From positions 1 to 64,000 of the IMG/VR virus record IMGVR_UViG_3300046476_000353: a DNA stretch of 64,000 nt. The stretch is one strand, 5' to 3'. How positions within the stretch are numbered: the first letter of the stretch is position 1; each line of letters begins with the position of its first letter. Made by a program: the position numbers and the translations under genes. The notes under the pieces were generated by a model. It was not told the DNA's origin. It did not search any database and saw only the letters and a list, made by a program, of their open reading frames with translations. Shown in pieces: positions 1 to 64,000 of this stretch. Source of the stretch: a virus.

Positions 1-368
1 GCGTCGGCCATGCGGCGCAGCACGTCCCGCGCGGACTCCCACCCCAGTCCGGAGCCCACGGTGCTCGCTCGCTCCTTCGGGTCCTCGACGCGTCGGATGG
101 CCTCAGCGAGCAGGGCGGCCCGGTCGGCGGGCGTGGGCAGCACGGCCGCGAGCAGGTTGCGCGCCGCATCAACGTCGATGGTGCGCGTCCAGTCCTGATC
201 GAAGAGGTACCGGGCCACCCGCTCCTCGGCCTCGGCGGCCTGGTCGGTGGGCGCGGGCGCCGGGACCGGGACGGCGGCGCAGCCCGGCTCGCAGGCGACG
301 ACGCGATGACAGCCCTGGTCGAACTTGCAGACGGGCTCGTCGGCCTGTGGGTTGGTGGTGTTGGTCAT
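1..368 (-). CDS. hypothetical protein, cut by the window edge
   Basis: An open minus-strand frame starts at an ATG at 366-368 and runs without a stop to base 1, so only the first 122 residues are visible. The start of the protein is a short Cys-bearing stretch (VCKFDQGCH, then VACEPGCAAV), followed by a Pro/Ala linker and an acidic helical region that includes a WDLR-like amphipathic segment. I recognise no family. It is the last visible gene of the leftward operon, so that operon extends beyond the window. Codon use matches its neighbours. The frame is more convincing than the antisense frames here because of its third-position GC bias. Confidence 0.6.
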   Translation of the reverse strand, partial: MTNTTNPQADEPVCKFDQGCHRVVACEPGCAAVPVPAPAPTDQAAEAEERVARYLFDQDWTRTIDVDAARNLLAAVLPTPADRAALLAEAIRRVEDPKERASTVGSGLGWESARDVLRRMAD

Positions 369-448
369 GCGGGGCTCCAAGTCGGGGGCTGTGATGGGAT
401 GAGCGGGCCGGCCGCCGGCGGTTCGAGCGCCGGCGGCCGTGCTCGTGG

Positions 449-889
449 TCAGGACTCGTCGGCTTCCCACGCCGCGACTGCGGCCTTCACCGCGTCCGCC
501 GGGTGCCAGTACGGGGCGTGGCCCTCGGGCACCGGGTCGCCGGCCAGCAGGGCGCGCACGACAGCGACGACGGCGGCCGGGTCGGAGTAGCGGCCAAGGG
601 TGGGCAGGAACTCGGGCACGGTGTTGCCGCCCTCGGCGCGGGGCCGGGCGTACTGCCACTGCTCGGCCGGGTGGTCCCAGAACAGGAACAGGCCGCCGGT
701 GTCGTCGTCCGTGTCGTCGTCCCAGCGGAGGACGGCGTTGAGCATCGTGGTGCAGCCGGCGTCGTCGCCGGTGGCGTAGGGGTCGGTCTCGGCGTCGGAC
801 GTCCAGCAGTCGTCGGGCTCGATGCCGGCGGCGGTGAGCGCCTCGGCGATGGCGGTGATGTACGGGTCGTGGGGCAGGTGCTGGGTCAT
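449..889 (-). CDS. conserved actinophage-type hypothetical protein
   Basis: 146 residues, ATG start preceded by a purine-rich AGGACC ribosome site. The protein is acidic in its middle (a run of Asp around residues 55-65) and has a Trp-rich core (LFLFWDHPAEQWQYA, near 68-82). It contains no Cys pairs, signal peptide or membrane segment. I cannot name a family; similar soluble proteins are common in Streptomyces plasmids and phages. It lies in the leftward operon downstream of the methyltransferase gene. Confidence 0.65.
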   Translation of the reverse strand: MTQHLPHDPYITAIAEALTAAGIEPDDCWTSDAETDPYATGDDAGCTTMLNAVLRWDDDTDDDTGGLFLFWDHPAEQWQYARPRAEGGNTVPEFLPTLGRYSDPAAVVAVVRALLAGDPVPEGHAPYWHPADAVKAAVAAWEADES

Positions 890-966
890 GGTCAGGTCCT
901 TACTGGCGGGTCAGGTGCGGGCGATGGTCAACGGGTGTCCCGTGTCCGGGTAGCCGCGGCAGACGG

Positions 967-1503
967 TCAGGCAGCGGGCTGGGTGCGTCGTCGGACGGTG
1001 ATGCCGGGGCCGGTGTCGATGCCGTCGTCGTGCCGCTCGATCAGCTCGGCCTCTTGGTCGTGGCCGTCCGACGGCGTCTGGGACACCCACTCCAGTCGGC
1101 CGGTCACCTCGGACTCCGACCGCAGCCACGCCTCTGCTGCGCCCTTCGCTGCGGCCTCCCAGGCGGGCAGCACGGTGTCGAGGCCCGGGTCCCGAGGCGC
1201 GTCGACGGGGAGCCACTGCTGGACGACCACGGGCCGCTCCTCGACCTCGACGGCGGGGATCGTCTTGCCGTACCGGTGCCACGGGTCGATGCCGTCCTGC
1301 TGCTCGGTGGAGCCGACTTCGTAGTCGACCTGGTAGGCGTCGCCGGTGTCGGGGGCGCGGAAGACGAGGGTGTGGACTTCGGTCCAGCGTTCGGAGGCGA
1401 CCAGTTGGTCGGAGAGTTCGGTGGCGCAGGTGTCGTCGTCGCCGAGTTCGAAGGGGACGCCGATTTCGTCGAGCTGGTCGCGGGTGAAGTGGCGGATGCT
1501 CAT
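967..1503 (-). CDS. hypothetical protein
   Basis: 178 residues, ATG start with AAGG about 8 bases upstream. It reads as a soluble alpha/beta protein with several acidic patches and ends in a short basic tail (VRRRTQPAA). Alternating hydrophobic residues near 30-110 suggest beta strands. No motif is recognisable. It sits between the DNA methyltransferase gene and the gene at 449-889 in the same leftward operon, so it is probably co-transcribed with them. Confidence 0.65.
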   Translation of the reverse strand: MSIRHFTRDQLDEIGVPFELGDDDTCATELSDQLVASERWTEVHTLVFRAPDTGDAYQVDYEVGSTEQQDGIDPWHRYGKTIPAVEVEERPVVVQQWLPVDAPRDPGLDTVLPAWEAAAKGAAEAWLRSESEVTGRLEWVSQTPSDGHDQEAELIERHDDGIDTGPGITVRRRTQPAA

Positions 1504-1570
1504 GGCCTGGCCTTTCAGGGGTGTGGTGGTGTGGGGGTGGGGGTCAACGGGCGGAAACGACAGCAGGCGG

Positions 1571-2365
1571 TCAGGCGGTGCGCATCAGGTCGGCGATCCG
1601 CTCCGCCGCCTTCACACGCCGCCCGGCTTCCTCGGCGTGCTCCCGGTCGATCTCCACGAGGAAGCAGCGGCGGCCTTCAAGGACCGCGGCGACCCCGGTG
1701 CTGCCGGATCCGGCGCACGGGTCGACGACGAGATCGCCGCGGACGGTGGACGACTCGATGAGGTCGGCCATCAGCGGGACGGGCTTCTCGTTCGAATGTC
1801 GCTTTGCCCCGTCTGCATTGGGCCGGGCATACCGCAGGACCGACCCGGTGCGAAGCCGGGCGGACAGGCGGCCATCACCAGCCGCGCGGGCGGCCCGCTG
1901 TTTGGCGTGCACACCGAACGTGATCCGTTCGTGGCCGGGGCCCCACGGCATTTCGAGGTTGCCCATGCCGCACTTGAGTTTGTCCCAGACCAGTTCGGCA
2001 GTGGCGCCGAGACGCAGCGGGCCCGCCAGTTGGTCGGCCGTGTAGCCGAAGACGTACAGGTGCCGCTTGCTGGCCAATCCGCGAGTGAACGTGCCCTCGG
2101 GGCCGACCCATTCGGCAAGGACGGCAGGCCAGTCGACCGATCCGTCGTCGCCTGCGATCTCGGTGAAGGTGTCGCTGCGCCCGGAGTTGTAGCGCACCCC
2201 ATACGGCGGGTCGGTGCACAGGAGGCCGTACCAGTCGGGGACGGAGGCGATGATCTGCGGGTCGCGGCAGTCGCCCCAGATGATCGTGGCCCGGTCGGAG
2301 GCGTGGAGGGTCTCGCCGCCGGGTGGTGGATCGATGCGGATGGAGAGCGGATCGGTGCTGGTCAT
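1571..2365 (-). CDS. DNA methyltransferase, beta-class N6-adenine or N4-cytosine type
   Basis: 264 residues; the ATG at 2365 has a strong AGGAGA site. The catalytic motif IV, DPPYG (residues 52-56), comes before the SAM-binding motif I, DPCAGSGST (about 215-223). That order defines the beta class of amino-methyltransferases. No restriction gene is adjacent, which fits an orphan phage methylase that protects the element from host restriction or marks its DNA. The central region between the motifs probably recognises the target. Whether it methylates A or C cannot be told here: DPPY occurs in both types. The methyltransferase call is firm. Confidence 0.92.
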   Translation of the reverse strand: MTSTDPLSIRIDPPPGGETLHASDRATIIWGDCRDPQIIASVPDWYGLLCTDPPYGVRYNSGRSDTFTEIAGDDGSVDWPAVLAEWVGPEGTFTRGLASKRHLYVFGYTADQLAGPLRLGATAELVWDKLKCGMGNLEMPWGPGHERITFGVHAKQRAARAAGDGRLSARLRTGSVLRYARPNADGAKRHSNEKPVPLMADLIESSTVRGDLVVDPCAGSGSTGVAAVLEGRRCFLVEIDREHAEEAGRRVKAAERIADLMRTA

Positions 2366-2439
2366 GGGGTGTTCTCCTGGTGTGAGTGGTGGTGTGGTGT
2401 GGCCTGCGGGGGGTGTTGTTGGGGTGGCGTGTTGGCAGG

Positions 2440-2637
2440 TCAGGCGGCGGGGTGGATGAGTCGGAGGTGTCGGCGGTTTTCGCGGCGGGTGTCTCGGTCC
2501 CACTCCCATCCGTCGATCGCTTGGAGGAGGTCGGCTCGGTGCTGGGCCTGCTGGGCTGGGGTCCAGGGGCTGCGGGTGGGGGCGGGGGTGGGGCGGACGG
2601 GGATCTCCTCCTGCATCAGCCGCTCGTAGGGGGTCAC
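2440..2637 (-). CDS. small hypothetical protein
   Basis: 65 residues from a GTG at 2637 that overlaps the stop of the upstream gene (GTGA), the usual spacing in this operon. It is rich in Arg, Trp and Gln, with a helical C-terminal half (QHRADLLQAIDGWEW). No known family is recognised. The overlap and matching codon bias support a real gene. Confidence 0.6.
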   Translation of the reverse strand: MTPYERLMQEEIPVRPTPAPTRSPWTPAQQAQHRADLLQAIDGWEWDRDTRRENRRHLRLIHPAA

Positions 2638-3089
2638 CTCCCGGACTCCTGGCGCTTGCGCTCGACGAAGGCGCGCAGCGAGACGATGGCCATCTCGTAG
2701 AGCGCGCGCAGTCCGATCGCGAGGTCGTCCGGGCTGTCGCGGTAGATGGCCATGTACAGGGCGTCAGCGGTGTCGAGGTCGCGGTTGGCGCGGGCGGTGA
2801 GGAACTGGCTGGCGAAGCGGATGCCGGGTGGGAAGGCGTCGATGCTTCCGGCCTCGCCGGTCTCGGTGTCCTCCACCACGATTCCGAAGTGCTCGCCGGG
2901 CTTCTGGTTCTGGAGGGCGTCGAAGGCGGCGGCCTCGGCGATGGAGCAGAACACGGCGTACATGGCCTGGTTGCTGCGTTCGACGATGGGGGCGAGGAGC
3001 TTCCAGGCGGTGTCGTCGTCTCCGGCGACGCCGTGGGTGAGGGCTTCGAAGATCTGGCGGCTGTCGGCCTCGGTCTGCGGGGTCTTCAC
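2634..3089 (-). CDS. hypothetical helical protein
   Basis: 151 residues from a GTG at 3089. This start is preferred over the long upstream extension because AAGGAG lies just upstream and the GTG overlaps the preceding stop. The protein looks all-helical and soluble, with a possible beta segment at EHFGIVVEDTETGEAGS. It has no Cys clusters or membrane segments. Function unknown. It is translationally coupled to genes on both sides within the replication part of the leftward operon. Confidence 0.65.
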   Translation of the reverse strand: MKTPQTEADSRQIFEALTHGVAGDDDTAWKLLAPIVERSNQAMYAVFCSIAEAAAFDALQNQKPGEHFGIVVEDTETGEAGSIDAFPPGIRFASQFLTARANRDLDTADALYMAIYRDSPDDLAIGLRALYEMAIVSLRAFVERKRQESGR

Positions 3090-3244
3090 GGCTTGGGCTC
3101 CTTGGCGGTGGCGGTGGTCCATGCGGTGGTGCGGGCGTCGTGGCTGGGGATGGCGAGTTTTCGGCCGCGGGGGCTGGTGCAGCGGGTGCCGGGGCGGGCT
3201 CCGCACCAGGGGCAGCGGATGGCCCACTCGGGCGGGTTGGTCAC
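3086..3244 (-). CDS. 52-residue zinc-finger microprotein
   Basis: A GTG at 3244 overlaps the stop of the gene at 3241-3972, and its own stop overlaps the next start, so it exactly fills the gap between two genes. The protein holds a Cys-rich finger, CPWCGARPGTRC (Cys 11, 14 and 22), with a following His. The same finger type ends the neighbouring protein (CPACQAPLGRHC). These look like the phage zinc fingers found beside replication genes in actinophages; the fit and the shared motif make it a real gene. A nucleic-acid-binding role is inferred. Confidence 0.75.
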   Translation of the reverse strand: MTNPPEWAIRCPWCGARPGTRCTSPRGRKLAIPSHDARTTAWTTATAKEPKP

Positions 3245-3972
3245 TGCGCCTCGGTCTCGCGGAGTTGGCTCTGGAACTCCTCCATCTGGGTGCGTTCCTC
3301 GGGCGTGAGCTGGCCGAGGTAGGCGGCGGCGGCTTCTTTGCGGGCGGTGATCTGGTCGGTGTCTTCGCGGGGCAGGTTGTGGGCGTCGCGTGCTGCGCGG
3401 CGGCGTGCGGCGTGGGCGACGGTGCGGGGGTGGCCGTTGTTGCGGCAGTGGCGTCCGAGGGGCGCCTGGCAGGCGGGGCAGGCGACGGTGAGGGGGCCGA
3501 CGCGTACCGGTCGGCGGGTGCTGGTGGTGTCGTCGCCGGGTACGTCGTGTCCGACGGCGCCGAGTTCGCGGATGAGCCGCGGGTCGGGGGTGCCGGGGCC
3601 GAGGGCGCGGAGTCCGGTGTCGGGTCCGATACGGCCGTCGGCGAGGGCAGCGGTGCGGGCGCGGAGCCGGTTGAGGTATTGCTGCGGGGTTTCGTTGGGG
3701 TCGCCGTCGTAGCGGAGGTTGGCTACGCGTTCGCGGCGGGCGCGCTTGGCGATGTCGATGAGGTCAACGGCCGTGACCCGGAAGCGGTCCTGCGGCTGAC
3801 GGGCCGCCATCTCCTGGTAGAAGGCGGTGAGTGCGGTCTCGGCGTCGGTGCGGGTGAGGCCGGCGGCGGAGAGGTCGGCTTGCCAGGCGAGGATGTCGGC
3901 GCGTCCGACGGTGCGTTGGTCGCGGGCGGCGGCGAGGCCGAGGAGTGTTGAGGCGTCTTCGAAGGTGATCAC
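3241..3972 (-). CDS. replication-region protein with C-terminal zinc finger
   Basis: 243 residues, ATG at 3972 overlapping the stop of the MAWF replication gene (ATGA). Residues 1-85 are helical and resemble small replisome-loader accessory proteins. A zinc finger follows near residues 160-185 (CPACQAPLGRHC, then HPRTVAHAARR), and the C-terminal part is helical and charged. Position directly downstream of the replication protein suggests a part in replication, such as helicase loading or DNA binding. No Walker motif is present, so it is not a DnaC-type ATPase. Exact family not identified. Confidence 0.75.
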   Translation of the reverse strand: MITFEDASTLLGLAAARDQRTVGRADILAWQADLSAAGLTRTDAETALTAFYQEMAARQPQDRFRVTAVDLIDIAKRARRERVANLRYDGDPNETPQQYLNRLRARTAALADGRIGPDTGLRALGPGTPDPRLIRELGAVGHDVPGDDTTSTRRPVRVGPLTVACPACQAPLGRHCRNNGHPRTVAHAARRRAARDAHNLPREDTDQITARKEAAAAYLGQLTPEERTQMEEFQSQLRETEAQ

Positions 3973-4931
3973 TGGGCCTCCTTGGCGGTTTGGGCGGCGT
4001 CGTATTCGGCTTGCATCTGGCGGCCGAGGTCGAGGGCGGCTTGGACGCGGGCGTCAGTGGTGGAGGGGCGGGGCTGGGCGAAGGGCACGACGTTGGTGCT
4101 GGGGCGGTTGGCGCGCTCGGACGCGAACTTCGCGGAGCGGCGGATCCACTTCTGCCATTCGGTCGGCCAGTTGGGGCGGCGGACGTTCTGGGCGCGGAAG
4201 TGGTCGACGAATTGGGCGGTCTCGTAGTCGAGGTCGAGGCTGGGGCCGAAGGTTCTGAGAGCCCATCCGCGCATCGGGTCGGTGAGCTCGAAGCCGGCTG
4301 TCTCGATCGGGGAGGGCGCGTAAGCGTCAAGATCAACCGGCGTACTACCGGTACTTCCCCCACCTACATCAGCCACGTCGTAGTTATGGGAGGGGAGGGG
4401 AGGGGAGGGGACAACCGTTGCACCCTCATGGGTGTCACGCCGTGACATGTCGTCCTGACCTGCGGCGGAGTCCCAAAACAGGGGGTCATTTCCGTCCCGA
4501 TTCGGCTCCGAATCGGATCCGTTTCCGCTCCGATTCGAGTCCGATTCCGCGCCGATTCCCGCGCGGTTCCGGTTCGAGCGGGCCGTTTCCCTGCCGCGGT
4601 TCTGCCTCTTCCGGGCGGCTTCACGGGCTGCCTCGATCTGCGCGCGGGACTTGTTGTAGTCGAGGTAGTCGTGGATGACGAAGTCCCCGTCGGCCGGCTG
4701 CTGGCACCGCGGGCAGGCGTGACCGGCGCCGTGAAGCATGCCGACGGCGATGAGCTTGCGGACGTTGGGTTCGGTGCCGTAGCTGCGGACGATGTCGCCG
4801 TCGAGGTGGCCCTCGGTGAGGTGTCGGGTCGCGTGCACGCCGAGGCGTACGAAGAGACCGACGGCGGCGTTACCCGCCTTGCGCACCTTGGGGTGCGTGT
4901 CGAACCCGTCATCGAGGGCGAACCAGGCCAT
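3969..4931 (-). CDS. phage replication protein, MAWF-type helix-turn-helix initiator
   Basis: 320 residues, ATG at 4931. The N-terminus MAWFALDDGFDTHPKVRKAG is the hallmark of a large group of actinophage replication proteins related to replisome organisers: a winged-helix domain of about 110 residues with a CPRC element near residue 74. A low-complexity linker (about 120-195, rich in Arg, Asn and Ser) leads to a C-terminal domain (about 215-300, WPTEWQKWIRRSA) resembling helicase-loader interaction domains. It probably binds the phage origin and recruits host helicase. The repetitive linker-coding segment near 4480-4600, with tandem GATTC-like repeats, could contain origin iterons. Confidence 0.8.
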   Translation of the reverse strand: MAWFALDDGFDTHPKVRKAGNAAVGLFVRLGVHATRHLTEGHLDGDIVRSYGTEPNVRKLIAVGMLHGAGHACPRCQQPADGDFVIHDYLDYNKSRAQIEAAREAARKRQNRGRETARSNRNRAGIGAESDSNRSGNGSDSEPNRDGNDPLFWDSAAGQDDMSRRDTHEGATVVPSPPLPSHNYDVADVGGGSTGSTPVDLDAYAPSPIETAGFELTDPMRGWALRTFGPSLDLDYETAQFVDHFRAQNVRRPNWPTEWQKWIRRSAKFASERANRPSTNVVPFAQPRPSTTDARVQAALDLGRQMQAEYDAAQTAKEAQ

Positions 4932-4967
4932 GAAGAGCTTCTCTCGTCCGTGCTGATCAGGGAGCGG

Positions 4968-4995
4968 GCGGGGCCGCCGCGGTGGGCGGCCCCGC
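4968..4995 (-). terminator. GC-rich hairpin between two operon genes
   Basis: A perfect 11-bp inverted repeat with a 6-base loop lies in the gap between the ParB/DUF5131 gene and the MAWF gene. There is no T-run, as is usual in Streptomyces. It could partly stop transcription or protect the 3' end of the upstream message. Confidence 0.5.
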
Positions 4996-5003
4996 GGGTG
5001 GGG

Positions 5004-6452
5004 CTACTTGGTGAGCGGGTACTGGTCGAGCCACTGCATGCCGGGCGCGGTCCGCAGGTTGGGTTTCAGGTGGACGCGGCATCCGGCGTCGAGGGCCTGG
5101 ACGACGATGCGGGCGACCCACTCGAAGGGCGGCGCGAACGCGGGCACGACGCCGTTGGGCTGGCGGGTCTCGGTCTGTGCGCCGATGACAACCCAGTCGA
5201 AGACGGACAGGTCGGTGAACTCCAGCGGCTCCTTGAGCGGCTCCAGAGACAGCCACTTCACGGCCACGCCGTCGATCTTCCGGAACGCGTCCTCGGCGAT
5301 CCGTACGCGCTTCTGCTCGTCCACGCTGGTGCCGACCCAGGCGCCGGGCGGCATCTCCAGGCCGACGTAGCGGGCCGGGAACTTGGTGAGGGTGATGTAT
5401 TGCCACTGGGGGTTGGCGCACATGGAGGCGTGGACCTTGTGGATCCACTCGTCGGGGACCCAGCGGCCGTAGAGGTCGGCCATGGAGCAGACGAACACGC
5501 GCTGGTACGCCGGGTCGTCGCGGCGGGCGGCCGGGATAGTGGTGTTCGCGGGGGCGTCGAGTCGCTCGTGGTGGAAGAGCGGGGTGAAGCCGACCGGGTA
5601 GGCGCTGCTGTATCGCTCGCTGGTGGCGATCTCGCGGGCGTAGCAGTAGGTGCAGCCGTGGAGGCATCCGGTGACGGGGTTCCAGGACCAGCTGGCCCAG
5701 GAGATGCCGGCGCCCTTGGTCTCGTTGAAGGTGGCCTTGGCCTGCGGCTCGGGGTACTGGACTTCGTCACCGGTGTGGGTGCGGAGGGTGAGGAAGGTGC
5801 GGGTGGACTTGGGCGCGGGTTCGGGCTTGGGCATGGCGGCGATGCGCTGCTTACGCTGCCGGTCTGCGGCGTCGAGGGCGATCTCTCCGGCGCGGACCTT
5901 GGCGGCGAGGTCGGGGGCGTCGCGTACGACGGCCTTCGCCTGCTGGACTGCACGGCCGGACGCGCCAACCGTCTTTGCGGCGCGTTCCCTGGACCGTCGA
6001 TCTTCCCGAGCCATCGGCTCGACCCACTCATTTTGCGCGGGCAGATCTGCCCGCATTCCCTCGCTTGCCGGGGTGGCCTTCGGACGCTCCTCAGGCGGTC
6101 GTCCCTTCGGCTGGGCAGCGGAGTAGTACCGCTCGTACTCCAACGCCATCAAGGCTCTCTGCCCCGGGTTGAGCTGACGGCGAGCCATGTTCTTCGACAC
6201 GATCAGGTCGAGGATCTTCGGCTCCGTGTAGTGCGCGCCGAGCCGCTCGTACACCGGGTCGGAGCCCGCGGCCTCACACGCCCGATACCGGTTGCGGCCG
6301 TCGATCAAGACCGTGCCGTCGTGGTTCAGGACGATCGGCTCACGGAGGCCGTTCTTCTTCACGTCCGCCACGAGCTGTGCGAAGTCGTCGCCATCGATCA
6401 GCGGGAACGCATCCGCGAACGCGTGGACTTCGAACTCCCCGAGATGTGCCAT
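5004..6452 (-). CDS. ParB-like nuclease domain fused to DUF5131 (phage Gp37/Gp68, CX3CX2C motif)
   Basis: 482 residues from an ATG at 6452 that overlaps the HNH stop; a longer frame upstream reads poorly and lacks a ribosome site. Residues 1-110 are a ParB/sulfiredoxin-like domain, with the DGRNRYRACEAAG signature near 51-63 and the HTH-like MARRQLNPGQRALMALEYER at about 89-108. A charged linker follows. The C-terminal half (about 245-482) is the DUF5131 (Gp37/Gp68) family: SWNPVTGCLHGCTYCYAR carries Cys 263, 267 and 270 in the CX3CX2C spacing of radical-SAM Fe-S sites. DUF5131 genes are known to neighbour three-Cys-motif partner (TcmP) genes, and a TcmP-like gene lies two genes upstream. Enzymatic role unknown; nucleic-acid repair or modification is inferred. 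Confidence 0.88.
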   Translation of the reverse strand: MAHLGEFEVHAFADAFPLIDGDDFAQLVADVKKNGLREPIVLNHDGTVLIDGRNRYRACEAAGSDPVYERLGAHYTEPKILDLIVSKNMARRQLNPGQRALMALEYERYYSAAQPKGRPPEERPKATPASEGMRADLPAQNEWVEPMAREDRRSRERAAKTVGASGRAVQQAKAVVRDAPDLAAKVRAGEIALDAADRQRKQRIAAMPKPEPAPKSTRTFLTLRTHTGDEVQYPEPQAKATFNETKGAGISWASWSWNPVTGCLHGCTYCYAREIATSERYSSAYPVGFTPLFHHERLDAPANTTIPAARRDDPAYQRVFVCSMADLYGRWVPDEWIHKVHASMCANPQWQYITLTKFPARYVGLEMPPGAWVGTSVDEQKRVRIAEDAFRKIDGVAVKWLSLEPLKEPLEFTDLSVFDWVVIGAQTETRQPNGVVPAFAPPFEWVARIVVQALDAGCRVHLKPNLRTAPGMQWLDQYPLTK

Positions 6453-6715
6453 CAGTTGGCCTTTCCGTGGATCTCGCAGTGGCAGCGGTGGCACACGGCG
6501 ATCAGGTTGGTCGGGATGTCGAAGGCGCCCCAGGGCGGATAGCGCAGGTGGTGGGGCTCCGTCGGCGGCCGGGCCTTGCACCGCTCGCACCGGCCGCCAG
6601 CCCGCTCGAACACCAAGCGGCGGACCGCGAGGAACCGCGGGTGTCGCAGGTACTCGGCGTACGAGCGGTACGGCTTGTCGACGCTGGGCTCCGGCGGGAC
6701 GTAGTGGCGAGTCAC
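6452..6715 (-). CDS. small HNH endonuclease
   Basis: 87 residues from a GTG at 6715. CERCKARPPTEPHHLRY (about 43-59) and CHRCHCEIHG near the C-terminus are the Cys4 and HNH signatures of a compact phage nuclease. It is sandwiched between the TcmP-like and ParB/DUF5131 genes with overlaps on both sides, so it is part of that set and does not look like a free-standing insertion. Phage HNH proteins often act in packaging or DNA cutting; its true job here is unknown. Confidence 0.85.
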   Translation of the reverse strand: MTRHYVPPEPSVDKPYRSYAEYLRHPRFLAVRRLVFERAGGRCERCKARPPTEPHHLRYPPWGAFDIPTNLIAVCHRCHCEIHGKAN

Positions 6716-7698
6716 GCCACGTCGTCCAGGCCGAAGAGCGTCAGGTCACCGCCGTCGTCCGGCAGGTCTCCGGACTTCGGTGCGACCGGGCGCGGGATCA
6801 TCGCGAGCCGCTGTTCGCTGTCCGCGGCCATCCACTCGTACTCCCTGCCGTGGATTTGCTTCAGCTCCGACTTCTGCAGGAACAGGCGCAGCAGGAGGTC
6901 GTCGAAGGCCCCTGGCTCGCGCCGCCACCAGGAGATGCTCACGGAGCGGTTGCAGTTCTTGGCGCTCTTCCGGGCGGCCTGGTCGGTCTTGGCGCGCCAC
7001 TTGTCGGAGGTGGCTACGAGGTACGCCCACTGGGCTTCGTCGCGGTCCAGGGCGGCGAGGGACAGGTCGCGGTAGTCGGGCATGGACTCTTGCTGCTCGC
7101 GCACCGTGGCGAACCAGTTGATGCGCTCGTTGATGGTCAGTCGCTTGAGGCCGGCCGGGTTGCAGCCCATGGTCGACAGGCAGCGGGACAGCCAGGTGCG
7201 GTTGGCGATCTCGGCGGCGAAGGTGGGCCGCATCGCCCAGTCGATGATCGCGTTCGGGTCGTTGACGACGAAGACAGCGGTGTCGCCGTTGACGTCGCTT
7301 ACGTCGGCTTCGGCGCCGCTGAGGTTGTGGGCGGTCACTGCCGATCCGTTGTGGGGGTGCGTCCAGACGTCGGGGCCGGACGCGCCGTAGCCGAGGGTCG
7401 GGAGGTAGGTCCCCAGGTTCTCGACGAGGCGGTCGTACGTCGCTGCCTGGATCTCGTGGAGTCGGACCTCCACGGGGATCAGGCACTGCGATGCGTGGTA
7501 GGCGAGGATGCCGGGCGAGCACGACTTGTGCCACATCTCGCCGGGGATGATGGCGGCGTCTCCGGCGGTGAGGTCGTACCAGGTGCCGTGTTGGGCGCCG
7601 AGGTGGGCGATGGCTCCGGCTTCCTGTCCGGCGATGCTCGACAGGTACTCGTGCTTGATGGGGGTGCGCCAGCTGCGGCCGACGTTGGGCTTTGCCAT
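6712..7698 (-). CDS. TcmP-like (three-Cys-motif partner) methyltransferase-fold protein, tentative
   Basis: 328 residues from an ATG at 7698; it is the first gene of this leftward operon. The N-terminal half reads like a SAM-methyltransferase fold: WYDLTAGDAAIIPGE (about 40-54) in place of the usual D-x-F-A-G-P-G loop, then SPGILAYHA, then EVRLHEIQAATYDRLVENL as the acidic strand 2 and helix. VFVVNDPNAIIDWAM fits the strand-4 region. This is the architecture of TcmP proteins, whose genes neighbour DUF5131 genes. The C-terminal third is unassigned. The family match is by eye and by context only. Confidence 0.5.
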   Translation of the reverse strand: MAKPNVGRSWRTPIKHEYLSSIAGQEAGAIAHLGAQHGTWYDLTAGDAAIIPGEMWHKSCSPGILAYHASQCLIPVEVRLHEIQAATYDRLVENLGTYLPTLGYGASGPDVWTHPHNGSAVTAHNLSGAEADVSDVNGDTAVFVVNDPNAIIDWAMRPTFAAEIANRTWLSRCLSTMGCNPAGLKRLTINERINWFATVREQQESMPDYRDLSLAALDRDEAQWAYLVATSDKWRAKTDQAARKSAKNCNRSVSISWWRREPGAFDDLLLRLFLQKSELKQIHGREYEWMAADSEQRLAMIPRPVAPKSGDLPDDGGDLTLFGLDDVA

Positions 7699-7699
7699 T

Positions 7700-7884
7700 G
7701 AAGTCCCGTTCGTGTGGGTGCTGGTGAGGATGAGTGCGCGTGACGGCGCGGTCGTGCATCCGCCGTTATCGGCGGGCTTCCCACGCCTCAATAATGCCAC
7801 ATCAATGTGGCCACATGAGAGTCGCTCGATTGGAAAGATGGAGCGGGCTTCCGTGTGGCCACCTCGATGTGCGAACATGTCGAC
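7700..7884. promoter_or_regulatory. divergent promoter region with palindromic operators
   Basis: This gap separates the leftward operon (first gene ending its 5' side at 7698) from a small rightward HTH gene. It holds a 16-bp palindrome GCCACATCAATGTGGC at 7796-7811, a short GTGGCCAC palindrome at 7855-7862, and CATGTCGACATG at 7876-7887, which overlaps the presumed ATG. The shared CACAT/CATGT half-sites suggest binding sites for the encoded HTH protein, which would then control both directions. Confidence 0.6.
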
Positions 7885-8112
7885 ATGCCCGCCACCGAGG
7901 AGACCGTCGCCGCGCTGCGCAAGGCCGTGCGCGCCAAGAAGACGGCCGAGGACCGCGCCACCGCGGCGCGCAACGCGCTCGCCGTCGCCATGACCGACGC
8001 CATCCATGCCGGTGTGAAGCAAGGCGAGGTCGTCGCCATCACCGGGCTGACGCGCGAGCACGTTCGCCGGCTGGTCCGCGAGGTCGAGGAGCAACGCGCC
8101 TCCCAGTCCTGA
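7885..8112 (+). CDS. small helix-turn-helix regulator
   Basis: 75 residues from ATG 7885 (a GTG at 7855 in the same frame would add 10 residues and has a GGAG site 9-12 bases upstream, so the start is not settled). It is a basic N-terminal helix followed by a clear helix-turn-helix near the C-terminus (QGEVVAITGLTREHVRRLVR). It is the only rightward gene between 1 and 17 kb and faces the leftward operon across a palindrome-rich gap. It probably autoregulates and controls that operon. A terminator follows at 8136. Confidence 0.75.
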   Translation: MPATEETVAALRKAVRAKKTAEDRATAARNALAVAMTDAIHAGVKQGEVVAITGLTREHVRRLVREVEEQRASQS

Positions 8113-8135
8113 CACCGTCCGCTCCTCTCGTCTTG

Positions 8136-8158
8136 GGCCCCGTTTCGGCGGGGCCTTT
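8136..8158 (+). terminator. terminator of the small HTH gene
   Basis: Inverted repeat GGCCCCG/CGGGGCC with a 6-base loop, followed by TTTG, 24 bases after the stop codon. It is a good intrinsic terminator for the rightward transcript. Confidence 0.75.
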
Positions 8159-8173
8159 GTGCTGTGGGGGTCC

Positions 8174-8207
8174 GGGCCCGCCCGCATGGGGGAAGTCGGG
8201 CGGGCCC
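8174..8207 (-). terminator. terminator of the leftward early operon
   Basis: An 11-bp perfect stem (GGGCCCGCCCG) with a 12-base loop lies just past the last gene of the 8.3-16.9 kb operon. With the hairpin at 8136-8158 it closes two convergent transcripts. Confidence 0.7.
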
Positions 8208-8259
8208 GGGTGGCGGCCGCGGAGTGGAGGCTCCGGGGAGTCGGCCGCCGGTCAGAGGG

Positions 8260-8433
8260 TCAGAACACGTCGTCCAGCGCGTCGGCCAAGGCCTCAACAC
8301 CGAGCTGGCCGAACCAGACGACAGCGGCAGCCACGGCACCCGCGATCAGCCACCACGGCTCCGACGCGGTGAAGATCGCGGTCACGGCACCGGCGATGAG
8401 ACCGGCGACGACACCGGCGAGGAAGCGGGTCAC
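8260..8433 (-). CDS. small membrane protein
   Basis: 57 residues from a GTG at 8433 overlapping the upstream stop. Two hydrophobic segments (about 4-22 and 29-45, each rich in Ala, Val and Gly) predict a two-pass membrane protein, with an acidic C-terminus ending DALDDVF. It is the last gene of the early operon. Phage proteins of this shape may alter the host envelope or act as excluders; no family is recognised. Confidence 0.65.
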   Translation of the reverse strand: MTRFLAGVVAGLIAGAVTAIFTASEPWWLIAGAVAAAVVWFGQLGVEALADALDDVF

Positions 8434-8693
8434 TCGGGGCTCCCGGCATGCTCGGCGCAGAAGTCGTCGCCGTCGGCGGTGTGCTCCCAGCCCTTGTTGG
8501 CGACGAGGTAGGCGCGGGCGACGGCCAGCCGCTCGGTGCTGGTCATCCCCTCCCGGACCATGTAGTCGCCTGTGAACTCGGTCCCGCAGTGGTCGCAGAA
8601 CACCGTGATCTGGGTGGGGTAGCGGGGGTCGTCCATGTTGCGGACGATCGCGTTGACCTCGTCGGGGGTGAGGGTGTTGGGCTGGTCGGTCAT
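8430..8693 (-). CDS. small Cys-containing protein, zinc-ribbon-like
   Basis: 87 residues. The ATG at 8693 is chosen because of the strong AAGGAGA site just upstream; the longer open frame upstream has no ribosome site. The centre carries FCDHCGTEFTGDY and a late CAEH, giving a C-x2-C ... C-x2-H zinc site. Streptomyces phages and plasmids carry many such proteins. Function unknown. Confidence 0.75.
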   Translation of the reverse strand: MTDQPNTLTPDEVNAIVRNMDDPRYPTQITVFCDHCGTEFTGDYMVREGMTSTERLAVARAYLVANKGWEHTADGDDFCAEHAGSPE

Positions 8694-8752
8694 CGTGTTC
8701 TCCTTGTGGTGGGTGGCCCCGCCGACTTCGTCCCGGCGGGGCTGTCTGCTGG

Positions 8753-8944
8753 TCAGGTGGTCTTGGCCGGGCACTGGTCCCGGTGCTGGCCGATCGGATC
8801 CGAGCGCAGGTAGTCGGTGACGAGGGCGCGGCCCGTGACCCGGCGGTGGAACCCGCAGCGCGTGCAGAGGAGATCGGCGACAGGTGTCTGACCGCGTTCC
8901 ATCCGCCGCACCGCGAGACCACCGAGCCACGGGCCGCCGCTCAC
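8753..8944 (-). CDS. 63-residue zinc-ribbon-like protein
   Basis: It starts at the GTG at 8944, overlapping the WhiB stop (GTGA). It has CTRCGFHRRVTG and a C-terminal HRDQCPA, a likely C2-HC zinc site (residues near 26-60). The longer open frame upstream is a shadow of the WhiB gene. Probably binds nucleic acid or is structural; unassigned. Confidence 0.65.
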   Translation of the reverse strand: MSGGPWLGGLAVRRMERGQTPVADLLCTRCGFHRRVTGRALVTDYLRSDPIGQHRDQCPAKTT

Positions 8945-9627
8945 GCCGCGACCTTCGACGTGCCGGTCCGCCTCAGCCGGTTGTCCGCATCCGTGTTCGC
9001 CTGACGACACGGACCACACGGCTCCTCGCCGCGCTTCAGATGCCGCTGGTAGCCAGGCCGCGAGCCGCACAGATCCTGAGCGTCCCGCTCCTGCTGGTCC
9101 ATCAAATGGGCTGGCAGCACGCACCCGTCCACCGGGCATGTCCGGCGGACGATCCCGACCGGCGGCCGTTTCCGGTCCACGCGGAACGCGATCTGCGTCG
9201 GCGTGTAGTAGCGCCCCTGGAACGAGACGGGCGTGGGCCCCGTCCAGCCGGCGTGCCCGTCGGGGAGAGGCCGGGAGTGCTGGTTCCACAGGGACAGGAA
9301 GGTGCGCTTCGGCTTCTTCTTCGGCGCGGGCTCAGCCTCGACTTGCTTTGCCTGCTCGGCCCGTTGCCCGGCGTCCACCTGGCGGGCAAGGTTGCGGAGT
9401 TCGCTGGGCCGGAGCCCGCCCCGGATGCCGTAGTCGAGGTCGCGGGTACGGAGTGCGTCGAGGACGCATTCGGTCTGGACCGGGCACGGCTTGCAGATCT
9501 GCTTGGCGTGGGCGATGGCGTGTTCGTTGTTGTCGGGGAACATTTCGTCGGGGTGGATGCCAGGCTCCCGGCAGGCTGCATGCTTGGCCCACTGGCCTGC
9601 AGGTTCGAGGACGGGGTAGTGGCTCAT
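8941..9627 (-). CDS. WhiB-family Fe-S regulator with C-terminal extension
   Basis: 228 residues. The N-terminal 80 residues are a complete WhiB domain: four Cys at 19, 45, 48 and 54 (AACREPG and ICKPCPVQTEC) that would hold a 4Fe-4S cluster, then the G-I/V-RGG turn (YGIRGGL near 66-72). Typical WhiB proteins are about 80-130 residues. Here a linker (about 90-105) leads to a degenerate HNH-like region (about 110-185, GRYYTPTQIAFRV and CPVDGCVLPAHLMD) and a last Cys-rich piece (CGSRPGYQRHLKRGEEPCGPC). Phage WhiB proteins are known from mycobacteriophage TM4, where they affect division and superinfection. It probably reprogrammes host sigma-factor-dependent transcription. Confidence 0.9.
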   Translation of the reverse strand: MSHYPVLEPAGQWAKHAACREPGIHPDEMFPDNNEHAIAHAKQICKPCPVQTECVLDALRTRDLDYGIRGGLRPSELRNLARQVDAGQRAEQAKQVEAEPAPKKKPKRTFLSLWNQHSRPLPDGHAGWTGPTPVSFQGRYYTPTQIAFRVDRKRPPVGIVRRTCPVDGCVLPAHLMDQQERDAQDLCGSRPGYQRHLKRGEEPCGPCRQANTDADNRLRRTGTSKVAA

Positions 9628-10361
9628 GCAGCCACCCCCACAGGGATGTTGTGCGCGACCCGAGCGCGCAGCACCGTCCGGTCCGACACCCCGAGCCGAC
9701 GCCCGATCTCACGGTCGTCCAGACCTCGGCCAGCCAACTCGGCCACGTCGTCGGGGTGGACGTGCCGCGGGCCGGTCACCTCGCACGGCTCCGGTTCACA
9801 GGCCGGGTCGTCGATGTCGTCCCATGCGCCGGGGCCGACCCAGTCCCGGGCCATGGCCTCGTTGCGGGCGAGTTCCGCGGTCCGGGTCGGCGGCGCCGGG
9901 GCGAGCGACAGGCGCCGATAGACGCGTGCCACCTTCTCCGCCGTCGACGTCCGGACCGTGGACCCCTTGCCGCCCGCGGTCTGGAGGAGGCTGAAGTAGG
10001 AGACGCCGACCTGCCGGGCGACGTCCGGCAGCGGGTACCCGAGGACCATCAGGGCCTGGAGACGCCGGCGGGTGCCGGTCGCGTCGGTCAGGCCGCGCGG
10101 GATGGGCGGAGCCTGGTCGAGACGCACTGCGAGGATGGCGGTCGCGGTGGCGCGGGCGACCTTGCTGTAGCGGCCGGAACGGATCACGCCGAACGTGCTG
10201 GCGTCGAGACCGGTAGCGGCAGCGATCTGCTTGTAGGTCCAGCCGCGGGCGGTGAGTCGTTCCAGGTGGGCGCGGGGCTGGGTGGCGTTGACGCGGCGCT
10301 GGATGCCGTTGATGCGGTCGTAGGCGAGGCGCCGCCGGTAGATGGTGTCAGGGCTGGTCAC
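9624..10361 (-). CDS. multi-HTH DNA-binding protein
   Basis: 245 residues from a GTG at 10361, with 4-base overlaps on both sides. It has three helix-turn-helix-like stretches: YKQIAAATGLDASTFGVIRSG (about 54-73), LPDVARQVGVSYFSLLQTA (about 116-134), and DDREIGRRLGVSDRTVLRAR near the C-terminus. This is the make-up of actinophage regulators or of sigma-like/replication accessory proteins. The WhiB gene next to it suggests a shared role in early or middle gene control. No enzymatic motif is seen. Confidence 0.75.
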   Translation of the reverse strand: MTSPDTIYRRRLAYDRINGIQRRVNATQPRAHLERLTARGWTYKQIAAATGLDASTFGVIRSGRYSKVARATATAILAVRLDQAPPIPRGLTDATGTRRRLQALMVLGYPLPDVARQVGVSYFSLLQTAGGKGSTVRTSTAEKVARVYRRLSLAPAPPTRTAELARNEAMARDWVGPGAWDDIDDPACEPEPCEVTGPRHVHPDDVAELAGRGLDDREIGRRLGVSDRTVLRARVAHNIPVGVAA

Positions 10362-10900
10362 GCGGCCACCCCCGCCGCGTTGTCGAGCGGCCACACGCGG
10401 ATGACGCAGCCCGGCATCGACAGGACGTCCGCCGCGTCGGTGCCGGCGTAGAACTTGCCGAGGCGCCCGTACCCGACGACGCGGGCGTCGTCGTGCCAGA
10501 CGATTCCCTTCAGCGAGTCTTCGGTGCAGCGGAGGATCTTCGACAGGTCGGGCATGCCGTGTGGGCGGGGCGGTGCTCCGTCGCGCAGGAGGTGGGCGTT
10601 CCGGCCGGTGCGGTAGTGCCCCTTGGGGCGGGCGAAGGTGAACACCATGGAGGCGATCAGCGGCCCGTCGAGGGGTGTCCAGTCGGCGAGGCCCTGCACG
10701 GCGTCAAGGGCGGCTTGCTTGACGTCCTGGCGCCAGGGCTTGACCTTCTTCGACGACTCGATCATCACGCCGTTGCCGACGTGGCGCTTCGAGCCTTGCG
10801 GGGCGGGGAGGCCGTAGACGGTGAGGGAGATGCCGGGCTGGGGGCCGGCCGCCGCGGGGGCGGCCGACGCCTCGGTGGTGTCGAAGAGGGTGGTGGTCAC
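10358..10900 (-). CDS. RusA-family Holliday junction resolvase
   Basis: 180 residues from a GTG at 10900 with a GGAGGG site. The pattern fits RusA: a leading ISLTVYGLPAPQGSKRHV, a central MVFTFARPKGHY strand, and KPDVSN-equivalent PDLSKILRCTEDSLKG (about 115-130), followed by DDARVVGYGRLGKFY, which provides the acidic metal-binding residues. RusA cuts four-way junctions. It belongs with the ERF annealing protein, the YqaJ exonuclease and the DnaQ-like nuclease upstream in the operon. Confidence 0.88.
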   Translation of the reverse strand: MTTTLFDTTEASAAPAAAGPQPGISLTVYGLPAPQGSKRHVGNGVMIESSKKVKPWRQDVKQAALDAVQGLADWTPLDGPLIASMVFTFARPKGHYRTGRNAHLLRDGAPPRPHGMPDLSKILRCTEDSLKGIVWHDDARVVGYGRLGKFYAGTDAADVLSMPGCVIRVWPLDNAAGVAA

Positions 10901-11151
10901 TGGGGTCCCTCCGGGGTGTCGTAGTGGTCGGCGATTGCGGTGCCGTACCGCTTCATGCGGTCGGTGAGGTCGGCGATGAACTCCCGGTCCTCGGCGGTGA
11001 ACTGCTCCCCGTCGTCCGGGGTGAGTTCGGCGGGCATGGCCGTGACGCGGGTCCTGGCGGGCGGCCGGACCCAAGCCCGGTAGACGACAGCGACGACGAA
11101 GACGATCAACGCGACCGCGCACAACACGTTCGCGACATCGGTCCCGGTCAC
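10897..11151 (-). CDS. small single-pass membrane protein
   Basis: 84 residues from a GTG at 11151. Residues 7-26 are a transmembrane helix (VLCAVALIVFVVAVVYRAWV) with positive residues following, so the C-terminal part is probably cytoplasmic. That part is acidic and helical. It overlaps both neighbours by 4 bases. Function unknown. Confidence 0.65.
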   Translation of the reverse strand: MTGTDVANVLCAVALIVFVVAVVYRAWVRPPARTRVTAMPAELTPDDGEQFTAEDREFIADLTDRMKRYGTAIADHYDTPEGPQ

Positions 11152-11411
11152 CGGGCGCCCTCCCAGGTGAGGTGACCGCACTCGCACAACCGGCCACCCA
11201 GCCGCAGAAAGTGATGCTGGCGGTCCCGGTTCTCCAGCGGGCAGAAGGCGAGGCCGACGTCCAGCACCTCCCGCGACTGCATCGGCGAACGCCCCAGCCG
11301 CCGCCGACCCGCCTCACGCGGACCGGCCGGGGCAGGCCACAGGCGGGCAACCGCGGTGAGCCCGGCGAGGCTGAGCATGAGCGCGCACGCGCCGACAGAG
11401 AGCGGGTTCAC
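11148..11411 (-). CDS. small protein with N-terminal hydrophobic segment
   Basis: 87 residues from a GTG at 11411. Residues 5-24 are hydrophobic (a signal anchor or signal peptide), the middle is Arg/Pro rich, and the end carries FCPLENRDRQHH and CECGHL, a possible zinc site. Co-translated with both neighbours. No family recognised. Confidence 0.6.
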   Translation of the reverse strand: MNPLSVGACALMLSLAGLTAVARLWPAPAGPREAGRRRLGRSPMQSREVLDVGLAFCPLENRDRQHHFLRLGGRLCECGHLTWEGAR

Positions 11412-11737
11412 GGCGCCACCGCCGTCCGGAGGTCCTGGAGTTCAGCGGTCATCGCCTCGTTCGCCTTCTGCAGCGTGGCGAGCTGGCCGTCCATCGAGAC
11501 CAGCGCCCGCCGGGCGAGATCCAACTGGCGGCGCAGTTCCGCATCGCCCTCTGCCGGCCGGGGCTGCGCGATGGGAGCGTCGGGCTTCTCGTCACGGAGC
11601 CGGGACACCTCCTCGGCCAGCCGTGTGATCGTCGACAGGCGGCCCGTGGCGATCTTGTCCAGGTCGTCGCGTTCGTGGACGACACGCTGGTAACGGGCGT
11701 TGAGAGCCGCGTGCTTGGCAGCGGAGACGAGTCTCAT
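11408..11737 (-). CDS. coiled-coil protein
   Basis: 109 residues. The ATG overlaps the stop of the DnaQ-like gene (ATGA). Almost all of it predicts as two coiled-coil stretches (about 10-50 and 68-105, with Leu/Ile/Val at heptad spacing) broken by a Pro-rich linker. Downstream of nuclease genes, such proteins are often oligomer scaffolds; role unknown. Confidence 0.65.
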   Translation of the reverse strand: MRLVSAAKHAALNARYQRVVHERDDLDKIATGRLSTITRLAEEVSRLRDEKPDAPIAQPRPAEGDAELRRQLDLARRALVSMDGQLATLQKANEAMTAELQDLRTAVAP

Positions 11738-12483
11738 ACCGCACCCCCACGCGCCGCCGGGATCAACGGCCACGAGCCGTCGATCACCTTGTCCGGCGCC
11801 CCGCCCTGCTCCGCAGTGGCCTTCGTCCGGAACCACTCCTGCAACCCCGCCTGCTGCTCCGCCCGCCACGCCTTCTGCGCCGCGTACAACTGCTGCGGAC
11901 CCATCGCATCGAGCTGCCCGTACTTGACGAACAGGGCCTCGGTGATGAGCAGCGCAGCCAGCGCGTCCGCCTCCGCCGTGTGCCAGTCCGTCAGCTCGAC
12001 CCCGTACCGCTCGGCCGTCGGCTTCAACTTCCGCATGCCCGAACCGCGCAACCGCTGGAGGCACTGCCGGTCGATGACGTGTGGGTCCAGCAGCGGCAGG
12101 GGGCCCGGACCGACCCGATCGGCCACCGTCGGCAGGCCGTTGCGGATCAGGTCGTAGTGGAGGATCGACCAGTCGAAGGACTGGTTGAAGGCGATGACCG
12201 GCATGCCTTGCTCGATGGCGTAGGCCAGGCAGTTGGCGACCTCATCGAGGGCGACCTTCGGGTCGAGGCCGTTGGCCTGCACCATGGCGTCGGTGATGCC
12301 GTGCACCGCGGTCGCCTCTGCCGGGATCGGGATGCCGGGGTTGATGACCCAAGAGAGGTCGCGTTCTTCCTGGCCTCCGCCACGGACGATGAACGCGGCC
12401 GTGACGATGCGGTCTTCGAGCGGGTTGGGGCCCGTGGTCTCGGTGTCCCACGCGGTCTTGCGGACCTCGGCGAAGGCGCTCAC
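11734..12483 (-). CDS. DnaQ-like DEDDh 3'-5' exonuclease
   Basis: 249 residues from a GTG at 12483 overlapping the ERF stop. Exo I is WDTETTGPNP (Asp and Glu metal ligands, residues 12-21), Exo II is in FNQSFDWSIL, and Exo III is HTAEADALAA (His and Asp). HGITDAMV matches the conserved helix of DNA polymerase III epsilon relatives. It could proofread for a host polymerase or trim ends in recombination. The next genes are ERF and YqaJ, so a recombination role is likely. Confidence 0.88.
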   Translation of the reverse strand: MSAFAEVRKTAWDTETTGPNPLEDRIVTAAFIVRGGGQEERDLSWVINPGIPIPAEATAVHGITDAMVQANGLDPKVALDEVANCLAYAIEQGMPVIAFNQSFDWSILHYDLIRNGLPTVADRVGPGPLPLLDPHVIDRQCLQRLRGSGMRKLKPTAERYGVELTDWHTAEADALAALLITEALFVKYGQLDAMGPQQLYAAQKAWRAEQQAGLQEWFRTKATAEQGGAPDKVIDGSWPLIPAARGGAV

Positions 12484-13271
12484 TGGTTGCCCCCAGCCGC
12501 GCGCTCCTTGCCGATACGGACGACCATCGCGCCGATCTGCTCCTCGGCGCCCACCTCGTTCGTGACGAGTGCACCCAACTGCCGAGTAGCGCCCAGCTCG
12601 TGGTGGATCTGCCGCAGCCGCCCGGCGCTCGTCTGCGGGTGGCAGATCTCGTCGAGGTACTGCACCGCGGGCCGTACCGGGGTTTCCCCGCGCTCGACGT
12701 GCGAGGCGTCGGGGTCCTTGTCGTGCGTCGGCGTCAGACCGCCCGTCAGGAGCAGCACCCGCAGCGCCACGGACTGCGCCTTCGCCGTGCCCTTGTCCGC
12801 GGAGTCCAGGGCCTCGCCCCGGGTCTTCAACAGGACGGGCAGCGTGTCGCCCTTCGGCCCCATGACCATCCACGAGACGGTCACGGTGCACTCGCGCATC
12901 TTGTTGCCCTTGGACGTGGTGGTGTCCCGGTGCTCCGCCTCGATGCCGACGGGAAAGATGTTGATGCCGTGCTTCAACGTGACAGGGCCGAAGGTGTTGA
13001 CCACCGTGTCGACGCCGCGGAAGTTGAAGCGGGTGCCGCCGCCGTTGTACTGCTCGCCCTTGGCGATGGCGCGGACTTCCTTGCGGACGCGGAGCCAGGC
13101 GAGGTGGACGGGCACCATCTCCGGGTCGTCTTCACCCGGCTCGTATCCGGCCATCGGGTCCGGCGCCGGGGCGTAGTCCTCAGCGGGCGGCGCCTCGTCG
13201 GCCAGCCGGTCGTGTGCTTCGGCGGTCAGGGTGCGGCCGGCGGCCGCAGCTGCGTTCTCGCGCAGTCCCAT
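12480..13271 (-). CDS. ERF-family single-strand annealing protein
   Basis: 263 residues, ATG 13271. The diagnostic stretch is GGTRFNFRGVDTVVNTFGP (about 78-96) followed by LKHGINIFP, as in ERF proteins (YKFRG-x-D...). GTAKAQSVALRVLLL is the second conserved block. ERF proteins anneal complementary strands in phage recombination. The C-terminal third is variable and may bind host SSB. It lies immediately downstream of the YqaJ exonuclease gene, giving an exonuclease/annealase pair as in lambda Red or RecET. Confidence 0.88.
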   Translation of the reverse strand: MGLRENAAAAAGRTLTAEAHDRLADEAPPAEDYAPAPDPMAGYEPGEDDPEMVPVHLAWLRVRKEVRAIAKGEQYNGGGTRFNFRGVDTVVNTFGPVTLKHGINIFPVGIEAEHRDTTTSKGNKMRECTVTVSWMVMGPKGDTLPVLLKTRGEALDSADKGTAKAQSVALRVLLLTGGLTPTHDKDPDASHVERGETPVRPAVQYLDEICHPQTSAGRLRQIHHELGATRQLGALVTNEVGAEEQIGAMVVRIGKERAAGGNQ

Positions 13272-13272
13272 G

Positions 13273-14415
<1,143 letters not shown>

Positions 14416-14416
<1 letters not shown>

Positions 14417-14688
14417 CAGGCGGTGCCGCCCTTCGTGCAGTAGGTGTAGAAGCGGCGGTGCGGCGCGTCGTGGAGGGTGAGGCGGCCGTCCGCGTGGAGG
14501 GCGGCGAGGTCGCGGCGCATGGTGACGCGGAGGATGTGGGTGGGCAGGTGCTTGCGGTAGAGGCGCTTGACCCGGCCGGTCGTCCACTCGCCGCCCTCGC
14601 GCCGGATGGCGTCGAGGAGGAGGGCGAGCCGGCCGGTGGGCCCGGAGGCCGGGGCGACACGCGCCCCGGCCTGCACGGTGGTGGTCAC
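14416..14688 (-). CDS. winged-helix DNA-binding protein
   Basis: 90 residues from a GTG at 14688. RLALLLDAIRREGGEWTTGRV and RVTMRRDLAALHADGRLTLHD resemble the winged-helix fold of DeoR-like regulators (recognition helix about 55-70). It is translationally coupled to the YqaJ gene downstream. Could regulate or recruit to early promoters. Confidence 0.7.
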
Positions 14689-14963
14689 GGGCGGACCCCC
14701 TGAACTGGCGCCGTGAACCGGACTTGCAGCCGGATAGCGTCGTCGGTCATCTCCATCCGCGTCTCGAACCCGGCCGCAGGCATGTACGGGGTGCCGTAGA
14801 CGGCGTCACCGATCGGATAGCCGGTGCGGATCCTGCGGGCTACGTCGCGGGCGGTCAGGCTGGACCGGTAGTCGTTGACCGTGACCCAGGTACCGGGCTG
14901 CTGGCGGGCCTCCCATGCGGACTTGGCGTGGTTGGCGCGGGGCCGACGCGCGAGGCGACTCAT
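14685..14963 (-). CDS. hypothetical protein
   Basis: 92 residues, ATG 14963. The N-terminus is basic (MSRLARRPRANHAKSAWEAR), with later beta-rich segments. The shape is similar to small actinophage proteins of unknown role. Overlaps both neighbours by 4 bases. Confidence 0.65.
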   Translation of the reverse strand: MSRLARRPRANHAKSAWEARQQPGTWVTVNDYRSSLTARDVARRIRTGYPIGDAVYGTPYMPAAGFETRMEMTDDAIRLQVRFTAPVQGVRP

Positions 14964-15190
14964 GCGGTCCGCCTGTCCTGCTGGCCCGGGAACGGGTGCT
15001 CGGCGCAGTGCTTGCCCGTCTTTGCGTGCGACGGGTGCCGCATCAACGCCCTCATCCGCGACGGCTGGTAGCCGTCCTCCATCGCGACCTCGTCCGCGAT
15101 GTCCCACTGCTCGTGGGCCGCGCTCCGGATGCACTCCGGGAGGTGATCCGTCTCGTCGACTGCACCGCAGTCGCAGTTCGGCATCTGCAT
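14960..15190 (-). CDS. small zinc-site protein
   Basis: 76 residues from the ATG at 15190. Cys5 and Cys7 near the start, Cys20, and HCAEHPF near the end suggest metal binding. Many acidic residues between. No family recognised. Confidence 0.6.
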   Translation of the reverse strand: MQMPNCDCGAVDETDHLPECIRSAAHEQWDIADEVAMEDGYQPSRMRALMRHPSHAKTGKHCAEHPFPGQQDRRTA

Positions 15191-15327
15191 CAGAGGTCGC
15201 CCCCGTAGTCGTTGTGGTCGTCGCCCGCGTTCCGGCAGCGGGTCGAGCAGTACGTCGTCCCGGACGGCACCGGGGTCGGGCACTCGGCACACGGCCGGGA
15301 CACCGGCTGGATGCTGGGGTCAGACAC
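15190..15327 (-). CDS. 45-residue zinc-ribbon microprotein
   Basis: GTG 15327 to TGA 15190. The sequence has CAECPTPVPSGTTYCSTRC, a C-x2-C ... C-x3-C zinc ribbon spanning most of the protein. It fills the gap between two genes with 1- and 8-base overlaps, so it is probably real despite its size. Confidence 0.65.
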   Translation of the reverse strand: MSDPSIQPVSRPCAECPTPVPSGTTYCSTRCRNAGDDHNDYGGDL

Positions 15328-15514
15328 GGGATGCCTCCGGCTGTGCGGTGAGGATGAGGAGGAAGGCGGCGGCGGTCAGCGGGAACTCCCGGACCACACG
15401 CGGCAGGAGGTGATCGGCGCGGGCGAGGCGCATCAGCGGCACGACGGTCACGAAGTACAGGCCGATGGCGATCGCGATGCAGGCGAGGACGTCGCCACGG
15501 GACTCATGCATCAC
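15320..15514 (-). CDS. small two-pass membrane protein
   Basis: 64 residues from a GTG at 15514 (an ATG one codon later is the alternative). Hydrophobic segments at about 10-28 and 47-60 indicate two membrane passes. Located in the early operon; function unknown. Confidence 0.6.
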   Translation of the reverse strand: MMHESRGDVLACIAIAIGLYFVTVVPLMRLARADHLLPRVVREFPLTAAAFLLILTAQPEASRV

Positions 15515-16092
15515 CGGGCACCGTCCAGCGGGGGCAGGTCCCGACCCAGCCGGTACCGGTGCGCAAGCTCCCCGTCATGCGGGTCCTCAACCGCCGCACG
15601 CTGCCCCGCGAGGAGCGCCTGCATCGGCGTCACGTCGTCCTCACGCAGCGCCTGCACCGGAGCGATCGGCTGCGTGATCCCGTCCAACGGAGCAGCCAGC
15701 GGAATCCCGAAGATCTCGCGCAACTCTGACTGCGACACCGTGTCCTCGCTGACCAACCGGCCCTGCCGCCACGTCTGACCAGCGCGCAGACGCTCGGCCA
15801 AAGCCGCACGCTGCCCTTCCAGCACGGCGAGCCGGGACCGCAACGCCTTGTTCGTCGACTCCAGCCCGTCGATCCGGTCCCGGTTCACACGCAGCGCCTC
15901 GGCCGCGTCCTCCACCCACTCGTTCGTCGAGCGCCGCTCCTCACGCAGACGGACCAGCTCAGCCGCGACCTCCGGCGACATCAGCAGCCCCGCGGAGTCC
16001 AGCGCCATCGCGACACCCGCAGCCGTCTGACGACCCTGCTCCCACGCCGCCTGCACCACACCCGCAGCCGAGTTGACCGACCGGGCGTTCAT
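15511..16092 (-). CDS. coiled-coil protein
   Basis: 193 residues, ATG 16092 overlapping the upstream stop. Residues 40-105 form a strong coiled coil (LVRLREERRSTNEWVEDAAE onward) and the C-terminal third is Pro/Asp rich. No enzymatic motifs. Its role is unknown; it could be a scaffold or an anti-host protein. Confidence 0.65.
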   Translation of the reverse strand: MNARSVNSAAGVVQAAWEQGRQTAAGVAMALDSAGLLMSPEVAAELVRLREERRSTNEWVEDAAEALRVNRDRIDGLESTNKALRSRLAVLEGQRAALAERLRAGQTWRQGRLVSEDTVSQSELREIFGIPLAAPLDGITQPIAPVQALREDDVTPMQALLAGQRAAVEDPHDGELAHRYRLGRDLPPLDGAR

Positions 16093-16421
16093 GCCGACAC
16101 CGCCGTCTGCTCCGTCAGCGGACCGAACGCGGCCTCAACCAGCCGCAACGTCCACGGGTACGAGTCACCGACACCCTGGTCACCGGGCTCAGCCGGCTCC
16201 GGGCACACGAGCTTCAACTCGCCCGCGCTGTCGGTCCCGTTCGGGACCCACACGTCACCGTCACGGTCGACGAACACCGAGGCGACCGGCGCCTCGTGAA
16301 GAGGGAGAACTCTGATCTGGGATGATGCGTTCAAGGCGAACGCCTCGCTTTCTGGAATGAGTGGGGCTGACGCCGAGTCGGGGGTCGTCCGGGCCTGGCA
16401 GTCGGGACGGCCTCTCGGCAT
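16089..16421 (-). CDS. hypothetical protein, start uncertain
   Basis: 110 residues from ATG 16421, which lacks a clear ribosome site; a TTG about 30 codons in (near 16,334) is an alternative, since the first 28 residues are low in secondary structure. The core carries VFVDRDGDVWVPNG, a beta-rich segment. It overlaps the next gene by 4 bases. Confidence 0.5.
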   Translation of the reverse strand: MPRGRPDCQARTTPDSASAPLIPESEAFALNASSQIRVLPLHEAPVASVFVDRDGDVWVPNGTDSAGELKLVCPEPAEPGDQGVGDSYPWTLRLVEAAFGPLTEQTAVSA

Positions 16422-16429
16422 GTGATGGG

Positions 16430-16618
16430 TCAGGCGGCGTCGGCCGCGGGCGCCTGTGGCTCCGCGATACGGACCGAGGCGAACAAGGCCCGGAGGAACG
16501 CGATCTGCTCCGGGCGAAGGGGAGGAGCGGCAGCCGCGTTGCGCTTCGACTCGGCAACAGCCGCCGGGCCAAGACGACGCTCAGCCTCCGCGCGGTTGAA
16601 GACCACGCCGGCGCTCAC
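16430..16618 (-). CDS. small hypothetical protein
   Basis: 62 residues from a GTG at 16618 that overlaps the stop of the Cro-like gene. It reads as helical and Ala/Arg rich, with RLGPAAVAESKRNAAAAPPL near the middle. It is the second gene of the leftward early operon. Unknown function. Confidence 0.6.
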   Translation of the reverse strand: MSAGVVFNRAEAERRLGPAAVAESKRNAAAAPPLRPEQIAFLRALFASVRIAEPQAPAADAA

Positions 16619-16914
16619 GCGGGGACCGCAGCGAGGTGGTCGTGGTCGTTCTCGGTGGGCGCCGGGTTGGCGCGGCCGCTGTGCTCCCAGACGACGAGGA
16701 GGTCGACTCCCAGCCGCTTGGCAATTGCCACTGCCTCGTCGTGGAGGGAGGTCTTGCGCCTGCCGTTGCGCAGGGCGTCGATCTTGCTGGGGTGGCAGTT
16801 GGCGGCTTCGGCGAGGTCGCGGACGCTGACTTCGCGGCCGTCGCCGGTTCGCTTCATGAGTTGGACCAGGAGGTCAGGGCTCACGAGGACCATGGGGTTC
16901 TGCTGTGGACGCAT
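16615..16914 (-). CDS. Cro-like XRE-family HTH protein
   Basis: 99 residues, ATG 16914 preceded by AGGTGA. The XRE helix-turn-helix covers about 27-70 (VSVRDLAEAANCHPSKIDALR), with a typical hydrophobic tail (AIAKRLGVDLLVVW). It is the first gene of the early operon and diverges from the repressor at 17173 across a multi-site operator. By position it is the Cro counterpart, or an early activator. Confidence 0.8.
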   Translation of the reverse strand: MRPQQNPMVLVSPDLLVQLMKRTGDGREVSVRDLAEAANCHPSKIDALRNGRRKTSLHDEAVAIAKRLGVDLLVVWEHSGRANPAPTENDHDHLAAVPA

Positions 16915-17172
16915 CTGTTCACCTCCGTAGACGGCTTGTGCGTTTCCGTGAACAAGACCGACAGTACACAGCCGTAGACAACTTGTCTACGGAAACGCAC
17001 ACGACATCAAAATTGAGTCAACGAGTCCGCTAGGGATGGCGTCCGCGAGGTGTTTGCGTAGACACTCTGTGTCGGAGCGTGAACGGTTGCGTTGGATGAC
17101 CTGCTATTTAGCTCGGCGATCAAGAGCCGTACCGTAGACAACAGGCGTCACATCGAGGAGTGAAGAGGCAGA
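16915..17172. promoter_or_regulatory. immunity switch: divergent promoters and four operator-like sites
   Basis: The gap between the Cro-like and repressor genes holds four copies of a GTAGACA-type half-site. The best is a perfect 21-bp palindrome, CCGTAGACAA C TTGTCTACGG, at 16,972-16,992. Others are GTAGACGGCTTG at 16,927, GTAGACACTCTGTGTC at 17,058 and GTAGACAACAG at 17,134. Together with TTGCGT/TATTTA-like promoter bits near 17,090-17,110, this is the layout of a lambda-type genetic switch. The repressor probably binds all four. Confidence 0.75.
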
Positions 17173-17598
17173 ATGCACGCCATGGCTGAGCAGCGGACAG
17201 ACTTCACCGACCTCTTGAAGAGCCGGCGTGCCGCCCTCGGGCGCAGCCTGCGTGACATGGAGGCGCGCTCCATTCACGAACCCTCCGGGACGCAGGCCAA
17301 GTTCGGCTGGCTGTCCAAGCTGGAGACCGGCAAGCCGGTGGACACGCCCAAGCCGGAGTTGTTGGAGGCCATCTCTGTTGGGTATGAGCTGCCGCTTGAT
17401 GTCTTGAAGGCGGCTGCGGCGCGGCAGTTCCTCCTTTTCGACCCGGACTCGTCGGTCGTGTGGAGCGGTGACCTGACGACGCGAATCATCGTGTCGCACG
17501 CCGAGGAGATGAGTCCCGAGGACCGGCAGCAGCTCGCCGAGATCGCGGAAACCTTTGCCCGGAGGAAAGCTCAACGTGAGGGCAAGTCGGACGATTAG
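17173..17598 (+). CDS. phage repressor, XRE family
   Basis: 141 residues from ATG 17173 (a second ATG, 3 codons on, is possible), with GAGGAG and AGAGG just upstream. The HTH covers about 14-80: LKSRRAALGRSLRDMEAR, then FGWLSKLETGKPVDTPKPEL. The C-terminal half (about 85-141) is acidic and helical, with no LexA-like Ser-Lys protease domain, so induction would not be by RecA-driven self-cleavage. It diverges from the Cro-like gene across the operator array. Probably the lysogenic repressor. Confidence 0.8.
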   Translation: MHAMAEQRTDFTDLLKSRRAALGRSLRDMEARSIHEPSGTQAKFGWLSKLETGKPVDTPKPELLEAISVGYELPLDVLKAAAARQFLLFDPDSSVVWSGDLTTRIIVSHAEEMSPEDRQQLAEIAETFARRKAQREGKSDD

Positions 17599-17748
17599 TA
17601 CGACTTTCCATTACTCAGGGATTCACCCTGGTCACAGCGTGATCGGTGTGAAACAGTCGTGATCCGCCTGGGGGGCGCTTAGGGGTTACCTCGGCCGCAC
17701 GTTCGAGCGCTGGAGCGATCGTGCGGTTGTGATCAGGGAGGCGACGCG

Positions 17749-18024
17749 ATGGCGGATGAGGACGCGGGTACCCCGCAGGACGGCGAAGAGTCGCAGACGT
17801 CGAGCGGGCATCGAGACAAAGACGCGCCACGGGCAGAGTTCCGGATGGAACTGCGGGACGACCTCCCCGGGGATAGGGCGGTCATCGGAGTAGAACAGGA
17901 AGGCGAGTTCATGTGGCTCGCCTCGCGGAAACACGTGACGGAGCAGGCGGTCGACGAGTTCATGGACCAGCTCCAGCGGATCGTGCACAACGGCTGGTGG
18001 GTTCAGAACTGGCCCGGACGATAG
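17749..18024 (+). CDS. hypothetical immunity-region protein
   Basis: 91 residues, ATG 17749 with GGGAGG 6-11 bases upstream. The N-terminal 30 residues are acidic and disordered; the rest has beta strands and a helix ending WWVQNWPGR. It lies between repressor and integrase and is followed by a strong terminator. Proteins at this place are often lysogeny-expressed. No family recognised. Confidence 0.65.
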   Translation: MADEDAGTPQDGEESQTSSGHRDKDAPRAEFRMELRDDLPGDRAVIGVEQEGEFMWLASRKHVTEQAVDEFMDQLQRIVHNGWWVQNWPGR

Positions 18025-18054
18025 GCGCATTCCCCCCACGCGAGCACCGCCGAC

Positions 18055-18083
18055 AAGCCCGCAGGTCTGTGACCTGCGGGCTT
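18055..18083 (+). terminator. intrinsic terminator after the immunity genes
   Basis: A perfect 12-bp stem (AAGCCCGCAGGT) with a 5-base loop, 31 bases after the stop at 18024. It isolates the repressor transcript from the integrase gene. Confidence 0.8.
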
Positions 18084-18156
18084 AATGGTGTCCCTGACGC
18101 AACATGGGGGTCCCGAATAGCTGCGGAAGGCACCCTTAAAATGGGAGACTCTCGCC

Positions 18157-19797
18157 GTGACCCGCCAAGCCGAGAGCGCCATCCGTGTCGTCCGCCAAGT
18201 CGTCCGCTGCTTCATCTACGCCCGCATCAGTGAAGATCGCGAAGGCGCACACCTCGCCACCGAGCGCCAGACCGACGACTGCACCGCACTCGCCGAGCAG
18301 CTCTCCACACCACAGGTCGAGTACCGCATCGTCGACGTCTTCGAGGACAACGACCTCTCCGCCTACACCGGCAAGCCCCGCCCCCGCTACAAAGCGATGC
18401 TCGCCGCGCTCCGCAACGACGAAGGTGACTGCGTCCTGGCCTGGCACACCGACCGTCTCCACCGCTCGCCCGTCGAGCTGGAGGAATACATCGACGTCTG
18501 CGGCCCCAAAGGCATCGACACCCGCACAGTCAAGGCCGGACAACTCGACCTGTCCACGGCCACCGGACGCATGATCGCCCGACAACTCGGCGTCCAAGCC
18601 CGCTACGAAGTCGAGCGGATGATCGAGCGGTCGAAGCGCGCACGAGAACAGAAGGTCCAACACGGCGAATACGCCGGCGGCCCACGACCTCTCGGCTACG
18701 AGGCAGACGGCACCACCCCGCGCACCCTAGTTTGCCCGGACTGCGGGGAGACTGGGCCGGACGGATTCGCCGTGCGCCGCCAGTGCGACGGATGCGGTGC
18801 CGTCGACCGGTTCACCCGCAACCTCACCTGCCAAGGCTGCGAAGTGAAGGACACGCTGCAGGTCACTCACGTCTGCACCAGTTGCGGGGTGGAGGCCGGG
18901 TTCGAGGAGGGGTCTGAGGCCGCGGTCATTCAGGCTGCGGCCGAGGCGATCCTCGCCGGGGCGTCGCTGAACTCGCTGGCCCAGGAAATGGCCGCTGCCG
19001 GACTGGCGACCAGCCACGGCAAGGACCAGCGCGCTCCCAATCTGCGGGCCGTTCTGCTGCGCCCGCGGAATGCCGGGTTGATGAAACACAGGGGAGAGAT
19101 CGTCGGCCGCGCCGACTGGATGCCACTCCTGGACGAGGCGACGTGGCGGAGTATGGCTGCAGTCCTCGAAGACCCGTCGCGGATCCCGTCGGCGACGAAC
19201 GCCCGGAGGCACCTCGGCTCGAACATCTACAGGTGCGGGGTTTGCAAGGCCACGCTGAAGGCGTCGTCGAAGTCGAGCCGTCGAGGCGGTGGGACCCGGC
19301 CCGTGTACCGGTGCCGAGCCAAGGACTGCGTCACGCGGGATCTGCCTGACTTGGACGCCTACGTGATCATGCAGTTGATGGATCGGCTGACGAGGGAGGA
19401 CGCCCGCGACCTGCTGAGCCCCCGCGAGGCGCCGGTCGACGTCCGCGCCCTCCAGGCAGAGATGCGGGCAGCGCGCCGACGCCTCGACGATATTGCCGCC
19501 GCGTTCGGCGCCGGCGAGATGGACCGCCAGGAGTGGCGTGCGGCGACTGGTCCGGCGCGGACCCGGTACGAAGCGGCTGAGAGCAAGATGAAGGCCGCAG
19601 TGAAGAAGAACCCAGCTGCTGACCTGATTGGTGCAGACGATCCGGTCGCGTTCTGGAACAGCTCGGAGTTCGATCTGTCGCGGCAGCGGGCGAGCATCGA
19701 CTACCTGATTGCGGTGACGGTGCACCCGGCGAGGAAGGGGCGCCTCCCGGGGGGCGGCTACTTTGATGGGTCGACAGTGCAGGTCGATTGGAAATGA
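18157..19797 (+). CDS. int: large serine recombinase (integrase) with an extra Cys-rich insertion
   Basis: 546 residues. The catalytic domain has the nucleophile in YARISEDREG (Ser25) and conserved Arg residues in AWHTDRLHRSP. The long helix E and the GGPRPLGY turn (about 174-181) follow. Then about 55 extra residues carry four CxxC pairs (Cys193/196, 210/213, 225/228, 240/243) before the recombinase domain resumes at AAVIQAAAEAIL. The usual zinc domain appears later (CGVCKATL ... CRAKDC), followed by the coiled coil near 440-480. It would integrate the element at an attB site and needs a directionality factor to excise it. The GTG at 18157 is accepted; a later ATG would remove the catalytic region. 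Confidence 0.93.
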   Translation: MTRQAESAIRVVRQVVRCFIYARISEDREGAHLATERQTDDCTALAEQLSTPQVEYRIVDVFEDNDLSAYTGKPRPRYKAMLAALRNDEGDCVLAWHTDRLHRSPVELEEYIDVCGPKGIDTRTVKAGQLDLSTATGRMIARQLGVQARYEVERMIERSKRAREQKVQHGEYAGGPRPLGYEADGTTPRTLVCPDCGETGPDGFAVRRQCDGCGAVDRFTRNLTCQGCEVKDTLQVTHVCTSCGVEAGFEEGSEAAVIQAAAEAILAGASLNSLAQEMAAAGLATSHGKDQRAPNLRAVLLRPRNAGLMKHRGEIVGRADWMPLLDEATWRSMAAVLEDPSRIPSATNARRHLGSNIYRCGVCKATLKASSKSSRRGGGTRPVYRCRAKDCVTRDLPDLDAYVIMQLMDRLTREDARDLLSPREAPVDVRALQAEMRAARRRLDDIAAAFGAGEMDRQEWRAATGPARTRYEAAESKMKAAVKKNPAADLIGADDPVAFWNSSEFDLSRQRASIDYLIAVTVHPARKGRLPGGGYFDGSTVQVDWK

Positions 19798-19798
19798 C

Positions 19799-19831
19799 CA
19801 GCGCCCCCAGCCCTGAAAGCTGGGGGCGCTG
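19799..19831 (+). terminator. terminator of the integrase gene
   Basis: A perfect 13-bp stem (CAGCGCCCCCAGC) with a 7-base loop begins one base after the integrase stop. It is a strong intrinsic terminator. The following 200 bases hold no gene I can support. Confidence 0.85.
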
Positions 19832-20034
19832 CGGCCCGACCGTCGACCGCCTGGGGGGCAAGTCGAACGGTGGGCCGATCCGTGGGCCGATGTGAACGGC
19901 TGGTGAACAAAGCGTGTCGTGCGGGTAATGATGCGTTTGAGTGCAGCTCTATGCAACGTGCTGATCGTCACGCGCTTCGAACAAGCGTTTTACCTGCTCA
20001 TGGGTGACGCGCCGGCTGGAACCTGATCTAGAGA

Positions 20035-20052
20035 TTTACCACAGATGGTAAA
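20035..20052. promoter_or_regulatory. operator-like inverted repeat
   Basis: TTTACCA CAGA TGGTAAA is a perfect 7-bp inverted repeat 33 bases upstream of the XRE gene at 20086, in an AT-rich pocket. It is probably an autoregulatory site. Confidence 0.55.
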
Positions 20053-20085
20053 GACATTCTCCCATGATCGTTCCAGCGTGGGTAG

Positions 20086-20319
20086 ATGCCCCTCGACCCC
20101 ATGCCCGACTGGGTGCCAACCCGGCAACGGCAGATCGGGGAACGCATCCGCACCCACCGCCGCGCCGCCGGCCTCTCCCAAGGCCAGCTCGGCGAGCGCA
20201 TCGGCCGCGACCACAAGACGATCCACCGGTACGAGACCGCGGCCACCCCGCCATCGCTGGTGGAACTGCTCCTCATCGCCTACGCTCTCGACACCCCGCT
20301 CGCCGACCTCGTGCGCTGA
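20086..20319 (+). CDS. small XRE-family HTH protein
   Basis: 77 residues from ATG 20086 (ATG 20101 is an alternative). A compact XRE domain spans about 15-75: IGERIRTHRRAAGLSQGQLG, then KTIHRYETAATPPSL. It lies just downstream of the integrase. It may regulate the integrase, act as a recombination directionality factor, or be a second immunity regulator. The Streptomyces-style XRE sequence makes the family call firm; the role is open. Confidence 0.85.
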   Translation: MPLDPMPDWVPTRQRQIGERIRTHRRAAGLSQGQLGERIGRDHKTIHRYETAATPPSLVELLLIAYALDTPLADLVR

Positions 20320-20394
20320 GCGGCCGCCCCCGCAGGGAACGACGACGGCCGCCCATCTACCCGTGCCCGGCACCGCCGCGCCGGGACCGGGAAC

Positions 20395-20562
20395 CTACCG
20401 CCGCTGCCATGGGCGGTCATCCTGCGTCGACTGCCGCACCGTCCGCGCACACAGGTCCGCATGAAGGGAAACTCTCCCGCCCGGTCCCGACGCCTGCTCG
20501 ATCTCCCACGTCTCATAGCGTTCGCCCGGCAGAATCGGCATCTCACAGCGCGCGCAGATCAT
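20395..20562 (-). CDS. 55-residue zinc-ribbon microprotein
   Basis: ATG 20562 has a perfect AAGGAG site 9-14 bases upstream. The protein begins MICARCEMPILPGERYE, a Streptomyces-type zinc ribbon with a C-x2-C pair and a late Cys (about 38). It is the last gene of a three-gene leftward operon (20,395-20,938). Confidence 0.75.
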   Translation of the reverse strand: MICARCEMPILPGERYETWEIEQASGPGGRVSLHADLCARTVRQSTQDDRPWQRR

Positions 20563-20744
20563 CGGCGTGGCTCCTTGCTAGTGGAGGGTGGGGTGGCGCG
20601 GCCTCCGTGGCAGCGGCACCCGCATTTGATCGTCATCAGTGGCGCCTCCCACGCGGGTGCACCGCGGCGCCGGATGACGGCCGGGCCGTCGCACATGGCG
20701 TGCTCGGCGAGGCTGCACTCGGGGGTCGTCTCGACGGTCGTCAC
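20559..20744 (-). CDS. 61-residue Cys-rich protein
   Basis: It begins at a GTG at 20744, overlapping the upstream stop, and ends in an ATGA overlap with the next gene. It has CSLAEHAMCDGPAVIRR and CGCRCHGG: two Cys clusters typical of small actinobacterial zinc proteins. Confidence 0.65.
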   Translation of the reverse strand: MTTVETTPECSLAEHAMCDGPAVIRRRGAPAWEAPLMTIKCGCRCHGGRATPPSTSKEPRR

Positions 20745-20938
20745 CACTGGTCGGCCAGCGGGATGAGTCGGCGCTGCTCGCGGCACGGCGCGCACGCGTA
20801 CAGGGCTATGGGCGGGGCGCTGTTCCGCTCGATCGCGTCCACCAGGACCGCGGTCTCCGAAGGGCCCTTGTGCCAGTGGCACCACTGGACGGGCGCCTGC
20901 TCTGTGCGCGATGCCGAAGCGTGCGTAGGCTCTGCCAT
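20741..20938 (-). CDS. 65-residue Cys/His protein
   Basis: ATG 20938. The motifs WCHWHKGPSET and CAPCREQRRLIPLADQW suggest a zinc site. It is the first gene of the small leftward operon. Similar proteins are found in many Streptomyces mobile elements; function unknown. Confidence 0.65.
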   Translation of the reverse strand: MAEPTHASASRTEQAPVQWCHWHKGPSETAVLVDAIERNSAPPIALYACAPCREQRRLIPLADQW

Positions 20939-20960
20939 GTCGACTCCAACCAGTCGTCCA

Positions 20961-20992
20961 CACCCCCGGGCCGGTGACACGGCCGCGGGGGT
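20961..20992. terminator. bulged GC-rich hairpin followed by TTT
   Basis: An ACCCCCGGGCCG/CGGCCGCGGGGGT stem with a single bulge and 6-base loop, followed by TTTCT when read rightward. It sits upstream of the leftward three-gene operon, so it may be a rightward terminator or a leader structure of that operon. Confidence 0.45.
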
Positions 20993-21038
20993 TTCTGATG
21001 CCTCTGACCGCCAACGCTACGCCCACTTGTCAGGGCAT

Positions 21039-21058
21039 GTCATGTGACGTCACGTGAC
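21039..21058. promoter_or_regulatory. operator-like palindrome upstream of the GntR gene
   Basis: GTCATGTGACGTCACGTGAC reads as a palindrome with one mismatched pair, in the gap between the divergent GntR gene and the small leftward operon. It is a likely binding site for the GntR-type protein. Confidence 0.6.
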
Positions 21059-21093
21059 GAGAAGCATTGTCGTATGCCCCCTACGGTCGATAT

Positions 21094-21339
21094 ATGACGT
21101 TGGATCTCGACGGACCTGAGCCTCTGTACGAGCAGATCGCCGCGATCCTCGCCGCCCGGATCACCGACGGGGACTATCCGCCGAAGCGCCGCATCCCGTC
21201 CGAGGCGGGGATCGTCGAGGAGTTCGACGTGTCCCGGCCGACGGCACGCGCAGCGGTGCAGTTGCTCGTCGAGCGGGGCCTGGTCGTCACGGTGCGGGGC
21301 AAGGGCTCGTATGTGGTGGAGCCTCCGGCCGAGAGCTGA
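21094..21339 (+). CDS. minimal GntR-family regulator (DNA-binding domain only)
   Basis: 81 residues. ATG 21094 is chosen over GTG 21067 because the family starts close to LYEQIAAILAARI. The winged helix is complete (IPSEAGIVEEFDVSRPTARA, then GLVVTVRGKGSYVV), but no effector-binding domain follows, so it cannot sense a ligand the way full-length GntR proteins do. Streptomyces plasmids use short GntR/Kor-type proteins to repress transfer genes. It may play that part here, acting on the palindrome at 21039. Confidence 0.88.
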   Translation: MTLDLDGPEPLYEQIAAILAARITDGDYPPKRRIPSEAGIVEEFDVSRPTARAAVQLLVERGLVVTVRGKGSYVVEPPAES

Positions 21340-21367
21340 CGTCCGCGGCCGCCCGTAGAATCAGGGC

Positions 21368-21547
21368 ATGCCCTCCGACCCCACCTGCTCTGGTTCCGTG
21401 CGGTCTGCTGCCCAGCTCAACGAGGACATACGCGCCCTCTGGCTGCGCGCCCGCGGCACCCTCACCCCAGCCGAGCGCGCCGAGTACGAGCAGCTGGTCA
21501 CCGCGTGGGCGGACGCGGTCCGCACCGAGGTCGTCGAAGCCGCGTAG
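21368..21547 (+). CDS. small helical protein
   Basis: 59 residues from ATG 21368, 28 bases after the GntR stop. It predicts as two or three helices (LNEDIRALWLRARGTLTPAE, then YEQLVTAWADAV). Codon bias supports it. Probably co-transcribed with the GntR gene. Confidence 0.65.
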   Translation: MPSDPTCSGSVRSAAQLNEDIRALWLRARGTLTPAERAEYEQLVTAWADAVRTEVVEAA

Positions 21548-21578
21548 CTACGGCTCCCCGCGTTCGGGCAGCCGCATA

Positions 21579-21604
21579 GCCTCCCGTGGAGAGGGACGGG
21601 AGGC
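21579..21604 (+). terminator. terminator after the GntR operon
   Basis: A perfect 9-bp inverted repeat (GCCTCCCGT) with an 8-base loop, 31 bases past the stop at 21547. It would stop rightward transcripts, and perhaps leftward ones from the tail genes. The remaining 150 bases up to 21,754 show no gene. Confidence 0.65.
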
Positions 21605-21753
21605 GCGGCGGGCCCTGCCCCTCCCAAGACGGCAGGCCCCAGACGGTGAACCCGACCGTGGAGGGGATGGATCACCTACGCACACCATGCACCCAAAACC
21701 AGCCACAGCAACAGATGGGTGCGGCCGAAAAATATCGTCCCTGTGACAGGCTC

Positions 21754-23118
21754 CTACGCAGTCGTCGAGTCCGTGACCAGCCCGAGCGTCGCCAACGCAG
21801 TGATCAGCGACGCGAGAGCCGCATTCCCGCCACGCGACCCGGTGACCGTCGGCCGCCCCGTCGGCGTCGCCCCAAAGAACCCAGCGGTGTTGGCCGTGCC
21901 GTCGAGGACATGCTTCGTGGCCCCGTACAGCGCGTCGACATACTCGACCTTCCCCGCCACCTGGATGTTCTGCGCATCAGCCGACAGCCGCAGATAGCTG
22001 CGCTGCGTCCCGTTGAAACCGGACCCGGACCAGTTGGAGAGGATCAGGTCCGTGCCCGTCGCCTCAAGGTCCAGGGACGATCCGTCGACGCGGAACCGGT
22101 ACCCCTTGGTGAAGTCGGTGACGGTGAGGTTGCCGCCGGAGACCTGCGCGGGCCCGGCGACGTTGAGGCCGGCGAGGAACGCGGTCCCTTGCTCGATGGC
22201 CGAGACGCGGGTGAGGCAGTCCTGGACGAAGCCGTCGAGGTCGGTGACAGCACCGCCGAGGGTGGTGACGGTGCTGTTCGTCGTGCCGAGCGCTGTGAGT
22301 GTCGCGAACTTGTTGTCCGCGTAGGCCCGGTCGCCGTGCGAGTCGGTACCGCCCGCGTGGGCGCTCACCTTGCTGGCGGCGCCGCTCTGTGTCTCCAGCG
22401 CCGTGGTGTCGGCGATCCCGTGCACCGAGGTGGTGCTCGCGCTGTGTGTGCTCACCTTGCTGGTCGCATCCGATGCCGCAGCACTGATCGCGGCAGCCTG
22501 CGCCGCATTCGCCTTCGTCGTCGCGTCAGACGCAGCCGTGCTGATCGCAGTCGACTGTGCAGCCCCCGCCTTACTCGTCGCATCCGCGGCCGCCGTACTG
22601 ATGGCCGCAGCCTGCGCCGAAGCTGCAGCGCCAGCCGCGTCGAACAGGGCAACGCTGCCGGCCGACAGGGTCGGGTCCGGGTACGTCCCAGCGAGTGCGC
22701 CGCCCGCGGGGCCAGTTGGCCCGGACGCTCCGCCATCCGCGCCCTGTGGCCCGCGGGGTCCGATGACGACGACGTAGTCGGTAGGGAGCGGCTCGACCTC
22801 CAGCACCGTCCCGAGGCTGACGTTCCCCGCAGAGGCGGGCAGGCTGATGTTGCGGGAGATCGGCGGCTGCCCGGTCAACGCCAGGTCCATCCGCCAGATG
22901 AACGGCTCGTCGAGGGCGTCGGTGGCGACGAGGGACACGTGAAGCCCGGACGCGCCGATGGTTGCGTTCTCCGGGCCGAGGTAGATGCCGCCCGGGTCGA
23001 CCAGCACCGGCGGGACGGGCGTAAAGACGGCCGCGCCCTGCCGATCCGTGCCGTCCGGGGAGAGGGGCGGGAACACCGCGGTGAGCGTGACCGTGGCCAC
23101 ACCATCAGGCAGAGGCAT
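21754..23118 (-). CDS. collagen-like tail fibre protein
   Basis: 454 residues. Residues 1-115 are beta-rich, probably the part attached to the tail. A short collagen-like Gly-X-Y stretch follows (GPRGPQGADGGASGPTGPAGG runs from about 119). Residues 150-230 are a repeated Ala/Thr/Ser coiled coil (AAAISTAAADATSKAGAAQ-type units of about 22 residues). The C-terminal third is a beta-structured domain ending in a helical tail, typical of a trimeric fibre. It is the last gene of the leftward late operon. Role in host binding is inferred. Confidence 0.85.
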   Translation of the reverse strand: MPLPDGVATVTLTAVFPPLSPDGTDRQGAAVFTPVPPVLVDPGGIYLGPENATIGASGLHVSLVATDALDEPFIWRMDLALTGQPPISRNISLPASAGNVSLGTVLEVEPLPTDYVVVIGPRGPQGADGGASGPTGPAGGALAGTYPDPTLSAGSVALFDAAGAAASAQAAAISTAAADATSKAGAAQSTAISTAASDATTKANAAQAAAISAAASDATSKVSTHSASTTSVHGIADTTALETQSGAASKVSAHAGGTDSHGDRAYADNKFATLTALGTTNSTVTTLGGAVTDLDGFVQDCLTRVSAIEQGTAFLAGLNVAGPAQVSGGNLTVTDFTKGYRFRVDGSSLDLEATGTDLILSNWSGSGFNGTQRSYLRLSADAQNIQVAGKVEYVDALYGATKHVLDGTANTAGFFGATPTGRPTVTGSRGGNAALASLITALATLGLVTDSTTA

Positions 23119-23120
23119 CG

Positions 23121-23480
23121 TCAGACTCCAGTCCGGTTGTACTCGTCAACCCGCTCAGGCGGTGACGGCGGATCGATTCCATGGCCGCGCATCTGCGTCG
23201 TCAGCTCCCCGACGTACCCCGCGAACGCCCGGACCAGCGACCGCAGCGACCGGACTTCCTCCCTCGTCGCCGTCAGGTCAGCCCGCAACTCCGTCTTGAT
23301 CGCCTCAAAAGCAGCCCGATCCTCAGCCCGCTGGTTCGGCTCGACCTGCACCCGCGCGGCCGCCCGCGTCGCCTCCGCCGTAGCCGCCGCCGCCCGCGTC
23401 GTCGCCCGCGCCGCGAACAATCCAGCCACCACCATGCCCACCGTGCCCAGCACGGCCACGATCCCCGCCCACACACTCAT
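23121..23480 (-). CDS. membrane-anchored coiled-coil protein, lysis or tail region
   Basis: 119 residues, ATG 23480. An N-terminal membrane helix (about 4-24) is followed by a long coiled coil (about 30-100). The form recalls phage holin-like or Rz-like proteins. Between the lysis genes and the tail fibre, a lysis role is the best guess. Overlaps the upstream gene by 4 bases. Confidence 0.65.
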   Translation of the reverse strand: MSVWAGIVAVLGTVGMVVAGLFAARATTRAAAATAEATRAAARVQVEPNQRAEDRAAFEAIKTELRADLTATREEVRSLRSLVRAFAGYVGELTTQMRGHGIDPPSPPERVDEYNRTGV

Positions 23481-23923
23481 GGCGCCTTGCCTCTCCCCGC
23501 GGTTCTCGACAGGTGGGGGACCGAATGCTCAGGAACGGTGGCCGCCCACAGGATGACCCCGACATGCGAGGCCAGGTACCAGATGGCGACGAACCCGCCG
23601 CGGGGGAAGGTGCCGTCGATGACCGCCGTCAGGTAGGCGGTCGCCCAGACCGTGGGAGGGATGAGCGCGACCGCGAAGCCGACGCCGTCACGGCCCACCC
23701 GCAGGAACGCGCAGAAGACCGTGATGAGCCCGGCGAGAATCCACAGCCACGCCCAACAGCGCAGCGGCGCGTGGTCGGTGAGGAGTTCCAGGCCTTGTGG
23801 GTTCGGCTGGGGCGCGGCGATGAAGCCCACGCCCCAGCACGTCTTGCCGACGCCGAGGATCAGCAGGAACGTGCCGCGGCGGCCCAGGGCCTTATGGAAC
23901 CGCCGGACCGCGCGGCACTGCAC
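23477..23923 (-). CDS. four-pass membrane protein, holin-like
   Basis: 148 residues from the GTG at 23923. Four hydrophobic segments (near 18-36, 55-73, 80-100 and 112-130) with a basic N-terminus suggest an integral membrane protein. It lies next to the candidate holin and the endolysin, so it may help holin action or act as an antiholin. Confidence 0.65.
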   Translation of the reverse strand: MQCRAVRRFHKALGRRGTFLLILGVGKTCWGVGFIAAPQPNPQGLELLTDHAPLRCWAWLWILAGLITVFCAFLRVGRDGVGFAVALIPPTVWATAYLTAVIDGTFPRGGFVAIWYLASHVGVILWAATVPEHSVPHLSRTAGRGKAP

Positions 23924-24232
23924 TCAGGCCGCCTTGACGAGCGAGTCCTGAGCCTTACCGGAGACGCCGACCGGCTTCCAGAAGCCGAAGTGCGCGAGGA
24001 CAGCGCTGGCGAAGCTGACGAGCGCCAACACGGCGGCGGTACCGACGGAGTAGCCGGCGTCGTGCGGGCCGGCGTACTCGGTCATGAACCCGGTCGCGGT
24101 GCTGAGCGCGAGCAGAAGCACCGCCTTGATGCCAGCGTCCGTGACTCTCGTGGTGACGAGTCCGACGAGGACGGGCAGGACGACGGAGACGAGCAGGCCG
24201 AGCCAGTAGGCGGAGTCGAGGGTGACGGTCAT
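23924..24232 (-). CDS. holin
   Basis: 102 residues, ATG 24232. Three hydrophobic segments (about 9-27, 36-53 and 62-82) and a charged C-terminal tail fit class I/II actinophage holins. Immediately downstream of the endolysin gene in the operon. It would release the endolysin to the cell wall. Confidence 0.75.
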   Translation of the reverse strand: MTVTLDSAYWLGLLVSVVLPVLVGLVTTRVTDAGIKAVLLLALSTATGFMTEYAGPHDAGYSVGTAAVLALVSFASAVLAHFGFWKPVGVSGKAQDSLVKAA

Positions 24233-24253
24233 GACGGGGTTCCTTCCAGAGGG

Positions 24254-25117
24254 TCAGACGTTGGGGACGTGGAGCCGGGACCAGCTGGACGGGCCCGGGA
24301 TCCCGTCGGCGGCCGTGCCCGTGTAGCCGAGCTTCCGCTGCCAGGCCGCGTAGCTGCGCTCGTCGCCCGAGCCCCACACGTCGGCGTTCGCAGCCGAGGC
24401 GTAGTGGTTGCAGCCGACAGCCACCAGCCGCTTGTGCATCGCAGCAATCACCGGCGACCGGCGGCCTGTTCGGAAGAACGCGGCACCCGGGAACGGCTCG
24501 TCGACCGGCTTCTGCACCGGCTTCGGCGGGGCAAGGAACGCGGGCCAGGAACCCGGGTCGACGTGCGTGTTCTCCGGCGTCTCACCGTGCCCGTACCAGC
24601 CGCCCTCGGTCTCCCACACATGCTCACTGCGGTGCGGAGAGAAGTCCGTCGGACGACCCATCGGCCACGCCTGCGGAACACCCCACGACGTCACCCAGTC
24701 CTGCAGCGCCTGCCAGCCCTTGCAGGGCGTGTCCTCAAGCTGCGCGTACACCTTGCCGTCCGGGGCCTTGCAGTACGGGAAGAACAGCGCCTCGATCTGC
24801 AGAACCACCTTCCCGGCCCGGTTCGTTCGGGTCCCGCCAGCGAGGTCGACGACGCTCTTGCTACGGGAGTCGGCCGGGTAGAACTGTGCGAACCGGCCGC
24901 CGAACGGATCCCAGAGGATGTGCGGGGCGACGCCAATCCCGCTGCCGGTGAAGTAGCCGAGGAGGTCGGCGAACGGGACGAGGGCCTGCGGCTTGGCCGC
25001 GGTGGCGTTGCGATCCCACGTGATGTGAGCGATTGCCTTGGCCGGGTACTGCGTGTCGCACGGGGCGTGGTCCCCGACGTCGGACCGTATCGCCCCAGGC
25101 ATCCAGAGATCGGCCAT
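24254..25117 (-). CDS. endolysin, N-acetylmuramoyl-L-alanine amidase with peptidoglycan-binding domain
   Basis: 287 residues, ATG 25117 (the longer frame upstream overlaps the protease gene and lacks a site). The N-terminal amidase_2-like domain (about 20-200) has candidate Zn ligands in IAHITWDRN (His31) and HGETPENTHVDPG (His177, His185), with WYGHGETPENTHVDPG as the family signature. The C-terminal part (about 220-287) is a peptidoglycan-binding repeat (VWGSGDERSYAAWQRKLG). It degrades the host wall at lysis. The nearby cysteine protease gene may be a second lytic enzyme. Confidence 0.88.
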   Translation of the reverse strand: MADLWMPGAIRSDVGDHAPCDTQYPAKAIAHITWDRNATAAKPQALVPFADLLGYFTGSGIGVAPHILWDPFGGRFAQFYPADSRSKSVVDLAGGTRTNRAGKVVLQIEALFFPYCKAPDGKVYAQLEDTPCKGWQALQDWVTSWGVPQAWPMGRPTDFSPHRSEHVWETEGGWYGHGETPENTHVDPGSWPAFLAPPKPVQKPVDEPFPGAAFFRTGRRSPVIAAMHKRLVAVGCNHYASAANADVWGSGDERSYAAWQRKLGYTGTAADGIPGPSSWSRLHVPNV

Positions 25118-25119
25118 GG

Positions 25120-26019
25120 TCAGGCTCCCGTCACGTGGTTGTCGTGCGCCCACGCCTGCATCAGAGCCACGACCTGAACCAGTCGAGGATCCGCAGCAGG
25201 AGTGGGCGACGGAGGAGGGGACGGCACCGGACCGGGCCGAGGGACCGGGTTGGCCTCACCGGTCAGCTCCGCGAACTGCTCGCCGAGCGCGTAGAAGCTG
25301 GGCGCGCCGGTGAAGTAGACGCCCGCGGCTTTCATGCCGTCCGCGTCGAGGGCGACCCACGCTTCGTCGACGTAGCGCGTCCAGAACCGCCACGTCATCT
25401 TCGTCTCGGCGCCCCAGGTGACGATGCCGACGCCGTCCTCGGCGTAGGCGCCGGCGAGGACGCAGTGGCCGCCTTCGTTCTTGGCGCCGCGGACGACGTC
25501 CCAGGGCTGGCCTGCGTTGAACTGCCGCATGGCGGAGTCGGGGAACTGCAGGCCGATACTGACGCTGCCGAACAGTGCGATCGCCTGGCGGACCTCGACG
25601 AGGTTGGCAACATCGAGCGAGGCGTAAGCCACGATCTTGTGCCCGGCGATCCCGGTGGTGCGCCAGTACTTGAGGGCGTCCTGCACGTAGGTGCCCTGGT
25701 CGGTGGGGTTGTTGCCGGGCGGGCCCGCGTTGGGGTCGAAGCCGGTGACGGCGGAGTAGCCCTTGAGGATGTCCTGGTCGGTGGGCGTGACCTCGGCTCC
25801 GGTGGCGTAGTACGTCAGCTGGTTGATCGCGTGGCCGACCTCGGCCCATACGCAATCGCCCCAGTCCGCGTTGCCGTACATCGGCCAGCGGATGGCGTTG
25901 TCCTGCCAGTCCATTGAGGGCGGCGGGGAGGTGAGGCGTTCCCGGAGGACGGGCGACAACCGAAGGTGGGGGCGTGCGGGTTGGGCGGGGAGTTTCCCGA
26001 GCGGGTGGTGTGCGGTCAT
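25120..26019 (-). CDS. papain-fold cysteine protease/peptidase
   Basis: 299 residues. NADWGDCVWAEVGHA (Cys56 after an oxyanion-type Asp) and EGGHCVLAGAY (His185) are the catalytic pair of a C1/C39-like peptidase, with VTWGAETKMTW as the third element. A Pro-rich tail follows at about 255-280. Actinophages often encode such peptidases beside the endolysin, where they may cut wall peptides or mature tail proteins. It is the first gene of the leftward tail-fibre/lysis group and faces the rightward cassette. Confidence 0.78.
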   Translation of the reverse strand: MTAHHPLGKLPAQPARPHLRLSPVLRERLTSPPPSMDWQDNAIRWPMYGNADWGDCVWAEVGHAINQLTYYATGAEVTPTDQDILKGYSAVTGFDPNAGPPGNNPTDQGTYVQDALKYWRTTGIAGHKIVAYASLDVANLVEVRQAIALFGSVSIGLQFPDSAMRQFNAGQPWDVVRGAKNEGGHCVLAGAYAEDGVGIVTWGAETKMTWRFWTRYVDEAWVALDADGMKAAGVYFTGAPSFYALGEQFAELTGEANPVPRPGPVPSPPPSPTPAADPRLVQVVALMQAWAHDNHVTGA

Positions 26020-26192
26020 GCGGGCCCTCCCACAGATAGCGTCACCTACGAATCGTAGCCTGTGGGCCCTATTCGACCTACGGATCTAAGGTACGGTTCT
26101 ATCGGCCCCTTGCTCAGAGGCCGGTGGCAGGGGAGTTCCTTTGCGGGTTGACCCCTGCCACCACAACCCGCAACCAACCCGCAGGAGTGCGC
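26020..26192. promoter_or_regulatory. divergent promoter region with palindrome and long hairpin
   Basis: This region separates the leftward lysis genes from the rightward sugar cassette. It holds the palindrome CTACGAATCGTAG at 26,046-26,058, related to motifs upstream of the portal and small terminase genes. It also holds an 11-bp inverted repeat, GGTGGCAGGGG at 26,123-26,133 and its complement at 26,152-26,162, 30 bases before the first ATG. That hairpin could act as an attenuator or block read-through. Confidence 0.6.
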
Positions 26193-26801
26193 ATGAGCGA
26201 CTTCAACCTTCGCCACCTCGTCAGGGGCGTCCTCGCGTCAAGCGAGTTGACCGACCCTCACGCGCTGGCGGACGAGATCCTCGACCGGATCGACGACGCA
26301 GACCTACGCCCCGCGCTGGGTCAGGTATTGGCGAGCATGGTCCGCGAGGAGATCCGTGAACGCCGCAACCGGCACTCCCTCGCCTTGCCCGCACCGGCCG
26401 TTCGCAGGACGCCGCCTGTCACCTCAGCGCCCCGCCTCACGCTGCACACGCAGTCGGAGGTGATGACCGAGTCACCCGGTCCCGTGCCGCGCCCGATGGT
26501 CAAGCCCACTCCTCGGCCCGCCCGGTCGGCGAAGGTCGCAGCGATCCGTGCCGCCGCCCCGAAGTGGCTGGAGGACCGCTACTGCGTGGGCGGCGGGGAC
26601 GACGACTGGAAGTTCCTCGGCGACTGCGGATTCACCGACTTGATGTTCGCGGCCGGGCAGCGACGGGAGCAGGCGGCCCGCACGTCGGCGGTCGCGGAGC
26701 GGCTGGAGGGTCTGGCCGAACTCGTGCGCACGCACGGCGTGAAGCGAGTGCGTGATCTGCCCGCCTCGGTTCTCGACTCTGTTGGGGGTGCGGCGGCGTG
26801 A
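26193..26801 (+). CDS. hypothetical protein, first gene of the rightward cassette
   Basis: 202 residues, ATG 26193 with CAGGAG. The N-terminal 50 residues are helical; a disordered Pro/Arg-rich linker (about 65-115) follows; the C-terminal 80 residues are helical with a Cys (YCVGGGDDDWKFLGDCGFTD). No family is recognised. Translationally coupled to the next gene by GTGA. Confidence 0.7.
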   Translation: MSDFNLRHLVRGVLASSELTDPHALADEILDRIDDADLRPALGQVLASMVREEIRERRNRHSLALPAPAVRRTPPVTSAPRLTLHTQSEVMTESPGPVPRPMVKPTPRPARSAKVAAIRAAAPKWLEDRYCVGGGDDDWKFLGDCGFTDLMFAAGQRREQAARTSAVAERLEGLAELVRTHGVKRVRDLPASVLDSVGGAAA

Positions 26802-27844
26802 CGTACCTCGACCCCAAGACTGGCGCCAGCGGCGGCCATATGAATCGCGAGGCCCAGTGGCCTAACGCTGCTGCTGGTGCCGCAGACTTCCCCGACGGCC
26901 AGAGGATCAGCGAGACCCATCACGTTCCCGCCGTCGGGGAGCACAACCCGCCAACACCGGCCATGCCACGAACGGCCGCCAATGAAGAGCCGCCGGTGCT
27001 GGCGTCCAACCCGTGGGCCGACTCCAACGCCCCGCTCCTCGCGCTCCTCGCCGACGTCCTCGACGACCTTGAGCGCACCCGCATCGCCAACGAAAACCGA
27101 CTCCGCCAACTCACCCGCACCGAGACCGACTCGGACGGTGAAGAGCGCGGGTTCGGCCTCACCCTCGACCAGCCCCAGGTAGCCGCGCTCGCGGACGTGG
27201 TGGCAGCCCTCGGCAAGCTGGAGCACCAGTCCACCCTCAACCTCCAGCGTGCAGTGCGGAAACACCCGCTCGGCCCGTGGGTGAAAGCCACCATCGGCGT
27301 CGGCGAGAAACAAGGCGCCCGACTCCTCGCCGCCATCGGTGACCCCTACTGGAACACCCTCCATAACCGGCCGCGTCTCGTCTCCGAACTGTGGGCGTAC
27401 TGCGGCCTCCACGTACTCCCCGCCGCCCACAGATCGGACGAAGCCCAAGGTCGTAGCGGCAGCGGGGGCAAGCAGGGCGACCCCGGCCATAACACCGGCG
27501 CACTCCAGGCCCCCGCCGTCGGGGTCGCCCCTACCCGTGCGCGAGGTCAGCGCGCCAACTGGTCCACCACAGCCAAGACCCGCGCCTACCTCGTCGCCGA
27601 ATCCTGCATCAAGCAGGCCCGGTCCCCATACCGCGCGGTCTACGACGACGGCCGCAAGAAGTACACCGAAGCCGTCCACGTCGCACCCTGCCGCCGCTGT
27701 GGCCCCTCTGGGAAACCAGCCGCCGAAGGCACCCAGCTCAGTGCCGGACACCAGCACGCCCGCGCCATGCGCCTCGTCATGAAGGCCGTCCTCAAAGACC
27801 TCTGGCTGGAGTCCAAGCGCATCCACGAGGAAGGCCAGCCATGA
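26798..27844 (+). CDS. helix-hairpin-helix DNA-binding protein (transposase-20-like fold)
   Basis: 348 residues from a GTG at 26798. WVKATIGVGEKQGARLLAAI (about 165-184) is a helix-hairpin-helix, followed by LVSELWAYCGLHV, as in the C-terminal domain of IS110-type recombinases and of many actinophage DNA-binding proteins. No DEDD catalytic domain is present, so it is not a working transposase. A zinc-like CRRCGP follows near 300. Role: probable DNA binding within the cassette. Confidence 0.75.
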   Translation: MTYLDPKTGASGGHMNREAQWPNAAAGAADFPDGQRISETHHVPAVGEHNPPTPAMPRTAANEEPPVLASNPWADSNAPLLALLADVLDDLERTRIANENRLRQLTRTETDSDGEERGFGLTLDQPQVAALADVVAALGKLEHQSTLNLQRAVRKHPLGPWVKATIGVGEKQGARLLAAIGDPYWNTLHNRPRLVSELWAYCGLHVLPAAHRSDEAQGRSGSGGKQGDPGHNTGALQAPAVGVAPTRARGQRANWSTTAKTRAYLVAESCIKQARSPYRAVYDDGRKKYTEAVHVAPCRRCGPSGKPAAEGTQLSAGHQHARAMRLVMKAVLKDLWLESKRIHEEGQP

Positions 27845-27984
27845 CCGACCCCACCCCCTACGACAACGGCGGCGTGCTCCGCCCCGGCCTCGTCATCACC
27901 ACGCTCAAGCCCGGCGAACGCGTCCTCACGCGAGCCGACCTCCAGCGGCTGCGCTCGATGAGCGAACCGGAGGACGAGTCGTGA
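27841..27984 (+). CDS. 47-residue protein resembling a tape-measure C-terminal motif
   Basis: ATG overlaps the upstream stop (ATGA); the stop overlaps the next GTG. Its start, YDNGGVLRPG...GERVL, matches the motif near the C-terminus of the element's own tape measure, YDSGGLLQPG...PERVL. That motif is common at tape-measure C-termini. As a free-standing gene it could compete with, or substitute for, that tail segment. The position far from the tape-measure gene makes it odd. Confidence 0.65.
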   Translation: MTDPTPYDNGGVLRPGLVITTLKPGERVLTRADLQRLRSMSEPEDES

Positions 27985-28091
27985 ACGGCATCTGCGCCGG
28001 GCTGGCGTTCCTCTTCGCGTTCCTCGTGCTCGCCCCGCACGCCCCGGTCCACGCCTACGACTACCCGACCACCGCGCGGAGTTCGCGATGA
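27981..28091 (+). CDS. 36-residue hydrophobic peptide
   Basis: GTG 27981 overlaps the upstream stop; the stop overlaps the next ATG. It is a single hydrophobic segment (GLAFLFAFLVLAPHAPVHA), like a signal peptide or small membrane anchor. Short, so moderate confidence. Confidence 0.5.
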   Translation: MNGICAGLAFLFAFLVLAPHAPVHAYDYPTTARSSR

Positions 28092-28309
28092 CCGAGCCGA
28101 CGCCGCTACCCCCGTTCTCAGGCGACGACGCACGCTGCCCGAAGTGCGGCAACGAAGGCGCCTACACCGAGTACAAGGCCAAGGGCGAGCCGGGCCACGG
28201 CCGTATCACTTTGGGATCGGCAGGGCCGGAGCGTCTCGAACGGTGCTGCTCCCGCTGCGACTACCGCTGGGACGAAGCCCTCGCGACGCCCGCCAAGGAG
28301 TCGCCGTGA
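28088..28309 (+). CDS. zinc-ribbon protein
   Basis: 73 residues. CPKCGNEGAYTEY (about 17-29) and CCSRCDYRWDEAL near the end form a classic two-knuckle zinc ribbon. One of three consecutive small overlapping genes. Probably binds nucleic acid. Confidence 0.75.
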   Translation: MTEPTPLPPFSGDDARCPKCGNEGAYTEYKAKGEPGHGRITLGSAGPERLERCCSRCDYRWDEALATPAKESP

Positions 28310-28425
28310 GCGAGCAGGACACCGGCCTCCGCTGCCCCCGCTGCGACTGCGCCGACCGCCTCCCACAGTGCGAGCACTGCAAGGCCTGCCCCCACGCGAG
28401 GCCCGCCGGCAAGGAGAAGAAGTGA
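28306..28425 (+). CDS. 39-residue Cys-rich microprotein
   Basis: GTG 28306 to TGA 28425, overlapping both neighbours. CPRCDCADRLPQCEHCKACPH holds seven Cys in 21 residues, enough for one or two zinc sites. The perfect overlaps argue that it is translated. Confidence 0.65.
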   Translation: MSEQDTGLRCPRCDCADRLPQCEHCKACPHARPAGKEKK

Positions 28426-28895
28426 GTGCGGCCGGCGCGCAGTGCCCAGTCTGCGAAGAAGACTTCACCCCTCGGCGTGGGGGGAGGGCTCAGGTCTACT
28501 GCTCGCCGCCCTGCCGCGACCGAGCTGACTATCTCCGAAATGGCACGCCGGAGAAGCGCGGCAGCCGAAACGCCTACTACGGCAAGAAGTGGCGGGACGA
28601 CCCGGCCTTCCGCCAACGACGCCTGGACTCGGCGAGGTGGCGGCACCTCAGGCGGAAGTACGGCGTCACCCAGGAGCGGTACGAAGAACTTCTTACCGCC
28701 CAAGAAGGCCGATGCGCGATCTGCCGCACGGACGATCCGGACGACATCGGCCTTGAGTGGAACGTCGACCACTGCCACACGACCGGACGTGTGCGCGGGC
28801 TGCTCTGCCGCAGATGCAACGGCGGACTCGGCTGGTTCAAGGACAACCCAGAAGCGCTGCGAGCAGCAGCCGACTACGTGGAGCGAAACCGATGA
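28422..28895 (+). CDS. endonuclease VII-type HNH protein
   Basis: 157 residues from the GTG at 28422. An N-terminal zinc finger (CPVCEEDFTPRRGGRAQVYC) precedes the endonuclease VII core: CAICRTDDPD, then WNVDHCHTTGRVRGLLCRRC with the catalytic DHxH. It would cut branched DNA or act as a homing-type nuclease. It lies directly before the first epimerase gene with ATGA coupling. A second copy of this type is at 32532. Confidence 0.88.
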   Translation: MSAAGAQCPVCEEDFTPRRGGRAQVYCSPPCRDRADYLRNGTPEKRGSRNAYYGKKWRDDPAFRQRRLDSARWRHLRRKYGVTQERYEELLTAQEGRCAICRTDDPDDIGLEWNVDHCHTTGRVRGLLCRRCNGGLGWFKDNPEALRAAADYVERNR

Positions 28896-29845
28896 AGACA
28901 CTCGTAACGGGCGGCTCGGGCTTCATCGCCTCGTGGATCCGCAAAGAACTGATCGCGCGCGGCCACACGGTCCTCGTTATGGACCACCAGGACCGCCGAC
29001 AGAACCTCGCGCCCGGGGAGGAGTTCTTTCTCGGCGACGTCCGCGACGCCACCGCCGTGACGGAGGCTGCCGCGCACTGCGAGGGAATCATCCACCTCGC
29101 GGCTGTCCTCGGCACGCAGGAGACGATCAGCAACCCGCGCCCGTCGGCGGAGACGAACATCCTCGGCAGCCTCAACGTGTTCGAGGCGGCCACGCAGTAC
29201 AACTTGCCCGTCGTCTACGCCGGGGTAGGCAACCACGCTTTTCGGCTCGTCGGCACCGGCTGCTACACCATCACCAAGAGCGCGGCCGAAGACCTCGCCC
29301 GCATGTACAACCTCTACCGCGAGGGCGGCCGGGTCACCATCGTCCGCCCGGTCAACGCCTACGGTCCGGGGCAGTCGGTGGCGAAGCCCTACGGGACGTC
29401 GAAGGTACGAAAGATCGCGCCAGCCTTCGTGTGCCGTGCCCTCACCGGTGCGCCCATCGAGGTGTACGGGGACGGCACCCAGATCTCCGACTGCGTGTAC
29501 GTCGCTGACGTCGCCCGCGCCTTCGTCACCGCACTGGAACACACCGCTGCCAACGGGCCCACCGAACGCCCCGTCGAGGTCGGGCCGCTCACCTCGGTCA
29601 CCGTCAACGACATCGCCCACCTCGTCGCCGAGTACGCCGCCAAGGTCACCGGCCGGGAGCCCGTCGGGATCACTCACCTGCCGATGCGGCCCGGCGAGAT
29701 CCCCAACGCTGTCGTCACCTCCGACACGTCCACGCTCCAGCAGATCGGCATGACGGCCGCCGACTTCGTGCCCCTCGACGAGGGCATTCACCACACCGTC
29801 CGCTACTACGCCGAGCAGTGGCTCCCCGGCTACCTGGCGGCCTGA
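28892..29845 (+). CDS. NAD-dependent sugar epimerase/dehydratase
   Basis: 317 residues, ATG 28892. The Rossmann motif TGGSGFIASWI (about 6-16) and the active-site Tyr-x3-Lys (YTITK, about 130-134) identify an extended SDR of the UDP-glucose 4-epimerase/GDP-mannose dehydratase group. The conserved Ser/Thr strand region reads AGVGNHAFRL and is unusual. YGDGTQISDCVYVADVARA is the normal substrate loop. It would make an activated sugar for the neighbouring transferases. Confidence 0.88.
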   Translation: MKTLVTGGSGFIASWIRKELIARGHTVLVMDHQDRRQNLAPGEEFFLGDVRDATAVTEAAAHCEGIIHLAAVLGTQETISNPRPSAETNILGSLNVFEAATQYNLPVVYAGVGNHAFRLVGTGCYTITKSAAEDLARMYNLYREGGRVTIVRPVNAYGPGQSVAKPYGTSKVRKIAPAFVCRALTGAPIEVYGDGTQISDCVYVADVARAFVTALEHTAANGPTERPVEVGPLTSVTVNDIAHLVAEYAAKVTGREPVGITHLPMRPGEIPNAVVTSDTSTLQQIGMTAADFVPLDEGIHHTVRYYAEQWLPGYLAA

Positions 29846-29846
29846 C

Positions 29847-30860
29847 GTGGCGCGCATCCACTTCTGGTCGGCCGACGTGGCAGGCTCCGCCCTCTACCGC
29901 GCCGGACTCCCCGCCATGAGCCTGCAATGGCTCGGCCACGCCGTGTCCGCGGGGATGCGGCTCCCGCACGACTGGGCCGTCCTCGACACCGTCGTCGGCT
30001 GCCGCGTCGCCAAGCCCGAGCCGACCATGATGTGGCAGCGGCTCAAGGAGATCGGGAAGCGGCTCGTCCTCGACCTCGACGACGACTACTTCCACCTCGA
30101 CCCCACCAACCCAGCCGCAGCCCGCACCTGGGACCCGGCCATGCTCCGACGGCTCGCCTCCAACATGCAGCTCGCCGACGTCGTCACCTGCTGCTCCGAA
30201 CCCTTGGCCGCCGTCCTCCGCGACTACGCCGCCGACGTCCGCGTCATCCCCAACGGGCTGCCGGCCCAGTACCTGGGCAAGCCCCGCGACTACCAGGCCG
30301 AGGGCCGACCGTTGTCGGTGGGCTGGGCTGGTACGTCGTCCACGGTCGCCGACCTGCCCGAGGCGGTCCGGGCGCTGACCAGGATCTCCCGCTACCCGCG
30401 CTCTGGAGGCGTCCGGGTGTCGCTCGTCGGCATCTCGGCGGAGAACGCGATCAGCCTGGGGTTGCAGGGGCGTCAGATCGGTACGTGGGGCTGGATCGAG
30501 CGGCATGAGCACTACATGCAGGCCGTCGGCGAGTGGGACGTGTGGGTGGCGCCGTACCGGGATATCCCGTTCAACGCCGCGAAGTATCCGACGAAGTGGC
30601 TGGAGTCGAGCATCCTCGGCATCCCGCTGATCGCGTCGGACATCGAGCCGTACCGGGCGGTGATCCGGCACGGGGAGAACGGGTTCCTCGTCCGGCGCGA
30701 GCACGAGTGGGGGAAGTACCTCAAGCAGCTGGCGGACGACCCGGAGCTTCGGCAGCGGATCGGGATGACCGCGCGCGGTGAAGCGTCCGCGTCGATCCTC
30801 CAGGCGACCAACGTGCACTGGCAGGCCGCACTCACCGCACCTTTGGCGGTGGCCGCGTGA
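29847..30860 (+). CDS. glycosyltransferase, GT4-like (GT-B fold)
   Basis: 337 residues from a GTG at 29847. RLVLDLDDDYFHLDP near 70 and VRVIPNGLP near 140 are typical of GT4 proteins, and ILGIPLIASDIEPYRAVI precedes a late loop (GENGFLV) that normally binds the nucleotide sugar. SVGWAGTSSTVADLPE marks the second Rossmann domain. Acceptor unknown: it could be a virion protein, cell-wall glycan or DNA base. Confidence 0.85.
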   Translation: MARIHFWSADVAGSALYRAGLPAMSLQWLGHAVSAGMRLPHDWAVLDTVVGCRVAKPEPTMMWQRLKEIGKRLVLDLDDDYFHLDPTNPAAARTWDPAMLRRLASNMQLADVVTCCSEPLAAVLRDYAADVRVIPNGLPAQYLGKPRDYQAEGRPLSVGWAGTSSTVADLPEAVRALTRISRYPRSGGVRVSLVGISAENAISLGLQGRQIGTWGWIERHEHYMQAVGEWDVWVAPYRDIPFNAAKYPTKWLESSILGIPLIASDIEPYRAVIRHGENGFLVRREHEWGKYLKQLADDPELRQRIGMTARGEASASILQATNVHWQAALTAPLAVAA

Positions 30861-31723
30861 ACATCCTCGTCACGGGTGCAGCTGGGTTCATCGGCGGCCA
30901 CCTCGTCCAGCAGCTCGCCGCATGCGGCCACAACGTCGTCGGCGTCGACAAGCGGACCGGCTGGCCAGCCGCCGACCTGCCCGCCCTCCAGTTCGCGGTC
31001 GAAGCCGCCAGCCCCGACGTCATCGTGCACCTCGGCGCGTCCTGCTCCACCAGCGCCAGCCTCGACGACCCGGCCGCAGACTTCCGCGACAACGCCGTCG
31101 GCACCTTCAACGTGACCGAAGCGGCCCGGCGCGCGGGCGGCATCCCCGTCGTCTTCACCTCCAGCGTCAAGGTGCACCCCGGCGCCGATGGGCTCCTCAC
31201 CCCACTCGGCCTATCCAAGGCCGTCGGCGAGGGATACATCGAGCTCTACGCCGAGCTGTACGGCCTGCCCCACGTCACCCTCCGCCCCTCCACCGTCTAC
31301 GGCCCCGGCCAGGACGGCACCGCCGACAGCGGCTGGGTCACCTGGTTCCTCCGCGCCGCCCGTGAAGGCCGCCCCATCACCATCCACGGCGACGGCACCC
31401 AAAGCCGAGACGTCCTCTACATCGACGACTTCACCAAGCTCCTCGTCGACATCGTCGAGAACCATGCCGCCTACCAAGGCCGGACGTTCGAAGTCGGCGG
31501 CGGGCCCGAGAACGAGGTCAGCCTCCTCGAACTCCTCCGCTGGCTGGAGGTGTCCTACGGCGTGCCCTCCGACGTCGTCCACAGCGACCGCCTACCCGGT
31601 GACCTACAGCACGTCGTCACCGACAACACGGCGATCAGCGCCATCCGAGGATGGGCGCCGACCACCCCGTGGAAGGCCGGCGTCCTCGCCACCTACGACA
31701 TGTGGACGAGGAGGCAGCAGTGA
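30857..31723 (+). CDS. NAD-dependent epimerase/dehydratase lacking the usual catalytic Tyr
   Basis: 288 residues, GTG 30857 overlapping the upstream stop. TGAAGFIGGHLVQQL is the NAD-binding loop and YGDGT-like HGDGTQSRDVLYIDD the substrate loop. At the YxxxK site the sequence is PLGLSKAVGEG, so the Tyr of Y-x3-K is Leu. That should abolish normal dehydrogenase chemistry, unless another residue replaces it, so the protein may be regulatory or use a different mechanism. TSSVKVHPGADG is normal. Confidence 0.85.
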   Translation: MNILVTGAAGFIGGHLVQQLAACGHNVVGVDKRTGWPAADLPALQFAVEAASPDVIVHLGASCSTSASLDDPAADFRDNAVGTFNVTEAARRAGGIPVVFTSSVKVHPGADGLLTPLGLSKAVGEGYIELYAELYGLPHVTLRPSTVYGPGQDGTADSGWVTWFLRAAREGRPITIHGDGTQSRDVLYIDDFTKLLVDIVENHAAYQGRTFEVGGGPENEVSLLELLRWLEVSYGVPSDVVHSDRLPGDLQHVVTDNTAISAIRGWAPTTPWKAGVLATYDMWTRRQQ

Positions 31724-32478
31724 AGGTCGGCGTCATCATCCCCGCCCGCAACGCCCTGCCCTGGCTCGAAGAGATGCTCGCCAGCATCCAGGCGCAGACC
31801 CACCCCGCGCACGCCTACATTGCCGAAGACCGCTCCACCGACGGCACCTACGAATGGCTCCGCCAACACCCCGACCTGTACACCAAGATGACCCGCAACC
31901 GGACCCGGAAGGGCTGGCCGCTCAGCCTCAACGCCGCTGCGCGCCTGGCGCTCGACGACGGCTGCGACGCGATCTTCACCTCCAGCGCCGACGACCTCCT
32001 GCACCCCGAATGCATCGCCCGCTGCGTGGCCGTCCTCAACGCGGACGGCGGCAGGGACTTCGTCGTCCCCCATGCGCAGCAGTTCGGCGAAGCGGACACC
32101 GTCCAGGCGTCCCTCCCGGACGCGACGCTCGACGATTTCGCCCACTGGCCGCCGCTCATCGACGAGGCCCTGTTCCGGCGTGAGGTGTGGGAGACCGTCG
32201 GCGGCTACTCAGCGAAGGCCACCCCGCCCGGAACGTTCGGCACGGCGGAGGACTGGGACTTCTGGATCCGCGTCTGGAAAGCCGGCCTCACCCGATACGC
32301 CGTCATCGAGCAGCCCCTGTACCTCGTGCGCGTCCACCCCGGGCAACTGTCCGGCGGACGGGCTGAGCATCACGCAGCGACCGTGGACCTGCTGCGGAAG
32401 CTGCACCCTGACCTGCCGTGGACGGCGGAGTCACGGCAGTGGCCGCCACAACACCGGACCACTAAAAGGGAAACGTGA
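31720..32478 (+). CDS. glycosyltransferase, GT2 family (GT-A fold)
   Basis: 252 residues from a GTG at 31720 overlapping the upstream stop. VGVIIPARNALPWLEEMLAS is the GT2 N-terminus, EDRSTDGTYEWL and SADDLLHPEC hold the acidic DxD-type metal ligands, and AEDWDFWIRVWKAG is the conserved EDWD/ED-x-D acceptor region. Complete domain. Fits an inverting transferase adding a sugar made by the epimerases beside it. Confidence 0.88.
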   Translation: MKVGVIIPARNALPWLEEMLASIQAQTHPAHAYIAEDRSTDGTYEWLRQHPDLYTKMTRNRTRKGWPLSLNAAARLALDDGCDAIFTSSADDLLHPECIARCVAVLNADGGRDFVVPHAQQFGEADTVQASLPDATLDDFAHWPPLIDEALFRREVWETVGGYSAKATPPGTFGTAEDWDFWIRVWKAGLTRYAVIEQPLYLVRVHPGQLSGGRAEHHAATVDLLRKLHPDLPWTAESRQWPPQHRTTKRET

Positions 32479-32531
32479 GGCAATTCGTAATTGCGCCGGA
32501 TATAGGGGGTGTTGGCAAATAGAATACTCAC
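32479..32531 (+). promoter_or_regulatory. AT-rich gap before an HNH gene
   Basis: A 53-base AT-rich stretch, odd in this GC-rich cassette. It holds the hairpin GCAATT CGT AATTGC near 32,484-32,498 and TAGAAT, a -10-like element, 7 bases before the ATG. It breaks the overlap pattern of the cassette and supports later insertion of the HNH gene with its own promoter. Confidence 0.5.
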
Positions 32532-33053
32532 ATGAAGAAGTGCTCGCGATGCCAGATCGAGAAGCCTGTTGAAGATTTCACGCGCGACAAGAATCGGAAG
32601 GATGAGAGGTATCCGCAATGCAAGTCCTGCGTCAACGAGTACACGAGGGCCCGACGTGAGCGACCCGAAGTGAAAGAGCACGAGCGGCAGCTGCGTCAGA
32701 GGCCAGAAGCCAAGGCTAAGCAGCACGCCTACAACGTCGCTTACGTACAGAGAATGAAGGAACAGCGTCGCGCCTCGTATCGCCGCCATCGCTACGGAGT
32801 CGACGACGCCACACTGAAAGCTCTACTCAAGGAGCAAGGAGACTCCTGCGGCAACGCTGGGTGCCTCATTCCACTGACCCTCGCAGAAGCGCACGTCGAC
32901 CACGATAAGACCTGTTGTCCCGGAAGGAGCGCTTGCGGGAAATGTATACGTGGCCTCCTGTGCCCTGGGTGCAACGTGGGGGTCGGTTTCTTCAGGGACG
33001 ACCCTAAGAAACTGCGAGGCATGGCCGAATACGTTGAAAGGAAACGAGAATGA
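32532..33053 (+). CDS. endonuclease VII-type HNH protein, probably a separate insertion
   Basis: 173 residues, ATG 32532. The N-terminus is a zinc knuckle (KKCSRCQIEKPVEDF, later CKSC), followed by a long basic coiled coil, then the nuclease core: AHVDHDKTCCPG, then CIRGLLCPGCNVGVG. Base composition is less GC-rich than its neighbours and the upstream gap is AT-rich, which suggests a free-standing homing-type gene placed between two glycosyltransferase genes. The DHD motif replaces the usual DHxH. Confidence 0.88.
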   Translation: MKKCSRCQIEKPVEDFTRDKNRKDERYPQCKSCVNEYTRARRERPEVKEHERQLRQRPEAKAKQHAYNVAYVQRMKEQRRASYRRHRYGVDDATLKALLKEQGDSCGNAGCLIPLTLAEAHVDHDKTCCPGRSACGKCIRGLLCPGCNVGVGFFRDDPKKLRGMAEYVERKRE

Positions 33054-33916
33054 TCGACGGCCGAAAGACCGTAGCTTGGACCCCCTACGGCCGGGTCCGG
33101 ACGTACAGCATTCTGATCAAGTACCTGCAGCGGGACGTCGAACGCGGCCTCATCGACGAGGTCTGGGCCTTCATGAACACCGACGCGGTCGGCCAGGAAG
33201 ACGACGTCGCCTACGCGCACCAGCTCGCCGAGCAGCACCCGTGGTTCCACCTCAAGCACCGGCCCGAAGGCGTCGACCTCGGCAACCTCCCCAAACAGCG
33301 GTACACCGGGCTCGCCTACCGCGAGATGGTCGACCCCGACACGGTGTACATCCGCCTCGACGACGATGTGGTCTACCTGCACGAGGACGCCATCGAGAAC
33401 CTCGTCCGCGCCAGGCTCCAGATGCCCGCGCCCACGGCCGTGTTCCCGATCATCGTCAACAATGCGATCGTCTCCCACTTCCTCCAGCTCTGCGGCAAGA
33501 TCCCCGCCGAGTGGGGCGAGGTCAAGCAGTACTGCATGGACCCCAACGGCTGGGCCAACGGACCCTTCGCCGTCAAGCTCCACGAGCTGCTGCTGTCACA
33601 CATCGAGGCCGGCACCGTCGAGGACCTGTACCTCTACCAGGACTTCCCCATCGCCCCCGGCACCCAGTTCTCCGTGAGCTGCTTCGCCAGCCTCGGCAGC
33701 ATGTACGCCGGCCTCGACGCCGGACCGGGCGTCCTCGTCCCTGACGAGGAGGAGAGCTTTCATACGATCCACCACCCGCTTGCCACAGGGGCACCCAACA
33801 TCCTCCGAGGAAATGCAGTGGTCAGCCACTGGTCGTTCTTTCCCCAACACGCGTTCCTCAACGGCAGCGACCTCCTGGACCGGTACCGGGAACTCGCAGA
33901 CAAGGTGGTGGCCTGA
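33050..33916 (+). CDS. GT-A-like glycosyltransferase
   Basis: 288 residues, ATG 33050 overlapping the HNH stop. VYIRLDDDVVYLHEDAIEN (DDD at 104-106) is a metal-binding DxD in a GT-A fold, and the N-terminus (VAWTPYGRVRTYSILIKYL) is like the acceptor-side fold of phage sugar transferases. The C-terminus has NAVVSHWSFFPQHAFLNG. The family is not certain but a glycosyl-transfer role fits. Confidence 0.75.
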   Translation: MIDGRKTVAWTPYGRVRTYSILIKYLQRDVERGLIDEVWAFMNTDAVGQEDDVAYAHQLAEQHPWFHLKHRPEGVDLGNLPKQRYTGLAYREMVDPDTVYIRLDDDVVYLHEDAIENLVRARLQMPAPTAVFPIIVNNAIVSHFLQLCGKIPAEWGEVKQYCMDPNGWANGPFAVKLHELLLSHIEAGTVEDLYLYQDFPIAPGTQFSVSCFASLGSMYAGLDAGPGVLVPDEEESFHTIHHPLATGAPNILRGNAVVSHWSFFPQHAFLNGSDLLDRYRELADKVVA

Positions 33917-34134
33917 TGGCCGAGTCCCAGCAGGTCAGCGTGGAGGCAGCGTTCCCGATCTACCGGAAGCGATGCGGCGAACTCTTCGACGAGAACCTCA
34001 TGCTCCGCGGCCTGATCCAGCAACTGGAGGACCAGATCACGGAGCTGGAGGCCGAGCGGCAGTCTCCCCCCGCAAGCGGGCTCCCTGCCTCTCTAGTCGG
34101 AGCGGAGGCGCCGCCGCTCGGCGATGCACGCTGA
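33916..34134 (+). CDS. small coiled-coil protein, last gene of the cassette
   Basis: 72 residues, ATG 33916 overlapping the upstream stop (TGATG). Residues 8-52 are a strong coiled coil (LFDENLMLRGLIQQLEDQIT). It is convergent with the minor tail gene, with 2 bases between their stops. Unknown function. Confidence 0.65.
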   Translation: MAESQQVSVEAAFPIYRKRCGELFDENLMLRGLIQQLEDQITELEAERQSPPASGLPASLVGAEAPPLGDAR

Positions 34135-34136
34135 CG

Positions 34137-35060
34137 TCACAGGGTGCCGGGCGGGTTCACGATCGGACTGAACTGGTCCAGGCTGATCGACGTCTGCGAC
34201 GCCGCCTGTCCGGTGATTCCCCAGTTCCCAGACGTCGACAGGAACGCCCGGTACGAAGCCGAGGACGGCGCGCCCGCCACGCCCCAGTCCCGCTCGTAGC
34301 TCGGCGCGTAGCCGGCGGTCCAGGAGAAGAACGTGTACGACCCGGTCCCGACGCCGGAGAAGTTGATGGTGCCCTGGAAGAACCGCAGCTTCAGTCCGCA
34401 CACGGTGACGTCCTGGACCTGCGGGGTGGGGCTGCCTGATGACGCCGAGTTCTGGTAGCTGCCGTAGGAGGTGAGGTTTTTCCAGCCGGTGGCGAAGAGA
34501 TTGTTGGCGACGAAGTCGTCGTCGGTGGTGAGGGTGTTGGCGGCGGAGCGGTAGAGGTTGACGTCGAGGGCTGCGTTGCCGGGCCCGATCTCGATTTTGC
34601 CGCTGGTGTAGATGCGGACCCGGTCTGAGGGGTCGCCGGTGACGAGGGCGCTGTAGGCGACGTCGGTGGATGCGGCTCCGGTGCGCTGATAGTTGGTGTT
34701 GAGGTTGAGGGCGCCGCCGCTTGAGCGGGTGAGTGTGGCCGCGCCGATCGAGAGGCTGCTGCCCGATGCGAGCGTGAGGTTGCCGCCGAATGTGCCGGAG
34801 CTGTTGGGGATCTCCACCCAGGATGCGGACGCCGGGCTGGTCCCGTTGGAGAAGTAGCTGCGGTACGAGGTGTTCGTCTCCATGATCGGCTTGCCGGAGT
34901 ACGGCGACGACGGCCGAGTGCTGGACGTGCACGCCTGGAAACCGGCCGCAGCGTCGACCCGGTCCCAGTTCTGGCCGATGTCCTGGGTGTAGGAGACCAG
35001 TTCGGACCCGTCCGACTTGGACTTGTACAGGGCCAACCTGGTGGTGGACGGATCAGGCAC
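34137..35060 (-). CDS. tail fibre or receptor-binding tail-tip protein
   Basis: 307 residues from the GTG at 35060, overlapping the upstream gene by 8 bases. The N-terminal 70 residues form a fold typical of fibre proteins; the middle is Ser/Thr/Gly-rich beta structure (GGNLTLASGSSLSIGAATLT), a likely beta-helix. The C-terminal 100 residues end in a beta-rich head. It is the final tail gene before the cassette boundary. Role in host recognition inferred. Confidence 0.78.
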   Translation of the reverse strand: MPDPSTTRLALYKSKSDGSELVSYTQDIGQNWDRVDAAAGFQACTSSTRPSSPYSGKPIMETNTSYRSYFSNGTSPASASWVEIPNSSGTFGGNLTLASGSSLSIGAATLTRSSGGALNLNTNYQRTGAASTDVAYSALVTGDPSDRVRIYTSGKIEIGPGNAALDVNLYRSAANTLTTDDDFVANNLFATGWKNLTSYGSYQNSASSGSPTPQVQDVTVCGLKLRFFQGTINFSGVGTGSYTFFSWTAGYAPSYERDWGVAGAPSSASYRAFLSTSGNWGITGQAASQTSISLDQFSPIVNPPGTL

Positions 35061-35577
35061 GGGTGGTCTCCTTCACTTCGGGCTGGCTGGGAGCGATAGG
35101 ACGGCGTGCCCACCCCGTCGGGATAGGGCGCGGCTGGGCATGCACGGCTGCGCGGTGGCGCTTCACGTGGCGCGCTTTCGCCTCGACCTCACCGGCGTCC
35201 GCGAAGCGGGTGTAGACGTCCTTCACCGGCTGCAACGGATCCGTCCTCGACCCGCCCGTACCAACGTCGACGCCTTGGCCTTTGGCCTTGACCGCGGCGA
35301 TCCGCTCCCGATGCACGGCACGAGCCTCCGCCCCCGTGACCGCGGTGTACACGGGCGCATCGTCCGTGAGGTAGGGCTCGTGCAGGACGATGTCGAGGAG
35401 GTCGTCCACAGCGGTGTGGTCGATGTCGTATTCCGCCGCCCGCCATTCCAGAGTGTCGAGCGGAAAAATGTGGAGCACCGGGTCGACGCCCTTCTCGCCG
35501 ACGTCGATGGTGACCGTGACGACGGGGCCGCGCGGCGTTGTCTCGATACTCGATGCAATCACTTTTCGCTGTGTCAT
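35053..35577 (-). CDS. minor tail/tail-tip protein
   Basis: 174 residues; ATG 35577 (the MTQRKVIASS start) overlaps the stop of the upstream gene. The N-terminal half is beta-rich with a short WRAAEYDIDHTAVDDLL core; the C-terminal half is basic and Pro rich. Downstream of the large tip protein, like small tail-tip chaperones or fibre adapters in siphophages. No family recognised. Confidence 0.7.
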   Translation of the reverse strand: MTQRKVIASSIETTPRGPVVTVTIDVGEKGVDPVLHIFPLDTLEWRAAEYDIDHTAVDDLLDIVLHEPYLTDDAPVYTAVTGAEARAVHRERIAAVKAKGQGVDVGTGGSRTDPLQPVKDVYTRFADAGEVEAKARHVKRHRAAVHAQPRPIPTGWARRPIAPSQPEVKETTRA

Positions 35578-38450
35578 CAGTTGATCCTGTACGCCCACCA
35601 GGACAACTCCGCCGAGCCGCCTGTATTGCCGGAAAAGGAAGCCGTGAATCCCGTCGTGGACCTGGCGGTGATGTTCACGGCCAGGGCGTTCGACGCAGTC
35701 TTCGACGGGTCGTAGAGCGTCGCCAGGAGTTTCGGTGTGCCGGTGCTCGTGGCCCCGTAGGTGAGGATGACCCCGGACGATCCGGCCGCGCTGCCGGAGT
35801 TCATCAGCAGCGCATTCTGTGAACTGTTGTAATAGTCCATTTCGCCGATAACGCGCACGGTCCCGTCGGTGTGGTCGAAATCGATGCGAGCGTCTTCGGT
35901 GTCGCCGATCTCTGTTCCCACCTGTGTGAGCGTGGCGGTCGCGCGAAAGAAACCGCCAGTCACATCGGCACTGCTGTAGCCGAGTTCAAGATTGACGGGA
36001 GTGGCCCTGACATAGCCGCCACGTCGCGACTGGTCATCAGAGCGGACGACGGCGAATTCGGCAGTGCTCGCGCCGAGATAGGTACGGGAGATGACCTGAA
36101 CGCCGGTGCCATCGTCGTAGCTGGACGAGTTGAGGCCGAGGGCGACCTCGGTGCCCAAGGAGACGGCGTTGATGTAGCCGTAGTCGCTGCCGGTGTTGGC
36201 GTACCAGCGGATCTCGGGCAGGAACGTGGCGGTTGGATTGATCTCGATGCGTTTCCCGGACGTGCCGGATTTGAGGGTGCCGATGATGGACACGGAGCCA
36301 TCAGCCGCGGCGATGGCGACCGTCTGTGTGCCGGCCGCGTCCCAGCAGCCGATGCCGCCGGAGTTGAGCTCGACGCGGGCCCCAGTGTCAGCCGTTTTGA
36401 TGCGGGCGCCGACGATGAAGTCCGCGCCAATGGTGCCCGCGGTGACTTTGGAGACGGTGAGGTCGCTGATGTGGGCGTCGTCGATGAGGAGCGCGGTCGC
36501 TGTCGCCGCGTCGGACGGCCCGGACTTGTTGCCCGTTTTGTCGACCGCGACGCATCTGACGTAGCGGGCTGAGACCTCCTCGACCTGCACGGTGAACACG
36601 ACGGGGATCTGCGCCTGGATCATCCCCGCAGTCGCGAGGGCCTTCCCCTTCAGAGTGGTGGTGTCCGGGGTGAATCCCGGCTCGTAGGAGACGTGGATCT
36701 CCAAGTGGTCGAGGTCCGACTCCAAGTTGTACGTGCCGCCGGAGCTCTTGCCCAGCGTGTGGGTGACCTGCACGGCGATGCGACTGCCAGCCACCGACGG
36801 CGCGGCTGGCGTACTGGGCGGCAGGTTGTCGGCGGATGCGACGAACGTGGTGGTCGGCGACCAAGCGCCGGTGTTGCCGGTCTTGTCCACGCCGCGGATC
36901 TGCACGTCGTAGCCGACGCCGGGCGACAGGTCTTGGAGCTGAGCCGTGGTCGAATCCCAGTTGACGACCATCGTCTGCCATTTGCCAGTCGGCGCGGCGA
37001 ACGGCTGCGCCCACGTCTGCAGATCCTGCCACCGGACCTGCGACACCTGCGTCCACGTGGCTGGGTACAGCATGTCGGTGTCGATGGCGTAGCGGATCTC
37101 GTAGTGATCGCCATCCAGGACCGTGCTGCCGTCGACGTTGAGGGGGGCGTTCCAGGAGAGGACGACACGGGCCCGGGTGAAACCCCGGTTGTCGAGATAC
37201 GCCGACCCCAGGAACGGGGTAACGAAGTTCGGCTGCGCGGGCGTAGACGTGTCGGCGTTGGGGCGGGAGCCGACGGGCTCGGTGCCCGTGTTGGTGAGCT
37301 GCCGGTCGAAGTCGCCGACGGTCACCGTGTTGGTGTTATCGGTCTCCCATTCGATGTACTGGGTGAGGTCGATCCACGTGCCGTCCACGGAGCGGTAGGC
37401 GACCGTGTACGCATTGGTGACCGACCAGGAGGTTTCGGTGACCTGGAGTTTCAGCGGGTTGAGTCGCATCCCGCGGAACGTGATCTCGGTGGTCGTGTCG
37501 ACGAGACCGCTGTCAGGGTCGTACACCCACACCCGGTCCCCGACCTGGAAAGTTCCGTGGACGTCGTAGTCCGCCGTCGACAGGGTCAGGGCGTTCCGGG
37601 TCGAGGTGAACTGACTGAGGGCGAGCTGCGCGCGCACGGCGGCGTTCGTGCTCGCCGTATCCGACTCGCTGACCAGCCGGGTCAGTTTGAGTGCATTGCC
37701 GTGGATGTCCTTGTAGGGCGTCACCGGTGAGATGTCTGCGGACCCGGTGGCGATGCTGGTGCCCTCGCCCTCGGCGAGAAGGACGACGCGGGTGGAGTAG
37801 TCCTCGACGTCCCGGGTGACGTCCGTGGAACCGGGGAGCGCCCGCAACGCCATGTCCTCGCCGGCGCCGGTGGCCATGATGACGCACGTCGGGTTGGTGA
37901 TGAACAGGTTGGAGTCGGGACCGGCGTCCAACGTTCCGGCGCCATTGACGCGCCAGCTCACGGGCACGCTGGTGGTGGACATGGTGTCGCACACGTAGGT
38001 GATCGCGGCCCGCGGCGACTCGTATTGATGATGGCCCGTGTACTGGCCGGCTACCGAGTAGATGGTGCCCGCGGTGACCGCGCCGGACGCGGGGAGCAGC
38101 ATGTTGATCGCGGTGGCGAACGACGTCGAGGCGGGTGCGACGGCGTTCTCGTAGACGTCGCCCTTGCCGTCCTCGTCGCCGAGCCAGAACGCCATTCCCA
38201 CGCCACCGACCGACAAGTCGTCCTGGGGGGCGTTGGTGCGGCCGTCGTCGCCGATCGTCTTGGTGCGCAGCACGCCGACATAGCGGGCGGTCGTGAGGAG
38301 ATTGTCGCCGTACTGGAGCGGGTCCAGGCGGCCGGGGACGATCGCTACGTGGCCGAAGTAATCCAAACTGTCGAGGATGTCGCGGGGGGTGGCCGGCTTG
38401 AGCTTGATACCCCACGAGCCAAGGGCTTTGAGAACCTCCTGAACCGGCAT
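35577..38450 (-). CDS. large minor tail protein with FnIII domains
   Basis: 957 residues, ATG 38450. The N-terminal 380 residues match the tail-hub proteins that follow Dit in actinophages. Two fibronectin type III domains follow (about 400-510 and 520-650; e.g. WNAPLNVDGSTVLDGDHYEI and VTHTLGKSSGGTYNLESDLD). The C-terminal 300 residues are a beta-helix fibre with a central DAHISDLTVSKVTAGTIGAD (DUF1983-like) piece. It is comparable to lambda J or tip-attachment proteins and probably contacts the host surface. Confidence 0.85.
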   Translation of the reverse strand: MPVQEVLKALGSWGIKLKPATPRDILDSLDYFGHVAIVPGRLDPLQYGDNLLTTARYVGVLRTKTIGDDGRTNAPQDDLSVGGVGMAFWLGDEDGKGDVYENAVAPASTSFATAINMLLPASGAVTAGTIYSVAGQYTGHHQYESPRAAITYVCDTMSTTSVPVSWRVNGAGTLDAGPDSNLFITNPTCVIMATGAGEDMALRALPGSTDVTRDVEDYSTRVVLLAEGEGTSIATGSADISPVTPYKDIHGNALKLTRLVSESDTASTNAAVRAQLALSQFTSTRNALTLSTADYDVHGTFQVGDRVWVYDPDSGLVDTTTEITFRGMRLNPLKLQVTETSWSVTNAYTVAYRSVDGTWIDLTQYIEWETDNTNTVTVGDFDRQLTNTGTEPVGSRPNADTSTPAQPNFVTPFLGSAYLDNRGFTRARVVLSWNAPLNVDGSTVLDGDHYEIRYAIDTDMLYPATWTQVSQVRWQDLQTWAQPFAAPTGKWQTMVVNWDSTTAQLQDLSPGVGYDVQIRGVDKTGNTGAWSPTTTFVASADNLPPSTPAAPSVAGSRIAVQVTHTLGKSSGGTYNLESDLDHLEIHVSYEPGFTPDTTTLKGKALATAGMIQAQIPVVFTVQVEEVSARYVRCVAVDKTGNKSGPSDAATATALLIDDAHISDLTVSKVTAGTIGADFIVGARIKTADTGARVELNSGGIGCWDAAGTQTVAIAAADGSVSIIGTLKSGTSGKRIEINPTATFLPEIRWYANTGSDYGYINAVSLGTEVALGLNSSSYDDGTGVQVISRTYLGASTAEFAVVRSDDQSRRGGYVRATPVNLELGYSSADVTGGFFRATATLTQVGTEIGDTEDARIDFDHTDGTVRVIGEMDYYNSSQNALLMNSGSAAGSSGVILTYGATSTGTPKLLATLYDPSKTASNALAVNITARSTTGFTASFSGNTGGSAELSWWAYRIN

Positions 38451-38456
38451 CCGCGC

Positions 38457-39665
38457 CTACCTCCGAACTCCGTAGACGCTTTCTGGCATGCAGGCGACGT
38501 ACTGATTCCGCAGGTCAGTGGCCGCGTCCCCGGAGACCGCGGAGCCGCCGCCTGCGGCAACGCCGATCCAGAAGTCCAGGCTGGTCGCGCTGCTCTTTGT
38601 GACGCCGCCGTTGGTGTGCGCAGTGAACGTCCGCGCGGAGCCGACCGCGAACCGGTTGCTGTCCGCGTCGTTGCCGGTGGCGGTGACGTACCCGGACGCC
38701 GCGAACGACGTGTTCGTCTCCAGCGTCGAGCGGTAGGCGGACAGGGTGGCAGAGGTGCCGGTCTGGAGGTAGCCCTCCACGAACCTGCTGCCGCGGCGGA
38801 GGGTCAGGTCAAGGGTCGCCCGGCCCGGATTCAACCCCTTGGTCAGGCGCAGGATGCACGCCTCGGGATCGTTGCGGAGCAGCGTCGCCCCGTCCCACGA
38901 CGTAATCGACGATGCGGAGCCGGCCACGCTGACGTTCCAGAGCTTGGAGTGATAGGCGCCGCCGGTGTACGCCTGCACGTCGATGGTGGCGGACGCTGAG
39001 GTGGTGACGTTGACGAATCCGTTGGTCAGGGACCAGCCGGTCGCGGCGAGGGGGACGTCGGCACCGTAGACCTCCTGGCTGCCGGTCGTGGTCACCTTTA
39101 CGCGGCCGACCAGGTAGGCGGTTGGTACACAGCCCCAGCGTGGCGAGGTGTTCGCGGGGACACCGCGGTAGACGGTCATGGCGCCGTCCGCGCCGGTGCG
39201 GGTCATCGTGGTCGGGTTGGTCGAGCCGGTGTAGTAGCCGTAGTGGCCGATCGGCGGGGCGTGCCAGCGCTCGCCGGGCAAGCTGAAATCGTTCAGCCGG
39301 ACGGCACCCGTCAGCCTGGACTGGAGGTCGGTTTCGGCGTCAGAGCCGACCCGGTCCAGGCTGACTTTCCAGTCGGCGGTGACGGCCTCGTTCAGGTACT
39401 CCGTGTACGTCGACGAGGAGCTCTTGACCGTGTAGTAGCCGTTGCGCTCCGGCTTGTCCGTGAACGTTGCCGGGATGACCTGGCCGGGGACCAGGGCGTT
39501 GATGCCGTCGTGCCGGGAGATGACCTGCGCCCGGGTGAGCGGCGGATACGACTCCTGCCCTTCCAGGTCGAGTCCGCGGCCGTCACCGCCGGACTCGGTC
39601 GCGACGAATGTTTCACGGAGAGGGATGCGGCCGATGTTCAGGTCGCCCCAGTTGAACAGGCCCAT
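38457..39665 (-). CDS. distal tail protein (Dit-like) minor tail protein
   Basis: 402 residues, starting just after the tape-measure stop (ATG 39665 overlapped by 1 base). The N-terminal 40 residues carry the IGRIPLRETFVATESGGDGR segment seen in siphophage distal tail proteins; the rest is beta-rich with a galectin/carbohydrate-binding-like centre (VYGADVPLAATGWSLTNGFV). Position next to the tape measure is the classic Dit place. Confidence 0.8.
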   Translation of the reverse strand: MGLFNWGDLNIGRIPLRETFVATESGGDGRGLDLEGQESYPPLTRAQVISRHDGINALVPGQVIPATFTDKPERNGYYTVKSSSSTYTEYLNEAVTADWKVSLDRVGSDAETDLQSRLTGAVRLNDFSLPGERWHAPPIGHYGYYTGSTNPTTMTRTGADGAMTVYRGVPANTSPRWGCVPTAYLVGRVKVTTTGSQEVYGADVPLAATGWSLTNGFVNVTTSASATIDVQAYTGGAYHSKLWNVSVAGSASSITSWDGATLLRNDPEACILRLTKGLNPGRATLDLTLRRGSRFVEGYLQTGTSATLSAYRSTLETNTSFAASGYVTATGNDADSNRFAVGSARTFTAHTNGGVTKSSATSLDFWIGVAAGGGSAVSGDAATDLRNQYVACMPESVYGVRR

Positions 39666-42600
39666 CAGGCACGGCTCCTGTCGGACAGTCGGATGGCTTC
39701 CTTCATCTCCTTGACGAGTGCGTTCGCCGCGGCCCTCCGGCTAGCAGGGCTGGAGAAATCGAAAGTGCCGTTGACGTTGATCGCCTGGATCGTGACCCCG
39801 CCCCCACCCCCGCCATTCACCAGATGCTCGAACATCGCCGTCTGCTGCGCGTCGAGGACCCGCTCCGGCCGGCCGGTCCGGTTGACCGCGAGGGTGGCAC
39901 CGGGCTGGAGGAGTCCGCCCGAGTCGTAGCCGCCGGGCCGGTTCAGCGCGGTCAGGGAGCCGTACCGGTGCATGGCGTAGTTGAGGCCCGCGTAGATGTT
40001 GGGCAGGGCTGCAGTGGAGGTGCCGTACATGAACGGGCCGGTCCCGCGGAACTGGCCCGCATACGCCTTGAACGTGGGGCCGATGACCTGCATCAACCCG
40101 ACGCTGGGGGTGCCGTTCTGCCAGTTGATGTCGTTGCGGTTGACGGCGGTCGGGTTGCCGCCGGACTCCTGGTTCATGCGGCGTTCGACTGTGCCCAGCC
40201 AGCCCGAGGACTGGCCCAGCAGTTGGAGTGCCTGCTGGATCTGCGGCGCCCACTGGGCTACGCCTCCGCCGGGCTTGTAGTCGACCTGTTGGGCCTTCTT
40301 GTCCTGCCCGCCGAAGTAGCTGAGGATCCCGTCCAAGGCCTTGTTCGACAAGCCCTTCATGAGGCTGCCGACACCGCCACCGGGGATGCGGCCGATCAGC
40401 GGGCGGATCACCGAGCTGATCGCCTTCTTCGCCGCAGCCTGGAGTCCTCCGACGACGACGTCCTTGGCCCAGTCCGCGGCCGAACCGAGCGCCCCGGTCA
40501 CGCTCCCGATGATCCCGCCACCACCGAACTCGGGGACGGGCTTGCGCCGGTCCTGCCGCCGCGGCTGGGTCGGGCCGTCGCCGAGGGCGGCGTCGATGGC
40601 GCGGTGCCCGCCCATCTTGGCGACCTGCTGGTTGGAGAGGATGCGTTCGCCGGGGGTGAGCATCGCGGGGACGGTGTCGCGGTTGCCGGCGCCGGGGACG
40701 ATGCCGCCCTGGTTGAAGCCGAGGCTGATCTTGGGCAGGGTGAGTTTGCTGCTGATGCTTCCGGCGATGGTGTTCCACATGCGGCGGATGCCGTTGTTGT
40801 AGACGGTGTCGACGACGAACTTGATCGGCGCGCCGATCTTCGACTTCACGCCGTTCCAGATGGTGCCGAGGCTGTCCCGCAGGCTGGAGAACGCGGACTT
40901 CATGCCGTTCTTGAAGTTGTTGATCTTCGTGTTGATGGCGGAGAAGATCCCGATGATCTTGTTGTTGACGCCGTTCCACAGCGAGTTCCACGTGTTCGTG
41001 ATGCTGCTCTTCAGGCTGCTGAAACTGTCACGGACCGCCCTCAACGCGCCCATGATCGACGAGTTGAGGCCACTCCAGAAGGAGTTCCATCGCGTGCGGA
41101 GCGATGTCCAGATGCTGTTCCACAGGTTCACGAGCCAGGTCTTCAGCCCGTTGAAGATCCGCTTCGTCTCCGACCACAGGTGCGTGAACCACGTGACGAT
41201 CGCCGTGACCAGGTCGGGGATGATGCTGTGCCCGACCAGCACGTCGAACAGCCACTGGAACCCTGCGACGATCGCCTTCACTCCCGCGCTCATGGCGTTC
41301 ACGAAACCGGTGATCGCGCCCACGACCACGTTGATGACCGGCACAAGCAAGCCGACGGCGACAGACAAAGTGCCCGTGAGCAACTGCGCGAGCCCGACGA
41401 TGAGCGGCAACAGCGGCGTGATCACCTGCATGGCCAGGTTCACCAGCGCCACCGTCAGCTGCGCGAGCGGCGGAATCAGCGGCAGCAACGCCGGGTAGAG
41501 CTGCGCGAACAGGGGCGCGATCTGGGCAAAGAGCTGGCCGAACGTCTGCACCACGGGCACGAGTGCCGTGATCACGGGCGCGAGGAACTGCACCAGCGCC
41601 GTAACCATGGTCTGCAGGTTGCTGGCGAACAGCTTGAGGAACGGCGCGAGCGCTGTGATCAGCACACCGATCAAGTCACCGATCGGCTGGAGCAGCGGCA
41701 CCACAGCCTGGACTAGGCCGACAAGAAGACTGCCCAGGTCGCCGACGACCGGGAGCAGCGCAGTGATGATCGGCATGAGCGCCTTACCCAGCGCCTCGGC
41801 GAGCTGCGCAAGAACAGGCCCGAACTCCGTCGCGAGCTGCGTTACGACCGGGGCCAGCGCGGCGAGCAGCGGCAACACCGCTTGGATGACCGCGCCGAGC
41901 GTCCCGGCCACGAGCTTGGCGATCGAGTTGACCGCCGTGAAGATCGACGTCAGCGCCTTCTGCACCTCGGGCATTGCCGTGATCTTCCGGAGCTCCTGGA
42001 AGACCGCAGCCAGGCCACCGAGAGCGTTGCCACCTCCCGCGGCAGCCGCCTTCATGACGTTGCCGAGCGTTCCGAAAATGTCGCCGATCACCTGGCCGAA
42101 CTGCTTCGCGACGTTAACCGCCGTATTGATCGAGTCCTCAAGCCGGCCCGAAGCGAACGCGCTGCTCAGCTTCTTGGCGATCGTGTCGGCCATCCCGCCG
42201 GCCGCCGTGTTGATCCGCTGGAACGCGGGACTCGCCGCGATGGAGATCTGGGTGAGCCCGGTGATGAACTGGGCGGGGAACCGGGCGAGCGGCTTGAGCC
42301 CATTGTTGAGGCCGTCGAACATCTGCCGCAGCTGGCCGGTCTTGCCCAGGTTGGTGACGGCGTCGAACGCGTTCTTCGCCATCGTGTTCAGCACGCTGGC
42401 CGTTCCTGTCAGCCCGGTCTCCAGGGATGGCAGGATCGCCGTCGACATGGTCGTGAACTTCTGCCCGAGCCCCGCGAACAGCGCGTTCTGGACGTCGAGT
42501 TTCAGGCCGCGCCATGCCGCGCGCTGGGCGATGACCGCGGTGACGAAGGCCCTGGCGTTCGGTGCAAGCTTCGCCATCGCGTCCGCGGTTTTGGACGTGG

Positions 42601-44257
42601 CCACGGCCCCGGAGTTCTGCGCGTCCGCGTAGGCCTGCGCCGCCTCCTTGGCCGCCTCCTGCGCGTCCGCGATCTGCCGGGCCCCATCCGTGGCCGCCTT
42701 CGCCGCAGCAGTCTGCGCATCGGCGACGTCACGCTGGGCTTTCGCGATGCGCTGCGCACCGTCCTCCTGCGTCCGTGCAGCCTCGATCTCCGCATCCGTC
42801 AGCGACTGGGTTTTGTCGCTGACTTGCTGGTTGGCGGCCGCGATGCCCTGCTTGGCCTTCGTGACCTTGTCGGACCCCTCGACCCCAGCGGCGTTGGCCT
42901 GGTCCGTCTGGTCTTGCAGGCGCTGCGTCTCGGTCTGCTGCTCGGCCAGAGCCTGCAGCGCTTTGTCGTACTGCAGTTGCGCCTTGTCGATCTCCTCCTG
43001 CGTCGCCGCCGCGCCCTTGGCCTTGACCTTGGCGAGTTCCTGCGTGGCGTCCTGGAGGTCGAGAACCTTCTGCCGCTGGTCGAGCTGAGCGTCCGCGAGC
43101 CGGGCGTTGAGGTCTTCCAGCTCCTGCGCCGCATCCTTACGGGCCTGCGTGAGATCGAGCTGGGCTTGCTTCGCCGCGCGCTGCGCGTCCGCCAGGTCCC
43201 GCTCCGCCGACGCGACGGACTCCGCCCCGCGTCGGTTGGCGTCCGCGACGTCAGAGACCGTGTTCTTCAGGCTCTGCTGCGCATCCTGAATGTCCCTGGC
43301 CGCCTTCACCCGGGCGGCAGCCGCGTTGACCTCGGCGTCCTTGACCGCCTGCTGGGCTTTCGCCAGCGAGCGTTGCGCAGCCTCGACCTTCTTCGTCGAC
43401 GCGGCGGCGGCATTGCCGGAGGACACGGCCGGCGTGAAGGCCTGCTTGAACGCGTCCCCGATCCCGCTGGTACCGATCTTGATAGCGGCGAATGCGGCAC
43501 CCAACGACAACATCGCCGGTACCGCGATGGCGGCCGCCGGACCCATCTGGATGATGGCCTGCCCCAGGGACGCAAGCATGGGAGCAGCGCCAGTGGCCAC
43601 GACCTTCAAGTTCGTCAGAACCGAGAAGAGCTTCTTGAGCCCACCGCTGCCGCTCTCGCCCCCGCCGCCAAGACTGGACAGGGAGCCGAGGACGGACCGG
43701 TCCATATCCACGCGGACGTTGATGTGGCGGTCGCGGGTGAGATCGTCCAGGCGCGCCCGTGCCGCTGCTGTGTCGGCGTCCGCATCGACACGGACCGTCC
43801 GCCGCTGTGTGAGATTCGCGAGGTCTGCGGCGGCGACGCGGGTGTCGGCGTCGGCGAGGACGTTGACCATGCGGTCGCGGGTCAGTTCGGTCAGGCGTGC
43901 GATGGCGTCGGCGTCGTCGACCTGGACGAAGAGTCGGACGGTGCGATCGGTAACGAGGGCGCCAAGCTGGGAGAGGGCGCCGCCTTCATCGAGGTCGGTG
44001 TCCACGGCGACGACGCGGCGGCGGGTGAGGTTGGCCAGCTCGTCAGCGGCAACGCGGGTGTCAGCGGTGGCGCTGATCTTGACGACACGGTCTTTGACCA
44101 GCTTGTCCAGCTTGGCAATCGCATCTTTGTCGTCGACGTCGATACCGACCTTGACGACATGATCCTTGGCCTTCAGGCGCGTCATGGCCGTGTCGTAGGC
44201 GGACTCGTCGGCCGTTACTTCTACGTAACCCTCTGCGATGCGAAAGGAGCCCGCCAC
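39665..44257 (-). CDS. tape measure protein with SLT lytic domain
   Basis: 1530 residues. At roughly 1.5 angstrom per residue the tail would be about 230 nm. Residues 20-170 hold six repeats of about 30 residues (TADTRVAADELANLTRRRVV). A long coiled-coil core with many Ala/Lys/Gln heptads follows (about 290-560), then alternating hydrophobic segments that may insert in a membrane. Near the C-terminus is a soluble lytic transglycosylase-type domain (MNQESGGNPTAVNRNDI, then GLMQVIGPTFKAYAG), which would open the host wall on entry. The last 60 residues carry the YDSGGLLQPG motif. Confidence 0.92.
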   Translation of the reverse strand: MAGSFRIAEGYVEVTADESAYDTAMTRLKAKDHVVKVGIDVDDKDAIAKLDKLVKDRVVKISATADTRVAADELANLTRRRVVAVDTDLDEGGALSQLGALVTDRTVRLFVQVDDADAIARLTELTRDRMVNVLADADTRVAAADLANLTQRRTVRVDADADTAAARARLDDLTRDRHINVRVDMDRSVLGSLSSLGGGGESGSGGLKKLFSVLTNLKVVATGAAPMLASLGQAIIQMGPAAAIAVPAMLSLGAAFAAIKIGTSGIGDAFKQAFTPAVSSGNAAAASTKKVEAAQRSLAKAQQAVKDAEVNAAAARVKAARDIQDAQQSLKNTVSDVADANRRGAESVASAERDLADAQRAAKQAQLDLTQARKDAAQELEDLNARLADAQLDQRQKVLDLQDATQELAKVKAKGAAATQEEIDKAQLQYDKALQALAEQQTETQRLQDQTDQANAAGVEGSDKVTKAKQGIAAANQQVSDKTQSLTDAEIEAARTQEDGAQRIAKAQRDVADAQTAAAKAATDGARQIADAQEAAKEAAQAYADAQNSGAVATSKTADAMAKLAPNARAFVTAVIAQRAAWRGLKLDVQNALFAGLGQKFTTMSTAILPSLETGLTGTASVLNTMAKNAFDAVTNLGKTGQLRQMFDGLNNGLKPLARFPAQFITGLTQISIAASPAFQRINTAAGGMADTIAKKLSSAFASGRLEDSINTAVNVAKQFGQVIGDIFGTLGNVMKAAAAGGGNALGGLAAVFQELRKITAMPEVQKALTSIFTAVNSIAKLVAGTLGAVIQAVLPLLAALAPVVTQLATEFGPVLAQLAEALGKALMPIITALLPVVGDLGSLLVGLVQAVVPLLQPIGDLIGVLITALAPFLKLFASNLQTMVTALVQFLAPVITALVPVVQTFGQLFAQIAPLFAQLYPALLPLIPPLAQLTVALVNLAMQVITPLLPLIVGLAQLLTGTLSVAVGLLVPVINVVVGAITGFVNAMSAGVKAIVAGFQWLFDVLVGHSIIPDLVTAIVTWFTHLWSETKRIFNGLKTWLVNLWNSIWTSLRTRWNSFWSGLNSSIMGALRAVRDSFSSLKSSITNTWNSLWNGVNNKIIGIFSAINTKINNFKNGMKSAFSSLRDSLGTIWNGVKSKIGAPIKFVVDTVYNNGIRRMWNTIAGSISSKLTLPKISLGFNQGGIVPGAGNRDTVPAMLTPGERILSNQQVAKMGGHRAIDAALGDGPTQPRRQDRRKPVPEFGGGGIIGSVTGALGSAADWAKDVVVGGLQAAAKKAISSVIRPLIGRIPGGGVGSLMKGLSNKALDGILSYFGGQDKKAQQVDYKPGGGVAQWAPQIQQALQLLGQSSGWLGTVERRMNQESGGNPTAVNRNDINWQNGTPSVGLMQVIGPTFKAYAGQFRGTGPFMYGTSTAALPNIYAGLNYAMHRYGSLTALNRPGGYDSGGLLQPGATLAVNRTGRPERVLDAQQTAMFEHLVNGGGGGGVTIQAINVNGTFDFSSPASRRAAANALVKEMKEAIRLSDRSRA

Positions 44258-44260
44258 CCC

Positions 44261-45036
44261 TCACCCTCCTCCGCTCACGATCCCGGGGAACATCACCCGG
44301 AATGCCGTCAGCGAGACCTCACGGTTCTCGCCGCCGCCCTGCCGTGCCGGCGGGGCAGCCTGTGTGCGGGTTGTGGTGCTGCTCGGTCGGTCGCGCTCGT
44401 CGTCTACGCGGGCTGCCATTACGCCCTGGTAGGCGGTCAGGCGGTGGGCGAGGGCGAAGTATCGGGGGGCGGAGACATCGGCTTGCTCAAGGTCGATGCC
44501 GTAGATGGCCAGGAAATCGGCGTCGAGATCAGCTTCGTGGTCGAGGACCCAGAGGACTTCTTCGAGTCGTTCCACGACCGTCTCGGACAGGTCTGTCCGG
44601 CGGAACCCTTCATCCAGGACGCTGGCCCAGGCTGGGCCTACCTCGCTTTTCCCTCCGTTTTTTCTCCCCGCCCGAGGGAGAGGTCGACGACGATCTGGAT
44701 GATGCGTTTGAGCTGGTCGTCGTCCAACGCCTTGGAGTCCTCCAGCGCCTGGTAGGCGTCCTCGCCAAGGACGCGGGTGAGCAGGGTCGGTGCGGCGAAC
44801 TGCTCTCCCCGCTCGCCCGCGATCCGCAGGTACTGGAGGGCGGCCCCGGTCGGGATGGACTTGGGGATCGTGTACTCGTCGGTGCCGATGTAGAAGAGCG
44901 GGACCCGCTCCTCTACAACGTCCTCGTCGGCGTCGATCCGGATCGGTTCGAAGTCGAGCGACGCAGCCCCGGTGGCCGGCTTGGTGGCTGCGCGCTTGCG
45001 GGCGGCTGCGGTGCTCTGACGTGTGGTGGATGCCAT
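44261..45036 (-). CDS. tail assembly chaperone, long form made by -1 frameshift (gpGT type)
   Basis: The upstream frame (44638-45036) slips back one base at GGGAAAA (44,647-44,653) and continues into a second open frame to a stop at 44261, giving a 258-residue fusion. The downstream part has VLDEGFRRTDLSETVVERLE and EVLWVLDHEADLDADFLAIYG, then LAHRLTAYQGVMAARV. This is the gene order and heptamer type used by lambda G/GT and by actinophages, where the short and long proteins together load the tape measure. The second frame has no start of its own. Confidence 0.85.
44638..45036 (-). CDS. tail assembly chaperone, short form (gpG type)
   Basis: 132 residues, ATG 45036. The protein is basic and Ala-rich at its N-terminus, then has the acidic, helical FYIGTDEYTIPKSIPTGAAL and LLTRVLGEDAYQALEDSKAL typical of actinophage chaperones. 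It ends GEKTEGKAR before TAG at 44638-44640. The slippery heptamer lies 3-4 codons before that stop. Most ribosomes would make this short form. Confidence 0.85.
   Translation of the reverse strand: MASTTRQSTAAARKRAATKPATGAASLDFEPIRIDADEDVVEERVPLFYIGTDEYTIPKSIPTGAALQYLRIAGERGEQFAAPTLLTRVLGEDAYQALEDSKALDDDQLKRIIQIVVDLSLGRGEKTEGKAR
44647..44653 (-). promoter_or_regulatory. programmed -1 frameshift heptamer
   Basis: On the coding strand this is G GGA AAA, read in frame as ...GAG GGA AAA GCG: the canonical X XXY YYZ slippery pattern. A -1 slip joins the two tail-chaperone frames exactly. A few bases upstream an A6 run exists but is in the wrong frame to be the site. Confidence 0.82.
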
Positions 45037-45074
45037 CGGTGGTGCTCCTCGAAGCGTGCGCGGATAGGGGGCGA

Positions 45075-45641
45075 CTAGGTGGTCTGGTCGACCACGTGGA
45101 TGGGCGAGATGCTGGAGCTGACGTAGTGGCCGGAGAACTTGACGCCAAAGAGCGTCATCTTGTCCTTCGTGTAGCCCATCTCCACCGCGTCCGTGGACAG
45201 GGACTTGCGGACGATGACGCGCCTCGTGAACGCCGACGTGCCGGGCGCCCAGCCGTCGAAGAGCAGCGCCTTGTAGGTCGGCTGCGTGGCGGACGAGGCG
45301 AAGGACGGCTCGAAGCTGGCGTAGCCCGAACCCGACGCCGAGGTGCCACCGTTGAGGGCGAGCGACAGGTTCGTCAGGGTGACCTCCGCCATCGACGTCT
45401 CGACGGTGAAGTCGCGCTTCGTCAGCCGGGAGCCGACGCGGTCGACGACCTGGTCGACCTCCAGCTCCGTGTACGACTGGTCGACGGTCAGCTTGACCCC
45501 GTCCTGAGTTCCACCGACGTCCGTCCACGTCGACGCGGCCGGGGCGCTGTTGACGGCGGTATCGGTCGGCTCGGTGGCACCGAACGCTCCGCTGTAGAGC
45601 GTCGCCGGGCCCTGTACAAGGTTGGTCGTGGTAACGCTGAT
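45075..45641 (-). CDS. major tail protein, apparently starting at ATC
   Basis: 188 residues. The frame is open upstream of the first in-frame ATG (which would leave only 105 residues) back to a TGA at 45,645. Conserved-looking major tail residues begin just after that stop: ISVTTTNLVQGPATLYSGAF. The only codons before them are GTC and ATC. The ATC at 45,639-45,641 lies 7 bases after a full AAGGAGGG (45,649-45,656), so it is the best start. ATC (as in bacterial infC ATT) is a rare but legal start. A sequence error turning ATG into ATC is the alternative. The protein builds the tail tube. Confidence 0.8.
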   Translation of the reverse strand: MSVTTTNLVQGPATLYSGAFGATEPTDTAVNSAPAASTWTDVGGTQDGVKLTVDQSYTELEVDQVVDRVGSRLTKRDFTVETSMAEVTLTNLSLALNGGTSASGSGYASFEPSFASSATQPTYKALLFDGWAPGTSAFTRRVIVRKSLSTDAVEMGYTKDKMTLFGVKFSGHYVSSSISPIHVVDQTT

Positions 45642-45644
45642 GAC

Positions 45645-45824
45645 TCAGCCCTCCTTGTTCGCGGCCGGCGAGGCGGCCTTCTTGGTGGTGGCCGGAGCGG
45701 CTGCCTCGGCCTGCTCGGTGTGGTCGACGAGGACGAGTCCCTGCCGCTGGAGGTCCGTGTACTCGGCGTCTTCGACCTCGACCACCTGGTCGGGCCGCAT
45801 GGTCGTGCTGATCAGGTGGGTCAC
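45645..45824 (-). CDS. small tail/connector-region protein
   Basis: 59 residues from the GTG at 45824 (MTHLISTTMRPDQVVEVEDAEYTDLQ), overlapping the upstream stop (GTGA). The acidic start and Ala/Lys-rich tail are typical of small head-tail genes. Its stop region also carries the major tail protein's ribosome site. Function unknown. Confidence 0.7.
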   Translation of the reverse strand: MTHLISTTMRPDQVVEVEDAEYTDLQRQGLVLVDHTEQAEAAAPATTKKAASPAANKEG

Positions 45825-46045
45825 CGGAACTGCTCCTTGGTCAATGGCCACGTCACGGAGGCGAGCTGGGGGTGGAAGCGGATGTCGAGGGTCTGCTCGG
45901 GCGGGATGCCGCGGGGGCAGGGGATGACGCGGACGTCGCCGGTGAACAGGAACTCCATCTCCGCGGCGTTGTCGTGGACGAGGACGCGGCCGTTCCAGGT
46001 GAGGAGGTCGCGGCTGAGGGCGCCCTGGAGGGCGTAGCGGGTCAC
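45821..46045 (-). CDS. small head-tail region protein
   Basis: 74 residues from the GTG at 46045. It is beta-rich (RYALQGALSRDLLTWNGRVL, then PCPRGIPPEQTLDIRFHPQL). It sits between the tail terminator and the major tail protein genes, overlapping both neighbours. Probably a tail completion or connector accessory protein. Confidence 0.65.
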   Translation of the reverse strand: MTRYALQGALSRDLLTWNGRVLVHDNAAEMEFLFTGDVRVIPCPRGIPPEQTLDIRFHPQLASVTWPLTKEQFR

Positions 46046-46503
46046 GACGGCGCCTCCACCCATGTCACGACCAGGCCGGGGATGCTGTAGCGGGCATACG
46101 AGGACGGGTCGTCGGGGATCCGCCGGTGCTCGCCGGTCGTGTACGCGGACATGACCCGGGCGGCCGGGTAGCCGGCGGGCAGGGTCACGGTCTGCGGGAT
46201 GGTCCGGTGGTCGTAGCAGGCGGCCTGGATCGCCTCGGCCAGGGCGGCCGCCTTGTTCCATGGCGGCTTCTGCGAGCCCGGGTTGGTGGCCCAGCAGTCC
46301 ACGCCGATGACCGGCTCCCGGAGCGGGACGTAGAGGTTGGGGGTGCCGCCTGCGGTGACGAGGGTGACGAATCCTTCATCAGCCCACGAGATAGAGCCGT
46401 CCGCAGCAGGCTTCGGAAGGGTGGTGGCGACGCGGTCGCCAACGACCGTCGTCAGCCAGGCGGTGGCGACGAGTTCGGGGGTGGCGCGCAGCAGGAGACT
46501 CAT
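46042..46503 (-). CDS. tail terminator-like protein
   Basis: 153 residues, ATG 46503 overlapping the upstream stop. The alpha/beta sequence with a leading LLRATPELVATAWLTTVVGD and a later PLREPVIGVDCWATN is the pattern of actinophage tail terminators, and the gene order (HK97 gp10-like, then terminator, then tube) agrees. Confidence 0.75.
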   Translation of the reverse strand: MSLLLRATPELVATAWLTTVVGDRVATTLPKPAADGSISWADEGFVTLVTAGGTPNLYVPLREPVIGVDCWATNPGSQKPPWNKAAALAEAIQAACYDHRTIPQTVTLPAGYPAARVMSAYTTGEHRRIPDDPSSYARYSIPGLVVTWVEAPS

Positions 46504-46871
46504 GGCGTCCTCCGCTGGAAAAGGCTCGGCCTCAGGTACGGCATCGGCGCGGTCCCGGGGTGGTTGACGCGCGCCACCGGGTGATCCGCGCCGGGCCAGT
46601 GCAACGCCTTCTTGTTCCGCGGCAGGATGACGTGCGGGGCCGTGCCCATCTCCACGTCGGTGGCGTAGTTACAGTCCAGCGATCCGACGCGCAGCACCTT
46701 GTCGTGGCACTCGGCGCGCAGGCTGTCGCGGAGCCGGCCGGTGCGCTTGTGGACCAGGTTCTGGGCGTCGGCGAGGATGTCGCGGCCGATGACGTTTTGC
46801 ATCCAGTCGTTGACTGCCGCATCGACGTGCTCGCGTGCGCTGGGGTCGAGCCGCATGCTGGATGGCGCCAT
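46500..46871 (-). CDS. HK97 gp10-like head-tail joining/minor capsid protein
   Basis: 123 residues, ATG 46871 with a strong GAGGAGG site. LVHKRTGRLRDSLRAE (about 46-61) is the KTG-x-L-x-x-S/T motif of HK97 gp10-like proteins, followed by VEMGTAPHVILPRNKKALHW and GTAPMPYLRPSLFQ at the end. These proteins complete the head-to-tail interface. Confidence 0.85.
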   Translation of the reverse strand: MAPSSMRLDPSAREHVDAAVNDWMQNVIGRDILADAQNLVHKRTGRLRDSLRAECHDKVLRVGSLDCNYATDVEMGTAPHVILPRNKKALHWPGADHPVARVNHPGTAPMPYLRPSLFQRRTP

Positions 46872-46942
46872 GGCCGCCTCCTCTCCGAAGGTGGTCTCGT
46901 ACTTGGCCTGTCCGGTCTCCCCGGGCGTGGTGGCCTGTTCGG

Positions 46943-47275
46943 TTAGGTGGTGCGCCGCAGGTCGAGCCGGATGTCCGGGGTGGCTGCGGGGTTCGCCATC
47001 GAGGAGACGGCGTCGACGCTGTAGATGGCGCCGGTCCGCTCGTCGAGCAGCCGGTCCTGGTCGGTGACGTCGGTCTGGGCCGGGACCCGGGCGACCGCGT
47101 AGCGGACGATGCGGGGGGTGGGGTCGTCGCGGGTGGTGACCCGGCGAGACTGCTCGGTCAGGCTGGCTGGGATGCCGGTGTGGACAGGGGTATCGGTGTC
47201 CTGCTCGTCGCCGTAGGCGTCGGTGGTGACGCCGCGGAGGACGGACACGAGGGTGGTGGCGATGGCCTGCATCAC
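46943..47275 (-). CDS. head-tail connector/stopper protein
   Basis: 110 residues from the GTG at 47275 (an ATG one codon later would overlap the upstream stop as TGATG). TLVSVLRGVTTDAYGDEQD at the N-terminus and DRLLDERTGAIYSVDAVSS are typical of SPP1 gp16-type stoppers. It follows the gp6-like connector gene. Confidence 0.72.
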   Translation of the reverse strand: MMQAIATTLVSVLRGVTTDAYGDEQDTDTPVHTGIPASLTEQSRRVTTRDDPTPRIVRYAVARVPAQTDVTDQDRLLDERTGAIYSVDAVSSMANPAATPDIRLDLRRTT

Positions 47276-47718
47276 GCACCCCCTGTGTACGGAGCCCACA
47301 CCATGTGGTCGTCCGAGCCGTCCGTCAGGGGATCCCCGACGATCGGGCCGGCGCCCTCGATGGCGGACCGGATGTGCACCGTGCGGGACCGCATCCACGA
47401 CACCCGGCGCAGGGCGCGGGCGGCCATGGGTGCGAGGACCAGGCCGTCGCCCGTCAGCGTGGAGGAGACCTGGTCTTGCTGGATCTGCGTGGCATCCAGC
47501 CGCGTCTCCAGCCCGAACTGGCCAGCCAGCCACGCGGCTTGGTAGGCGACGGCCTGGCCCAGCCAGTAGAGGTCCCGCGTCCGCATCCGCTCCGAGTCGG
47601 GGTAGATGCGGTTGCTGAAGACCTCGATGTTCTTCTGCGCCTGGACAAGCTGCTGTTCCGTCACCGTGACACCCGTGGTGTCGATGACGTCCTGCGCGCT
47701 TGCCCAGGCCGCGGCCAT
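47272..47718 (-). CDS. head-tail connector (gp6/gp15-like adaptor)
   Basis: 148 residues, ATG 47718 overlapping the upstream stop. The mostly helical fold with WASAQDVIDTTGVTVTEQQL near the start and LYWLGQAVAYQAAWLAGQ matches portal-adaptor proteins of HK97-type siphophages. Gene position right after the capsid group fits. Confidence 0.78.
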   Translation of the reverse strand: MAAAWASAQDVIDTTGVTVTEQQLVQAQKNIEVFSNRIYPDSERMRTRDLYWLGQAVAYQAAWLAGQFGLETRLDATQIQQDQVSSTLTGDGLVLAPMAARALRRVSWMRSRTVHIRSAIEGAGPIVGDPLTDGSDDHMVWAPYTGGA

Positions 47719-48086
47719 CAGCCGTTGCCCTCGATCACCTTGCGGGGCGTGGTGGTGTCCTCGGAGCTGTGGTCGACGGACGCGGGCACGGTCTCCACCG
47801 AGTAGGTGAGCGTCAGCGACACCCCGTCCGGCTGGTCCTCGGCACCGTCGAAGGACACGTTGCCGCGGGGGTGGAGGCCGCGCTGGATCGCCTCGTTGAC
47901 GACGCCCGCCTTGTTCGCGGTGTGCTCGTCGTCAGAGCCGCCCCACTGGCGGGCCAGGACGACGAACTTCTTGACGAACCGCATGCCGTCGGAGCCGTCC
48001 GCGGACCGCTCGTCGACCTCAACCTCGGGCTCGCCGGCCTTCGCCGGGAACTGCCGCGCTGCCGCGGTCTTCTTCGCTGCTGCCAT
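47718..48086 (-). CDS. hypothetical head-region protein
   Basis: 122 residues, ATG 48086. The N-terminus is a basic Lys/Ala stretch; the rest is beta-rich with VKKFVVLARQWGGSDDEH. Its position between capsid and connectors fits a small decoration, head-completion or connector protein. Family not recognised. Confidence 0.7.
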   Translation of the reverse strand: MAAAKKTAAARQFPAKAGEPEVEVDERSADGSDGMRFVKKFVVLARQWGGSDDEHTANKAGVVNEAIQRGLHPRGNVSFDGAEDQPDGVSLTLTYSVETVPASVDHSSEDTTTPRKVIEGNG

Positions 48087-48151
48087 GGCTCACCTCCGAC
48101 CGGTGGCCCGTACCGCCCAGCCATGGAAGCGGTACGGGGGTCACAGGGGGG

Positions 48152-49066
48152 TCAGCCGACGAGGATGCTGGCGCCGTTCGGGTGGCCGTAGGCCCAGCCA
48201 CGGCGGGCACGCATCTTGAGGATCGACTCGTCCGTCAACGCGCTCAAACCGTCACGTCCGTCGATGAAGATCGACTCCGGGCCGGAACGGACGCCGAGCA
48301 GCATCAGTTCGGGGTTGACGAACGCCATGAGGGCGCGGCCGGTCGGCGTCGACGTGGCGGTCGCGGCGAGCTTCGCGCCCAGGCTCCAGCGGATCGGCAT
48401 GCTGAAGATCGTGTCGGGGGTTCCTGCGGTGCCCTCGATGAAGATCGGCCGGTGCTGGTCGTCCAGCACGCCGCGGAGACTCTTGCGGAACGCGGGGTGC
48501 GCGATGGCGACCATGCTGCCGGGGTCGAAGTAGTCGCCGGATTCGACGAGGCCGACAGCGGTGTTGAACTCGCTGTACGTCGGGGCGCCAGAAGAGGAGG
48601 CGGTGGTGATGTTCGTGCCGCCGGTGTAGCTGAGGGTGGCGTCGGTCGTGTTCAGCAGCTGGTAGAGGCTGGTGAACGGGATCGTCGTGCCGTTGCTGGC
48701 CGCGCTGACGGCGAGGGACGCGTTGTCGATCATCTTGGCGTAGGACTTGCCCCAGCCGATCATCTTCGCATCGATCACGTTCGCGACCGAGTCGTCGATG
48801 TCCTCTTCAGCGATGCGGGCCGCCTGGCCGAACTTGACCGCGCTGAGCAGGACTTCGTCGTTCAGCGACGTGTCCTCGGCGTAGGTGCCCCCCTTCGCGA
48901 CGACCGCGACCGACATGCCTGCGGTGCGGGGGACGTGCTTGGTGTCGGAGCCCATGGTGATGCGGGCTGCGAGGGACTCGACTGCGGAGATCTGGGTGAT
49001 GGACTGGACTACCCGCGAGGTCTCCCACTCTTCTGGGATCCATGCTTCGAGCGTATTGCGCGCCAT
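48152..49066 (-). CDS. major capsid protein, HK97 fold
   Basis: 304 residues, ATG 49066 (AGGAG about 7 bases upstream). WIPEEWETSRVVQSITQISAV at the start, VAVVAKGGTYAEDTSLNDEVL in the N-arm region, MVAIAHPAFRKSLRGVLDDQ in the P-domain, and a late RRGWAYGHPNGASILVG are typical HK97-type sequences. Scaffold lies directly upstream, as expected. It self-assembles into the icosahedral shell. No catalytic residue for chain-mail crosslinking can be assigned by eye. Confidence 0.93.
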   Translation of the reverse strand: MARNTLEAWIPEEWETSRVVQSITQISAVESLAARITMGSDTKHVPRTAGMSVAVVAKGGTYAEDTSLNDEVLLSAVKFGQAARIAEEDIDDSVANVIDAKMIGWGKSYAKMIDNASLAVSAASNGTTIPFTSLYQLLNTTDATLSYTGGTNITTASSSGAPTYSEFNTAVGLVESGDYFDPGSMVAIAHPAFRKSLRGVLDDQHRPIFIEGTAGTPDTIFSMPIRWSLGAKLAATATSTPTGRALMAFVNPELMLLGVRSGPESIFIDGRDGLSALTDESILKMRARRGWAYGHPNGASILVG

Positions 49067-49200
49067 TGTGGCCCTCCTGCGGGCGGCGTGATGGGGAAGC
49101 TGGTGGGCTCGGGCCCCATCACGGGCGCCTTCGCAAGCAAGGGTGTCAGCGCGATTCGATCACCGAATCAAAGCTCACAGGCTAAATGTACCTTCGAATG
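49067..49200 (-). promoter_or_regulatory. gap before the capsid gene with a promoter-like element
   Basis: On the minus strand, TTGACATTCGAAGG near 49,183-49,196 begins with a perfect -35 hexamer, and GATTCG ATCAC CGAATC is a perfect inverted repeat at 49,153-49,169. The CGAATC/TTCGAAT pieces resemble the 13-bp motif upstream of the portal and small terminase genes. It could supply extra capsid transcripts. Confidence 0.55.
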
Positions 49201-49920
49201 TCAAGCCCTACCGAGGAGGCGGGCCGCGTGCTGCTCCGCCGTCGACTTCGGCTTCTCGACCGCGGCCGTCTTCGGCGCCCCGGTCGGGCGGGCCTTCGGC
49301 TTCGGCGTCGCCTGCGGCAGCAGCTCCGGGTAGTCGGCCTTCACCCGGTCCACCTCGGCCTCGGCGCCGATGAGGTCGCCGTCGTCGTCAACGCTGATGG
49401 CATCCCAGTCGATGAGCTTCATCAGCCGGTCCGGCGCAGAGAACCCGGCCTCGGCCAGCGCTGCCCGGACGCCGGACTTCTTCATCGGCTCCCGGAACCG
49501 ACGCTCCCCCTCCTCGCGGGCCTCGCGCAGGGCCTTCTCGTGGTCGGACTCGTTGGCGCGCCCCTGATCCTCCAACTCCTTGTTGCGGAGCCGGTGCCGC
49601 TTGGCGTCCTCGTTGGCCTTCTTCAACGCGGCCTGAGTGCGCGCCCACTCGCTCTGCGACGGAGCCTTGTACTCGTCTTCCTTCTTGGCCGGGGGCTTCG
49701 GCTTCGGCTTGTCGTCCGGCTCGGGCTCCGGTTCGGCCTCCGGCTCCGGGTCGTCGGCGGGCTCGGGCTCCGGCTCGTCGTCAACGACGATGTCCGGCTC
49801 GTCGTCCTCGGCGCCTCCGGCGATCACGTGGATCGGACGGCCGTCGGCCCGGTAGCCGAGCACCGTCCCGGGCGGCCGGCTGATCGTGGTGCGGTGGCGG
49901 GTGGTGGTGTGGATGCCCAT
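49201..49920 (-). CDS. scaffolding protein
   Basis: 239 residues, ATG 49920 with GGGAGAA. A very acidic Glu/Pro/Asp run (about 40-75, EPEPEPADDPEPEAEPEPEP) precedes a Lys/Ala coiled coil (about 85-145, ALKKANEDAKRHRLRNKELE), then a basic Pro-rich tail, the normal make-up of siphophage scaffolds. It guides assembly of the capsid gene product just downstream. Confidence 0.85.
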   Translation of the reverse strand: MGIHTTTRHRTTISRPPGTVLGYRADGRPIHVIAGGAEDDEPDIVVDDEPEPEPADDPEPEAEPEPEPDDKPKPKPPAKKEDEYKAPSQSEWARTQAALKKANEDAKRHRLRNKELEDQGRANESDHEKALREAREEGERRFREPMKKSGVRAALAEAGFSAPDRLMKLIDWDAISVDDDGDLIGAEAEVDRVKADYPELLPQATPKPKARPTGAPKTAAVEKPKSTAEQHAARLLGRA

Positions 49921-49971
49921 CTGTGTTCTCCCATCACGGGGTTGGCGGCGGCCCATCGTCGGGTGCCAGGT

Positions 49972-50988
49972 CTATGCGGCGGCTGGGAAGCGGCCGTTTC
50001 TGAGTGCGGTGCGCGCGGTGGTCTCGACCGCGGGGAGCAGGTCGTCGACGGTGCGCAGGAGTTCACGGGCGGCCCTCAGCCGGACGGCACGGGACTCCGA
50101 CGGGCGGGCCCGGCCGTAGCCGATAGCGCGCTCGGCCTCACGGCGCAGCGCCTCCGGGAACGGGATGCCGTCCGCCTTCCACGAGTCGCTCCACGGGACC
50201 ACCCGGCATCGGCAGTGCGGGTGCTTCGGCGGCCCGTCGATCGCGGGCACGGTCGTGCGTCGCTGCTTCGGATCCCAGGACAGACCGCCCGGGAACGGCT
50301 CGTCGATCTTGACGACGCGGCCGGTGTACGCCAGACACACCGCGCAGGCGTCCGCCTCGGCCACCCACACCCGCAGCGGCGCCGTCGCCTGCACGACCGC
50401 GTCCAAGCCCTCATGCACGGCGATGTTGACCACCCAGGCGATGTGCGCCCGCACCGCCGGCAGCGCTGCCCTGGCTGCGCCGAGCCCGGCCAGCAGGTGC
50501 GACCAGCGCGTCACCCGGTCCGGATGCAGCAGGTGCAGTGCCCGGTCACGGCGCTCGATGACCATGTCCCGGATCCGGTGCGCCTCGTCCCGCAACACCC
50601 GCCGCACGGCTGGCACCCGCGGGGCGCGGCGGCGCCGGCCGGACGCGGCGGTCACGAACGCGCTGCCCTGCTCGACGCCCATCGCCAGTGCGGGGGCGAG
50701 CTGGTCGGCGAGGGCGCCGGGTGCCCGGTCGGCGACACCGCCGAGGATGCGGCGGACCGTGGACTGTGCGGCATTGAGGATCCGGCGCAGCAGGTCGCCG
50801 GACAGGGCCTGGTGGTTGGGGCCGCCGAATGCTCGGGTCCAGGCCGTGAGCGTCGCCCGGATGAGGTCTTCGAATGCGCGGTCCGACCGGGCGAGCGCGC
50901 GGGTGGCGGCGCTGTTCTCCAGGTCGATGACCTCGCCGGTGTGCTCGTCCTGGACCAGATGCAGCAGGCGGTCGCTGGAGTACGGCAT
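49972..50988 (-). CDS. MuF-like minor head protein
   Basis: 338 residues, ATG 50988 overlapping the portal stop. The N-terminal 200 residues are helical; the C-terminal part carries ADACAVCLAYTGRVVKIDEP and the KHPHCRCRVVPW zinc/His motif of Mu F (Phage_Mu_F) proteins, which cap the portal vertex and in some phages carry maturation protease domains. The portal gene is upstream, as usual. Confidence 0.88.
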   Translation of the reverse strand: MPYSSDRLLHLVQDEHTGEVIDLENSAATRALARSDRAFEDLIRATLTAWTRAFGGPNHQALSGDLLRRILNAAQSTVRRILGGVADRAPGALADQLAPALAMGVEQGSAFVTAASGRRRRAPRVPAVRRVLRDEAHRIRDMVIERRDRALHLLHPDRVTRWSHLLAGLGAARAALPAVRAHIAWVVNIAVHEGLDAVVQATAPLRVWVAEADACAVCLAYTGRVVKIDEPFPGGLSWDPKQRRTTVPAIDGPPKHPHCRCRVVPWSDSWKADGIPFPEALRREAERAIGYGRARPSESRAVRLRAARELLRTVDDLLPAVETTARTALRNGRFPAAA

Positions 50989-52529
50989 CAGCGTTCCTCT
51001 TGCGCCTGCGCGAGCGCTTCGAGATCGTCGATCGTCCCGGACAGCAGCGCGGTGACCTGATCGCTGGTGATGACGCCGAGTGTGGCCGCGCTCCCGAGTT
51101 TCTGTGCGGAGTCAGCGAGCGAGGCGAGGACGTCAACGCGGCGCTGCAACTCGGAGTCGTCGACGCCGGCGAGCCAGGCGTCGACCTGCTCGGCGCGGTA
51201 GCCGGACTCCATGAGTGCCTGCCGCCTGGGGACACCAGCGTCGATCTTGGCCTTGACTGTCTGCCAGCCCTCCGCGGTCGACACGGACCGGGCAGGTACC
51301 CAGTCGACGGTGATCACCGGGTTGGCCACGCCGAGGCGGCGCAGCGCGAACACGAATGCCTCATGCACGGTCGCGCCGTAGGAGGTCTGGCGGTTCTCGA
51401 CCTTGCTGATGAACGGGCCGTCCTCCTCTTGGAAGGAGACCCCGGAGCGTTGGCGGCTGGACTGCGGGTCGAACATTCGCAGCGGCGTGTCGGTGATCTG
51501 GGCCATCGCCCGGATGTTGAAGTCCATCGGGGTGAGGAAGACGTTTGGTTGCGCCGCATCGAACTGCCCGACGGCTTTGAAGCCGCGGAGCAGCATCATC
51601 TCGCCGGGTCCGGCCTTCAGGCTGCTGTCCTCGCCCGAGTCCTTGGGGCCGAGGCCCTGTTCGGGGAACGGCCAGTCGTTGTCGGCGAAGTCCCCGGGTT
51701 CCAGATCGCTCGTGTCGGTGTTCGCGGTCTCGGTGAGCGCATACCGCTGCGGGAATCCCTGGTAGTCGACGGTGCCCATGTGCGTCTGTTGCAATTTATT
51801 GACGGCGTTCTGCGGGCCGTAGGCGCCGTAGTGCTCCGGCGTGCCGTATGGCCGGTCGGTGCGGAAGTGAAAGACCGGCTGCTCGCCCCAGTCGTGCTCG
51901 ATCGACCAGGACTCCGGGTCCTCGGAATCGGCCGGCCAGTGCATCCAGTCCTTGGCCTGCTCGCCGCGCGAGTTCGCTGCGGTCGTCCAGCGTTCGGTGC
52001 GGTCGTCGTAGTACAGCTCGGCCCGCTGGTACTTGCCCTCACACCATCGCTTGATCGTGAATGCCTTGCGGCGCGGATTGTCCTCGCTATAGATCACCCG
52101 CACCGTCTGCGGCGAGTTGTAGAACATTTCGACCCGCACGACCTTGCCGGCCTCGTCCTCGACGGGCAGGACCATCAGGTAGGCGTCGCCGTACTCGCCG
52201 GCCCGGCGGAAGGTGTCGGGCATCTCCAGGTTGAGCTGGTTGTCTTGCCAGATCTGGGAGATGAGGGCGGTCACGTCCGGGTCGGGGCTGGTGATGGCGG
52301 CGATCTTCAGCCGGTTGGTGACCGCGTTGACGGGGGTCTTGGCGAAGTTGAGGTCGAAGTCGATGCCGTGGACGGCGAGCGCGCGGCGGATGCGGGTGCT
52401 GGTGAAGACCTCGGGGACCTTGCCGTCGTAGTACATCGCGGCCTGGTCGTAGGCGGGGCGGGCCTCGGTCAGCTCTCCGATCCCGTACATGAGGTCGGCG
52501 CGCGCCATGTCTTCCAATGCGACCCCCAT
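50988..52529 (-). CDS. portal protein
   Basis: 513 residues from ATG 52529; an ATG at 52508 with a better GGAAG site would remove 7 residues. The pattern fits siphophage portals (SPP1/HK97 type): TPVNAVTNRLKIAAI early, FYNSPQTVRVIYSEDNPRRKA in the wing, and MDFNIRAMAQITDTPLRMF with VSFQEEDGPFISKVENRQ in the stem/crown helices. Its promoter region carries the 13-bp CTTTGAATCGAAG motif. Confidence 0.9.
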   Translation of the reverse strand: MGVALEDMARADLMYGIGELTEARPAYDQAAMYYDGKVPEVFTSTRIRRALAVHGIDFDLNFAKTPVNAVTNRLKIAAITSPDPDVTALISQIWQDNQLNLEMPDTFRRAGEYGDAYLMVLPVEDEAGKVVRVEMFYNSPQTVRVIYSEDNPRRKAFTIKRWCEGKYQRAELYYDDRTERWTTAANSRGEQAKDWMHWPADSEDPESWSIEHDWGEQPVFHFRTDRPYGTPEHYGAYGPQNAVNKLQQTHMGTVDYQGFPQRYALTETANTDTSDLEPGDFADNDWPFPEQGLGPKDSGEDSSLKAGPGEMMLLRGFKAVGQFDAAQPNVFLTPMDFNIRAMAQITDTPLRMFDPQSSRQRSGVSFQEEDGPFISKVENRQTSYGATVHEAFVFALRRLGVANPVITVDWVPARSVSTAEGWQTVKAKIDAGVPRRQALMESGYRAEQVDAWLAGVDDSELQRRVDVLASLADSAQKLGSAATLGVITSDQVTALLSGTIDDLEALAQAQEER

Positions 52530-52532
52530 ACT

Positions 52533-52551
52533 CGACCTTTGAATCGAAGGA
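52533..52551 (-). promoter_or_regulatory. repeated regulatory motif upstream of the portal gene
   Basis: CGACCTTTGAATCGAAGGA lies 4 bases before the portal start. Eighteen of 19 bases match a copy upstream of the small terminase gene (54,802-54,820), and its core CTTTGA A TCGAAG is nearly palindromic. A third, perfectly palindromic relative, CTACGAATCGTAG, is at 26,046. Confidence 0.7.
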
Positions 52552-52613
52552 TAGACGGTCACGCAAGTCGCTGTAACTATCACGCCACTATGCCTGGACG
52601 CTAGAAACGAAGG

Positions 52614-54161
52614 TCAGACGTAGCCCGCGCTCACCGCACTCGGCGGCGCCTGCTTCTTCACTGCCGGGATGAACCGCCGCACGGCACTGCCGACGGCATC
52701 GACCATGTCGTCGTTTGGGCCCTTCGGGAACGTGCACATCTGCTGCTCCAAATCCGGCAGCTTCCGCGCATGCAGCACCCGGCCGCGCTCGTAGTGGGCC
52801 AGCACGCCCTCAGCGCGGACGAACTTGTTCTCTGACTGCGACACCGTCTTCACCTTCACCGGCATGTCGTGGAGGATCGCCTGCCAGGTGTCGCCCCCTT
52901 GGTTCACCTCGATCAGGATCAGCCCGATCCGCGGGAACTCGTCGAGCAGTGCAAGGACCCGGTCACGGAGTTCGGGGCCCGGCCGGACCTTCAGGGCCAG
53001 AGCTGCGTGCACGGTGCAACGTTGGCGCTGCGTCGACCACGCCACCACGGCCAGCCCGGTGAAGTCGCTGCTCTTCTTGGCGGTGGTCGCCGGGTCGATG
53101 CTCAGCATCATGTGCGTCACCGGGTCGGCGCCGGCCTCGTCCGGGTAGCGGAAGTCTTCCGGCGTCCACAGCGCCCCGTCCGCGGCGAGTGGATCGTTCG
53201 CCATGTTCTTCGCGTAGCTGCGGGTGTGCCGGATCTCCAGCAGGTAGCCGATCGGCCACTTCCCCGGCCACATCGACCGCTCCGTACCGTCCGCCCGCTC
53301 CACGATCGGCAGACTGTGATGCGCCCGGACGCCTTCCTCGCGGATCCACTCCTCGGCATGCACGCCCTTCGCCGCCCGGACCAGCTGGTGGATGATGCTG
53401 CCCGGCATGGTGACGGTCCCGCAGATCACCACCCGCGCGTAGATGTTCAGCGGGAGGATCGCGTCGATCAGCGTCGTCCGGCGCTTCGCGGCGAGGGCCG
53501 CAGAGTAGCTGCTCTCATCTGGCTCGATATCGTCGAGGAGCAGCAGGTCAGGGCGCTTCTCCTCGACCTTCATGCCGAGGCTGGAGCTGTCGATCCCGCG
53601 GGCCGCGAAGATCAGCCCGGACTTGGCGACGTACATGTTCTGCGTGTCGGCGACACTCGCTCCGGACGGGCGCTTGGCCGGCGCGCACAGGTCGGGGAAG
53701 TCGCGGCGCAGCAGAGGGTTGTTGTCGATCTCCCGCTTGAACGTGGCCAGATGCGTCTCCGCCTGCGTGGCGGACGCAGCGAACGCGGCAGCGAACTGGA
53801 TGTGCCCGTGCGCGGCCGCCCACATCGGCAGCAGGAGAAACCACCACGTGCTCTTGCCAGTGTTGCGAGGCGCGATGTACGCGTCCCGCTCGGCAGCCGG
53901 TTCGGTCGGTGGGCGGACCCAGCGGCGGCCGGCGCGGCACCAGTCGAGGTGGGCGTCGCCGAACGTGATCCGGCCTTCGGTGTCTTTGAGGTGGTGGCGG
54001 AGGTAGACGAGGGCGAAGAGCAGGGGGTCGAGGCGGGTGAGGGTGCGTCGGCCTTCGGGGTCGGCGAGGAGGCGTTCGTCGAACTGGGCGAGGTAGGCGT
54101 GGAGGTTGAAGGTCTCGGCGTCGAGGCCGTCGAGGTAGCCGGTGCGGGTTGCCGTCGTCAC
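52614..54161 (-). CDS. terminase large subunit
   Basis: 515 residues from the GTG at 54161, chosen because the upstream frame is the shadow of the small-subunit gene. Walker A is APRNTGKSTW near 130, Walker B is DLLLLDDIEPDE near 225, and the nuclease acidic residues lie in MLSIDPATTAKKSSDFTG near 375 and NDDMVDAVG near the C-terminus. It powers packaging and cuts the concatemer. Portal and capsid genes follow directly. Confidence 0.95.
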   Translation of the reverse strand: MTTATRTGYLDGLDAETFNLHAYLAQFDERLLADPEGRRTLTRLDPLLFALVYLRHHLKDTEGRITFGDAHLDWCRAGRRWVRPPTEPAAERDAYIAPRNTGKSTWWFLLLPMWAAAHGHIQFAAAFAASATQAETHLATFKREIDNNPLLRRDFPDLCAPAKRPSGASVADTQNMYVAKSGLIFAARGIDSSSLGMKVEEKRPDLLLLDDIEPDESSYSAALAAKRRTTLIDAILPLNIYARVVICGTVTMPGSIIHQLVRAAKGVHAEEWIREEGVRAHHSLPIVERADGTERSMWPGKWPIGYLLEIRHTRSYAKNMANDPLAADGALWTPEDFRYPDEAGADPVTHMMLSIDPATTAKKSSDFTGLAVVAWSTQRQRCTVHAALALKVRPGPELRDRVLALLDEFPRIGLILIEVNQGGDTWQAILHDMPVKVKTVSQSENKFVRAEGVLAHYERGRVLHARKLPDLEQQMCTFPKGPNDDMVDAVGSAVRRFIPAVKKQAPPSAVSAGYV

Positions 54162-54162
54162 G

Positions 54163-54768
54163 TCAGCCGTCGCTGCTCGCGCCGTCCCGCAGTGCCTGCT
54201 CTTCCAGGCTGGTGCGGGCCTTCGCCTCGCGCAGCATCTCCTGGAGTTCGAGGTCCTGCTGGGTGACCTCGGTGACTTGTGCGTCGACCTTGGTGGGTGC
54301 GTCGAGGCCGAGCAACTTGCGCTGCGATTCGTTGTTGCGGCGCCGCGCGTCTTCGATCTTGATGAGGCGGTCGATGGCCTGGAGGACGGGCCCGTCATCG
54401 AGGAGCGGTTCACCGTCGACGGAGATGATCCGTCCGTTGTTGACGGTGATGTGATGTCGGGTGAGGACTTGGCGGGCGTGCTGCTCCAGGTCGTCGAGGC
54501 GCAGCAGTTCGGCTTCGAGGCGTTCGAGGTGCAGGATCCGGTAGGCGTCGACCTTGGGGTCAACGCGCCTGGCCAGCTCTTCCTTCAGCAGGTCGCGGGC
54601 TGTGGTCCACGGGATGCGGACGCCGCCGGTCGGCCCGTCGGGTGCGGCGGTGATCGCGTCGATGGCTCGGAAGGTATGGCCGGCGAGCTTGAGGTCGAAG
54701 ACGATCCGGGCTTTCTCGGCCTTCTCGGCCCGGTTGGCGCCCTTGTATGGGCCGGGTCCGCCTGCCAT
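54163..54768 (-). CDS. terminase small subunit
   Basis: 201 residues; ATG 54768 has a strong GAGGAGG site and begins MAGGPGPYKGANRAEKAEK. An N-terminal helix-turn-helix-like region (FDLKLAGHTFRAIDAITAAP) would recognise the packaging site. A long coiled coil with acidic heptads (about 95-165) gives the ring, and the C-terminal QQDLELQEMLREAKAR touches the large subunit. Confidence 0.85.
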   Translation of the reverse strand: MAGGPGPYKGANRAEKAEKARIVFDLKLAGHTFRAIDAITAAPDGPTGGVRIPWTTARDLLKEELARRVDPKVDAYRILHLERLEAELLRLDDLEQHARQVLTRHHITVNNGRIISVDGEPLLDDGPVLQAIDRLIKIEDARRRNNESQRKLLGLDAPTKVDAQVTEVTQQDLELQEMLREAKARTSLEEQALRDGASSDG

Positions 54769-54801
54769 GTCTGCCTCCTCGTCCTCGCACTTCACGGCCT
54801 G

Positions 54802-54820
54802 CGACCTTTGAATCGTAGGA
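54802..54820 (-). promoter_or_regulatory. repeated regulatory motif upstream of the terminase genes
   Basis: CGACCTTTGAATCGTAGGA, 34 bases before the small terminase start, is the partner of the motif at 52,533. The matching position upstream of late genes suggests a shared activator or repressor site for the late operon. Confidence 0.7.
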
Positions 54821-54906
54821 CACATGCGCCAATCGGTCGCGGATCATGGGCTCGATCCGGTCGGGCGGGTGCATCATTGAAGGCATCCCGGCCAGAGGGG
54901 GCAGTC

Positions 54907-55104
54907 ATGGTCAGCGACCGAGGGGGCCGCGCAGGCTTCGTGTACCGCACGCGCTTCGCGGTGTACCGCGCACTGCGCCGACAGGGTGCCTCGAAGTCGA
55001 AGGCCGCGCAGATCTCGAACGCCGGCCGGACCTTCCCCCAGCGCAGCATGATGGCCCGGAAGGCAGCGAAGACCAGGCAGGCGCGGGGGCGCAAGAACCG
55101 CTGA
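54907..55104 (+). CDS. small basic protein, DUF7218-like
   Basis: 65 residues, ATG 54907 with a GAGGGGG site. It is very basic (RRQGASKSKAAQISNAG, ending ARGRKNR) and is divergent from the small terminase gene. KSKAAQISNAG resembles small Rho-N-like or DUF7218 proteins common in actinobacteria. Probably binds nucleic acid. Confidence 0.7.
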   Translation: MVSDRGGRAGFVYRTRFAVYRALRRQGASKSKAAQISNAGRTFPQRSMMARKAAKTRQARGRKNR

Positions 55105-55115
55105 GGCGGCGGCGA

Positions 55116-55150
55116 GAAGCCCCGGGACTGGACGGCGGTCCCGGGGCTTC
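55116..55150. terminator. bidirectional terminator
   Basis: A perfect 13-bp stem (GAAGCCCCGGGAC) with a 9-base loop lies between convergent genes (54,907-55,104 and the PASTA gene). Confidence 0.75.
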
Positions 55151-55156
55151 GGCGCG

Positions 55157-55813
55157 TCAGGAGCAGGATTCCTCGAACTTCACCGCGTTCAACGTCACCG
55201 GCTGTCCGGTCAGCTTCGCCCCCGCCGCGGGCTTTTGGGAGCACACCTTCCAGTTCGACTCCACCAGCACGAACCGGCTGTCCCCCGTCGCATCGTTGAC
55301 GGTGATCGACGTGCCGGAGTCCAGTGCCGCACGCGCGACCTTCACTGCCTTGCCTGCGAAGTTCGGCATCGTCGACCCTGCGGCGGCCGGCGCAGCCTGG
55401 TCTGTGGCCGGGCAGGTCTCGTCGAGTTTGACCGCGCCGAAGTCCAGCTTCGTGTCGGCCGGGACCGCCTTGCCTGCGGCGGGCTTCTGGGAGCAGACCT
55501 TCCAGTCGCGGTCGAGGATCTGCATGCGGCCGCGGCCGAGGGAGTCGTGGCTGTCGAGCCCATAGAAGCCGGCTGCCTGCGCTTTGTCCTGTGCGGACTG
55601 GAGGCCCATGCCGGCGAAGTTGGGGATCGGCTTTGTCTCGGTGTCTGCCTTCTTCGCGTCGCCGCTGTCGGCTGAGGCTGGGGCGCCGACGGCCGGGGTG
55701 GTGGCGGTGCCTGCCGTCGGGGTCTTGTCGTGGTTGGCGCCGACGGCGTTGCCGATGGCGCCGAGGATGAGTACGCCGCCTGCGAGGCCGCCGATGAGTT
55801 TCCAGTTGGCCAT
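55157..55813 (-). CDS. membrane-anchored protein with two PASTA domains
   Basis: 218 residues, ATG 55813. A short cytoplasmic part and membrane helix (about 6-26) are followed by a Thr/Pro/Ala linker, then two PASTA-like repeats: IPNFAGMGLQSAQDKAQAAG ... WKVCSQKPAAG and MPNFAGKAVKVARAALDSGT ... WKVCSQKPAAG. PASTA domains bind peptidoglycan in kinases and penicillin-binding proteins. A phage-borne PASTA protein could alter host wall signalling or exclude other phages; such proteins are also known in Streptomyces mobile elements. Confidence 0.82.
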   Translation of the reverse strand: MANWKLIGGLAGGVLILGAIGNAVGANHDKTPTAGTATTPAVGAPASADSGDAKKADTETKPIPNFAGMGLQSAQDKAQAAGFYGLDSHDSLGRGRMQILDRDWKVCSQKPAAGKAVPADTKLDFGAVKLDETCPATDQAAPAAAGSTMPNFAGKAVKVARAALDSGTSITVNDATGDSRFVLVESNWKVCSQKPAAGAKLTGQPVTLNAVKFEESCS

Positions 55814-55925
55814 GGTTCCCCCTGGGTTGTGCGGGTTGTGGTGGTCGGTGAGAGTACGGAGGGGGATGGTGGCGCGTGGGGTGTGTGACGGGGTTGTGAC
55901 ACGAACGGGTGGCGGGCGCGCGACG

Positions 55926-55958
55926 GAGGGGCTCGACCGGGTGGCGGTCGAGCCCCTC
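55926..55958 (-). terminator. terminator after the gene at 55976
   Basis: A perfect 13-bp stem (GAGGGGCTCGACC) with a 7-base loop, 18 bases past the stop of the leftward gene at 55,976-56,326. Confidence 0.75.
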
Positions 55959-55975
55959 AGCTGTACGGGATGCGG

Positions 55976-56326
55976 TCAGCGGATACGGCGGACCGGTTCG
56001 GCGGACCGACCGCTCCAACCGGTGAAGCTCGCGCTGCGGCAGCCGGCCGCGTACTCCTCCAGCTCCGGGAGCACCTGCGCCCACAGCTGCGCGGCCCGGC
56101 CTTTACGCTCGGCGAGCTGCGCCTCACCGCCGCCCACGACGATCTCGTGGCCTTCGTTGGCCAGGGTGTAGGTCTCGTTGTACAGCTCCCCGAACGGCTG
56201 GACTCCGACGATGGAGATGTGGTGGTCGAAGCCGTCGGCACCCCCTTCGGTCTCGGGGTTGTCGGTCCAGGCATCGCGGGCTCGGGCGATGATGCGGGCG
56301 GCGGCGGTCTCGGTCATGGCGGTCAT
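55976..56326 (-). CDS. hypothetical protein
   Basis: 116 residues from ATG 56326 (ATG 56317 also possible). It is acidic with a Trp/Leu-rich helix near 75-95 and a short basic C-terminus. FDHHISIVGVQPFGELYNET is its most distinctive stretch. No family recognised. Own terminator downstream. Confidence 0.65.
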   Translation of the reverse strand: MTAMTETAAARIIARARDAWTDNPETEGGADGFDHHISIVGVQPFGELYNETYTLANEGHEIVVGGGEAQLAERKGRAAQLWAQVLPELEEYAAGCRSASFTGWSGRSAEPVRRIR

Positions 56327-56436
56327 CCTGTCGTAGTCGGGTGGACGCGGTGGGGCGAATCGGCCAAGCGGCGAGGAGCTGGACGCGGTGGGCGATAGGG
56401 CAGTCGACGGGGTACAGCACAGCCGCGGTGGCGAGG

Positions 56437-56456
56437 CCCGGCCCCGAAGGGCCGGG
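56437..56456 (-). terminator. hairpin downstream of the gene at 56466
   Basis: CCCGGCC and GGCCGGG with a 6-base loop, 10 bases after the stop. A short but GC-rich terminator candidate. Confidence 0.6.
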
Positions 56457-56465
56457 TGGGGTGGG

Positions 56466-56816
56466 TCAGCGCTCGGAGTTCAGATACTCGTCGCTGTGGC
56501 CGAACACGGTCGAGGCGCGGAAGGTCTGTTTCGCCGCACTCTCCAGGGCCTGGCTCGCGTCGAACAGAGCGTCCATGCGTACCCGGTTCGGTGTCCCGTC
56601 GGATGCGGGGAGGAGCTCCGCCATAGGGGCCTGAAGTGCCATCCCTCCGTGTTCGGTGACGTGCTTGATCTGCGCGATGAACCCGGTCCAGTAGCCGCGG
56701 TTGTGGGTGTCCTGGTCGGCCGCCGTTTGGAGGGCGTGGACGAAGGCGTCGGCGGCGTCGGTGAGGTTCTCGATCGCGTTGAGGGCTTCGGTTGAGACCT
56801 TCTGCTTGTCGGTCAT
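56466..56816 (-). CDS. hypothetical helical protein
   Basis: 116 residues, ATG 56816. The sequence is largely helical with Ala/Glu/Gln heptads (ALNAIENLTDAADAFVHALQ), with a central TGFIAQIKHVTEHGGMALQ. Could be a small structural or regulatory protein; no family found. Confidence 0.65.
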   Translation of the reverse strand: MTDKQKVSTEALNAIENLTDAADAFVHALQTAADQDTHNRGYWTGFIAQIKHVTEHGGMALQAPMAELLPASDGTPNRVRMDALFDASQALESAAKQTFRASTVFGHSDEYLNSER

Positions 56817-56876
56817 GGCGGTCTCCTTGCGGGTCTGGCTGCGGGTCTGGTTCGTCTGCTGCGCCGTGAAGTTGGT

Positions 56877-57608
56877 TCAGGCGCCGTCCTTGCGGTCTCG
56901 CTCGGCCTTCTTGCGCGCCTGGTACTCGCGGGAACTTCTCGCCGTGCACGTGCGGCAGACCCGTTGACCACGGCAATACCTGGTGTTGGCCTCGTCGTAC
57001 GGGTGGCCATGCGGGCAATGGGTCCTGTCCCCAGGCAGCGGAAGGACCGCTCGCCCTTCCTGCTCCGCCCTCTCCCGTCGCTGACGCCTGTCCAGCTCGC
57101 GGTGACACTGGTAGCAGGCCCGGCCACCGCTCGGGCGCACGTAGAGCGCATCGCCCTCCAGCTCGTGACCGTTGACGCACGTCGCCCTCTTCGCGTGCTC
57201 GGCGGCCCAGGACAAGCTGGTCAGCACGTTGTCGCGCGGGGTTACGGGCTTCAAGTGTGACGGGTTGGCGCACCGCCGGTGGAGGCACTCCTCCCCGCCC
57301 GCGCACTCCTGACGCTTGATCGCTTCGGTGTGGCAGGCATGGTCAAGGTGCATGCCGTCAGGGATCGTGCCGACAAAGGCCAGGTACGAGAAACGGTGAG
57401 TATTCACGCCGATGCCCTGGATCTTGGTCATTCCGTACTTGGTGGGAGCGAGATACCCCGTCCAGTGCCAGCAACCGTTGTCCGCGACTTCGAGCTTGGC
57501 CGCGAAGACCTGAAGGCGCTTTGCGGTGATCGTCCGCTGTCGGCCATTGGCGAAGGTGATCGTCGTAGGGGTCCAGCTGTCGAGCAGTTTTTGAATCGCA
57601 GGATGCAT
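56877..57608 (-). CDS. HNH endonuclease
   Basis: 243 residues, ATG 57608. The nuclease core is CWHWTGYLAPTKYGMTKIQG, then HLDHACHTEAIKRQECAGGE with DH and later CLHRRCANPSHLKPVTPRDN, an HNH_3-type signature; two more zinc elements follow (CYQCHRELDRRQRR and CPHGHPYDEANTRYC). The composition is a little less GC-rich than its neighbours and its ends abut unrelated genes, so a homing-type element is likely. HNH genes beside terminases may also help packaging. Confidence 0.88.
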   Translation of the reverse strand: MHPAIQKLLDSWTPTTITFANGRQRTITAKRLQVFAAKLEVADNGCWHWTGYLAPTKYGMTKIQGIGVNTHRFSYLAFVGTIPDGMHLDHACHTEAIKRQECAGGEECLHRRCANPSHLKPVTPRDNVLTSLSWAAEHAKRATCVNGHELEGDALYVRPSGGRACYQCHRELDRRQRRERAEQEGRAVLPLPGDRTHCPHGHPYDEANTRYCRGQRVCRTCTARSSREYQARKKAERDRKDGA

Positions 57609-57620
57609 CTTGTTCCTTCG

Positions 57621-57968
57621 TCAGGCGGCGAGCAGTAGGCGGGCGGCGAGTTGGTGGTAGCAGCGGCTGCCCTTGAGGCCAGCCGGGCAGTTACAGCCGG
57701 TGGGTGCGGTGCGGTAGGTCTCGGTCCCGTCGGTGGAGACGGCGATGAAGACGACGCTGCGGAGGGGGACGATCGCGCCGTCTTCGATCAGCTCGCGGGC
57801 CGACTGGATCTGGTGGGCCTTGTAGTCGGTGGTGTCGACGGTCTGCGCGGCGCGGCGGACCTTGGCGGCGCAGACCCTTCCCCGGCCGGCGGCGATCGAC
57901 TTGGCGGAGGTGAGCTTGCGGCCGCAGCCGAGGCAGTGGGCCTGCTGGGTGGTGGCTGCGGCGGTCAT
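57621..57968 (-). CDS. DUF6011-like/SWIM-like zinc protein
   Basis: 115 residues; ATG 57968 with GGGAG. CLGCGRKLTSAKSIAAGRG (C-x2-C then Cys33) matches DUF6011 zinc proteins of actinobacterial plasmids and phages. The C-terminal CNCPAGLKGSRCYHQ is a SWIM-type C-x-C-xn-C-x-H motif. Divergent from the HTH gene at 58083 across an operator array. Probably binds DNA or RNA. Confidence 0.78.
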   Translation of the reverse strand: MTAAATTQQAHCLGCGRKLTSAKSIAAGRGRVCAAKVRRAAQTVDTTDYKAHQIQSARELIEDGAIVPLRSVVFIAVSTDGTETYRTAPTGCNCPAGLKGSRCYHQLAARLLLAA

Positions 57969-58007
57969 GTGGTGCTCCCTCGTTCGTGGTGATGTCTCCA
58001 CTATGAG

Positions 58008-58069
58008 GCCTACGCGTAGCCCTGTCAATAGGGCTACGCGTAGCTCTTCCTGTAGGGCTACCCGTCGCG
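58008..58069. promoter_or_regulatory. 24-bp-spaced repeat array
   Basis: Three units with core CTACGCGTAG (perfect palindrome) at 58,010 and 58,034, and CTACCCGTCG (degenerate) at 58,058. The spacing is exactly 24 bases, so they lie on one DNA face. GGGC precedes copies two and three. TAGAGT just before the HTH gene may be a -10 element. Probable operators for the HTH protein at 58083, or plasmid iterons. Confidence 0.65.
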
Positions 58070-58082
58070 CTAGAGTGAGAGC

Positions 58083-58364
58083 ATGCCCAAGGACTACGCA
58101 CCCCCCCGAGACGACGCCGATACGTTCGCCCGCTACAAGACCGCCTACGAGGACGAGCGCACGCTGAAGCCCGAGATGCTGGAGTCCGCCGACCGCGCGC
58201 TGAAGGCCGGCGCCACCGTCGGCCAGCTCGCAGCCTGGACCGGGCTCACCCCCGAGGTGTTCCGCCGCCGCGCCCGCGCGCTCGGGGTGGAGCGGAAGAG
58301 GCCGCCGACCGTAGGCAAGCTCGCCCCGGAGCGCCCGGTGAGCAGCGAGGGGAACAACGCATGA
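58083..58364 (+). CDS. small helix-turn-helix regulator
   Basis: 93 residues, ATG 58083. The HTH covers about 42-75: ADRALKAGATVGQLAAWTGL, then TPEVFRRRARALGVERKR. It faces the DUF6011-like gene across the CTACGCGTAG array, so it probably binds those sites. The layout is the same as at 7.8 kb. First of three overlapping rightward genes. Confidence 0.75.
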   Translation: MPKDYAPPRDDADTFARYKTAYEDERTLKPEMLESADRALKAGATVGQLAAWTGLTPEVFRRRARALGVERKRPPTVGKLAPERPVSSEGNNA

Positions 58365-58669
58365 GCGAGATCGTGCAGCAGCTCACCAGCCAGCAGGTCA
58401 ACGATCTACGCCGCCAGTTCGATGAGCGCGCCGCCAAGGGGCTCGGCACCGTCCTGCGCGGCCTGCCTGCCCCACCGCTGCCTCGCTGTCCCGCCTGCGC
58501 CGCTGAAGCCGAGCGCGTCGACCAGCGGGTGGAGGACCCGAAGTTCGAGTTCGGTGCCGACGAGCGGGAGGTGCGCATGCGGTGGCTGCCGTGTGGTCAC
58601 CGGTTCCGCGCGGTCATCGAGCTCCTGGACGTGGGTCTGGTGCGCCCGGGTGAGGAGCCCACCACATGA
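58361..58669 (+). CDS. zinc-site protein
   Basis: 102 residues, ATG 58361 overlapping the upstream stop (ATGA). CPACAAEAERVDQRVEDPKF and CGHRFRAV give a C-x2-C ... C-x-H pattern. Coiled-coil-like N-terminus (LTSQQVNDLRRQFDERAAKG). Unknown function. Confidence 0.65.
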   Translation: MSEIVQQLTSQQVNDLRRQFDERAAKGLGTVLRGLPAPPLPRCPACAAEAERVDQRVEDPKFEFGADEREVRMRWLPCGHRFRAVIELLDVGLVRPGEEPTT

Positions 58670-58863
58670 GCGCTGACCTTGCCGAGATCCTCGCCCGCGA
58701 ACTGGGTGACGCCGACGCAGCACGCGATGCCCTACGCGACCGGCTCGACCGCGCCAACCGGGCCCTGATCCAAGTCCTGTACATCGCCGAGGTGATCGAC
58801 GCGAACGGCATCAAGTGGGCAGCCGACTCGGTGCGAGCGGCTGTACGTACAGCCGTCGAGTAG
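58666..58863 (+). CDS. small helical protein
   Basis: 65 residues, ATG 58666 overlapping the upstream stop. Highly helical (LAEILARELGDADAARDALR). Last gene of the three-gene rightward operon; followed by a terminator. Unknown function. Confidence 0.6.
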   Translation: MSADLAEILARELGDADAARDALRDRLDRANRALIQVLYIAEVIDANGIKWAADSVRAAVRTAVE

Positions 58864-58878
58864 CCCGCTGCGTGACGG

Positions 58879-58908
58879 AGGCCCCGCCCTATCTCGGGAG
58901 CGGGGCCT
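58879..58908. terminator. terminator between convergent genes
   Basis: AGGCCCCG and CGGGGCCT with a 14-base loop, 16 bases after the rightward stop and 15 bases before the leftward lipoprotein stop. Confidence 0.65.
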
Positions 58909-58922
58909 TGCTGCGTCCTCGG

Positions 58923-59288
58923 TCAGGACCCGTTGCTCTCCCGCAGCGTCAGATACCCGGCCGCCACATCCTCACAGCGCATCCTCGATCCCGCCGGGGT
59001 CGCATCCTTCAGATGCGCGAGCACCGTGTACTCGGTCTCGTCGTTCACCCCGTTCTTCTGGAGATCGTCCAACGCCGCATACGTGTACCCGGCCAGTTTC
59101 TCCGGGCTCTCTGTGCACCGGGCTGCCCACGCGTCGAGCGCTGTCTGATACTCGGCGACGCTGTGTGTACCGCCGTCGAGATCGGCGAGCTTCTGCGCCG
59201 GGCTGGACGGGGTCGGTGTCGCGCCCGAGGAGCAGCCGGCGAGCAGCAGTCCGGCGGTGAGTAGTAGTGCGGTGGTGGTGTGGCGCAT
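58923..59288 (-). CDS. lipoprotein
   Basis: 121 residues, ATG 59288. The signal peptide (about 1-18) ends in a lipobox, LLAGCSS, for lipid attachment at Cys19. The mature part is Thr/Ser/Pro-rich at first, then helical, with two more Cys. It is downstream of the translocase in the same direction, so it may be a surface-exclusion or transfer-associated lipoprotein. Family not recognised. Confidence 0.75.
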   Translation of the reverse strand: MRHTTTALLLTAGLLLAGCSSGATPTPSSPAQKLADLDGGTHSVAEYQTALDAWAARCTESPEKLAGYTYAALDDLQKNGVNDETEYTVLAHLKDATPAGSRMRCEDVAAGYLTLRESNGS

Positions 59289-59477
59289 GGTCCCCCCAAG
59301 GCGGTGTGTGGCGGGGATGCTAGCGCCGGCCACCGACAGGGGCGCCCGGAATGCGGGGAGCAGCCACCCGAACGGGGTCCCCAACCGGGTCCAACGCGGC
59401 GCCCGCGACGGGACCCTGACACGGCAACGCGGGGACCCCGAACGGGACCCCCGCGAAATACTGCCTGGCCTGCGCTT

Positions 59478-61241
59478 TCACCCGTCCAGGGAGACAGATA
59501 CCGCCTGCGTCTCCCACGCGCTCTGAGGGACCAGACGCCACGTCCCCGCGTCCGTCCGCTCCACGTCCGGCTTCAGCCCGTCGAGGGCCCTCAGCACCTG
59601 CCGCTCCTCCAGCCCGGTCGCCTGCTCCAACTCCCGGCGAGTCACGTTGCCGTACTTGGCCAGCGCGTTGCGGACCTTCTCCTGCTGCGTACCGCCGGCC
59701 GCGGGGAGGATGAGCCGCTTCCCCACCGGGGCTTTCGCCGTCTCCCGGGCCAGGCGGGCGACCTCGCGGCGGAAGTCCTCGCCGCGCAGCCACTGCACCC
59801 GGGAGCGGAACGGCCGGGAGTGGTCGGGGGTGTTGACGAGGATCTCGCCGGGCTTGGTGAGGTCGCCGGGGTTGTAGCCGCTCGCCCTGCCGAACACGAA
59901 CTGGGCGTGCATGCGGTCGTTCATGCGGGTGCTGATCCGGTTGGCGTAGTTGCCGCGCGCGTCCGTCTTCCCGCCGAACACTCCGGACGACGGTTGCTGC
60001 GTCGCGGAGATCATGTGGATGCCATACGCCCTGTTCAGCGCGAGGAACGACTCCACCTTGTCGCTGATCCGCTCGCCCTTCTTCCGCCCCTTGTCGCCTT
60101 GGCGGACCAGCTCGGCGTGCTCGTCGACGATGACGTACACCGCGGGCCGGCCGTGCCGGGCGGGGATCCACTCCTGCGCCTTGTCTGCGGCGAGGATCGC
60201 GCCGCGCTCGTCCAGCTCCTGCCGCATCCAGTCCATCAGCGCGTGCGCCTCCTCCGGGGTGGACGCCAGGTCTTGCAGGATCGGCCGCATCGGGGAGAGT
60301 TCGGGGCTGCCGGGCTTCATGTCGACCCCGTACAGGACAGTGTCCGGACGCCCGGCGAGGCGGATGGCGAGCAGCCTGACCAGCGTCGATTTCCCGAACT
60401 TGCTGGATCCGGCGATCAGGGTGTGGCTGTACGCCATCTCGATCGCGACGGGCTGTCCGAACTCATCCCGGGACACGACGACCGGGTCGAGGAACGTGGC
60501 GCCGCGCTCCGACTCATACGGGACCGCCGCGTCGAGGGGGTCGCCGTCGACGTAGTTCACCACCAACTGACTGGTCAGCGGCCCGTCGTCGAGGTGGAAC
60601 GCCCCGTCCACCCGCATCGCCCCGGCGACCTTCGGCCAGCGGGTACGCAGGGTGGCCCGGTCGAGGGTGGCCGGGCAGTCGATGAGCGCACGCCACCCGA
60701 CGTCGGTTGCCTCGATCAGGCAGCCGGCCAGCTCCGCCTTCAACGCCTCCCACACCGCGGTGCGGAGCTGCTGCTCCTCGACGGTGCGTCCGGACAGATC
60801 CGGACCCGGCTGGACAGTGTCCGGGACGGTGAGCTTGGCGAGCTGCTGCTGCCGGATCTGCTGCCCGACGAGCGCCGTCTGCAGCTTCACGGCCTCCATG
60901 TTCAGCTTCATGTCGTCGTGGCGGGTGTGGTGTCGGTACGCCCCGCGGGCGGCGCCTGCGATGAGCACAGAGACCAGCCACGAGTAGAGCGCCTGCCCGG
61001 TGCCGAGCCCGGTGATCGTGGCCTGAGCGAACGCGGCTGCTGCTGCGCCCGCACCCCAGGAGAGGGACGGGGACCACTTCCTGCCGAAGCTGACCAGGCT
61101 CAACTTGCCCGTGGCGACGGCGGCGATGAACTCGACGGTGACGGCGTTGCTGCCGTACCGGGCTTCGGCGATGAGGGCGGCGCCGGTGACGATGCTGGGG
61201 GCGATGAGGCTGGTGGCGAGGTCTGCGGCGGTGAGCTTCAC
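59478..61241 (-). CDS. FtsK/SpoIIIE-type DNA translocase of plasmid-transfer (TraB) type
   Basis: 587 residues, ATG 61241. Two or three N-terminal membrane helices (about 12-30, 62-98) are followed by a cytoplasmic motor: Walker A GSSKFGKST (278-286), Walker B VIVDEHAEL (about 370-378), and AYGIHMISATQQPSSGVFGG as the sensor region. The C-terminal 70 residues form a winged helix (ALAKYGNVTRRELEQATGLE) that would read DNA sequence repeats. In Streptomyces, such proteins (TraB, TraSA) move double-stranded DNA between hyphae. It is not a typical siphophage gene. Confidence 0.9.
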   Translation of the reverse strand: MKLTAADLATSLIAPSIVTGAALIAEARYGSNAVTVEFIAAVATGKLSLVSFGRKWSPSLSWGAGAAAAAFAQATITGLGTGQALYSWLVSVLIAGAARGAYRHHTRHDDMKLNMEAVKLQTALVGQQIRQQQLAKLTVPDTVQPGPDLSGRTVEEQQLRTAVWEALKAELAGCLIEATDVGWRALIDCPATLDRATLRTRWPKVAGAMRVDGAFHLDDGPLTSQLVVNYVDGDPLDAAVPYESERGATFLDPVVVSRDEFGQPVAIEMAYSHTLIAGSSKFGKSTLVRLLAIRLAGRPDTVLYGVDMKPGSPELSPMRPILQDLASTPEEAHALMDWMRQELDERGAILAADKAQEWIPARHGRPAVYVIVDEHAELVRQGDKGRKKGERISDKVESFLALNRAYGIHMISATQQPSSGVFGGKTDARGNYANRISTRMNDRMHAQFVFGRASGYNPGDLTKPGEILVNTPDHSRPFRSRVQWLRGEDFRREVARLARETAKAPVGKRLILPAAGGTQQEKVRNALAKYGNVTRRELEQATGLEERQVLRALDGLKPDVERTDAGTWRLVPQSAWETQAVSVSLDG

Positions 61242-61297
61242 GGTGGCTCCGTAGACGGCTCGGCCCCCGCTGGTGGGCGGGGGCCAGGGCGGGCGGC

Positions 61298-62260
61298 TTA
61301 CTTGGCCTGGCGGACTTCGCGGAGGTAGCGCTTCGCGGTGGCGGCGCTGACGTCGAGCTCCTCGGCGACCTGTCCGGAGGTGATCCCGGGGTCGGCCTTG
61401 AGGAGCTCAGCGACCTGAGCCACGGCCTTGATGCGCTGAGCCTGCTGGGCGCTGAGGTGAGCCGAGAAGCCGAAGTTCCCGACCTTGAGCGCAGCGGCTT
61501 GGACCGCCGGTTCAGGCGGGGCGACCTGCGGCGATGCGGCGCTGAGCCCACCCCCGGCGATGGAGGGATCAGCGGAACTGAGCCCCGGCTCAGAGAGGCT
61601 GATCTCAGGCTCAGCAGCATGCTCCTGCTCGACCATCGCGGGTTCCGGGCGTCGGGCCTCCAGCGCGAGCAGGAGACGGGCGGTGCGGTCGCCGGTGAGG
61701 AGCCGGTCGCGTTCCCCGAGCGCCAACGCCTGCTCGGTCCCGGCCTGCTGCTGCCGGGCGCGGAGGTACGCCTCGTACTTCGGGCCGAGCTTGATCCGGA
61801 TGGTGTACATCGCGACGGCCCACATGCCCTTGGCTGCGGCGGAGACGAGGGCGCCGATGATCCCGACCGCGACGGCGTGGTTGCGGTGGCCGTCGATGAT
61901 GATCGCTGCCATCGAGACGGCGAGCATCGCGACGCCGACGCCAGCCGGGATCCGGGCGCGGGCGCGGTCGTAGCGCAGGACCCATTCGGCGATGAGGCAG
62001 CCGGCCCATCCGGCGTCGAAGACCCCGGCGACGAGGTAGGCGCCCCAGGCGGGGGCGAGGAGGGTGAGCATGCTGCCGATAGCGACGGTGCCCCAGACGA
62101 TGGCGCCTGCGGTCATGAGGATGGCAATGGCGAAGAGGACACGGCGGAGTGCGGCGTCGAGGTTGAACGGCAGCCGGATGTCGGGGATGTCGTAGGCGAC
62201 GTCGATGCCGTGGACGGTTTCGGTGATGCGGCGGGTGGGCCGGCGGAAGGGGGCGGGCAT
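61298..62260 (-). CDS. Spd/SpdB-like membrane protein with C-terminal HTH
   Basis: 320 residues, ATG 62260. Four membrane segments lie at about 42-60, 68-86, 111-128 and 132-148. A charged, Pro-rich middle leads to a C-terminal helix-turn-helix (ITSGQVAEELDVSAATAKRY). Intramycelial spread proteins of Streptomyces conjugative plasmids sit next to tra genes and have this kind of topology; DUF2637-type proteins are also similar. The family assignment is by layout and position. Confidence 0.72.
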   Translation of the reverse strand: MPAPFRRPTRRITETVHGIDVAYDIPDIRLPFNLDAALRRVLFAIAILMTAGAIVWGTVAIGSMLTLLAPAWGAYLVAGVFDAGWAGCLIAEWVLRYDRARARIPAGVGVAMLAVSMAAIIIDGHRNHAVAVGIIGALVSAAAKGMWAVAMYTIRIKLGPKYEAYLRARQQQAGTEQALALGERDRLLTGDRTARLLLALEARRPEPAMVEQEHAAEPEISLSEPGLSSADPSIAGGGLSAASPQVAPPEPAVQAAALKVGNFGFSAHLSAQQAQRIKAVAQVAELLKADPGITSGQVAEELDVSAATAKRYLREVRQAK

Positions 62261-62285
62261 GACGGTGGCCTCCGGGGTGGCGGGG

Positions 62286-62531
62286 TCAGTGGCGTGCGCG
62301 GGCGTGGGGCTGGTGGGTGCGGATCTGGTGGGCGACGTACACGGCGCCGGCGAGGAGGGCGGCTGCTCCGGGGTGGGCGACCACGCCGTCGGCGATGCCC
62401 TGCACCACGGCGAGGACCAGGCCGACGGCGAGGGTGGCGAGTTGGCGGGTGGCGTGCTGGTTCATGGCGGCGAGGATGATCAGGCTGGCGATGAGCAGGT
62501 TGCGGAGCAGGTGGGTGGGGTGGCGTCGCAT
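62286..62531 (-). CDS. small membrane protein, Spd-like
   Basis: 81 residues, ATG 62531 with GAGGAG. Three hydrophobic segments (about 8-22, 31-48 and 55-68) and basic ends. It follows the transfer gene set in the usual order of small spread (spd) genes on Streptomyces plasmids. Confidence 0.65.
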   Translation of the reverse strand: MRRHPTHLLRNLLIASLIILAAMNQHATRQLATLAVGLVLAVVQGIADGVVAHPGAAALLAGAVYVAHQIRTHQPHARARH

Positions 62532-62604
62532 CGGTGCTCCTCGGGTCGGGTGGCTGATCGGATCTCCAGGGCCCACGTGCGGGACGTGGGCCGTGGGCTA
62601 CCGG

Positions 62605-62769
62605 TCAGCGGCTGTCGGCGCTGTGGGTTCCGTTGCTGTGTGCGTGGTCGTTCCAGAAGCGGGCGGAGCGTTCTTCGCTGGCGCGTTCCGCGGCCTGGAG
62701 GTCGTCGGCGAGGTTGGCGCGGGCTTGCTCGGTGCTCTCGGGGCTGGGCATCTTGCTGAACAGGCCCAT
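62605..62769 (-). CDS. small hydrophilic protein
   Basis: 54 residues, ATG 62769 with GAGGAG. Helical and charged (STEQARANLADDLQAAERAS), beginning MGLFSKMPSP. Unknown; part of the transfer gene group. Confidence 0.65.
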   Translation of the reverse strand: MGLFSKMPSPESTEQARANLADDLQAAERASEERSARFWNDHAHSNGTHSADSR

Positions 62770-62771
62770 GG

Positions 62772-62864
62772 CTACTTCTCCTCGTCGGGGTTGTCGGCGG
62801 CTTCGCAGGCGGGGCCGCAGTACGGCGCGCCGCCGGGGGCGCCGCATAGGAGGCACTCGTTCAT
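62772..62864 (-). CDS. 30-residue zinc-ribbon microprotein
   Basis: ATG 62864 to TAG 62772. MNECLLCGAPGGAPYCGPAC is a complete C-x2-C ... C-x3-C ribbon, followed by an acidic tail. Lies 2 bases before the next start. Very short, but the motif is too well formed for chance. Confidence 0.6.
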   Translation of the reverse strand: MNECLLCGAPGGAPYCGPACEAADNPDEEK

Positions 62865-62953
62865 GGCTGTCAGCTCTCGTCGTTTCGGTGGTGGTGGAAG
62901 GGGTGCCGTCTCCCCGGCCGGGGGAGGGTCGAGGGGAGGCGGCGGTCAGGGGG

Positions 62954-63121
62954 TCAGGTGAGGTCGATGCGGGTGGCCGTCTTCCGGCCGGGCAGCTTGC
63001 GGACCTCGTCCTGGATCGCGGCCTTGGCCTGGACGTCGTCGGCCTCAGTGGTGGTGCCGGTCGCGGTGGTGATCTCGCCGGTGCGGTGGTCGCGGACCGT
63101 GGCGGCGAAGAAGCGCTTCAC
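62954..63121 (-). CDS. small hypothetical protein
   Basis: 55 residues from the GTG at 63121 with a GGAGGG site. FFAATVRDHRTGEITTATGT is beta-rich, and the end is basic. Unknown plasmid-type protein. Confidence 0.65.
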   Translation of the reverse strand: MKRFFAATVRDHRTGEITTATGTTTEADDVQAKAAIQDEVRKLPGRKTATRIDLT

Positions 63122-63170
63122 GGGGTGCCCTCCTGTGGGTTTTCGGTGGCGGTGTGGGTGCGGTGTCGGC

Positions 63171-63404
63171 TCAGGGGGTGGGCCCGGCGAGGTGGCGGAG
63201 CTGGGTGGCGTACTCCGAGTGGTGGGTGCCGTCGGGGGCGGGGAGGAAGGTCAGCCAGTCCTCGTCGAGGCCGAGAGCGCGGCCGTGGCCGCGGATGGTG
63301 TGGAGGTCGGCGGGCTGGTTGGGCTTCAGGTCGAGGTGGTCGGCGAGGCGGTTGAACAGGGCGTGGACGCCGGTGTGAGTGGCGGGGGTGGGCTGCTCGC
63401 TCAT
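63171..63404 (-). CDS. small hypothetical protein
   Basis: 77 residues, ATG 63404 overlapping the upstream stop (ATGA). Has ALFNRLADHLDLKPNQPADL, helical with a Pro-rich start. No known family. Confidence 0.65.
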   Translation of the reverse strand: MSEQPTPATHTGVHALFNRLADHLDLKPNQPADLHTIRGHGRALGLDEDWLTFLPAPDGTHHSEYATQLRHLAGPTP

Positions 63405-63679
63405 GCCTGCACCGCCGGTCGGGGCAGGGCGCGGCAGCGCTCGGCGTGGGCTTGGGCGTCGGGCTGGAGCGCGGGGACAGCGGTGGCGATCTTCTCGTCG
63501 CGCTCCTCGGCGGAGTCGGTGTAGAAGACGCGGGTCGACTTGTGCACGGTCCAGGAGCAGGTCTCGCCGCTGCACCGGGTGCGGAGGGTGCCGGTGTCGT
63601 ACCAGATGTCGACGTGGGCGCCGCCGATGGTCAGGTAGCGGGCGATGGTGTCCGGGTCCCAGGGCTGCTGCTCGCTCAT
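63401..63679 (-). CDS. hypothetical protein with C-x4-C motif
   Basis: 92 residues, ATG 63679. VDIWYDTGTLRTRCSGETCS is beta-rich with a Cys pair, followed by a helical end. Overlaps both neighbours by 4 bases. Confidence 0.65.
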   Translation of the reverse strand: MSEQQPWDPDTIARYLTIGGAHVDIWYDTGTLRTRCSGETCSWTVHKSTRVFYTDSAEERDEKIATAVPALQPDAQAHAERCRALPRPAVQA

Positions 63680-63873
63680 GCGTTCACCCCGGCGAGGTTC
63701 TGGTCGGCGAGCTTCCACAGCTCCTTGGCGCGCCGCTCGTCGCCGGCCTGCTCGGCGTCGTTGGCGGCGAGGGCGTAGAGGGCGGCGGCGTCTCGGGTGA
63801 GCTGGTCGGCCTCGGCGAGCACGTCCACGCTGGGGGTGGGCTGCCGGTGGGGCTGGCCGTTACGATCGGTCAC
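63676..63873 (-). CDS. small helical protein
   Basis: 65 residues from the GTG at 63873, chosen for the AGGAGA site; a longer frame has no site. Helical with Ala/Asp/Glu (VLAEADQLTRDAAALYALAA). First visible gene of the rightmost leftward operon. Confidence 0.65.
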   Translation of the reverse strand: MTDRNGQPHRQPTPSVDVLAEADQLTRDAAALYALAANDAEQAGDERRAKELWKLADQNLAGVNA

Positions 63874-64000
63874 GGTCGTTTCTCCTGGTGAGTCAGGGGA
63901 TGCGGCTTGCCTCAGCGGGAGGTGCGAACTTCCGCTGGGGCTCAATGCATTGGTGGCGGAGGGCAGTGGCGCACCATCCGTTGTATGGGGACCGTACAGC
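63874..64000 (-). promoter_or_regulatory. upstream region of the rightmost operon
   Basis: The 127 bases before the first gene hold no open frame I can support. A near-perfect inverted repeat (CAGCGGGAG and CTTCCGCTG) lies near 63,916-63,940. Promoter for the leftward operon is probable here, but the region is cut by the window end. Confidence 0.4.

Follow-up and report, generated by a model that had tools for sequence, protein, structure and literature searches.

A cassette of three overlapping genes on the minus strand of a viral DNA (positions 5004–7698) was found to encode a 328-aa partner protein, an 87-aa HNH protein and a 482-aa chain combining ParB, HTH and DUF5131 parts. The evidence supports a three-part nucleic-acid system in which a radical-SAM-type cluster would be delivered by a ParB fold and accompanied by a TcmP-like partner. 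The DNA analyzed, here called the window, is a stretch of 64,000 nucleotides; the IMG/VR virus record to which it belongs has 66,974 bases. The reading tentatively preferred for the cassette, from its sequence and from structure models, is a DNA-targeted base-modification module. First, the ParB and HTH part would load the 482-aa chain onto DNA. Second, a 4Fe-4S cluster in the DUF5131 domain, together with S-adenosylmethionine, would generate a radical acting on a DNA base, as in spore photoproduct lyase (SPL). Third, the RlmJ-like partner would transfer a methyl group to a nucleic-acid base or help to position the base. Finally, the HNH protein may cut DNA; in the simplest case, its target would be recognized by the absence or presence of the mark. 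The phage might benefit because its own DNA would be protected, or told apart from host or rival DNA. DNA base modification coupled to DNA discrimination best accounts for two predicted SAM-using enzymes, a DNA clamp with HTH and a nuclease that are exchanged around a constant core and, in bacteria, are found next to restriction systems. DUF5131-TcmP pairs are widespread, named by motif only and listed as defence candidates without a mechanism. With DUF5131 placed near SPL, TcmP near RlmJ, and ParB clamps and HNH proteins in the same units, this unexplained pairing becomes testable. If the cassette modifies DNA, its bases would be altered by radical-SAM chemistry that is controlled by a ParB-type part.

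The three genes lie where the preliminary description, which assigned them to one operon, had placed them. The partner gene (6712–7698, minus strand; ATG at 7698, stop at 6712), delineated by its ORF, its model and its conservation, overlaps the HNH gene by 4 bp. The latter (6452–6715, minus strand; GTG start at 6715, stop at 6452), recognized by profile matches and sequence, shares 1 bp, in the sequence TGATG, with the gene of the ParB-HTH-DUF5131 chain (5004–6452, minus strand; ATG at 6452, stop at 5004). These gene overlaps suggest translational coupling of the three genes. Beyond what had been described before, the trio is recurrent, the DUF5131 fold is nearest to SPL, and the partner is nearest to RlmJ.

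The DUF5131 domain occupies residues 226–482 of the 482-aa chain (5007–5777, minus strand). PF07505 (DUF5131) matched the chain with 116.2 bits at a cut-off of 28.9 (E 2.2e-33), phrog_2045 matched it with an E value of 2e-44, and the next NCBIfam matches after PF07505 were radical-SAM families (rSAM_mob_pairA, 5e-17; Rv2578c, 2e-6; PA0069, 5e-6). SPL itself touches the Rv2578c and PA0069 models (0.002–0.004). In the AlphaFold2 model of the chain (mean pLDDT 90.8), residues 226–464 were nearest to SPL by VIA-align (Z 14.4, rmsd 3.5 over 218 residues), followed by RlmN and viperin (Z about 11). The CX3CX2C spacing had been read as that of radical-SAM clusters, and the radical-SAM fold of the predicted model, with SPL, RlmN and viperin as its best PDB matches, agrees with this. 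A PDB sequence search with the partner, TcmP and DUF5131 profiles gave no credible match, so that the folds were assigned from structure predictions.

The cluster motif C263-x3-C267-x2-C270, in which Y269 and Y271 flank C270, lies at 5643–5666 (minus strand). Conservation of the three cysteines, on which the earlier proposal depended, was found in 43/43 aligned relatives; Y271 was likewise invariant, and Y269 was present in 39 of the 43. A 4Fe-4S cluster would probably be bound via Cys263, Cys267 and Cys270. The motif reads VTGCLHGCTYCY in the window and ATGCMGHCHYCY in SPL, with TGCxxxCxYCY common to both. By CxxxCxYCY, Y271 and Y269 are the counterparts of SPL Y98 and Y96 (Gt numbering). Y98, the tyrosine after the third cysteine, is a proposed radical relay, and Y96 contacts AdoMet (PMC3742179). 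Candidate equivalents of the catalytic cysteine of SPL, Cys141 (Bs) or Cys140 (Gt), are C322 (conserved in 40/43) and S323 (43/43), with a profile alignment that spans the cluster motif only. In hhalign, too, DUF5131 and SPL were aligned over the cluster motif only, the equivalence being known by motif and not by superposition. The SplB query sequence could be aligned from end to end with the SPL chain of Geobacillus in the PDB.

That the nearest relative of the radical-SAM domain is a DNA enzyme sharing CxxxCxYCY argues for base modification of DNA. It counts against this reading that SPL repairs and does not modify, and that the equivalence to SPL is not established residue by residue beyond CxxxCxYCY. 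DNA repair, in which an SPL-like lyase or base-reverting enzyme would be loaded by the ParB clamp and assisted by the partner and HNH proteins, is an interpretation for which SPL as the nearest solved fold and the common motif speak. It is nevertheless improbable, since the SPL families TIGR04070 and TIGR03886 were absent from all NCBIfam matches of the chain at E 0.1, and since a lesion reverser would not be expected to have a methyltransferase partner of its own or to exchange its DNA readers. The restriction genes beside bacterial pairs (see below) also argue against repair. Unlike SplB, with which it shares the radical-SAM fold and the cluster motif including both flanking tyrosines, the window chain matches no SPL profile, adds ParB and HTH parts and has a methyltransferase-like partner.

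The N-terminal half of the chain carries a ParB_N-like domain (residues 4–93; 6174–6443, minus strand) with the motifs DGRNRYRAC and SKNMARRQLN, and a ParB-type HTH region (residues about 146–206; 5835–6017, minus strand), seen as helices in the model. Residues 4–93 of the predicted model aligned with Myxococcus ParB bound to a CTP analogue (VIA Z 11.1, rmsd 2.3 over 85 residues). The ParB_N profile was sub-threshold on the window protein alone; a profile built from 56 homologous N-termini matched Spo0J with an E value of 5e-23 over ParB_N and HTH, the alignment spanning profile positions 60–196. Together with the PF07505 match, this bears out the claim of ParB-like and DUF5131 domains on a single chain. 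The arrangement of ParB_N and HTH is shared with ParB/Spo0J, Noc and KorB, and so are the GxxR and N-x-x-R motifs. In contrast to these proteins, the window ParB part is fused to a radical-SAM domain and has K87 in place of the CTP-hydrolysis Glu of ENxxR (mostly K/A/S in relatives, aligned on N88). Thus, CTP hydrolysis is doubtful.

The window ParB part was also matched by phrog_498, a phage DNA methyltransferase family. ParB-DNA-methyltransferase fusions of this type likewise join a ParB-like module and a nucleic-acid-modifying enzyme on one chain, whereas the enzyme in the window is radical-SAM-like and not an N6/N4 methyltransferase. DUF5131 chains without a ParB N-terminus frequently carry a different HTH-type domain or DUF3102 in its place. 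Both the occurrence of the ParB-like part in phrog_498 and the Spo0J-like or otherwise frequently HTH-type or DUF3102 N-termini favour base modification of DNA.

The partner had been described as resembling TcmP, and this was obtained by way of intermediates and the predicted structure, not by a direct profile match. Direct searches of Pfam, NCBIfam and PHROG profiles with the window partner gave no match, including none to TcmP (TIGR04474, E 0.1), a result that the preliminary description had taken to speak against its proposal. The intermediates nonetheless link the partner to TIGR04474. An iterated profile over the ORFs of 114 loci merged the window partner with TcmP-like genes adjoining other DUF5131 genes, and among the partner relatives TIGR04474 matched that of locus L095 above its curated cut-off (55.4 bits versus 53). 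The E values for further relatives were 1e-10 (L097), 2e-10 (L072), 9.5e-9 (L012), 0.0017 (L056) and 0.07 (L013). No relatives of the partner were found by tblastn in annotated phages. For the long partner ORF, Cupin_2 gave a weak, sub-threshold match, which was discarded.

The partner model (pLDDT 89.2, pTM 0.86) had its best PDB match in the RlmJ family (Foldseek E 3e-8). VIA Z scores were 14.3–16.8 for RlmJ-family entries, i.e., RlmJ and a Legionella homologue, and 12.7 for the next family. For E. coli RlmJ, TcmP was the sole NCBIfam match (E 0.0012). The RlmJ query sequence was identical to the PDB chain. The partner contains the motifs K15-H16, D42-LTAGD, S61-P62 and N-D147-P-N; K15, D42, G46 and D147 were invariant in 45 aligned relatives, and S61-P62 nearly so. 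By motif order, not by superposition, K15-H16, S61 and D147 match K18-H19, S100 and D164 of RlmJ; hhalign of the two proteins covered motif I only. The essential residues of RlmJ include K18 and D164, and contacts to AdoMet are made by S100, H19 and D164 (PMC3814359). Sequence and model together support a divergent TcmP-like protein with a predicted RlmJ-like methyltransferase fold. This fold with K15, S61 and D147 is a further argument for base modification.

RlmJ (23S rRNA m6A2030 methyltransferase, DUF519) and the partner have in common the fold, the N-terminal K-H, motif I D-x-x-A-G, the S-P cofactor-contact motif and the motif IV Asp. They differ in that identity is about 10%, the partner lacks the long insertion that RlmJ has between motif I and S-P, and the partner is set in a phage DNA cassette. 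In addition, the DPPY motif IV of RlmJ was not found in the partner, which has NDPN instead. Since motif IV is DPN and not the m6A-type DPPY, a methyl acceptor other than adenine N6 is possible, and the deviating motif counts against the base-modification reading. The same holds for the fact that RlmJ acts on RNA, so that an RNA substrate is possible. Modification of tRNA or rRNA, from host or phage, by the RlmJ-like partner and the radical-SAM enzyme, with ParB only regulating expression, would fit RlmJ as an rRNA methyltransferase (PMC3814359) and RlmN, a radical-SAM RNA methyltransferase, among the next-best folds. The DNA-binding-type N-termini on most TcmP-linked chains and the association of bacterial pairs with DNA restriction systems make it quite improbable.

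The call of a small HNH nuclease gene in the operon holds. PHROG HNH families (E 1.4e-10) and an IscB-type HNH profile (E 9e-7) matched the 87-aa protein, with PF01844 sub-threshold, and the sequence shows a CxxC/CxxC zinc-ribbon pattern and His-His, Asn and His residues. HNH genes often stand alone in phages, and such common passengers count against a part for HNH in base modification.

Recurrence was analyzed in loci picked by similarity, so that the following proportions are associations within this set and not population frequencies: a TcmP or partner gene lay near 62 of 92 distinct DUF5131 chains, and an HNH gene of this type near 37 of them. The HNH gene adjoined 33/61 same-strand TcmP-linked chains and 3/31 others (Fisher p 3e-5); many DUF5131 chains were without a detectable HNH. 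Gene order was permuted in one locus (L013; HNH-partner-DUF5131), and TcmP and HNH were fused as one ORF in three others (L012, L043 and L076). The enrichment of HNH beside TcmP-linked chains and the fusions support base modification of DNA by the cassette. ParB-type N-termini, scored by a motif rule that misfiles a few chains, went with TcmP in 42/46 versus 20/46 cases (p 1e-6). TIGR04474 detected no TcmP at any position in the records of L098–L113 and of three mycobacteriophages, in which DUF5131 stands alone; this model also misses the window-type partner, so that a TcmP gene may have escaped detection there.

Core and partner distances correlated (Mantel r 0.67, p 0.0005). Most of this correlation stems from close relatives, which have core and partner in common; r was 0.29 for diverged pairs. 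In L012, the core differed by 17% and the partner, of another TcmP type, by 80%, while in L010 and L013 the core was nearly unchanged and the N-terminus different. This pattern would be consistent with a constant chemistry module combined with exchangeable targeting and partner modules, and conservation of the core while reader and partner are exchanged again favours base modification. Chance neighbourhood, with the HNH gene as a mobile passenger and the partner as an unrelated orphan, is very improbable: the general frequency of free-standing HNH genes and the many DUF5131 chains without a detectable one speak for it, but it is already disfavoured by the recurrence of the trio, even in permuted order, as well as by the 4-bp and 1-bp overlaps, the TcmP-HNH fusions and the correlated divergence of core and partner. 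A more specific form of DNA base modification, put forward as a speculative possibility, is a phage-encoded hypermodification or modification-restriction system without a described precedent. Here, the ParB-clamped SPL-like enzyme would install or prepare a mark, the RlmJ-like methyltransferase would complete it and the HNH protein would test it, with the radical-SAM core kept constant and reader and methyltransferase exchanged between phages.

DUF5131 and TcmP were also surveyed in 246 genomes of the phylum of an Actinomadura genome carrying a relative. DUF5131 was present in 34 and TcmP in 35 genomes. Both occurred in 23, where 4.8 would be expected if they were independent, and they were adjacent in all 23. 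Thus, the pairing is established, as had been stated before. Type I or IIG restriction genes (E below 1e-20) were found in or beside at least 4 of 11 bacterial pair loci and in none of nine control regions taken from these genomes, and this location supports base modification. In the temperate Gordonia phages Fairfaxidum and BaxterFox, the two genes of the pair are convergent, with the integrase on one side and the immunity repressor on the other. The window shares with these DUF5131 (PF07505, phage Gp37/Gp68) and TcmP (TIGR04474) pairs, as with PDC-M41/M30, the same DUF5131 catalytic-type domain and an adjacent TcmP-like gene. The bacterial and temperate-phage genes, however, are stand-alone and often convergent, whereas in the window ParB and HTH are joined to DUF5131, the partner belongs to a divergent subtype and an HNH gene is present as well. 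No publication on DUF5131 or the DUF5131-TcmP pair was found in the literature searched. The pair is known but uncharacterized; new is its phage variant, in which DUF5131 is fused to ParB, the partner is divergent and RlmJ-like, and an HNH gene is included.

The main rival to base modification, with which it overlaps, is phage-borne defence or inter-phage conflict, in which DUF5131-TcmP would recognize, damage or restrict competitor DNA with HNH as the effector instead of marking the phage's own DNA; both repair and modification of RNA have a lower probability. Window DUF5131 matched the PADLOC models PDC-M41B and PDC-M30B (E 1.4e-31 and 2.1e-30), and a TcmP relative matched PDC-M41A (E 8e-7). 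These PDC candidates were derived by guilt-by-embedding, without experimental validation (PMC10855318). For S. meliloti, one putative operon is listed that contains TcmP together with the defence helicase Hna (PMC12445080), and the restriction systems adjoining bacterial pairs and the position between integrase and repressor in the Gordonia phages point in the same direction. However, PADLOC models, including those for TcmP, gave no match to the window partner, and the window cassette lies among early replication/recombination genes (replication initiator, Erf-like protein, DnaQ-like exonuclease), where protection or take-over are equally likely. Defence is a possible but rather unlikely explanation.

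The window is GC-rich, and its gene content is actinophage-like (replication initiator, WhiB-like and Erf-like proteins). Neither a near-identical phage record nor a close relative among annotated phages was found. A scan of the genome collection with the partner yielded a single Actinomadura contig, whose match equals that of an IMG/VR record already found. Downstream of the cassette, the next genes comprise a replication-initiation-like gene and further early-region genes, and a DNA methyltransferase gene lies in the same region (1571–2509).

Upstream, a divergent small ORF (7855–8112, plus strand; 85 aa as called, likely start ATG at 7885) showed a weak HTH match. Between it and the cassette lies the perfect palindrome ATGTGGCCACAT (7805–7816), with a second, similar site at 7853–7864. 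The palindrome is possibly an operator, and the ORF may encode a regulator. In L010, a homologue of the small ORF is also divergent to the cassette, and GTGGCCAC sites occur at near-identical spacing.

The organization of the genes was compared among relatives of the cassette. The TcmP-like and HNH domains, encoded by separate overlapping genes in the cassette, were found fused in a single reading frame at three of the collected loci with DUF5131 relatives (L012, 6484-7503; L043, 3469-4461; L076, 3568-4458). In the stretch separating the cassette from an HTH-like ORF that runs divergently (window 7855-8112), two palindromic GTGGCCAC sites are located about 48 bp apart (window 7805-7864), and their spacing is near-identical in the related locus L010 (5915-6229). 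In other relatives, the gene in the divergent position is a different one, and a CCAATCTTTAAAGTAGTATGGCA-like stretch is conserved. Near the cassette, the minus strand (window 8941-9627) also encodes a WhiB-like protein of 228 aa with a long C-terminal extension.

In Gordonia phage BaxterFox (L157, NC_031226.1), DUF5131 was matched on the plus strand at 3501-4061, and gene 42, unnamed in the annotation, was identified as TcmP (E 2.5e-51). Annotated genes 40 and 41 run on the other strand from the DUF5131 match, which therefore appears to have been overlooked in the deposited annotation.

Type I restriction genes (HsdM, HsdS and HsdR matches) enclose or adjoin the bacterial DUF5131-TcmP pairs in L168 (5757-7387), where the orientation of the pair is opposite to that of the flanking restriction gene, and in L163 (6130-7677). 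GC content tends to be lower around the bacterial pairs (L163-L173) than in control regions of the same genomes (L174-L182), which is in keeping with lateral transfer. Adjoining another bacterial pair, a 1039-aa protein (L169, 9485-12604) combines DrmC-like and HerA-like PADLOC matches and differs from either DrmC or HerA alone.

Follow-up and report, generated by a model that had tools for sequence, protein, structure and literature searches.

Does a temperate phage that builds virions also carry a transfer module of the kind used by Streptomyces plasmids, and does that module have an address on the phage DNA? Plasmid TraB is described as forming hexameric pores and moving double-stranded DNA (PMC3583192, PMC3218068), and as reading 8-bp clt repeats via the recognition helix of its winged helix (PMC3583192). 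SpdB2 interacts with both DNA and TraB and promotes spread, and TraB-clt specificity for co-transferring elements has been raised as an open point (PMC4170104; PMC9513070, respectively). The DNA analyzed here (the window) comprises bases 1–64000 of a 66,974-bp IMG/VR virus record and belongs to a temperate Streptomyces siphophage, in which integrase, endolysin, terminase, portal, capsid and tape measure genes were all identified (a Caudoviricetes gene set, Table 1). Judged by its key genes (TerL, portal, head morphogenesis, scaffold, capsid, tape measure and minor tail), the structural operon is complete, as had been proposed. Since the probable TerS overlaps the TerL ORF, the latter is over-long at its 5′-end as listed, and the true TerL start probably lies near position 54160. 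The window also encodes a WhiB-like regulator, an Erf annealing protein and a RecE-like exonuclease, as well as a nucleotide-sugar/glycosyltransferase cluster.

Table 1. Features of the window, with strand and the evidence for each assignment.
Feature	Position	Strand	Evidence or description
Replication initiation protein	3969..4931	-	phrog_2447 1e-38
ParB-like protein	5004..6590	-	phrog_4715 2.6e-9
Serine integrase	18157..19797	+	phrog_95 1.2e-78
Endolysin	24254..25153	-	phrog_17214 7.8e-74
Minor tail protein	35577..38450	-	phrog_11445 5.4e-22
Tape measure protein	39665..44257	-	phrog_4197 2.4e-163
Major capsid protein	48152..49066	-	phrog_10 6.8e-15
Head scaffold	49201..49956	-	phrog_194 4.5e-10
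Head morphogenesis protein	49972..50988	-	phrog_241 2.7e-8
Portal	50988..52583	-	phrog_104 2.7e-52, PF05133
Terminase large subunit (TerL) ORF	52614..54563	-	phrog_38 2e-71; L120 homologue 516 aa, 88%
Terminase small subunit (TerS), probable	54163..54825	-	67.6% over 204 aa to the L120 protein just upstream of TerL; position
clt-like repeat cluster	59375..59450	-	GGGTCCC within ~150 bp past the ftsK stop: three direct copies (minus strand; 59444-59450, 59432-59438, 59410-59416) and two inverted (59386-59392, 59375-59381)
FtsK/TraB-type translocase	59478..61241	-	587 aa; PF01580 5.8e-14; phrog_1358 4.7e-26
SpdB-like protein	61298..62260	-	320 aa; multi-pass membrane N-terminal half, C-terminal HTH
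Small conserved membrane-like protein	62286..62576	-	96 aa; two hydrophobic stretches

The original prediction placed the translocase directly beside the terminase genes. We found instead that ~4.6 kb of small genes, an HNH endonuclease among them, separate the probable TerS from the translocase, beyond which the membrane/HTH protein and the 96-aa membrane-like protein follow on the same strand. An assembly error at the virion/cassette join had to be considered. It is not the explanation, because a separate 40-kb record is 99–100% identical to the window across the join and a 10.3-Mb S. stelliscabiei chromosome contig holds a related virion/cassette arrangement.

The translocase has the predicted motor and C-terminal winged helix, with probable hydrophobic helices at the N-terminus. 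Walker A (GSSKFGKS) lies at residue 278, and the alignment of a profile built from 13 relatives to pIJ101 Tra spans Walker A to the winged helix inclusive (hhalign, E 1.2e-11). Foldseek on the translocase model returned FtsK motor structures (best 4.4e-14) and also the conjugation ATPase TcpA. The full-length AlphaFold model is confident in the motor and winged helix only; at the N-terminus, two 19-aa windows reach a modest hydropathy of 1.53–1.56, and the long helices fall in the low-confidence part of the model. In the motor tree, the translocase and its relatives form a supported clade (97/92), whose sister is phage Gilgamesh with three 130-kb plasmids (joint clade 97/95). Host FtsK is placed elsewhere in the tree, paired with that of mycobacteriophage Lucky2013 (99/99), so that the grouping with chromosomal FtsK raised at the outset as a refuting outcome is not what the tree shows.

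The adjoining gene encodes the expected four-pass membrane/HTH protein, with a 4-TM-like hydrophobic region at residues 30–147. It matched pIJ101 SpdB by BLASTP (29% over 134 aa, 8e-5), and its profile matched annotated plasmid SpdB by hhalign (1.7e-7, 134 columns). DUF2637, another multi-pass plasmid protein that served as negative control, gave no match (E 0.57). The SpdB-like gene adjoins ftsK on its upstream side in every locus with sufficient upstream sequence, with a weak match in two. Small spread-type genes had also been proposed nearby, and the 96-aa protein encoded further upstream is conserved (60–89% identical in relatives) and has no Pfam match. The few neighbours scanned included no kor/kil regulator. 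The proposal of a TraB-type conjugation group thus holds for the kinship of both proteins to plasmid Tra and SpdB, but not for phylogenetic placement: the translocase lies in its own phage clade, not nested inside any proven conjugative Tra clade.

Searches for translocase relatives yielded 6 in viral contigs, 8 in bacterial genomes and 43 by profile search, and the comparisons below use 34 distinct close loci with an ftsK and SpdB-like pair. Terminase is present in all 29 IMG/VR records examined, belonging to two profile families, and lies within 10 kb in 7 of the 8 bacterial-genome loci, which are prophages; L123 has none within that distance. In most loci the cassette sits upstream of the terminase operon in the same orientation, and the packaging backbones that carry it are of two or more unrelated kinds: in G002 and G003 the shared cassette (90 and 84%) accompanies an unrelated virion module. 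G007, though closely related and equipped with the same virion genes (TerL 85%), has no cassette, so the cassette is accessory. Few genomes have it (2 of 393 from Streptomyces under a strict cut-off).

Clt-type repeats, which the original prediction suggested seeking near the translocase gene, were found as a cluster just past the ftsK stop. A typical locus has two direct repeats ∼12–13 bp apart, a third 20–30 bp further on and then inverted copies. This spot is the densest motif cluster of the whole record in the window record (GGTCCC), G002 and G003. Within one class (see below) the repeats align and the spacers do not; the repeats are degenerate in G004 and two class C loci. Such clusters are not a common trait of all relatives with this terminase, given that FtsK-less G007 is without one, and no obvious repeats were seen 3′ of ftsK in Gilgamesh, the 130-kb phage-plasmids, G018 or the 33%-identical group. 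Other repeats near −1.2 and −0.3 kb relative to ftsK fall within coding sequence and were discarded. L011 and L156 have, next to the repeats, GIY-YIG proteins whose winged helix is of a related type.

The repeats covary with the protein. Across the 34 loci, six recognition-helix classes correspond to six repeat motifs: QVL[KR]A[IL][ED]GL with GGTCCC, QVLDAARAL with GGTCGG, QVRDAAGAL with GGTGGA, QVLRALQ[GA]L with GGTCTC, QVLRACQEM with GGTGCG and QVLRALREL with GGTCGC. The window translocase (ERQVLRALDGL) belongs to class A. The own-class motif was uniquely best in 31 of the 34 loci. Over the four multi-member classes, 105 own-motif copies were counted, and 10,000 permutations of the labels gave 72 at most, a comparison that is not fully blind because motifs were assigned after the sequences had been inspected; classes E and F, with one member each, carry little weight alone. 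Three or more motif copies occurred in 25 of 32 downstream sequence windows and in 12 of 7241 elsewhere. When motifs were sought regardless of class, most loci yielded either their class motif or one overlapping it; the agreement is clearer in classes B, D, E and F than in part of the class A and C loci.

When a tree is built from the remainder of the protein, the class labels are scattered over it (class B needs 10 changes and class A 8), with at least eight class switches forced by well-supported branches and numbers of changes about equal to those with shuffled labels, which indicates that helix and repeats switch together. Motor similarity does not differ between same-class and different-class pairs (0.803 and 0.798), whereas recognition-helix similarity does (0.916 vs. 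0.524). The motors of L120 and L168 are 96% identical, yet their helices and repeats differ. Helix and repeats are only ∼100–200 bp apart, so physical linkage could add to their co-switching; breaks just upstream of the helix occur, and between helix and repeats none was seen. The HTH of the SpdB-like protein was ruled out as the reader of the repeats, since G000 and G003 have a common HTH but different repeats.

These comparisons provide strong indirect evidence, drawn from sequence, that the phage translocase would read a transfer site in cis in the manner of plasmid TraB. Its C-terminal winged helix is the predicted determinant of DNA specificity. In the literature searched, we found no report of a clt-like site or of helix-repeat covariation in phages.

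The phage cassette and the transfer loci of pIJ101, pSVH1 and pWTY27 (TraB or TraA, clt and Spd) have in common an FtsK-type motor with a C-terminal winged helix, an SpdB-like partner and clustered short direct and inverted repeats by tra. The cassette differs in residing on integrase-bearing temperate siphophages, in its separate translocase clade and in its repeat sequences, and its gene order is small-spdB-tra, compared with tra-spdA-spdB in pIJ101. The hybrid class of phage plus tra genes is already known. Two sources describe the plasmid-phage pZL12, in which phage genes and a tra locus coexist (PMC3583192, PMC4487206), and by the description in the former both pZL12 and pSLE1 join phage genes to a tra locus required for transfer in one element. 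The precedent invoked in the original prediction therefore stands for the class, but the window element is probably not itself pZL12-like: pZL12 is a theta-type plasmid, whereas the window element, with rep and ParB-like genes, has a serine integrase, and its relatives are integrated prophages in bacterial genome contigs, one of them a 10.3-Mb chromosome contig.

In the sister clade, the Gilgamesh translocase also lies upstream of the terminase. The 130-kb circular or linear members (NZ_CP108441, NZ_CP122459 and NZ_CP070374) are taken as phage-plasmids because their terminase is 77–78% identical to that of Gilgamesh; by comparison with the window type, translocases of this group are ∼29–31% identical, with no similar repeats directly 3′ of ftsK. 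The Woodruffvirus phages YDN12, Xkcd426 and TP1604 also carry a Tra-like FtsK (43–46% identical to pIJ101 Tra), but in a different translocase clade, near plasmid Tra, and with the gene at the right genome end; for this type a replication role was suggested by the authors (PMC11536984). AICEs of the pSAM2 type combine integrase, replication initiator (RepSA, RepAM or Prim-Pol) and FtsK-type Tra in a single integrating element. The window element has an integrase and a Tra-like protein as well, and its replication initiator may be of one of these types. In contrast to AICEs, it has a full siphophage virion gene set, and TraSA-type motors lie elsewhere in the motor tree.

Because its parts are those of Streptomyces plasmid transfer loci, transfer or spread of phage double-stranded DNA between hyphal compartments is favoured. 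We lean towards a reading in which an accessory cassette of the TraB kind in a temperate Streptomyces siphophage pumps phage double-stranded DNA between hyphal compartments or hyphae. The cassette parts, their linkage to phage genes and the helix-repeat covariation are seen in the sequences; from them we infer binding, ring assembly, pumping, its direction and its benefit. The translocase would be anchored in the membrane, and its C-terminal winged helix would load the translocase ring onto the clt-like repeats 3′ of its own gene. The ring would then drive double-stranded phage DNA through the hyphal membrane into the adjacent compartment or hypha, with the SpdB-like membrane protein assisting its passage. 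In addition to its virions, the phage could thereby spread without lysis within a mycelium or between touching mycelia. Recognition helix and repeats would constitute an address type that switches jointly and keeps co-resident elements apart. Weighing against this reading are the position of the translocase outside proven conjugative clades, the lack of a kor/kil regulator in the neighbours scanned, the modest N-terminal hydropathy, the closeness of helix and repeats, and the degenerate repeats of G004 and two class C loci.

Pump and tags have repeatedly been swapped as a unit, so particle-free spread may be open to these viruses. The broader proposition, that a temperate Streptomyces phage group uses two routes (virions and TraB-like transfer) with a swapped address of at least six types, a natural double-stranded DNA conjugation code, we regard as evenly poised between right and wrong. 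As a rule, FtsK-like genes of phages are annotated with no function assigned; in the present case, the defining parts of Streptomyces double-stranded DNA conjugation occur in one phage clade, among them a cis site whose sequence follows the reading helix. If the proposition is true, prophages of a filamentous host would move without particles and may mobilise the chromosome. The 34 natural helix-repeat pairs make TraB-clt specificity directly testable.

The strongest rival is that the translocase acts within the mycelium only, carrying DNA of the phage or prophage across septa or into spores, with no transfer between strains. SpdB proteins have been linked to intramycelial spread and plasmid stability (PMC4170104), and the isolated phages YDN12 and Xkcd426 have a Tra-like FtsK, for which the gain would be spread during infection. 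A swappable address, however, would be most useful when several elements compete for transfer, and plasmids with the same parts transfer between strains too. We consider a purely intramycelial role unlikely, though a serious contender to transfer between hyphae of different strains.

A role of the translocase in replication, concatemer handling or packaging, with the repeats as its loading site, appears improbable. It would fit the position of the cassette, which in most loci precedes the terminase operon and has the same orientation, and a replication role was proposed for the FtsK-like protein of Geonosis by its authors (PMC11536984). Against it, G007 keeps the same virion module without the cassette, the repeats stay by ftsK at no fixed distance from the terminase, and packaging gives no reason to expect an SpdB partner. 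Very improbable is a reading of the repeats as an operator or terminator, with the winged helix as a regulator and co-switching as immunity-type divergence: the GIY-YIG proteins beside the repeats in two loci speak for it, but the repeats lie on the 3′ side of the gene, a terminator should not vary with a protein helix, and repeat class is independent of the SpdB HTH, as the G000 and G003 pair shows.

The GCAGGTCA-like element comes after the ftsK stop codon in nearly all loci, whatever the repeat class. At the loci tabulated below, the repeats have as neighbours GIY-YIG (MUG113/T5orf172) proteins whose winged helix resembles that of the translocase. These GIY-YIG/winged-helix proteins may be site-directed nucleases or regulators. 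In G003, which carries the cassette on an unrelated virion module, the SpdB-like protein itself has an internal GIY-YIG domain.

The Streptomyces 'plasmids' NZ_CP108441, NZ_CP122459 and NZ_CP070374 are phage-plasmids that do not carry such a label. Their FtsK belongs to the clade of Streptomyces phage Gilgamesh, and their terminases share 77–78% identity with the Gilgamesh terminase. The TerL of the window shares 44% identity with Mulchroom TerL and 38% with the TerL encoded by MiniFlayer, a satellite phage. The FtsK proteins of the isolated phages with a Tra-like FtsK share 43–46% identity with pIJ101 Tra over about 80% of the length, and the YDN12 protein nests beside a plasmid Tra.

The nucleotide-sugar epimerase and glycosyltransferase cluster is kept in G004, a related record, and in G007, a close relative without the cassette. 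L123 is the sole bacterial locus without a terminase close by.

Features of the window and of related loci
Feature	Location or record	Description
GCAGGTCA-like element	window 59458-59478	3′ of ftsK stop
TerL	window 52614-54563	
phrog_4285 'transposase' and neighbour	window 26124-33916	adjoin nucleotide-sugar epimerase/glycosyltransferase gene cluster
GIY-YIG (MUG113/T5orf172)	L011:3919-4614(-); L122:11886-12605(+) and L156; L009:6327-7688(+)	
758-aa ORF	L123:12562-14838(+)	reads as serine recombinase fused to IS4/5-type DUF4096 domain
Streptomyces 'plasmids'	NZ_CP108441, NZ_CP122459, NZ_CP070374 (L005, L136, L137)	about 130 kb
Isolated Streptomyces phages	YDN12, Xkcd426 (L135, L141), TP1604, BayC, Geonosis	Tra-like FtsK
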